22,310 bases of DNA from a virus: positions 1 through 22,310 of IMG/VR virus record IMGVR_UViG_3300020160_002595, one strand, 5' to 3'. Below the pieces are notes generated by a model. It worked only from the letters and a program-made list of their open reading frames with translations, had not been told where the DNA came from and did not search any database. Made by a program: the position numbers and the translations under genes. Shown piece by piece: positions 1 through 22,310 of the stretch; position 1 is the first letter of the stretch; each line of letters starts with the position of its first letter.

Positions 1-147
1 ATATTTTTTACCAATAATATCTTCTGGAAATAATTTCATTGCTTGATAATAATTTTCAACAGAATTATATGTTATTCCTTCTACTACTAGTGGTTCATCG
101 AAAAGTTCCATGTTACTAAACCAGTTTCTAATATATTCTTTATTCAT
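1..147 (-). CDS. NADAR-family (YbiA-like) protein, N-terminal part only
   Basis: The reverse strand opens with ATG at 147 and stays open to the left edge, giving 49 residues. The start reads NWFSNM, then an acidic loop, then GITYNSVENYYQAMK. This matches the first conserved block of NADAR/YbiA proteins (F/W-SN-[FM], then G-x-x-[YF]-x-[ST]-[VA]-E-x-x-[YF]-Q-A-x-K). Family members are N-glycosidases acting on riboflavin-pathway intermediates or removing ADP-ribose from guanine in nucleic acid; some partner DarT-type toxins. For a phage the inferred role is reversal of ADP-ribosylation defence or nucleotide salvage. The E and YQAMK residues that line the pocket in this family are present. The C-terminal catalytic region lies outside the window, so activity cannot be judged. 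It is transcribed away from the repeat-bearing region at 148-502. Confidence 0.85.
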   Translation of the reverse strand, partial: MNKEYIRNWFSNMELFDEPLVVEGITYNSVENYYQAMKLFPEDIIGKKY

Positions 148-178
148 AATTAAATTTATTTTTAAACCAAAATATATA

Positions 179-200
179 ATCTTTAATAAATCTTTAATAA
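179..200. repeat. Tandem 11-bp repeat ATCTTTAATAA x2
   Basis: Two perfect head-to-tail copies of ATCTTTAATAA (179-189 and 190-200) sit 32 bp upstream of the NADAR start codon. An 11-bp period places the copies on about the same face of the helix, which would suit a repressor or activator site for the leftward gene, but low-complexity AT sequence could give this by chance. Confidence 0.5.
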
Positions 201-258
201 TCTATTATGTAGTTTTTGGTGAGAGTTTTTGTTCTTAATCCTGTCAAACAGCCCCCTA
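197..258. repeat. Bipartite repeat, copy 1 (boxes A and B)
   Basis: Box A is ATAATCTATT-N2-GTAGTTTTTGG at 197-219. Box B is ATCCTG-N7-GCCCCCTA at 238-258. Both boxes recur in the same order and orientation in copy 2 (301-412) with different spacing between them (box starts 41 nt apart here, 89 nt in copy 2). Confidence 0.7.
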
Positions 259-337
259 CCCCATAAGAATAAATCTTTGAAGTAGACTGTTTAACAGGAC
301 ATAATCTATTCCGTAGTTTTTGGAGCCGAGTTATGTC
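240..337. other. Two adjacent inverted repeats (possible structured RNA)
   Basis: CCTGTCAAACAG (240-251) and CTGTTTAACAGG (287-298) form a 12-position stem with one mismatch around a 35-nt loop. Directly next to it, GACATAA (298-304) and TTATGTC (331-337) form a perfect 7-bp stem around a 26-nt loop. The two structures share position 298, so they adjoin or compete. Box B of copy 1 overlaps the first stem's left arm and box A of copy 2 overlaps the second stem. Folding was done by eye. Confidence 0.5.
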
Positions 338-412
338 TTAAAAAATCTTTGTCTCACATCGGAACTAATAAAACCGAATAAGATTCTTCATCCTGCCCTG
401 CATCGCCCCCTA
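301..412. repeat. Bipartite repeat, copy 2 (boxes A and B)
   Basis: Box A at 301-323 differs from copy 1 only in the two central bases (CC instead of AT). Box B at 390-412 is ATCCTG-N9-GCCCCCTA. The sequence between the boxes has diverged, so the boxes look like the constrained part. The order A-B-A-B suggests an old duplication of one non-coding element. Confidence 0.7.
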
Positions 413-491
413 GAGTAACGCAGCGTTTTTGTATTTAAACTGAGACAATACTAGTTTAATCTCTCTGTTTGCTAATGTCAAGAAAAAACAG

Positions 492-497
492 TAAATA
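492..497 (+). promoter_or_regulatory. Late-promoter-like TAAATA before gene 503
   Basis: AGTAAATA lies 5 nt upstream of the ATG at 503. The core TAAATA is shared with the exact T4 octamer at 7457 and with sites before 14061, 15732 and 19329. T4 late promoters have TATAAATA at -10 and no -35 box. This is a degenerate match, so the call rests on the recurring position. Confidence 0.4.
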
Positions 498-502
498 GAG
501 AT

Positions 503-940
503 ATGAATAATTTTGATAGATACATTTATAAACTCCTTCAAGAGTTGAATCTTGAAACAGGAAATTCTAACCAAACAGGAGATGATGCTTTGAATGTACG
601 CCAACATACATCTAATACTAAAACAGGTTTTGGTATGGGAAGTATTATACCGAATAAAACTCTTTCAACAAATAATAACTCTAATAACAGTAATAATGGA
701 AAAGGAATGAATACATTAAATATTCCAGAAGACAAATTAGATGAAATGTTATATGATCCAAAAACTAATTTTAATGATTTATTAAAAGATGAAAATAATA
801 AAAATACAGTTCTAGGATATATTTTAGGAAAATCAGATGATGCAACCTATAAGAATAAAGACAAACTAACTTCTCTTATGACTACAAATAAAGATTTACA
901 AACAGCAGTTAATACCTTTATTACTAACTCTAAAAAATAA
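503..940 (+). CDS. Putative capsid-targeted internal protein
   Basis: A 145-aa protein with no family I recognise. The N-terminus (F4-D-R-Y-I-Y-K-L-L-Q-E14) closely matches that of the next gene product (F-E-Q-Y-I-Y-R-I-L-V-E). It also resembles the T4 capsid targeting sequence, with a possible gp21-type cut after L12-Q-E14. A polar Asn/Ser-rich linker (about residues 55-66) separates this from a helical, charged C-terminal part. There is no signal peptide or membrane segment. The ATG at 503 is 5 nt after a late-promoter-like TAAATA and lacks a clear ribosome binding site. The stop is followed one base later by gene 942, so the two are probably co-translated. The inferred role is a head-internal protein or scaffold-associated cargo. 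Longer upstream starts are blocked. Confidence 0.8.
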   Translation: MNNFDRYIYKLLQELNLETGNSNQTGDDALNVRQHTSNTKTGFGMGSIIPNKTLSTNNNSNNSNNGKGMNTLNIPEDKLDEMLYDPKTNFNDLLKDENNKNTVLGYILGKSDDATYKNKDKLTSLMTTNKDLQTAVNTFITNSKK

Positions 941-941
941 T

Positions 942-1598
942 ATGAAATCCAAATTTGAACAATATATTTATAGAATTTTAGTTGAGCAAGAAGCTCCTGA
1001 ACCTCCTACGCCAGATGCAGGTGGAGGCGAAGAAGGTGCGCCAAATCCTGGTGAAGAAGATCTCTCTAGCGAGGTTATGCCACAGCAAGACGAAGTAATC
1101 CCAGAAGAGATTGAGCTTGCAAAGCTTGCAATTCGTGCGATTTATTTTAATTTATCTACTAAAGACGTTCATAAGTTAAAACTGAAAGCTGGTGATAAAA
1201 TAATTCCTTTTGAAAAAATTTCTGATTATTATGAAAGCACAAAAGATATAGTTCCTGTTCTTGGGTTTATTGAATGGATGATGGACAAATATGAAGGTGT
1301 ATCATCAAAATGGACAGAAGATCCAGAAGTTCGTGGAAAAACTATTATTCAAAAAATCAAAGAATTTAACAAAACATTACCAGAAGAGCAAAAACTTGAT
1401 AATGGTAAGCGTGTTTATTGGACTCGTATCGTGTTAAATTGTTTGCTTCATGGAAATCCAGATTTCAACATTAATGTTGGTGATGTAAATGAAAAAACTA
1501 TTAAAGAAGTTTTTCGTGTTCTTAACCAAAACTTTAGTGGTGACACAAGAGGTCTTTTTCCAAATACTGATAGTTTTAGAGGTCCGGCTACATTTTAA
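942..1598 (+). CDS. Putative capsid-targeted internal protein
   Basis: A 218-aa protein, unrecognised. Residues 1-15 form the shared N-terminal peptide, with a [LI]-x-E site at L13-V-E15. Next comes a Pro/Gly/Glu-rich linker (about 16-55). The compact, mostly helical domain (about 58-218) is rich in Lys and aromatics. The layout of targeting peptide, disordered acidic linker and folded domain suits a protein that is cut after packaging, leaving the domain free in the head. The ATG is separated from the preceding stop by one base (TAATATG), so translation is probably coupled. There is no Shine-Dalgarno. A strong promoter for the next operon starts immediately after its stop codon. The C-terminal domain may be an enzyme or a DNA-binding protein, but I see no catalytic motif. 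Confidence 0.8.
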   Translation: MKSKFEQYIYRILVEQEAPEPPTPDAGGGEEGAPNPGEEDLSSEVMPQQDEVIPEEIELAKLAIRAIYFNLSTKDVHKLKLKAGDKIIPFEKISDYYESTKDIVPVLGFIEWMMDKYEGVSSKWTEDPEVRGKTIIQKIKEFNKTLPEEQKLDNGKRVYWTRIVLNCLLHGNPDFNINVGDVNEKTIKEVFRVLNQNFSGDTRGLFPNTDSFRGPATF

Positions 1599-1599
1599 G

Positions 1600-1628
1600 T
1601 TGACATTCTAAATCCGGCAATGTATAAT
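1600..1628 (+). promoter_or_regulatory. Sigma70-type promoter, TTGACA-17-TATAAT
   Basis: Perfect -35 TTGACA (1600-1605) and -10 TATAAT (1623-1628) with the optimal 17-bp spacer. It begins one base after the previous stop codon. Transcription should start near 1635, only about 8 nt before the ATG at 1643, giving an almost leaderless message. Confidence 0.85.
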
Positions 1629-1642
1629 AAGTATTATTGCCT

Positions 1643-2938
1643 ATGAGTAAAAATGACTCTCTCAAGACGAACAAGAATTACACTTATAATTCGTCTAATC
1701 AAAAATATGTTTTCCATACGGAGAAAAAGTTCGGTCAAAATCTTGTTTTCACAAAAACAGCGATTGATACAATTGTAAAATTATACAGCAATATTACAGG
1801 AGGCTTAACTGCTAACGAAATTGCACTTAAGCTTTCAATTCCTGCTGATGCAATCCGACACATCTTAAAAGTCATGAATATTACTCATGACACTTTACCT
1901 TATACAGAAGAAGTTATTAATTCTTCTGATGAGGAAGCTCTTGTTGAAGATACTCTTTCAAGTAAAAAGTTTAACATTTTACAAAAGTTTGAAAAGCGTG
2001 ATTGGAAAGAAACTCAAGAGGATGCAGAAAAATGGCGTTCAATGAAAACATTGCAATTTGATCCTTTTGATCAAATTTTACAAAAATGGACTCCGCCAGC
2101 ATATATTCCATCAAGACCTATACCACAATCTAGTGGTCTTAAAGACACTCTTCTTTTAGGTTTAAGTGATTGGCATTACGGTCTTGTTGCACATGAGCGT
2201 TATCTCTATAATCAAAAAGAATGGAACATTGAAAAAACAAAAGATACTGTTAATGATTATAGTCGAAAAGCAGCAAGCGAAATTAAAAAAGGTCTTTATA
2301 AAGAAGTAAAACTTCTTTTACTCGGAGATATGTCTCATACTCTTACAGGATTTACAGACAAAGGCACAAAGCTTGAAGCACATCCTATTGCAGAAGAGCA
2401 ATTAGAAGTTGCATTTGACTCACTTGTTAATTTTGTAAAAACTATTCTTTCTGTTACCAACAATGTTTCTGTTGTTGCATGTAGTGGAAATCACTCTGCA
2501 CTTGGAGACTATGTGCTTTCACGAATGCTATCCTTATATTTCAAAGGAGATAAGCGTATAACTTTTGATATTACAAACAAAAGATTTATAACTTTTAATG
2601 TTGGTAATTCACTTTTCCTTATGGAACATGGTTATTCTTCTGTTTCAAGAGATCGTTTACCAGCACAAGGTAAAGGTCGTGAAAACTACATTAACAACTT
2701 GTTTATGGCAAAGCCAGAACAAATGATTGGAGTCCAAAGAAAATATTATCTTTCTGCGGATCAACATCATTCTGAAAGTTATGAATTAACAAACGTTGAA
2801 GGCTTTATGTTTCCAACTCTTGTAGGTGGTTGTCGTCATTCTGATAACTCTGGATATAATTCTCGTCCTCGTCAAACTGCACTAGTAGTAGATGACTATG
2901 AAGGTGTTACTTCCGTGAAGTATTTTTACTTTGATTGA
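1643..2938 (+). CDS. Metallophosphoesterase with N-terminal helix-turn-helix
   Basis: A 431-aa calcineurin-like phosphoesterase. The metal-binding motifs appear in order: D176-W-H178, G228-D229 with H232, G282-N-H284, H329 and the D-x-H-H segment at 373-376. This family hydrolyses phosphomono- or diester bonds using two metal ions, and several members are nucleases. Residues about 36-82 look like a helix-turn-helix of the resolvase or sigma type (TANEIALKLSIPADAIRHIL), suggesting it acts at DNA. An acidic linker joins the two parts. I chose ATG 1643 because an earlier in-frame TTG (1637) would fall at or before the expected transcript end. It leads a tight operon with 2940, a methyltransferase-like gene and an oxygenase. 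Phage relatives with this HTH-phosphoesterase fusion exist; their substrate is not known to me. Confidence 0.85.
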   Translation: MSKNDSLKTNKNYTYNSSNQKYVFHTEKKFGQNLVFTKTAIDTIVKLYSNITGGLTANEIALKLSIPADAIRHILKVMNITHDTLPYTEEVINSSDEEALVEDTLSSKKFNILQKFEKRDWKETQEDAEKWRSMKTLQFDPFDQILQKWTPPAYIPSRPIPQSSGLKDTLLLGLSDWHYGLVAHERYLYNQKEWNIEKTKDTVNDYSRKAASEIKKGLYKEVKLLLLGDMSHTLTGFTDKGTKLEAHPIAEEQLEVAFDSLVNFVKTILSVTNNVSVVACSGNHSALGDYVLSRMLSLYFKGDKRITFDITNKRFITFNVGNSLFLMEHGYSSVSRDRLPAQGKGRENYINNLFMAKPEQMIGVQRKYYLSADQHHSESYELTNVEGFMFPTLVGGCRHSDNSGYNSRPRQTALVVDDYEGVTSVKYFYFD

Positions 2939-2939
2939 T

Positions 2940-3482
2940 ATGGAGTTTTCAGAACTTTACAAAATACTTGTAAAGGAGATGAGTGCTCCTTGGCCTGATT
3001 ATTCGAATCCTGTTAAATCTACACACCGTAAATGGGAAGAGTGTAAAAATAAATCTAAAAAAATAAAAGGATTTCCTTCTGAGCAATTTGGAGAAGTGGA
3101 TGTATTTCTATGCACAGAAAATAATTCAAATAGATTTTTCTTTTTTGTAAAAGATAATCTATGGGGAACAGTAGATACTCAACTTTTACAATATGGCGGA
3201 GTTCAAATAAAAGAAACTTTGAAATGTAATTCACTCGGACTTTATATGTCTGATATTTTTAAAGATTATTTTCTTGAAAATTTTTCTTATATTTTATCAG
3301 ATTCATATCATACAGCAGATGGATTTTCGTTATATAGAAGATTGTCAAAAGACCCTGTTATTAAATTTACAATAATAGATTCAAATACAGACGAAGAAAT
3401 AACATTAGATAATCCAGATGATTTAGATAATTATTACGGCAAAGGTAAACATAATTTTGTTTATAAAATACAGAAAAAATGA
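2940..3482 (+). CDS. Unknown protein with capsid-targeting-like N-terminus
   Basis: A 180-aa protein. I chose ATG 2940, one base after the previous stop (TGATATG), over an in-frame TTG at 2931. From this start it begins M-E-F-S-E-L-Y-K-I-L-V-K-E13, a variant of the peptide shared with 503, 942, 7474 and 8510. The candidate cut site V11-K-E13 fits the T4 rule only loosely. The rest has alternating beta and helical segments with a stretch of four Phe (about residue 67). A late segment (SDSYHTADGFSLYRRL) recalls acyltransferase-like phage proteins, but I cannot confirm a GNAT fold. The 3' end overlaps the next start by 4 nt (ATGA). Unlike the other tagged proteins it is made from a sigma70-type promoter operon, which would imply earlier expression. 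Confidence 0.75.
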   Translation: MEFSELYKILVKEMSAPWPDYSNPVKSTHRKWEECKNKSKKIKGFPSEQFGEVDVFLCTENNSNRFFFFVKDNLWGTVDTQLLQYGGVQIKETLKCNSLGLYMSDIFKDYFLENFSYILSDSYHTADGFSLYRRLSKDPVIKFTIIDSNTDEEITLDNPDDLDNYYGKGKHNFVYKIQKK

Positions 3483-3976
3483 AAAGTCTTATACCAAAAG
3501 GTGGCGATGATAAAATTTATACGCCTGATTCTCTTGCCAAAAGGATTGTAAACCATTACAATCCTTTTGGTCAAAAGTGTCTTGAACCTTGTAAAGGCGG
3601 AGGTGCATTTTTACGAGCATTTCAAGATGTTGGTATAAATCCTCTTTGGTGTGAAATTGACGAGGGTAATGATTTTTTTCAGTTTAACGAAAAAGTAGAT
3701 TGGATTATAACAAATTTTCCATGGAGTTTACATCGTGAGTGTATAAAACACTCTATGAAAATATCAGACAATATTGTAACTCTTGTAACTCTTAATCATA
3801 TACTTGCATTAAAAGCAAGATTGCGAGATATTCGTGAAAATGGTTTTTATATCAGAGAAGTTATAACAATGCCAACTCCAAAAGAATTTCCGTCAAGCGG
3901 TTTTCAACTTGGTACAATTTACTTGAATAAGGTTGAAGGACCGTGTAAATTTACACATTGGGAAAATTATGATTAA
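3479..3976 (+). CDS. SAM-dependent DNA methyltransferase-like protein
   Basis: A 165-aa protein with class I methyltransferase features: an N-terminal segment D11-K-I-Y-T-P-D-S typical of amino-methyltransferases that look for a target, then motif I L35-E-P-C-K-G-G-G-A-F44 (SAM binding), an acidic motif II (E59-I-D61), and N79-F-P-W82 in the position of motif IV (N/D-P-P-Y/F/W). Motif IV of this kind usually means transfer to an exocyclic amino group, adenine N6 or cytosine N4. The second residue, normally Pro, is Phe here. At 165 aa it is short and lacks an obvious target-recognition domain. It overlaps both neighbours (4 nt before, 8 nt after the next start), so it is likely made in step with the 2OG oxygenase. 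DNA is the likely but unproven substrate. Confidence 0.8.
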   Translation: MKSLIPKGGDDKIYTPDSLAKRIVNHYNPFGQKCLEPCKGGGAFLRAFQDVGINPLWCEIDEGNDFFQFNEKVDWIITNFPWSLHRECIKHSMKISDNIVTLVTLNHILALKARLRDIRENGFYIREVITMPTPKEFPSSGFQLGTIYLNKVEGPCKFTHWENYD

Positions 3977-4448
3977 AGCAATACCAAATTTTATAAGAAA
4001 CATAGATGAAATAATGAGTCATGTAAAAGAACACGATTCGTTATTTCGTCCAAGAGAAGGTGGCGATACACATGCATCTATTATTCCTAATATTTGCAGT
4101 AAGTTTAAAACTTTAAAAGATGTTCATATGAGTAAAGAATTAATAGAATGTATTTTTAAAGATTGTGATTTTGATCCTGATCTTAAAGACTTTTATAACT
4201 TTATTCAAATTCAAAAATATGAGCCAGGAGACTATATCGCTCCACATCGAGATTCGTATAGTATTAGAAAACTTCATTTAATAACTTTAACAAGTTCAGA
4301 AACAGATGGTCTTGTTTGTGAAGATTCTAATCATGATTTAATTAAGATTTTTGATGTTGCAGGTCAATATATAGAATTTCCATATGATTCAGCACACTAT
4401 GTTTCGCCTGTAAAAAATTTAAGATACTCTCTTGTTGTTGCAGAATAA
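3969..4448 (+). CDS. 2-oxoglutarate/Fe(II)-dependent oxygenase
   Basis: A 159-aa protein with the double-stranded beta-helix signature of the 2OG-Fe(II) oxygenases. The H93-R-D95 pair follows a typical KYEPGDYIAP lead-in, the distal iron ligand is H143 (SAHYVSPV), and R152 (LRYSLVV) is placed to bind 2-oxoglutarate. These enzymes hydroxylate proteins, small molecules or nucleic-acid bases with loss of CO2. I chose ATG 3969, which overlaps the methyltransferase gene by 8 nt; an in-frame TTG at 3933 would add 12 poorly conserved residues. Tight coupling to the methyltransferase suggests the pair works on one substrate. Prolyl-hydroxylase-like and AlkB-like members cannot be told apart here. Confidence 0.85.
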   Translation: MIKAIPNFIRNIDEIMSHVKEHDSLFRPREGGDTHASIIPNICSKFKTLKDVHMSKELIECIFKDCDFDPDLKDFYNFIQIQKYEPGDYIAPHRDSYSIRKLHLITLTSSETDGLVCEDSNHDLIKIFDVAGQYIEFPYDSAHYVSPVKNLRYSLVVAE

Positions 4449-4450
4449 AG

Positions 4451-4479
4451 TTGACAACAAGGGTTTATTATGCTATATT
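4451..4479 (+). promoter_or_regulatory. Sigma70-type promoter, TTGACA-17-TATATT
   Basis: TTGACA (4451-4456), 17-bp spacer, TATATT (4474-4479), directly after the oxygenase stop codon. It drives the VWA gene at 4538 with an expected start near 4486. Unlike most promoters here it leaves a leader of about 52 nt. Confidence 0.8.
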
Positions 4480-4485
4480 GTATAG

Positions 4486-4514
4486 ATTTTATATACCCGT
4501 AAAGTGTATAAAAT
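4486..4514 (+). promoter_or_regulatory. 5'-terminal leader hairpin of the VWA message
   Basis: ATTTTATATAC (4486-4496) pairs with GTGTATAAAAT (4504-4514) as an 11-bp stem with one G-U pair and a 7-nt loop (CCGTAAA). The first stem base coincides with the predicted transcription start. No U-run follows, so it is not a terminator. It is followed by a three-codon open frame (ATG AGA AAT TAA, 4513-4524) and two copies of ATTAAGAAA ending at the start codon. Stabilisation of the 5' end is the likely role. Confidence 0.6.
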
Positions 4515-4537
4515 GAGAAATTAAGAAAATTAAGAAA

Positions 4538-6541
4538 ATGAAATTAAATATACCTAAAAACGAAGACGCAAAAACAAAACCAACAAACTACTTTTTTATT
4601 ACAGATTTGTCTGGTTCAATGTGGGGTTCCATTCCTGACCTCAAAGAAACACTCCGAGCAGTTAAAGATTTATTACTTCCTGGAGATACATTTAGTCTAG
4701 CATACTTTTCAAGTAGCCGCGATTTTGACTGGATTTGTAAAGGAGCTTCCCTTAACGGAAATTTAGAAGCTCTTATTGAAAATAAGATTTATGCAAGAGG
4801 ATTAACTTGCTTTAATGAAGTGCTTAACAGCCTTGACGGTGTTGTAAAAGACGTGCAACTAATCTCTGGAAATACAGAGAATGTATTGTTCTTTTTAACA
4901 GATGGTTATCCAAACGACAATTCACCAGAGAGTGAACTTTTGAAGATTTGTAAAACTCTTAAAAGTTCGTTTATCCATAAGCAAATTGTTGGATATAGCG
5001 GTTATTATAATCGTAAACTTCTTCTTCAAATGACTGAAGATATTGGCGGTGCATTCGCACACGTTTCAGATTATTCTGATATGAAAAAGTCTTGTAAAGA
5101 TTTTGTATCTTCTAAGAAAAAGATTAAAAAAGTTAATCTTGAAAAGAACTTCGACTTAGTATGGCAAGTTTCTTCAAATGCGGTTCTTCCTTTAGTTTGC
5201 GAAAACGCATCTGTAGATGTTCTTGAAGACGAAAGTGATGGTGAACTTTTTGGTGTAGATTATTCAGAGCTTGAAAGTCTTAGCAAAGAAAATTTAAAAG
5301 ACGGTAAGTTTGTTTACTCTCTTGCATTTGTATTGTCTCAAAAGAACAAAGCAAATCTTGGAGTATCTTTGCTTCGTAAAGCAGGTGATAATCTTTCTGC
5401 AAAAATGCTTCAAAAGTCATTTACTGTATCACAAAAAGGTCGTGCAGAAAATGATCTTAAAGTAAAAGCCGTGGTTGGTGGAGAAATACTTTCTTCTGAT
5501 AATGGTTCAGCAATTTTTATTGGTGACTTCCTTAAAACTGTAAAGTCTAAACTTGGTAAAGTTTCTATTGATATGAATGCGTCAAAATACACTTCTATTT
5601 CAAGAAAAGGTGGAGACGTTTCAAAAGTTGAATTTAAAACAACAGATTCTAATTCTAAAATTGTTGGAATTACTGGAAACGAAGATCGTGCAAACATCTC
5701 TTTCCTAACTGTTCGTAAAGGCGAGATTACAGCATTGAATGATCTTGATCTTAGTAGTCGAGTAATTCAATTTAATCAGACTGCAAAAAATCAGATTACT
5801 TTCCCAATTCAAACAGAAACATATCGTAACTATACACTTGTTGCGAATGGTGACTTTAATTTTGAAAGTCTCTCTTTAGTTTCTGATGACAGTGTTTATA
5901 GCATTAGTCCATCAAATGATCTTGATCTTTTTGATGAAAACCAGAAAGATATTAAAGTTGGAGATTTCACAAATCTTTATAAGAGTCTTATTGAAGAAAA
6001 AGCACATGCATCTGTTCTTCGCTTTTATATCAAAAAGTATGCAAAGCAAAAGCATTCTCTTGATCTTCGTGTTGAGCAGTATGGCGAAGAAGGTGCAAAG
6101 CTTCTTGAAGAAATGGGTCTTGACTATGCAATGCGTTTCTCTCCTAAAAAAGAGTATAAGCCAAAGGACGAGAATGCTGATTACATTCCTTTCCTAGAGA
6201 TTACAGGACAACTTAAAGGTGCATCTACTATCTCTGCTTCTAAGAGCTATGAAAAGTGGCTTAAAAAGGGCAAGGCGAATGTTGGTGATCTTATCGTGTA
6301 TCCTCTTTTTGAGAAATATGAAGATAAGCTCACTTCTCTTGGTGAAGAAACTTTTGTAGAGTTTTGTCAAAAGACTCTTGAAGGAGTTGAGGAAACTGTT
6401 GATTTGCTTTCACAAAAAGTATCTGCACAAAAGTTTTACCTTATGGTTACAAACTCATGGTTCACTGGTGTTGATAAATCTGATGAATTTGAATATGATG
6501 GTTTGCTTGTTAAAGTTAAAGAGACAAAAGAATATCTTTAA
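4538..6541 (+). CDS. Large VWA-domain protein
   Basis: A 667-aa protein with a von Willebrand factor A domain in about residues 17-190. The metal-ion-dependent adhesion site is complete: D23-L-S25-G-S27, a Thr in the RGLTCFNEVL segment, and the Asp of LTDGYPND. VWA domains bind partner proteins through a divalent metal. The rest (about 200-667) is a long mixed beta and helical region that I cannot assign. It has no signal peptide or membrane segment, so it is probably cytoplasmic or a virion component. It is a single-gene unit with its own promoter and a hairpin-bearing leader, and is closed by the terminator at 6572-6607. The A-rich stretch before ATG takes the place of a Shine-Dalgarno. A second, unrelated-length VWA protein lies at 12704. 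Function unknown. Confidence 0.85.
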   Translation: MKLNIPKNEDAKTKPTNYFFITDLSGSMWGSIPDLKETLRAVKDLLLPGDTFSLAYFSSSRDFDWICKGASLNGNLEALIENKIYARGLTCFNEVLNSLDGVVKDVQLISGNTENVLFFLTDGYPNDNSPESELLKICKTLKSSFIHKQIVGYSGYYNRKLLLQMTEDIGGAFAHVSDYSDMKKSCKDFVSSKKKIKKVNLEKNFDLVWQVSSNAVLPLVCENASVDVLEDESDGELFGVDYSELESLSKENLKDGKFVYSLAFVLSQKNKANLGVSLLRKAGDNLSAKMLQKSFTVSQKGRAENDLKVKAVVGGEILSSDNGSAIFIGDFLKTVKSKLGKVSIDMNASKYTSISRKGGDVSKVEFKTTDSNSKIVGITGNEDRANISFLTVRKGEITALNDLDLSSRVIQFNQTAKNQITFPIQTETYRNYTLVANGDFNFESLSLVSDDSVYSISPSNDLDLFDENQKDIKVGDFTNLYKSLIEEKAHASVLRFYIKKYAKQKHSLDLRVEQYGEEGAKLLEEMGLDYAMRFSPKKEYKPKDENADYIPFLEITGQLKGASTISASKSYEKWLKKGKANVGDLIVYPLFEKYEDKLTSLGEETFVEFCQKTLEGVEETVDLLSQKVSAQKFYLMVTNSWFTGVDKSDEFEYDGLLVKVKETKEYL

Positions 6542-6547
6542 TTCTTT

Positions 6548-6576
6548 TTGACATAGAGTAAATTATAGTGTAAATT
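6548..6576 (+). promoter_or_regulatory. Promoter TTGACA-17-TAAATT nested in a terminator
   Basis: TTGACA (6548-6553), 17-bp spacer, TAAATT (6571-6576). The -10 overlaps the left arm of the terminator stem at 6572-6603. Transcription should start near 6583, inside the left arm, so the new transcript lacks most of that arm and cannot form the full hairpin. Confidence 0.7.
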
Positions 6577-6607
6577 GGTATGGGGTAACTCCCATACCAA
6601 TTTTTTT
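6572..6607 (+). terminator. Rho-independent terminator after the VWA gene
   Basis: AAATTGGTATGGG (6572-6584) and CCCATACCAATTT (6591-6603) make a perfect 13-bp stem with a 6-nt loop (GTAACT). The outer bases merge into a run of seven T (6601-6607) that ends right at the ATG of the next gene (6608). Confidence 0.85.
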
Positions 6608-6949
6608 ATGAAAAAGCAAAAAGGATACATTGGCGTAGATTTCGACGGAACTATAGCAAAATATGAAAAATATGAAGGTCCAACAGTTTTAGGAGAACCG
6701 ATTCCTAAAATGGTTGAACGTGTTAAAAGATGGCTTAGTGAAGGAAAGAATGTAGTTATTTTTACTGCAAGAGTTGCATCAGATCATCCACTTCCTGAAC
6801 AGTGGGCAGCAGAAGCCGCAATTAAAGAATGGTGTAAAACTCATATCGGTCAATCTCTTGAGGTAACAGCTACAAAATATTCTGCAATGTATGAATTTTG
6901 GGATGATAAAGCTATAGGAGTAGAGAAGAATACAGGCGAACGAAAATGA
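6608..6949 (+). CDS. HAD-superfamily phosphatase
   Basis: A 113-aa minimal HAD hydrolase. The nucleophile motif is V10-D11-F-D13-G-T, motif II is the Thr of I51-F-T53-A-R, the Lys is probably K90, and the metal-binding acids are D99-D100. Such small HAD proteins dephosphorylate nucleotides or sugar phosphates, and some trim 3' phosphates from nucleic acid. There is little room for a cap domain. I chose ATG 6608: an earlier in-frame start at 6575 lies within the promoter and terminator stem. The ATG follows a T-run without a Shine-Dalgarno. The next gene overlaps its stop by 4 nt. It could supply the phosphatase step for the polynucleotide-kinase-like protein at 9036-9497; that link is inference. 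Confidence 0.85.
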   Translation: MKKQKGYIGVDFDGTIAKYEKYEGPTVLGEPIPKMVERVKRWLSEGKNVVIFTARVASDHPLPEQWAAEAAIKEWCKTHIGQSLEVTATKYSAMYEFWDDKAIGVEKNTGERK

Positions 6950-7434
6950 ACAACGATTATACACTTTATGCATTCTTTAATAAGAAGTCTAGAGCATTTA
7001 TATGCTTTACCTTTGACGTAACAATGTTTCCTGATAATGTTAAAGAAAACTTTTTAATTAAAGAGTTTTCTTTTAAAGAGCTTGATATACCAGATGAAGA
7101 AATTAATATGGCACGTTATCGTTGGATAGGTGATTATGATACTGGTCGTCTTGCTGATATTATATTAGAGAAAAAAGCAGTTGTAACTGAACGTGAAATA
7201 AACGAAAAATACGATGCTATGCTTTTTGATAAGTTTAATATTAAAGATATTTTATATGAACTTATATTAAACTCTGAAATGAAAACCGAAAAGGGTAAAC
7301 AATTACAAGAGCGTTTACAAAAAATCTTAAAAAAGAAAGAGAGTGATATAGAATTTTTTAAAAATTCAGAATTACATATTTGGGAAACTCAAAGCGATTT
7401 AAAAAATCAATTACAAAACGCTTTTAAGGTTTGA
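6946..7434 (+). CDS. Unknown protein
   Basis: A 162-aa protein I do not recognise. The first half looks globular with beta segments and a Y-R-W-I-G-D-Y-D stretch near residue 58. The second half (about 75-162) is charged and helical with a Lys/Glu-rich, coiled-coil-like end. It has no membrane segment or signal. Its ATG overlaps the HAD phosphatase stop (ATGA), so the two are co-translated from the nested promoter at 6548. The pairing hints at a shared nucleotide-related role, but nothing in the sequence shows it. Confidence 0.75.
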   Translation: MNNDYTLYAFFNKKSRAFICFTFDVTMFPDNVKENFLIKEFSFKELDIPDEEINMARYRWIGDYDTGRLADIILEKKAVVTEREINEKYDAMLFDKFNIKDILYELILNSEMKTEKGKQLQERLQKILKKKESDIEFFKNSELHIWETQSDLKNQLQNAFKV

Positions 7435-7456
7435 TATTTTCATACTTATTTTTCTT

Positions 7457-7464
7457 TATAAATA
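7457..7464 (+). promoter_or_regulatory. T4-type late promoter TATAAATA
   Basis: An exact T4 late-promoter octamer 9 nt upstream of the lysozyme ATG (7474). It lies within an AT-only inverted repeat (ATACTTATTT 7442-7451, AAATAAGTAT 7460-7469). T4 late promoters are read by polymerase carrying the phage factor gp55 and need no -35. The start would fall near 7470, giving an almost leaderless message for two virion-type genes. Confidence 0.75.
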
Positions 7465-7473
7465 AGTATATTG

Positions 7474-8508
7474 ATGAGATTTAAAGAATTTTATAAACTA
7501 TCGTTAGAAAAGAACGAAAACGTCTTAGAAGAAGGCTGGATGAATAAAGTTAACGTGTTATTAACTATGGCACTTCTTGGAGTGACATATTCTTCATATA
7601 AAGAATTAGAAACACAATACAATAATCTAAAAAAACAAAATCCTGCTAAAGTTCAAAATGCAGAAAATTTAGCTAAAGAAATAGAGCAAAGAAAAGAAGA
7701 GATTATACAAAATCCAGAAATATTAAATGATGTTGTAAAAAATCCAGAAGCGGTTATTTCTGTTATTAAACAGCAAGAAAATAAGAAACCTTCTCAGCCT
7801 GAGAAACAGTTAATCGCTCCTGATAAAGAAAAGGCAGCAGAAATAATCAAAAATAATATTAAAGATTATATTCGCTTTCATGAAATTAGTAACCTTGGTA
7901 TAAGAAATAAATCTTATGCAGATTCTAAAGGCTACTCTACAATCGGAATCGGACACCTTGTTCTTAAAGATGAAATCGGAAAACTATTCACAAAAGACGA
8001 AATTTCCAAAGTTAGAAATAAAAAAGGTAAACTGGTTAATGTTATAACAATATCTGACGAAAAAGCAGAGCAAATATTTGATCGTGACTTTAACGCAAAA
8101 TGGAAATCTGCATCATCTAAATTTAATTTCCCAAGTTTAGCAAAATATCCAGTTCAATTGCAAACTGCAATTGTTGATGGATTTTTTCGTGGAGATTTAT
8201 CAAGTAGAAAAAAATCAGGTCAGAGTCAAGCACGCGAGAACATTCGTTCTGCAATGACATCATTCTTCAAGTATAACCAAGCTATTGCAGAAAAAAGAAC
8301 AGCAGATGCTAGTAAATATTTAGACTCTGCAAAAAACTCATTACGTATCGCTTCTCAGAATTATTTAAAACATCCAGATATGCATGATATAAGAAAGGAT
8401 GGAGTAGATAAAAGAATGCGTGAAAATGCAAAATTAATATCTTCTGCATTAGAAAATTATAACTCTTCTTCCAAATCAATAAACCCAGAAATGACACCAA
8501 ATTTTTAA
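7474..8508 (+). CDS. T4-lysozyme-family (GH24) muramidase with targeting peptide
   Basis: A 344-aa protein. Residues 1-20 resemble a capsid targeting sequence (M-R-F-K-E-F-Y) with a cut site L18-E-E20 before Gly21. A hydrophobic segment follows (about 27-41, VNVLLTMALLGVTY), then a long charged helical stalk (about 42-125). The C-terminal domain matches T4 lysozyme: catalytic E137 in RFHE, D150 in YADSKGYSTIGIGH, and T156, with the E-D spacing four residues longer than in T4. It cleaves peptidoglycan glycan strands. It has a stalk and membrane-like segment instead of being a bare 18-kDa lysozyme, so local wall opening during entry is more likely than general lysis. ATG 7474 is preferred to TTG 7471. 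It shares a late promoter with the 2H phosphoesterase, one base downstream. Confidence 0.85.
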   Translation: MRFKEFYKLSLEKNENVLEEGWMNKVNVLLTMALLGVTYSSYKELETQYNNLKKQNPAKVQNAENLAKEIEQRKEEIIQNPEILNDVVKNPEAVISVIKQQENKKPSQPEKQLIAPDKEKAAEIIKNNIKDYIRFHEISNLGIRNKSYADSKGYSTIGIGHLVLKDEIGKLFTKDEISKVRNKKGKLVNVITISDEKAEQIFDRDFNAKWKSASSKFNFPSLAKYPVQLQTAIVDGFFRGDLSSRKKSGQSQARENIRSAMTSFFKYNQAIAEKRTADASKYLDSAKNSLRIASQNYLKHPDMHDIRKDGVDKRMRENAKLISSALENYNSSSKSINPEMTPNF

Positions 8509-8509
8509 T

Positions 8510-9046
8510 ATGAAATTCAAACAATTATACGACTTTATTTCAGAAGGCAGTGCAATACGTTCTTATTCCTGCTTAATGTTAGACTTAGGCTTTCTCCTAA
8601 ATGAGATAAAAGAATTACAAGAGGAAATTTGTCCTTGTGATGTCTATGACTTAGATCCTGGTCATGGTCTTGAAACTGAGCCACATATAACAGTTCTTTA
8701 TGGTTTACATGTTCAACAATCAAAACCTATAGTTGATAAAATAGATTTATGTCCAGTTACTTTTAAGATTAAGAATATTTCTCTTTTTGAAAATGAGAAA
8801 TTTGATGTTTTAAAATTTGGAATTGAGAGTGAACGTTTAAACTGTTTGAATAAAGAACTTTGTGAAAAATTCGAATACACGAATAACTATCCTGATTATA
8901 AGCCACACTGCACTATCGGTTACTTAATGCCAGGTGCAGGACATCATTATAAAAAACTAAAAAGTGAACTCTTTGGTAAAGAGTTCACTTCTAATCGTTT
9001 TATTTTTAGTAATAAATACAGCGACAAGGTTTACATCACTGTGTAG
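8510..9046 (+). CDS. 2H phosphoesterase (2'-5' RNA ligase-like) with targeting peptide
   Basis: A 178-aa member of the 2H phosphoesterase superfamily. The two catalytic motifs are H59-I-T61 (EPHITVLYGL) and H133-C-T135 (KPHCTIGYL). The family opens 2',3'-cyclic phosphates or 2'-5' bonds and includes the anti-CBASS enzyme Acb1. The N-terminus M-K-F-K-Q-L-Y-D-F-I-S-E12 is the best match in the window to T4 IPIII (MKTYQEFIAE), with I10-S-E12 before Gly13 as a near-ideal gp21 site. A mature enzyme would start at Gly13. It is translated one base after the lysozyme stop from a late promoter, as expected for a virion protein. Its 3' end holds a terminator for the opposing gene and overlaps that gene by 11 nt. 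Confidence 0.85.
   Translation: MKFKQLYDFISEGSAIRSYSCLMLDLGFLLNEIKELQEEICPCDVYDLDPGHGLETEPHITVLYGLHVQQSKPIVDKIDLCPVTFKIKNISLFENEKFDVLKFGIESERLNCLNKELCEKFEYTNNYPDYKPHCTIGYLMPGAGHHYKKLKSELFGKEFTSNRFIFSNKYSDKVYITV
8951..8990 (-). terminator. Terminator of the leftward kinase gene, inside the 2H gene
   Basis: AAGTGAACTCTTT (8962-8974) and AAAGAGTTCACTT (8978-8990) form a perfect 13-bp stem with a 3-nt loop. Read leftward, it is followed by U-rich RNA (UUUAG then six U, 8961-8951). It lies 45 nt past the stop codon of the kinase gene. In the rightward direction the following tract is poorer in T, so stopping there should be weaker. Confidence 0.65.
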
Positions 9047-9497
9047 GTTCAGTATACTTGTCAAACATTCGCTTAATACCATCAAAAGGAACATTATGTG
9101 TGCTTTTTGTAGTGAAAAGAGTTATATCTTCAACGGTATAACTCTTGTCCTTTAAGCGTGGTCTAACACTAATAAACCAAGGTGAATTAGAGTATTCATA
9201 AATCACTTCATAACTATGCTTCTCAGCAAGATCTAAATATGGCTTACGCTCTTTGTCAGTGAGAGAAGTATTAGATACTACAATACGAGACTTACCATCC
9301 ACCATAAGGCGTTCTACTTCACTCTGACACCAAGAATGTGCCTTACCTAAAAAAGAAGGCAGGAAGAGATATTCTCCTGTGCAATTAAGCCAGAACTTAT
9401 CTGCTTCGCAAATGCAACAGTCTGGTGCAAGAGTTTTAGCTTTTGTTGATTTACCTGAACCCGAAGGTCCGATTATAATATATAGTTTGTTTTTCAT
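9036..9497 (-). CDS. P-loop kinase, polynucleotide-kinase / N4BP2-like
   Basis: A 153-aa protein with a Walker A loop G10-P-S-G-S-G-K-S17 near the N-terminus, an E-A-D-K-F-W segment in the substrate position, and a late V-V-S-N-T-S strand followed by a helix. A conserved-looking N-V-P-F-D-G-I-K-R-M-F-D-K-Y tail is typical of small NEDD4-binding-protein-2-like and polynucleotide 5'-kinase proteins. The expected role is ATP-dependent phosphorylation of RNA or DNA ends, or of a small molecule. It is convergent with the 2H phosphoesterase, overlapping by 11 nt, with a terminator inside that gene. CATAAT 11 nt before ATG may be a weak promoter. There is no Shine-Dalgarno. Confidence 0.8.
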   Translation of the reverse strand: MKNKLYIIIGPSGSGKSTKAKTLAPDCCICEADKFWLNCTGEYLFLPSFLGKAHSWCQSEVERLMVDGKSRIVVSNTSLTDKERKPYLDLAEKHSYEVIYEYSNSPWFISVRPRLKDKSYTVEDITLFTTKSTHNVPFDGIKRMFDKYTEPTQ

Positions 9498-9540
9498 GAG
9501 ATTTTTGGATTATGTAAAGTTATAGCAATAAGTACATTTT

Positions 9541-10320
9541 ATGGAATGTAATAATTATACTAAGAAATGCCCTGAATGTCAACAAGAAATAAATTATAAA
9601 ACATATAGAATATTACAGAAATCTATTAAAGATAATAGAGTGTGTCGAAAATGTTCAAATTGTAGACAAAACGCCTATTCAAAGGAAGAGATACAATTTA
9701 TATTAGATAATTCTAAAAAACTCACTATGGAGGAATGTGCTGATAAATTAGGAAGAAGTATGTATTCTTTAATTATAAAGGTGAAAAAAATAAAAATTTC
9801 TTTTTGTAAAGTTACAAAAAATGAACATAAACAAACTTGTTCAAAATGTAGAACTGATTTGACATTGGATAATTTTTATTCTTCAAAAAATAGATATAAA
9901 AAAGTTCATTCTTATTGTAAATCATGTAGTAAAATTTTAAGAGATAGTTTAAAAAATAATAAAAAAGAGTATGATAAACAATATCGTAAATATAAATATA
10001 AGACTGATATTAATTATAAAATTCGGAGAGTTTTAAGAAAACGTTTTGGAGAAACTGTAAAGAAAGAATACCGAAAAGGAAAAATGGTTGATTTGTTAGG
10101 GTGTTCTGTGGAAGAATTGAAAAAATATTTAGAAATTAAATTTAAAGAGGGTATGAGTTGGAATAACTATGGTTTACGAGGTTGGCACATAGATCATATA
10201 ATACCATGTTCAAAATTTGATTTGATTAAAGAAGAAGAACAGAAGAAATGTTTTCATTTTTCTAATTTACAACCTTTATGGTGGAATGAGAATCTATCTA
10301 AAGGGAATAAATTACTTTAA
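9541..10320 (+). CDS. Free-standing HNH endonuclease with zinc fingers
   Basis: A 259-aa protein. The C-terminal HNH nuclease motif is clear: G-W-H216-I-D218-H219-I-I-P-C, then F-S-N242-L-Q-P-L-W-W-N249 and a final Gly-Asn. Two Cys4 sites precede it (C10, C13, C35, C38 and C100, C103, C126, C129), with an apparent helix-turn-helix between (about 46-83) and a very basic linker. HNH proteins of this type are homing endonucleases of phage genomes that cut a specific site and drive their own spread. It lies alone on the plus strand between leftward genes, and its stop overlaps the stop of the convergent 2H gene by 9 nt. I see no intron or split gene around it. Its coding sequence looks more AT- and Lys-rich than its neighbours, which fits mobility. 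Confidence 0.85.
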   Translation: MECNNYTKKCPECQQEINYKTYRILQKSIKDNRVCRKCSNCRQNAYSKEEIQFILDNSKKLTMEECADKLGRSMYSLIIKVKKIKISFCKVTKNEHKQTCSKCRTDLTLDNFYSSKNRYKKVHSYCKSCSKILRDSLKNNKKEYDKQYRKYKYKTDINYKIRRVLRKRFGETVKKEYRKGKMVDLLGCSVEELKKYLEIKFKEGMSWNNYGLRGWHIDHIIPCSKFDLIKEEEQKKCFHFSNLQPLWWNENLSKGNKLL

Positions 10321-10731
10321 CCAGATATAAGGACGAACACCTGATTTAGTATTACAGATTGTAATATGAAAATCTTGCTTTATATCTAAAAAAGAAACTA
10401 TATTATCTAGTTCCGAACCACGAACCTTCATATACCAGTTTTTAAACTTTTTAAAAGCTCCACCTTCTATTATATCAATGTTATATTCGAATGAAATTCT
10501 TTTTTTATAATATTGTTTTTTTAAAAGTTCTAATTTATTTTTCGGAACTTTTCCGTGAAGGGTATTCCTATAAATGGTTATATGACTACCATGAGCAGGT
10601 AAGCCTGTAAAAAGTCGAACATCTTTGTCAATTAAAGATCGGTAATATTTACCGAAATCATTAGACACAGCAATACGTACAACGTCTTCGCCAATGTATA
10701 GAGTGCCAGATGATTTGAGCCAGTAGTTCAT
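10312..10731 (-). CDS. 2H phosphoesterase, possibly Acb1-like anti-CBASS protein
   Basis: A 139-aa protein with two H-x-T motifs, H50-I-T52 (GSHITIYR) and H122-I-T124 (DFHITICN), 72 residues apart. This is the layout of the 2H phosphoesterases. The size, the R-I-A-V-S-N lead-in with Y-Y-R-S-L-I, and the single-domain form recall phage Acb1 proteins such as T4 gp57B, which degrade cyclic oligonucleotides used by CBASS defence. I judged this resemblance by eye and it could instead be an RNA cyclic phosphodiesterase. It has no targeting peptide, unlike the 2H protein at 8510. It has its own sigma70-type promoter, with the ATG 8 nt after the -10, so it is probably expressed early. Confidence 0.75.
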   Translation of the reverse strand: MNYWLKSSGTLYIGEDVVRIAVSNDFGKYYRSLIDKDVRLFTGLPAHGSHITIYRNTLHGKVPKNKLELLKKQYYKKRISFEYNIDIIEGGAFKKFKNWYMKVRGSELDNIVSFLDIKQDFHITICNTKSGVRPYIWLK

Positions 10732-10739
10732 TACTGCTT

Positions 10740-10767
10740 ATTATAGATAGATAAAGAAGCTTGTCAA
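10740..10767 (-). promoter_or_regulatory. Sigma70-type promoter, TTGACA-16-TATAAT
   Basis: On the minus strand, -35 TTGACA (10767-10762), 16-bp spacer, -10 TATAAT (10745-10740). The ATG of the 2H gene (10731) is 8 nt past the -10, at about the expected start of transcription. It begins one base after the stop codon of the upstream metallophosphoesterase gene. Confidence 0.8.
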
Positions 10768-10768
10768 T

Positions 10769-11581
10769 TTAAATATGTTCATCTCCATGATGATCGTAGA
10801 TTTTAACCTTTTTACGGTTCATAATATCGTTAACTTCTTCAACCTTAAAGAATGCAGACCCATTATATTCAATCGCATTATCAACTCCAACATCTAAAAT
10901 CTTACCATCGTTTTTATGAGATGGCTTTGCGATTTCTAAGTTGCCATGAGAGTGACCACAGATTGAAAAATAATTCTCATACTTCATCTTGTCCCAAATA
11001 AGCGGAGCCATATGTCGGCAAAAGAAAAAACTATTTCCGATTTGAAAATAACCTTCTTCACCGAAATATACAATTTCATTTCCTGCATCATCTTTTCCAA
11101 GCTTACACCGAACACCAGGGAAACCTTCCTTTGTAGTTTTATCTACAGAAAAAGGAAAAATCTGAAATGGAATTTCTGAAACAAAGTTTGAGCCATGCAG
11201 AGATGAGTGATCTTTTGCTAACCCATCATCTATTGCTGAAAGATTATGAAAAGTCTTGTAGAATGCGTGTAGCGATTCACGATAAAATCGAGAGTGATAG
11301 CCTTCATGATTACCAAAGATATAAAACATCTTTGCCTTTGTTTTATGTAACAAAGAAGAAGTATTTTCGTCAGTGGTATTCAAGCTGTAATCTCCAAGAT
11401 AAATCAGCAAATCGTTTTTTGTAAGCTTGGAACATTCATTTTCAATAAACTTATCATGTTCTTGAAAAGATGAAAATCCGCGAGGCTTCCAAAGAAAGTC
11501 CCTTTGATGATTATAGTGAAAGTCGGATGCGAAATAAATGTTATCGTAATCGTTCCTTTTAATTTTTGAGGGTTTGTTCAT
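10769..11581 (-). CDS. Metallophosphoesterase
   Basis: A 270-aa calcineurin-like phosphoesterase with the motifs D20-F-H22 (FASDFHYNH), G63-D64 (YLGDYS), G90-N-H92 (IFGNHEGYH), a Cys-Arg-His segment, and G-H-S-H (ICGHSHGN). These ligate two metal ions and support phosphodiesterase or phosphatase activity. It is shorter than the protein at 1643 and has no helix-turn-helix, so the two are not simple duplicates. Its nearest general relatives are small bacterial and phage phosphoesterases of unknown substrate. The ATG at 11581 lies 5 nt after a -10 box. Its promoter is back-to-back with that of the rightward gene at 11654, so the two may be controlled together. Confidence 0.85.
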   Translation of the reverse strand: MNKPSKIKRNDYDNIYFASDFHYNHQRDFLWKPRGFSSFQEHDKFIENECSKLTKNDLLIYLGDYSLNTTDENTSSLLHKTKAKMFYIFGNHEGYHSRFYRESLHAFYKTFHNLSAIDDGLAKDHSSLHGSNFVSEIPFQIFPFSVDKTTKEGFPGVRCKLGKDDAGNEIVYFGEEGYFQIGNSFFFCRHMAPLIWDKMKYENYFSICGHSHGNLEIAKPSHKNDGKILDVGVDNAIEYNGSAFFKVEEVNDIMNRKKVKIYDHHGDEHI

Positions 11582-11586
11582 TCTTT

Positions 11587-11614
11587 ATTATAAAACAAGG
11601 AATATAAAAGTCAA
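11587..11614 (-). promoter_or_regulatory. Sigma70-type promoter, TTGACT-16-TATAAT
   Basis: On the minus strand, -35 TTGACT (11614-11609), 16-bp spacer, -10 TATAAT (11592-11587), then 5 nt to the ATG at 11581. The start codon should be at or just before the usual +1. One base separates its -35 from that of the divergent promoter. Confidence 0.8.
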
Positions 11615-11615
11615 G

Positions 11616-11644
11616 TTGACAATAAGTTTATTTTGTGTTATAGT
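11616..11644 (+). promoter_or_regulatory. Sigma70-type promoter, TTGACA-17-TATAGT
   Basis: TTGACA (11616-11621), 17-bp spacer, TATAGT (11639-11644), then 9 nt to the ATG at 11654. Its -35 forms the right half of the palindrome GTCAAGTTGAC (11610-11620) with the divergent promoter, a possible binding site for one regulator. Confidence 0.8.
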
Positions 11645-11653
11645 ATTTGTATT

Positions 11654-11956
11654 ATGGCAGGCAAAGGACCACAACTACGTAAAGGTGCAAACCTTAAAAA
11701 TTATTGGAACAACTATCCATTCTCTGAAAAGAATACATTAAGTTATTGGAAAAGCAAATTTGGTGATCGTATTGCTGTTGAAAGCGGCTTTAAAGATTTA
11801 CCAATTGGTGCTAAAATAACCGAAGAAGAATATCTTTCTAGATTAGAAAAATGCATTCTTGAAGAAGAAACCGAAATGACTGAAAAGGATATTGATGATC
11901 TTCGAAATGCAATGAACTCTATAAGCTATTCCGAATTCCAAAAATTCAAGAAGTAA
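11654..11956 (+). CDS. Unknown small protein
   Basis: A 100-aa protein that starts M-A-G-K-G-P-Q-L-R-K-G. It has a basic N-terminus, an aromatic N-Y-W-N-N-Y-P-F segment and an acidic helical C-terminal half. The first 20 residues recall small conserved phage proteins of the MAGKG type, but I cannot name a family. I chose ATG 11654 because the earlier in-frame ATG (11633) lies between the -35 and -10 boxes and could not be on the transcript. The ATG is 9 nt after the -10, implying a leaderless message. It leads the rightward block up to 14243, whose next two transcription units carry their own promoters. Confidence 0.7.
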   Translation: MAGKGPQLRKGANLKNYWNNYPFSEKNTLSYWKSKFGDRIAVESGFKDLPIGAKITEEEYLSRLEKCILEEETEMTEKDIDDLRNAMNSISYSEFQKFKK

Positions 11957-11959
11957 AAA

Positions 11960-11987
11960 TTGACAAAACTAAAGACTCTTATATAAT
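11960..11987 (+). promoter_or_regulatory. Sigma70-type promoter, TTGACA-16-TATAAT
   Basis: TTGACA (11960-11965), 16-bp spacer, TATAAT (11982-11987). The ATG I favour (11995) is 7 nt past the -10, exactly where +1 is expected. An earlier ATG (11986) overlaps the -10 itself and cannot be the start of a message made here. Confidence 0.8.
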
Positions 11988-11994
11988 GTATTCT

Positions 11995-12408
11995 ATGATT
12001 AAAACCCTCTTCTCTAAACAAAGGTGGATTGTTGACCAGCTTCCAAAAGAAAAAATGGACTCTGACGAATTGATCAGACAAATTTTATTTAATATCTTTG
12101 TAGATCATATCGAAAATAAAGAACTATTAACTAAATTTCCTTGGGATGATGACGAGGGTAGTAAACAGATAAAAAAGGAAATTGATTTTTGTTATTCTTG
12201 GATAAAGGAAAAGCGACCACTTTCGGTTGAAAAAATAAATACATTAAATAACGAATTTCCAGACGTTCCAGAAGATGACTCTATTTGGAAGTTTGTAAAC
12301 GAAAACCACATTGGAGAGTTGTTGGAAAATCAAAAAATCCTCTCCGAAAAAGATAACCAAGTATTGAAATCTATAATCGGGTTTCGAGAATACTTGATAG
12401 AACTATGA
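11995..12408 (+). CDS. Unknown acidic helical protein
   Basis: A 137-aa protein, not recognised. It is mainly helical and acidic with several Trp (F-P-W-D-D-D, Y-S-W-I-K-E, S-I-W-K-F). It has no membrane segment or catalytic motif. The start at 11995 is set by the promoter (see 11960-11987) and removes three residues from the longest reading. Its last 4 nt overlap the next gene (ATGA), so the two are co-translated. Small genes in this position in T4-like phages are often early host-takeover proteins, but nothing here proves it. Confidence 0.7.
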   Translation: MIKTLFSKQRWIVDQLPKEKMDSDELIRQILFNIFVDHIENKELLTKFPWDDDEGSKQIKKEIDFCYSWIKEKRPLSVEKINTLNNEFPDVPEDDSIWKFVNENHIGELLENQKILSEKDNQVLKSIIGFREYLIEL

Positions 12409-12644
12409 AATATTATAACATTAAAAAGAAGCAAAAGCTTCCAAACAAAAAGATAGACGAGTTTCTTACTCAATTACACTTCTTGTGTAAAAAGCATAAG
12501 CTAACATTTATAAACCCAAAAGGATCTATGGTTGTTCGACCATATGATAAAAACAATGCAAGAAACATGTTGAAAGATGTTTGTGACGATACAATTAAAG
12601 AAAAAGATGATGATGAAGAGGATTCTGATGAAAAGAAATCTTAA
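12405..12644 (+). CDS. Unknown small protein with acidic tail
   Basis: A 79-aa protein with a Lys-rich N-terminal part (about residues 1-20), a short middle domain (L-T-F-I-N-P-K-G-S-M-V-V-R-P) and a Glu/Asp-rich C-terminal tail (about 66-79). The tail might mimic nucleic acid or bind basic proteins. It is translated from an ATGA overlap with the previous gene. There is no recognisable family, Cys pair or membrane segment. Confidence 0.65.
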   Translation: MKYYNIKKKQKLPNKKIDEFLTQLHFLCKKHKLTFINPKGSMVVRPYDKNNARNMLKDVCDDTIKEKDDDEEDSDEKKS

Positions 12645-12669
12645 AAATCATACATTTTAAAATAAAAAC

Positions 12670-12697
12670 TTGAACACTAAAAAAACTAGTGTATATT
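12670..12697 (+). promoter_or_regulatory. Sigma70-type promoter, TTGAAC-16-TATATT
   Basis: TTGAAC (12670-12675), 16-bp spacer, TATATT (12692-12697). The ATG of the second VWA gene (12704) is 6 nt past the -10. The -35 is weaker than in the other promoters of this set. Confidence 0.7.
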
Positions 12698-12703
12698 AAA
12701 CTA

Positions 12704-13354
12704 ATGAAAAATTATACAGACTTAAACATAATTTTAGACCGTAGTGGAAGCATGGCTTCTATTGCAAATGACATGGTAGGCGGTATCAAAACCTTCTTAC
12801 AAAAAGAAAAAGAAACTGGTGACGAAACAAAGGTATCGTTTTATCAATTTGATGACAAATATGATGTTGTTTTTGAAGATAAGGATATTAAAGAAACTTT
12901 AGAGGTTACTCTTAACCCAAGAGGTTCAACTGCACTATTAGATGCACTTGGCCGAACAATAGTTTCTGTTGGTGAAAAGCTTTCTAAAATGGATGAAAAA
13001 GATCGTCCAAATCGTGTGCTTTTTCTTGTTATTACCGATGGTTATGAGAATGCTTCTAAAGAATTCACAAATGAAGTTATAAAGGAAAAGGTTAAACATC
13101 AACGTGAAACTTATGCATGGGACTTTGTTTTCCTTGGTGCAGGTGAAGATGCAGTGTTAGCACAACATGCAGGTCTTGGTATTGGTGCTTCTTCTTCAAA
13201 AGGTTTTGCGCGTAGTGCAGATGCTATTACATCAGCATGGACTAATGTTAGTGAAAACTATCAGAGTTATAAGAAATTAGATCGAAGAGATCTTTCAACT
13301 TATTGCTGCACTTTTGAAATGAAAGATGAAAAGGAGGCAGAAAAAACTGTATGA
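12704..13354 (+). CDS. VWA-domain protein
   Basis: A 216-aa protein that is nearly all one von Willebrand factor A domain. The metal site is D12-R-S14-G-S16, a Thr in P-R-G-S-T-A-L-L-D-A, and the Asp of V-I-T-D-G-Y-E-N. The fold then continues to a W-D-F-V-F-L-G-A-G-E segment typical of small bacterial and phage VWA proteins. It should bind a partner protein through Mg2+ or Mn2+. I chose ATG 12704 from its position 6 nt past the -10; an in-frame start at 12689 lies within the promoter. Its stop overlaps the start of a P-loop protein gene (13351) by 4 nt, so the two may form a VWA/NTPase pair, an arrangement known from MoxR-VWA systems although this NTPase is not MoxR-like. Confidence 0.85.
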   Translation: MKNYTDLNIILDRSGSMASIANDMVGGIKTFLQKEKETGDETKVSFYQFDDKYDVVFEDKDIKETLEVTLNPRGSTALLDALGRTIVSVGEKLSKMDEKDRPNRVLFLVITDGYENASKEFTNEVIKEKVKHQRETYAWDFVFLGAGEDAVLAQHAGLGIGASSSKGFARSADAITSAWTNVSENYQSYKKLDRRDLSTYCCTFEMKDEKEAEKTV

Positions 13355-14037
13355 GAATTGCAATCGTTGGAGCACAATGCGTTGGAAAAACTACATTAGT
13401 TAATACTTTTAAAAGCTATTGGCCAATGTATAAAACACCCGAAAAAACTTATAGGGATCTCATCAAAGAACAAAACTTAACTCTTAATGAGAGTGGAACT
13501 ATGAGTTCACAAGTAATTATTCGTGATACTCTTGCAGATCTTGCAATGAGTAATGCAGGAAAATCAGAAACTATTCATGATCGTTGCATTTTAGATAATC
13601 TTGTTTATACTTTCTGGCTTGCAGAGCGTAATAAGTTTGTTGAAAAAGAAGACGAGATTGATAGCTTTATTACACAGAGTATATTAATGACAAAAGAGTG
13701 TCTTAAGTTTTATGACATAATTTTCTGGCTTCCAATCAATCCAAACATTCCTATTGAAGAGAGTGAAAATCGTTCAGCAGACGAAGCTTTTCGTGAAGAT
13801 ATTAACAACATCTTTTATGGTGTTCATGAAACATATAAAAAGAATGCAGGCGTAATTTTTGATAAAGAAGACCAACCAGCATTTATTGTTTTAGAAGGTG
13901 ATCTTGAACAAAAGATCTCTCATATTAAAGAGTATATCGGAGACGATGGTAAGCTTATTGAAACAAATTCTTCTGTTCTTGGTGACTTAGAAAACGTTTA
14001 TGATGAACTTGCACTTCGTGGACAATTGAAAATTTAA
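13351..14037 (+). CDS. P-loop NTPase/kinase, NadR-like (AAA_28 type)
   Basis: A 228-aa protein with Walker A G7-A-Q-C-V-G-K13-T-T at the very N-terminus, an E-K-T-Y-R-D-L substrate segment, an H-D-R-C-I-L-D segment typical of kinase lid or base-binding regions, and a Walker-B-like Y-D-I-I-F-W-L-P strand. This order matches NadR-type nucleoside or nicotinamide-riboside kinases and related phage P-loop proteins. The substrate is not shown by the sequence. With NADAR at the left edge, an NAD-related role is tempting but unproven. It is translated in an ATGA overlap with the VWA gene. An AAGGAGG lies 13 nt upstream of ATG, further than the ideal Shine-Dalgarno distance. Confidence 0.8.
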   Translation: MRIAIVGAQCVGKTTLVNTFKSYWPMYKTPEKTYRDLIKEQNLTLNESGTMSSQVIIRDTLADLAMSNAGKSETIHDRCILDNLVYTFWLAERNKFVEKEDEIDSFITQSILMTKECLKFYDIIFWLPINPNIPIEESENRSADEAFREDINNIFYGVHETYKKNAGVIFDKEDQPAFIVLEGDLEQKISHIKEYIGDDGKLIETNSSVLGDLENVYDELALRGQLKI

Positions 14038-14047
14038 TTTTACTTTG

Positions 14048-14053
14048 TAAATA
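14048..14053 (+). promoter_or_regulatory. Late-promoter-like TAAATA before gene 14061
   Basis: GTAAATA lies 7 nt upstream of ATG 14061, the same distance as the sites before 15732 and 19329. It may allow late expression of the small gene apart from the VWA operon. The same stretch also holds AAGGAG right against the ATG, which could serve as a ribosome site on a longer transcript. Confidence 0.35.
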
Positions 14054-14060
14054 AAGGAGT

Positions 14061-14243
14061 ATGGTTATACTAAATCAAAACTCCGTTCGTCTCTGTCGAG
14101 CAGGCTCATGCTGTCCTATTGTTGAAAAAGTAAATGAAAATGAATTTACAATTTCTGATGATTATAAAGGCAAAGTCCGATTAACAAAAGATGAGGTTCA
14201 AATGCTAAAAGATGCACTTGAACACTTAGATAAAAGTGTCTAA
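14061..14243 (+). CDS. Small Cys-containing protein
   Basis: A 60-aa protein with R-L-C12-R-A-G-S-C17-C18 near the start and a short beta-rich middle (N-E-F-T-I-S-D-D-Y-K-G-K-V-R-L), ending in a helix. Three Cys within seven residues could bind a metal or be redox active, but this is too few for a full zinc finger on its own. I do not recognise the family. AAGGAG ends only 1-2 nt before the ATG, an unusually close Shine-Dalgarno. It is the last gene before the bidirectional terminator at 14248. Confidence 0.65.
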   Translation: MVILNQNSVRLCRAGSCCPIVEKVNENEFTISDDYKGKVRLTKDEVQMLKDALEHLDKSV

Positions 14244-14247
14244 AAAG

Positions 14248-14275
14248 AAACCCCGCTAAAAAGCGGGGTTTTTTA
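14248..14275. terminator. Strong bidirectional rho-independent terminator
   Basis: AAACCCCGC (14248-14256) and GCGGGGTTT (14263-14271) form a 9-bp stem with a 6-nt loop (TAAAAA), followed by TTTTATTTTA. On the opposite strand the stem is preceded by a matching A-run (TAAAAAGAAA), so it can also stop leftward transcription from the PhoH side. It separates the rightward and leftward blocks with only 34 nt between stop codons. Confidence 0.9.
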
Positions 14276-14277
14276 TT

Positions 14278-15009
14278 TTATTTAATAAGCTTTTTGTAAT
14301 CGCTGTATTTCTTAGAAATATATTTTACAAATGCACTTCTCATTACAAGTTCAGGATCACGCATTTCATAATTATAAATGCCATGTTCTTCTGATTCTTT
14401 AGTATTGAAAAGTTCAACAGTTTTTGGAAATTCTTTTTGATAGTTTTTACCTAAGTCACACTGATCACTATCTGCAATAATAAAAAGTTTAGAATTTTCT
14501 TCTAAACGAGTCATTATAGTAATAATTTCGTTCATAAGACAATTTTGTGCTTCATCTAAAATAATAACACAATTATCAAAACTTCTACCACGAAGATAAG
14601 AAAGTGGTATAATTTCTATAGTTTTACTTTTAAGAAACATTTCTATTTCTTGAGGTAATAGTAGCTTGTTTAAGGCATCATTTAATGGTCCGCCATACAC
14701 AGCTATCTTTTCCTCCCAAGAGCCAGGAAGTGCCATTAGTTTACTGTTAGCACTCTCTACAGCAGAACGGACATAGTATATTTTCTTACAATCTCCTTTT
14801 TGAAGTAATTTAAGCGCAGCAAAGGTACTCATAATAGTTTTACCTGTTCCTGCAAGAGAATCAACCATAACACATTTTGTTTCGAAATGCTGCATTTTCT
14901 CTAGTATCTCAGCTTGTTTATAATTCCAAGCAAACGGTTCTGATATTAAAAAAGATCCTTTAAGTCTCTCCTTTACTTGTTTTATTTTTCTAGCACGGCA
15001 TTCTCCCAT
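14278..15009 (-). CDS. phoH: PhoH-family ATPase
   Basis: A 243-aa PhoH-like P-loop ATPase. Walker A is S51-L-A-G-T-G-K-T58, an A-V-E-S-A-N segment follows, then L-R-G-R-S-F just before Walker B V148-I-I-L-D-E-A-Q-N156, and a S-D-Q-C-D-L-G motif near 181. PhoH proteins are cytoplasmic ATPases resembling the N-half of superfamily 1 helicases and are common in marine and freshwater phages; their precise role in infection is unsettled, with RNA metabolism a leading idea. This is a short, single-domain form. It has its own sigma70-type promoter overlapping the end of the upstream gene, giving a leader of about 11 nt. It is the last gene of the leftward block and runs into the terminator at 14248. 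Confidence 0.9.
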   Translation of the reverse strand: MGECRARKIKQVKERLKGSFLISEPFAWNYKQAEILEKMQHFETKCVMVDSLAGTGKTIMSTFAALKLLQKGDCKKIYYVRSAVESANSKLMALPGSWEEKIAVYGGPLNDALNKLLLPQEIEMFLKSKTIEIIPLSYLRGRSFDNCVIILDEAQNCLMNEIITIMTRLEENSKLFIIADSDQCDLGKNYQKEFPKTVELFNTKESEEHGIYNYEMRDPELVMRSAFVKYISKKYSDYKKLIK

Positions 15010-15026
15010 GTTCTAATTTACTTATC

Positions 15027-15055
15027 ATTATTTTAAGAAGATAGTATAGAGTCAA
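15027..15055 (-). promoter_or_regulatory. Sigma70-type promoter for phoH, TTGACT-17-AATAAT
   Basis: On the minus strand, -35 TTGACT (15055-15050) lies inside the 3' end of the gp4-like gene, then a 17-bp spacer and -10 AATAAT (15032-15027). The PhoH ATG (15009) is 17 nt past the -10. It would let phoH be expressed separately from the late genes upstream. Confidence 0.65.
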
Positions 15056-15518
15056 TATTTTTTTCGTTAATGATTAAAAATTTATAATTCTTTCGCTTAC
15101 AGTAACTTTCTGCTGCTTCCCACTTTGCTTGGTTAATTGCCCATTGTAGATTCTCGTATAATAATGTAGTTCTTTTTTTATTACCGTGATTTGTAGGTGC
15201 TGAACACTGTCTTTCTGGTTTAACTTCTACCAAATATTCTTTTACAACCTCACCAATTTTTAATTTCATATAAAAATCAACAAAGTATCTTGCATATTGT
15301 GGAGTTCCACTTTGAGCAGATTTAACAGGATGTTTATAAGGAATAATTACTTTTTCACTACTCCACTGAACTACATTAGGATTTTTATCAAGAACAAGCA
15401 TAAGCTTACGTTCAAGACCACTACGATAAACTATATTCTCTTTATTAAGACATTTTTCAGAATTTTGAGGCTTAAATATCCCTTGTTTAAATTCTCTGTA
15501 TGTTCTTTTTTTAGCCAT
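15033..15518 (-). CDS. 4: Head completion nuclease, T4 gp4-like
   Basis: A 161-aa protein matching the T4 gp4 head completion family. The N-terminal F-K-P-Q-N-S-E-K-C and Y31-R-S-G-L-E36 are followed by V-V-Q-W-S-S-E-K-V-I-I-P-Y, then R-Y-F-V-D81-F-Y, and L-V-E98-V-K100-P-E-R-Q. Late in the chain comes W-A-I-N-Q-A-K-W-E-A-A. E36, D81, E98 and K100 lie where the restriction-endonuclease (PD-(D/E)xK) fold has its catalytic residues, and the L-V-E-V-K motif is characteristic. In T4, gp4 acts after packaging to finish the head before tail joining. Length fits (about 150 aa in T4). It overlaps the preceding membrane protein gene by 8 nt. This is the strongest sign that the phage belongs to the T4 superfamily. 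Confidence 0.85.
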   Translation of the reverse strand: MAKKRTYREFKQGIFKPQNSEKCLNKENIVYRSGLERKLMLVLDKNPNVVQWSSEKVIIPYKHPVKSAQSGTPQYARYFVDFYMKLKIGEVVKEYLVEVKPERQCSAPTNHGNKKRTTLLYENLQWAINQAKWEAAESYCKRKNYKFLIINEKNIDSILSS

Positions 15519-15732
15519 TTTTTAAAGATTGTAGTTCAACCTTTTGTGCTTCAATCTCGTTTTTTAATTCTTTAACTTTATTACCTTGATAGAAATGAGT
15601 AATAATACTACCAATAGTAGTATAAAAAACTTCAGCAGCAATTTTATCTAAGAAAAATCCAGCAATAATAGCACATACTGCTAATATTGTTAAGATATAT
15701 TTTACATTGTCAGATGATAAGTTATTTAGCAT
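15511..15732 (-). CDS. Small membrane protein, holin-like candidate
   Basis: A 73-aa protein with two hydrophobic segments, about residues 10-27 (YILTILAVCAIIAGFFL) and 33-48 (AEVFYTTIGSIITHFY), separated by a short D-K-I loop. A charged C-terminal coiled coil follows (about 50-71, KVKELKNEIEAQKVELQSL). Size and layout fit class II holins, which form the membrane hole for lysis, but also other small phage membrane proteins. The lysozyme gene is 7 kb away, so context does not decide. It is preceded 7 nt upstream by a late-promoter-like TAAATA and overlaps the head completion gene. Confidence 0.7.
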   Translation of the reverse strand: MLNNLSSDNVKYILTILAVCAIIAGFFLDKIAAEVFYTTIGSIITHFYQGNKVKELKNEIEAQKVELQSLKNG

Positions 15733-15739
15733 ATAGTTA

Positions 15740-15745
15740 TATTTA
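15740..15745 (-). promoter_or_regulatory. Late-promoter-like TAAATA before gene 15732
   Basis: On the minus strand, GTAAATA ends 7 nt before the ATG at 15732. It sits at the end of the APS-kinase-like gene. A late start here would serve the membrane protein and gp4-like genes. Confidence 0.4.
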
Positions 15746-16129
15746 CTAATTACTCTTTATTGTGTAAAGAATTTCACACTCATCTTCTGATGGTGCTTCG
15801 AAAATACTGTCAGTATCAATGTATTTGCTATTATCTTTTTGATTTATAAAAAATATACTATGCGGTTTTATAATACTTCTCATTTCTTTTAAAGGACAAA
15901 TCATATCTATTACAATAAGAGAATGTTCGCTTTTTTCCGAAAGATTTTTCATTCTTTGTGCTTGGCGAATACGTCCACTAATAGAAAAATCCCAATCGTT
16001 ATATTCTTTTCGAACTATATCAGCATTTAAATAAAGATGATCTTTTAGCGATTCTTTTATATTATTATAAAAAGTCGTTTTACCATTACCAGATAATCCC
16101 ATTATTAAGGTAATTTTTTTATCTTTCAT
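15746..16129 (-). CDS. Adenylylsulfate-kinase-like P-loop protein
   Basis: A 127-aa protein with Walker A G11-L-S-G-N-G-K-T18, then L34-N-A-D-I-V-R40 and an R-I-R-Q-A-Q-R-M-K helix. This matches the APS kinase (CysC) layout of P-loop, [DN]-[GA]-D-x-[VL]-R and R-x-x-x-x-R-x-x, although at 127 aa it is shorter than bacterial CysC (about 200 aa). I-D-M-I-C-P-L-K-E-M-R takes the place of the [FI]-x-S-P-[FY] region. The real substrate may be a nucleotide or nucleic-acid end and not APS. It lies 3 nt from the preceding structural gene and is likely expressed with the late block. Confidence 0.75.
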   Translation of the reverse strand: MKDKKITLIMGLSGNGKTTFYNNIKESLKDHLYLNADIVRKEYNDWDFSISGRIRQAQRMKNLSEKSEHSLIVIDMICPLKEMRSIIKPHSIFFINQKDNSKYIDTDSIFEAPSEDECEILYTIKSN

Positions 16130-16132
16130 AAA

Positions 16133-17575
16133 TTAAATAACAGCACCAGCAGAAAAGCTTTGTGTTATAGCTCCTGTATCAGGATCAATAATTTTATCAA
16201 CTCGCATCTGTCGAAAATTTATAGAACCACCACCTACATAAGTTCTATCTTCTAATGTATAAAAAATTCCTTCAAAAAGTTCATTAGCATATTTAGATGT
16301 ATACATAGAATTACCTCGTAATGAATCCCATATAAAATAATCAGATTGTTCGTTAGTATATCCTAATCGAATATTTCTTGTATGATAGATTGCATCATAT
16401 CCTCTATATTCTTCTATTAAACCAATAGAATTATTTTGAGTATTTGAGCCGAGAAACATATAAAGTTTATCATTTATATTTGGCGAATTAAAAAATACAT
16501 ATTTTCTTAATAAAGGAAGAATAGGATTATTTGGAAGTCCTTCTGGAAATGTATTATCTAGAGGAGTAAAACCAGTCGTACCAGCCCATCCGTATGCAAA
16601 TTTAACACCATAACGATTTATATCAAAATCTCTAATTCCATACGTATAGTAATAATCTGGATCTAATGGATAATATGCAGGACTATCTATTTGACAAGGA
16701 TCATAATAATAAAAAGATGCACTAAATGTCTGAAAAACACAACCTGCGGACATATAATTAGTTACATATGGCAAAATACTACGAAAATCTAAAGATATTG
16801 GTTCGTCATTACCTTTAAAACTAAGTGCATTTATTTCTTCTACACTAGAATTATTAAATCTATGCATTGTATAACTTTGACAAGATATAGAAGATGTATT
16901 TGTTGTTAAAGGAACTATTTTATGAATATCAAGAGTTACTAAAGGACTTAAGAAAAACGCAGTGCTTAATGGAGGGGTATATGCAAAAGGATAACTTGGA
17001 TCACTGCTCACAGGATTCCATGCAGAAACTGGACGAATACTTATTTCATTATAATCATTTTTGCTTAATAATGAAGCATTAAATGATGATAATACTAAAC
17101 TATCTATATCTCCTATAAATGAATAGGCAGTATTGTATATAGAGCTATTTGAGGATGATGCATAGGTTGTAGAAACAATTACTTCTGAAGGATTATAAGG
17201 AACAAACCAAACTTCATTATGTTTTCCTTTTTGAAAAGTTGTATTTATACGACCTAAAGATGTTCCATTTAATATAAGTTCATGAATCTCACTATAGAAA
17301 TTATTAATAAGTCCATTATATACTGGAGTAGGAGTATTATTAAACATCACCTTAATAACTGGAATATTGTTATAACAGACATCTTCACAAACATCACAGG
17401 ATTGTTTTGTACTTTCTCCTAATGTAGTATAATTATTTAAAATTCCTGCATCTGTAACAAAACTTCCAGAATTTATTTCTGATACAAAGAATTTTTTAAT
17501 AACTCCGTTAACTTCTACATTAACAAATTTATTTAAATAATTTTCGAAATTGTCGTCGTTTGATATTTTTTTCAT
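16133..17575 (-). CDS. Putative virion protein with N-terminal Cys motif
   Basis: A 480-aa protein with no family I recognise. It is rich in Tyr, Asn and Ser and in beta strands, as expected for a tail, baseplate or fibre component. An N-terminal motif C60-D-V-C63-E-D-V-C67-Y-N-N-I-P resembles the C-terminal C-N-D-C-Y-N-S-I-P of the next gene product. There is no signal peptide or long coiled coil. The C-terminal end (F-E-G-I-F-Y-T-L-E-D-R-T-Y-V-G-G-G) is also beta rich. It is transcribed leftward with the three larger neighbours, which together look like one structural unit. Its ATG lies 21 nt after the previous stop without a Shine-Dalgarno. Confidence 0.75.
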   Translation of the reverse strand: MKKISNDDNFENYLNKFVNVEVNGVIKKFFVSEINSGSFVTDAGILNNYTTLGESTKQSCDVCEDVCYNNIPVIKVMFNNTPTPVYNGLINNFYSEIHELILNGTSLGRINTTFQKGKHNEVWFVPYNPSEVIVSTTYASSSNSSIYNTAYSFIGDIDSLVLSSFNASLLSKNDYNEISIRPVSAWNPVSSDPSYPFAYTPPLSTAFFLSPLVTLDIHKIVPLTTNTSSISCQSYTMHRFNNSSVEEINALSFKGNDEPISLDFRSILPYVTNYMSAGCVFQTFSASFYYYDPCQIDSPAYYPLDPDYYYTYGIRDFDINRYGVKFAYGWAGTTGFTPLDNTFPEGLPNNPILPLLRKYVFFNSPNINDKLYMFLGSNTQNNSIGLIEEYRGYDAIYHTRNIRLGYTNEQSDYFIWDSLRGNSMYTSKYANELFEGIFYTLEDRTYVGGGSINFRQMRVDKIIDPDTGAITQSFSAGAVI

Positions 17576-17596
17576 GAGAATACGTAGTTTGGTTAG

Positions 17597-18625
17597 TTAA
17601 ACAGCAGGATCAGTATATTGATTAAAGAAATCACATTCTGTTAAGAGATATTTAAATCTTTGTGGACAATCCTTTTCTTTATAAAGATCGTTTATTGGTA
17701 TTGAATTATAACAGTCATTACATAATCTGTCCGAGCAAAACTCAATACTAGTGTAATCATGATAGCTCCAACGACCATTTCTTATTTTAAAAAAGAAACG
17801 ACCTCCAGTATAAATGTCAACGTTTTTTGGTTCAAACTGAACAAGAACATTGTTAGGAATATCTTGGAAATTACGTCTTGTATAAAGATTATATTTTTCT
17901 ATAATAATGTTATACTGATAAGCATATGAGTGAAATAGTTTTAAATCTGTTACAGAAAAATCTTTAAGCTCACTTGACTCGAAAATGTCATAGCCTACGT
18001 TGTATGTTACAAGGTTTATTATACTTGTTATAGCATCTATTCCTGTTACAATCAAACTTGTTTTTCCATATTTTCTAAAAATACTATTAAATGCAACAAT
18101 AAGAGATTCTAATTGATTCTTATAACTTAAAAAGTCAAATACTTCTCTGACTGTTACGGAATAATTAGCAGCTAACTTTTCCATAACAATTACATCATAT
18201 TGTTTTAATCTTGTACCATCTAAACCATCTGCTGCATAATTGTTACAAAGGTAGTCACATCGAATAATTTGTGTTGGTGAAAAGTTTCCTGATGGAAAAT
18301 TATCATTTAACCATGTTTCGATTTCAAGCATATTTGCAACACAATTAAAAGTATTCTTATAAACAATTTGAATTGGTTCTTCCCAATATCCTTTAACGTT
18401 ATAAACTAAATCAGAAGATTGTTTCCAATAACCAGAATTCTCATTTACAAATGTACAAAAATTATTTAAATCGCCAAATACTGAATTAAATGCATCTCCT
18501 AATGAGTTCCATTTGTTTGTATCTGAATATAAACGATCCATTCGAACGTTTAGTTCATTCATATTAGAATTAAACTTTTCTAAGCTATTTCCTAAATATT
18601 CGAATTGTGGTATTTGTTGAATCAT
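17597..18625 (-). CDS. Putative virion protein with 14-residue Trp repeats (paralog 1)
   Basis: A 342-aa protein. Near the start a Y-L-G-N-S-L-E-K-F-N-S-N-M-N-E-L segment leads into a repeat of 14 residues marked by W39, L53, W67 and W81, the second W being replaced by Leu, and ending E-E-P-I-Q-I-V-Y. The next gene product (18628-19329) has the same layout, so the two are paralogs. The C-terminal part adds a beta-rich domain and a Cys group (C297, C302, C305, C320, C331) with C-Y-N-S-I-P. Trp repeats of the N-S-x-x-W kind are common in tail and fibre proteins of marine T4-like phages. The start codon lies 2 nt after the upstream stop, indicating coupled translation. Confidence 0.8.
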   Translation of the reverse strand: MIQQIPQFEYLGNSLEKFNSNMNELNVRMDRLYSDTNKWNSLGDAFNSVFGDLNNFCTFVNENSGYWKQSSDLVYNVKGYWEEPIQIVYKNTFNCVANMLEIETWLNDNFPSGNFSPTQIIRCDYLCNNYAADGLDGTRLKQYDVIVMEKLAANYSVTVREVFDFLSYKNQLESLIVAFNSIFRKYGKTSLIVTGIDAITSIINLVTYNVGYDIFESSELKDFSVTDLKLFHSYAYQYNIIIEKYNLYTRRNFQDIPNNVLVQFEPKNVDIYTGGRFFFKIRNGRWSYHDYTSIEFCSDRLCNDCYNSIPINDLYKEKDCPQRFKYLLTECDFFNQYTDPAV

Positions 18626-18627
18626 TT

Positions 18628-19329
18628 TTAATTATAAAGAGAAGAATCGTAAACCCAACGAGAAATGCTGTCATCAACAATGAATTTTAAACCTACAAAT
18701 TCTTCAACATAACGGTCTATCGTTTGAACATCAAGAGTCTGAGCACCACAATCAACTTTACCTTTTACATAACCAGACTTTACACCTCCGCCAATACATG
18801 TAACTGCCCATTTAACCTTAACTGTTTTTACACCAGTAACTTTTGTTTGAGTTGCAATTCTGTTAAATTCTCTATACATTGGAGAAAAGATATAAAGTTC
18901 TTGACCAACAATAAAATTAAAACAAGTTCCGCTAAAAACAGGAAGAGTCTGATTAACCCAATTTGTAATCTCGCTAATAACGTCAGAGTTGTCTCCATCT
19001 ATACCTAATGTATAAGGATAAATAAGTGAAATAGGTTTCATCCAAACAGAACTTAATGTTCGGACACTATTATATGTATCTGTCCAACAACCTGAATTTG
19101 TTTTAACAGCATTCATTGTATTAAGCCAATTTGCACTGTTTACACTAAATTGATTATAGATAGAGTTCCAAAGATTTGCAGCACTATATTCGAAATTACA
19201 AGTATAAATATCTAATGCATTAAAGTTATAATTTATTGATGATAAGGAATCACCAATGCTCTCATAATCCTTGATAGGAAAAACTATCTGATTGTCTGTT
19301 ATTCTACAAATTTCTCTTGCGTAATCCAT
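18628..19329 (-). CDS. Putative virion protein with 14-residue Trp repeats (paralog 2)
   Basis: A 233-aa protein. After Y23-E-S-I-G-D-S-L-S-S-I-N, four Trp lie exactly 14 residues apart (W54, W68, W82, W96) in repeats of the form W-N-x-x-x-N-x-x-x-x-N-S-x-x. The block ends in M-K-P-I-S-L-I-Y. The same block in the neighbour (17597-18625) ends in E-E-P-I-Q-I-V-Y. The two diverge in the C-terminal half, which here ends S-R-W-V-Y and aligns with an N-G-R-W-S-Y segment in the neighbour that then continues. Gene duplication followed by extension of one copy is likely. It follows a CTAAATA late-promoter-like site. Role inferred: tail fibre, baseplate or neck component. Confidence 0.8.
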   Translation of the reverse strand: MDYAREICRITDNQIVFPIKDYESIGDSLSSINYNFNALDIYTCNFEYSAANLWNSIYNQFSVNSANWLNTMNAVKTNSGCWTDTYNSVRTLSSVWMKPISLIYPYTLGIDGDNSDVISEITNWVNQTLPVFSGTCFNFIVGQELYIFSPMYREFNRIATQTKVTGVKTVKVKWAVTCIGGGVKSGYVKGKVDCGAQTLDVQTIDRYVEEFVGLKFIVDDSISRWVYDSSLYN

Positions 19330-19336
19330 TTTATAT

Positions 19337-19343
19337 TATTTAG
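19337..19343 (-). promoter_or_regulatory. Late-promoter-like CTAAATA before gene 19329
   Basis: On the minus strand, CTAAATA ends 7 nt before the ATG at 19329. Its TAA is also the stop codon of the upstream gene. The same sequence is the late-promoter consensus reported for T4-like cyanophages. Confidence 0.45.
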
Positions 19344-22310
19344 CAAGTAGATATACAATCTGCAAAAATAAAATCAGGAAGAGCGCAACAATTTTTCTCT
19401 AAATCTTCCCATGTAAAAATATGTCCAGACAGTGTATTACTACATTCTGTATCATACCAAGTAAGAGGGAAAAGACTATTGCATTGAACTTGTTCATAGT
19501 TCCAGCATATTTCAGAATGATTACCAGGAGTGCCTTCTCTTGTTGTCCACCATGCAGAATAAGAACTTAACTGTGTATTTGCAACTAATTTCTCTTTTGT
19601 CATTTCTCTCCATGAAACAGGATTTTTCTGAATTGTAGGAATCTGAACATCATTAATATAGTGAAAGCTCCATCTCCATTGAATATCATTGTTGTTATTC
19701 GGAATAGAAAATGTTGCATCTATATTAGATTTAAATTCTTCTACATTACTATAAAGCTGATCTATTCCACGATTAATAGTGTCATATAAAACAGGTTCAT
19801 TAACACCTAAGAAAAGAGGATAATTTGTTAATGCAGATGGTGAATAAGAAGATGAAGTTTGATTAATTACTCTGTAATATTGATCAAGGTCAACAAATAG
19901 TTTCTTATCAATACGACTGTTTAAAATAACAGTATTATCTTTTATTTTTTTGAATGAATCATTAAAGATATAGTCTGTTATAAACTCGTTTTCATTTACA
20001 TAAATCGAGTTCCAGTTAAAACCTGAAAGAGATTCGTTAGAATTTATAACTCTATCAATTTCTATAAAGTCTACAAACTTTAATATATAATCTGCGAAAA
20101 TTATATAACAGTGATAATTATCAAAAACAACATCAACAATATCGTCGTTGTAGGTTATTTCGTTTACAAAAGTATTGTTTATAGTGTATTTTGCTAAGGA
20201 TTTTCCACTAATGATATAAATTATACCTTCGTGTAAAGAGTTTAAAACCGAATTTATACTATTCTGTTTAGTTATAGAACCGCTCTCTGTTCCAAATTGA
20301 TCTATTAAAATAGTTTCTCCAGAAGTTGTTGAAACTGAGAAAAGATTATTTCTTTCAGAAATTGAAAGTGGTTTGTTATCATTGTTAAATTTACTTGATG
20401 ATATATTTCTAATCCAGTTTAAGTTTTTATTATAAACCTTTATTACAAGAGAATCACTATCAACAACATATAAATTATAATTACTATCTACACAAAAATC
20501 AACAGGATTATTAAACTTGGTGCGATCTTCTCTTGAACCACTACCACCCCAATAGTGTGTAATCTCAATATCATTTGGATTGTTTATGTCAAAACGGCAG
20601 ACAAATAATAGCTTCTTATCATTATCTAAAATGTAGAGTCTTTTAAGTTCATCGCTATAGTATAGAGTTGTAGGGTTTTCAAAAACTTCTCCATTACCAA
20701 TTTTGTTAATAGAATATGTTCTTGAAGGATTATACGATACGTTATATATTTCTAAAAGATTACCATTAAATGCTATAATTTTATCTTCAAAGAATTGAAC
20801 AGAACGTAAGTCACTAAACAATGTATTTTGAACATTAACTGGCTCATATTTAGTTTGCCATTTAAAGTTACCAAATCTTTCGCCAAGATAACCACCGTTT
20901 GCTTTTGGGAAATTAATATTATTAATTGAGCAAGCTGCACTAAGATAATCTAAGTTTGTTTTTAATTTCTCGAATGAACGGTTTATAACAGAACTGTATT
21001 GCCAATCATTAGGTTTTACCTTAACATCTTCTAGAGAATATGGTAAAATTAATTTCTCATAAAATTCACGAGAAATAGACGAATCATAATTTTCAAAAGA
21101 ATTTTTAACATAAATTAACTTATCCCAAGTTTGAATATATGTTTCTCCTGTGTTTGTAACTCCTGTTAATGAAGGTGATTTTACTCCTTCATTAGAGTAT
21201 GATGTAATAAATGTTAATGCTCCTGTTAATGGAGTTGAAATCGTTCCTTCACCATTATCAAATCTAAATGACTGAAAGCTAATATTCGGATTAGATATAA
21301 AGTTTTTATTACTTCCATTATAGAATGTTACAACTTCTCCTGCTGATAAAATATTTTTTGTTGCATATAATTCAAGATTAGGACCATTATAAACAGAAAG
21401 TGGAAGAATATTTGAATTTATTGGAAAGCTTGTAGGGCAGAAATCAAAACCATTTATTGTTACAGAAACATTTCCAGAAAGATAAATCTTACAATTATTA
21501 AATGAATTTTCGTCTATAATAAAATCATTATTTTCAAGTCCAACTTTAATCAACGAATTAAACGAAGGTGCTTTATTCTCTACTAATTTTGTTTGAATAA
21601 AATTACTGCTACTAAGAACAATGTTGAACGAGTAACCTGCTATATCAAAATTACCAGAATTTATGGTTGCAAGCATTCTTGGTAAACTTGAATAGTAATT
21701 TACATTAACAAAATCGTTTGTTAATTCAATACTTGCAGATGGTGCAGGAAAATCTAAGAATGTTATGTTTTGTCTATAAACATTAGAATTATTAGATGAT
21801 GCGAAATTATAAATTGTTAAAGAATCAGACTCTAAGAAAATGTCATTAAATGCAGAAACTTTAACAGAGTTACTTCCAGAAACATTACTATACGATAAAG
21901 GAATAATAACTTTATTAGATTTAGACTCTGTAATAGTGTTTCCAATTTGCCAAACATATTTGGTAAAACCAGGAGATGCAGAGAAATAAAAGTTTTCTGT
22001 ATGACATGGTTTATAAGATGTCATACCGTTTGATTGTGTATAAAGATTAAATATTAAATTTTCATAACCACTACCACACTGTCCATAATCAACCACACTA
22101 TTGCTTGCTATTCTGTTTGGATTGTATTGATTTTCAGGGAAACCGATATAATCCAAAGGAGTTATATTACTTAATAAATAAAAGCACATACGGTCTGTGA
22201 AGTTATAACGATTAAAATCTCCGTTAAAAGGTTTTGCAGATAGTGCAGAAACACTAACACAAATAGATGATAGTGTCGAAAGAGAAAATATGAAAGTATC
22301 TCCAGTTCCG
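19340..22310 (-). CDS. Very large virion-type protein, C-terminal part (runs off right edge)
   Basis: The frame is open from the right edge to the stop at 19340-19342, at least 989 residues, so the true start is outside. A Met at 22189 is only internal, since the frame continues upstream without a stop. The N-terminal visible part is beta rich with immunoglobulin/PKD-like sequence (around 21100-21400). The middle (about 20080-20840) has strands of the form D-F-C-V-D-S-N-Y-N-L-Y-V-V-D-S-D followed by V-I-K-V-Y, typical of NHL-type beta-propellers. The C-terminus is Trp and Cys rich and ends C-C-A-L-P-D-F-I-F-A-D-C-I-S-T-C. It is probably a tail fibre, baseplate or other external virion protein. 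No signal peptide is visible in the part present. Confidence 0.85.
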   Translation of the reverse strand, partial: GTGDTFIFSLSTLSSICVSVSALSAKPFNGDFNRYNFTDRMCFYLLSNITPLDYIGFPENQYNPNRIASNSVVDYGQCGSGYENLIFNLYTQSNGMTSYKPCHTENFYFSASPGFTKYVWQIGNTITESKSNKVIIPLSYSNVSGSNSVKVSAFNDIFLESDSLTIYNFASSNNSNVYRQNITFLDFPAPSASIELTNDFVNVNYYSSLPRMLATINSGNFDIAGYSFNIVLSSSNFIQTKLVENKAPSFNSLIKVGLENNDFIIDENSFNNCKIYLSGNVSVTINGFDFCPTSFPINSNILPLSVYNGPNLELYATKNILSAGEVVTFYNGSNKNFISNPNISFQSFRFDNGEGTISTPLTGALTFITSYSNEGVKSPSLTGVTNTGETYIQTWDKLIYVKNSFENYDSSISREFYEKLILPYSLEDVKVKPNDWQYSSVINRSFEKLKTNLDYLSAACSINNINFPKANGGYLGERFGNFKWQTKYEPVNVQNTLFSDLRSVQFFEDKIIAFNGNLLEIYNVSYNPSRTYSINKIGNGEVFENPTTLYYSDELKRLYILDNDKKLLFVCRFDINNPNDIEITHYWGGSGSREDRTKFNNPVDFCVDSNYNLYVVDSDSLVIKVYNKNLNWIRNISSSKFNNDNKPLSISERNNLFSVSTTSGETILIDQFGTESGSITKQNSINSVLNSLHEGIIYIISGKSLAKYTINNTFVNEITYNDDIVDVVFDNYHCYIIFADYILKFVDFIEIDRVINSNESLSGFNWNSIYVNENEFITDYIFNDSFKKIKDNTVILNSRIDKKLFVDLDQYYRVINQTSSSYSPSALTNYPLFLGVNEPVLYDTINRGIDQLYSNVEEFKSNIDATFSIPNNNNDIQWRWSFHYINDVQIPTIQKNPVSWREMTKEKLVANTQLSSYSAWWTTREGTPGNHSEICWNYEQVQCNSLFPLTWYDTECSNTLSGHIFTWEDLEKNCCALPDFIFADCISTC

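Follow-up and report, generated by a model that had tools for sequence, protein, structure and literature searches.

The window, that is, the whole stretch of 22,310 nt that was analysed, carries a gp4-like head completion gene and therefore represents a fragment of a T4-type phage (Table 1). Five of its open reading frames (ORFs), referred to here by their start positions as 503, 942, 2940, 7474 and 8510, begin with the short peptides that had been pointed out in the initial annotation, and large hydrophobic residues were found at i and i+3 in all five leaders (F4/Y7, F5/Y8, F3/L6, F3/F6 and F3/L6). The remainders of the proteins had been described as unrelated, and a comparison of the five bodies after the predicted cut indeed gave nothing significant (best E about 0.5). 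The cleavage motif [LI]-x-E that had been claimed for four of the five leaders lies at L12-Q-E14 in 503, L13-V-E15 in 942, L18-E-E20 in 7474 and I10-S-E12 in 8510, while the fifth leader, that of 2940, has V11-K-E13 in its place. With the predicted cut written as a slash, the surrounding residues are MNNFDRYIYKLLQE/LNLE (503), MKSKFEQYIYRILVE/QEAP (942), MEFSELYKILVKE/MSAP (2940), MRFKEFYKLSLEKNENVLEE/GWMN (7474) and MKFKQLYDFISE/GSAI (8510).

Table 1. Leaders, mature products and other features located in the window
Feature	Position	Strand	Remarks
Leader of 145-aa protein (ORF 503-940)	503..544	+	MNNFDRYIYKLLQE; predicted cut after E14
Leader of 218-aa protein (ORF 942-1598)	942..986	+	MKSKFEQYIYRILVE; predicted cut after E15
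Leader of 180-aa protein (ORF 2940-3482)	2940..2978	+	MEFSELYKILVKE; predicted cut after E13; V-K-E is the weakest of the five sites
Leader of lysozyme-like 344-aa protein (ORF 7474-8508)	7474..7533	+	MRFKEFYKLSLEKNENVLEE; predicted cut after E20
Leader of 2H phosphodiesterase (ORF 8510-9046)	8510..8545	+	MKFKQLYDFISE; predicted cut after E12
Mature lysozyme-like protein	7534..8508	+	Opens with hydrophobic stretch VNVLLTMALLGVTYS
Mature 2H phosphodiesterase domain	8546..9046	+	H-I-T and H-C-T motifs; PF13563 E=1.2e-9
Lysozyme/2H gene junction	8508..8510	+	Variable cargo slot; one additional leader gene in G001, two in G009
T4 gp4-like head completion gene	15033..15518	-	Marks the fragment as a T4-type phage

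The leader was kept in the orthologues found for all five proteins. In the 942 family F5, Y8 and E15 were invariant in 7 orthologues with identity down to 35%, while the leader and the linker otherwise varied in sequence and length. The 503 orthologues carry MTQFDSYVKKIMEE in G007 and MNNFDGYVFKVLKE in G002, the latter internal to a 924-aa ORF. In the 2940 orthologues the corresponding peptides are MEFSDLYKMLLGE, MEFHSLYKILVDE and MQFSDLYKMLLGE, with L-G-E and V-D-E as counterparts of the cut site, and the 7474 orthologues retain MKF.ELY.. plus a second site, [VI]-x-E-E/[GS], near residue 20. The statement that at least two members of the set are enzymes was borne out by the lysozyme-like domain of 7474 (Phage_lysozyme E=5e-4; gp5 PHROG E=2e-7) and the 2H phosphodiesterase of 8510. 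The 503 and 942 proteins have linkers that are acidic or of low complexity, and no enzyme domain was recognised in them; the AlphaFold model of the 942 protein was too poor in quality for use.

When 26 phage 2H homologues with identity down to 32% were aligned, M1 and E12, the latter being the predicted cut residue of 8510, were the two nearly invariant leader positions, and the His and Thr of both H-x-T motifs were invariant. In the AlphaFold model of the 8510 protein, the pLDDT of residues 1-13 is below 50; a helix is modelled at 3-11 and the confident fold begins at about residue 19, which places the leader outside the folded domain. The fold gave structural matches to Usb1, the phage BCSR5 phosphodiesterase, Acb1 and the poxvirus cGAMP phosphodiesterase, and on the basis of these matches destruction of a cyclic-nucleotide alarm is a plausible role for the enzyme, among other candidates such as RNA end processing; with PF23474 it scored 23.8 bits, below the Acb1 family cut-off of 27. 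The protein has the same 2H fold and both H-x-T motifs as the Acb1/2H enzymes (T4 57B, BCSR5 PDE, poxvirus cGAMP PDE, LigT and Usb1) but differs from Acb1 and other 2H phosphodiesterases in bearing a predicted removable head-targeting leader.

Loose regular expressions for the N-terminal motif were enriched yet noisy, and they were therefore replaced by a profile, which was built solely from the leaders of 8510 homologues and then run on proteins outside this training set. Among the N-termini of the 29 window proteins the other four leaders ranked 2, 4, 5 and 6, and the unrelated N-terminus of 12405 scored slightly above that of 2940. The same profile was run on a T4 test set of 110 annotated proteins, representing about half of the genome, where IPIII ranked 1st, gp22 3rd, IPII 4th, gp24 9th and IPI 10th, and the ten gp21 substrates outscored the remaining T4 proteins (Mann-Whitney test, p=7e-5). 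Alt, gp21, gp23, gp67 and gp68 ranked 19-46, which indicated that the profile detects CTS-like leaders and not every gp21 substrate. For the window and eight related contigs, with the 8510 family left out, a score of at least 5 was reached by 48/1143 N-terminal and 30/2875 internal Met windows (p=8e-10, which is optimistic because members of single orthologous families recur in the count). As a set, the leader peptides are real and beyond chance.

Related contigs were gathered by the presence of the 2H gene. Using a strict pattern, 12 proteins starting with MK..KLFE.F..E or near it were found in G013 (183 kb), their genes mostly in one block at 174868-182703, and in G017 (200 kb) a score of 11 was reached by 25/333 N-terminal windows compared to 0/813 internal windows. 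The number of tagged proteins per contig was thus about 25 in one 200-kb contig and 12 or more in another. With the next residue left free, 35 proteins in the two contigs, some of them probably orthologues across the two, start roughly with MK..KLFE.F[IV]NE/. At these cut sites P3 is Ile, Val or Leu and P2 mostly Asn, and the residue after the Glu is Ala, Gly or Ser in 25/35 leaders, which is significantly higher than the background of 18.7% (p=1.5e-11). Recent copying of leader DNA as the cause of the similarity in G013 was rejected given that the synonymous codons match the expectation from codon usage (identical residues had the same codon 257 times compared to 254.5 expected); this indicated that the peptide, and not a copied DNA segment, has been kept, with selection acting at the peptide level. 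The wording of the leader differs between lineages, with MKFKELYx.. and FDxYIxKLLxE in the window, MKHIKLFEEFINE in G013 and G017, and MIKLKxLLxE in G019 (289 kb), where it is present on cargo and on genes around the portal and the S77 protease. No isolate carrying the MKHIKLFEEF leader was matched by tblastn, the 20-aa query being a weak one.

The slot between the lysozyme and 2H genes is empty in the window; in G001 it is occupied by a single leader gene, with a product of 399 aa, and in G009 by a pair, with products of 130 and 407 aa. By motif these slot proteins look ADP-ribosyltransferase-like, a likeness that was not confirmed by a family search. Leaders were also found on a CCA-adding enzyme and a Nudix hydrolase in G011, on a GP88-family protein in G021 and on a P-loop kinase with zeta-toxin similarity in G013.

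The search for a gp21-like protease that had been proposed with the initial annotation was negative in the window and in its closest relatives, whose contigs are incomplete, and positive in more distant relatives with a leader-bearing 2H. The window contains no S77, portal or capsid gene, and in the nearest relatives (the incomplete contigs G001, G002, G007, G009 and G021) no S77 was detected by PF03420, S77 alignment or iterated head-protein profiles, nor was any portal or capsid gene found. G002, G009 and G021 gave short capsid-profile matches (95-200 aa), which were not full capsid genes, and L140, an S77 contig from the metagenome of G002, differs in its gp4 and is probably another phage. 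These absences were counted against the reading of the leaders as capsid-targeting propeptides.

S77 was found together with a leader-bearing 2H in G011, G013, G016-G019, LR745206 and LR756502, as well as in two MAGs whose 2H copy bears the leader, in one of them on the same 254-kb contig, which is most likely a binned phage. The S77 proteins of the relatives align to T4 gp21, and the His (GEL[DN]HP) and Ser (SSR) are invariant. In G013 a leader gene (63783-64154) has the portal gene on one side and S77 on the other, which is the position of gp67/68 in T4, and in G019 leader genes are present around S77; the leaders in these relatives are thus associated with head genes as well as with S77. 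A prohead core protease is annotated in Maribacter phage Molly and was missed by the S77 model used; virion proteomics was looked for in the Molly paper and none was found. S77 was not found in two MAG genomes with a leaderless 2H domain inside a large protein, nor in G015 and G020, which are large, possibly incomplete and have a leader-bearing 2H. In LR756504, LR756508 and LR756511, S77 is present and the 2H has no evident leader, which shows that leader and S77 are not strictly coupled; the association runs in one direction only. Both the S77 phages with a leaderless 2H and the leader-bearing G015 and G020 in which no S77 was found were likewise counted against capsid targeting.

Late-type TAAATA sites had been reported in front of four of the five genes. 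They were found close upstream only in 503 (at 492-497, with the ATG 5 nt downstream) and 7474 (TATAAATA at 7457-7464). In the whole window, TAAATA was observed 40 times compared to 56.7 expected by chance, and TATAAATA 5 times compared to 4.5 expected. Given that TAAATA is less frequent than expected by chance, late promoters were rejected as support and this part of the argument was dropped. That no late promoters were seen beyond chance, and that 2940 lacks [LI] at its cut site, also counted against the capsid-targeting reading.

Amber-suppressor mutants of T4 have located targeting mainly to residues 4 and 7 and processing to residues 8 and 10 of the leader (PMC9026906). In the 942 family F5/Y8 share the spacing of the targeting residues 4/7, and E15 is the same cut Glu. 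IPI, IPII and IPIII of T4 (and the Alt propeptide) have an N-terminal leader of 10-19 residues with hydrophobics three apart and an L/I-x-E cut, and the leaders described here are alike. The T4 internal proteins have unrelated bodies and are cargo acting on the host (PMC9026906), and the bodies are also unrelated here. In T4 they are diverse defence proteins with only the CTS in common (PMC3012670), and it has been suggested that the CTS may allow T4-like phages to package various proteins (PMC9026906).

We consider it very probable that the leaders are capsid-targeting propeptides that are cut by a gp21-type (S77) protease and serve to deliver proteins, including enzymes, into the host. Four predictions of this reading all held. 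It is supported because the targeting and cut positions known from T4 are conserved in the leader against drifting surroundings, because the residue after the Glu is mostly Ala, Gly or Ser, because head-module genes beside the protease bear the same leader, and because a gp21-type S77 in which His and Ser are invariant is encoded by relatives. Of the packaged and injected cargo set put forward in the initial annotation, capsid targeting is thereby supported, and we infer docking, cutting, packaging and injection, as well as the targets of the enzymes. The propeptides would be of 12-20 residues, predicted to be helical, with bulky hydrophobics at i/i+3 and a hydrophobic-x-Glu at the end. Late in infection the leader would dock its protein to the scaffolding core while the prohead is being assembled. 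Cutting after the Glu by the protease would then release the mature protein within the head, from where it would enter the next host together with the DNA. The tag would act as a genome-wide address on unrelated proteins, each phage lineage having its own wording, and cargo genes would come and go in the slot beside the 2H gene. Likely roles of the cargo would be early host takeover and counter-defence, and the lysozyme-like protein may act on the cell wall or membrane.

It is unlikely, albeit the most serious alternative, that the leaders are propeptides for the prohead protease on proteins that help to build the head, as core, scaffold or structural parts, and are not injected effectors. Leader genes do occur in the head module where gp67/68 lie in T4, gp21 of T4 also acts on gp67, gp68 and gp22, which are degraded (PMC9958956), and the linker-containing 503 and 942 proteins have no recognised enzyme domain, but the lysozyme-like and 2H members are enzymes, in relatives the leader is borne by CCA-adding, Nudix and kinase-like proteins, and the T4 precedent is one of injected IPs and Alt (PMC9026906). 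A different role of the N-terminal helix in the infected cell, for instance in targeting to a membrane or to a replication compartment, with an incidental Glu site, might be suggested by the amphipathic look of the peptides and by the hydrophobic stretch that directly follows the site in the lysozyme-like protein; it is very improbable considering that conservation within the leader is highest at the Glu, that small residues come after it and that T4 internal proteins are recovered by a profile made from these leaders. Chance has next to no probability and is refuted for the leader set overall by the conservation of leader and Glu over divergent orthologues, the 25 N-terminal windows compared to none internal in G017 and the preference for Ala/Gly/Ser, even if AT-rich genes often begin Met-Lys-Phe-like, a hydrophobic-x-Glu site is easily found and loose patterns match internal Met windows at roughly 1-3%; the weak single member 2940, slightly outscored by the unrelated 12405 N-terminus, could be due to chance.

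The capsid-targeting leaders differ from those of T4 in that their wording is lineage-dependent and that many more proteins are tagged per genome (about 25 in G017), and the predicted cargo is enzyme-rich with a variable slot. The giant phage SPN3US is similar by description, with propeptides on head and ejection proteins and with packaged, ejected proteins that are matured by a gp21-related prohead protease (PMC5694885, PMC7411985, PMC10052503). In the literature searched, a short address peptide shared by unrelated cargo was described only for T4. As far as this literature goes, the lineage-specific wordings, the arrays of 12 to about 25 tagged proteins, the enzyme-rich cargo and the exchangeable slot are new, as is the recovery of T4 internal proteins from the leaders of an unrelated family.

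Phage head cargo and injected proteins are normally learned only by virion proteomics, and the few cases in T4 form the textbook set. On balance we favour the view that in a little-described T4-type/jumbo branch general, lineage-specific address tags load dozens of proteins, many of them enzymes, with cargo being swapped in fixed slots and sets of injected effectors being readable from uncultured genomes. If the leaders act as capsid-targeting tags, the injected proteins of uncultured phages would be predictable from their N-termini, and many phage genes without known role would gain a first role, as delivered effector or counter-defence. Packaged 2H phosphodiesterases, Nudix proteins and nucleotidyltransferases would then be testable as acting before any phage gene is expressed.

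The orthologue of the product of window ORF 503 was found, together with its leader, fused in frame to the C-terminal end of a protein of about 780 aa in the related record G002, and the N-terminus of this larger protein is itself leader-like, whereas the two are encoded by separate genes in G007. When 110 annotated T4 proteins were ranked with a profile built from leaders of the 8510 family (2H phosphodiesterases), the product of the Acb1 gene 57B, which adjoins ipI, ranked second; despite this rank, its N-terminus (MMEFKDF) is not followed by a clear L-x-E site.

Positions of the features discussed
Sequence	Position	Strand	Feature
T4 (L102)	13953-14411		57B
G002 (L082)	9076-11850	-	fused 503 orthologue
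G011 (L099)	16387-18156		prohead protease with insertion
G013 (L061, L071)	64213-66063		ORF of protease and scaffold-like region
G013	176755-177810		multi-site leader protein
G007 (L087)	22-37 kb		repeat proteins
Window	7534-7590		hydrophobic stretch
Window	10312-10731	-	protein with two H-x-T motifs

A gp21-type (S77) prohead protease and a leader-bearing 2H gene were present on one 254-kb contig of a Bacteroidetes MAG (L158; G051 contig 291); the contig probably represents a jumbo phage that was binned with bacterial sequences. In G011, S77 matches to the protease come in split form, and direct reading of the sequence points to an intein-like insertion of about 350 aa immediately behind the catalytic GELNH motif. 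In G007, small proteins whose leucine-rich-repeat-like repeats are of the type LKKLENIPEIINGSFDCSFNKL are encoded in tandem.

Besides the product of ORF 8510, one more window protein contains two H-x-T motifs, both reading HIT. It lacks a leader, gave no Pfam match and is perhaps another 2H-type enzyme. The lysozyme-like protein (ORF 7474) has a hydrophobic stretch directly behind the predicted cut, present in its orthologues too, which could possibly anchor the mature enzyme in a membrane.

In G013, a 616-aa ORF joins the S77 protease to a long, acidic region that resembles a scaffold, as though a single gene encoded both, and in a leader protein of 351 aa IVNE/TVNE sites recur between segments, as if the prohead protease would yield several pieces from it.
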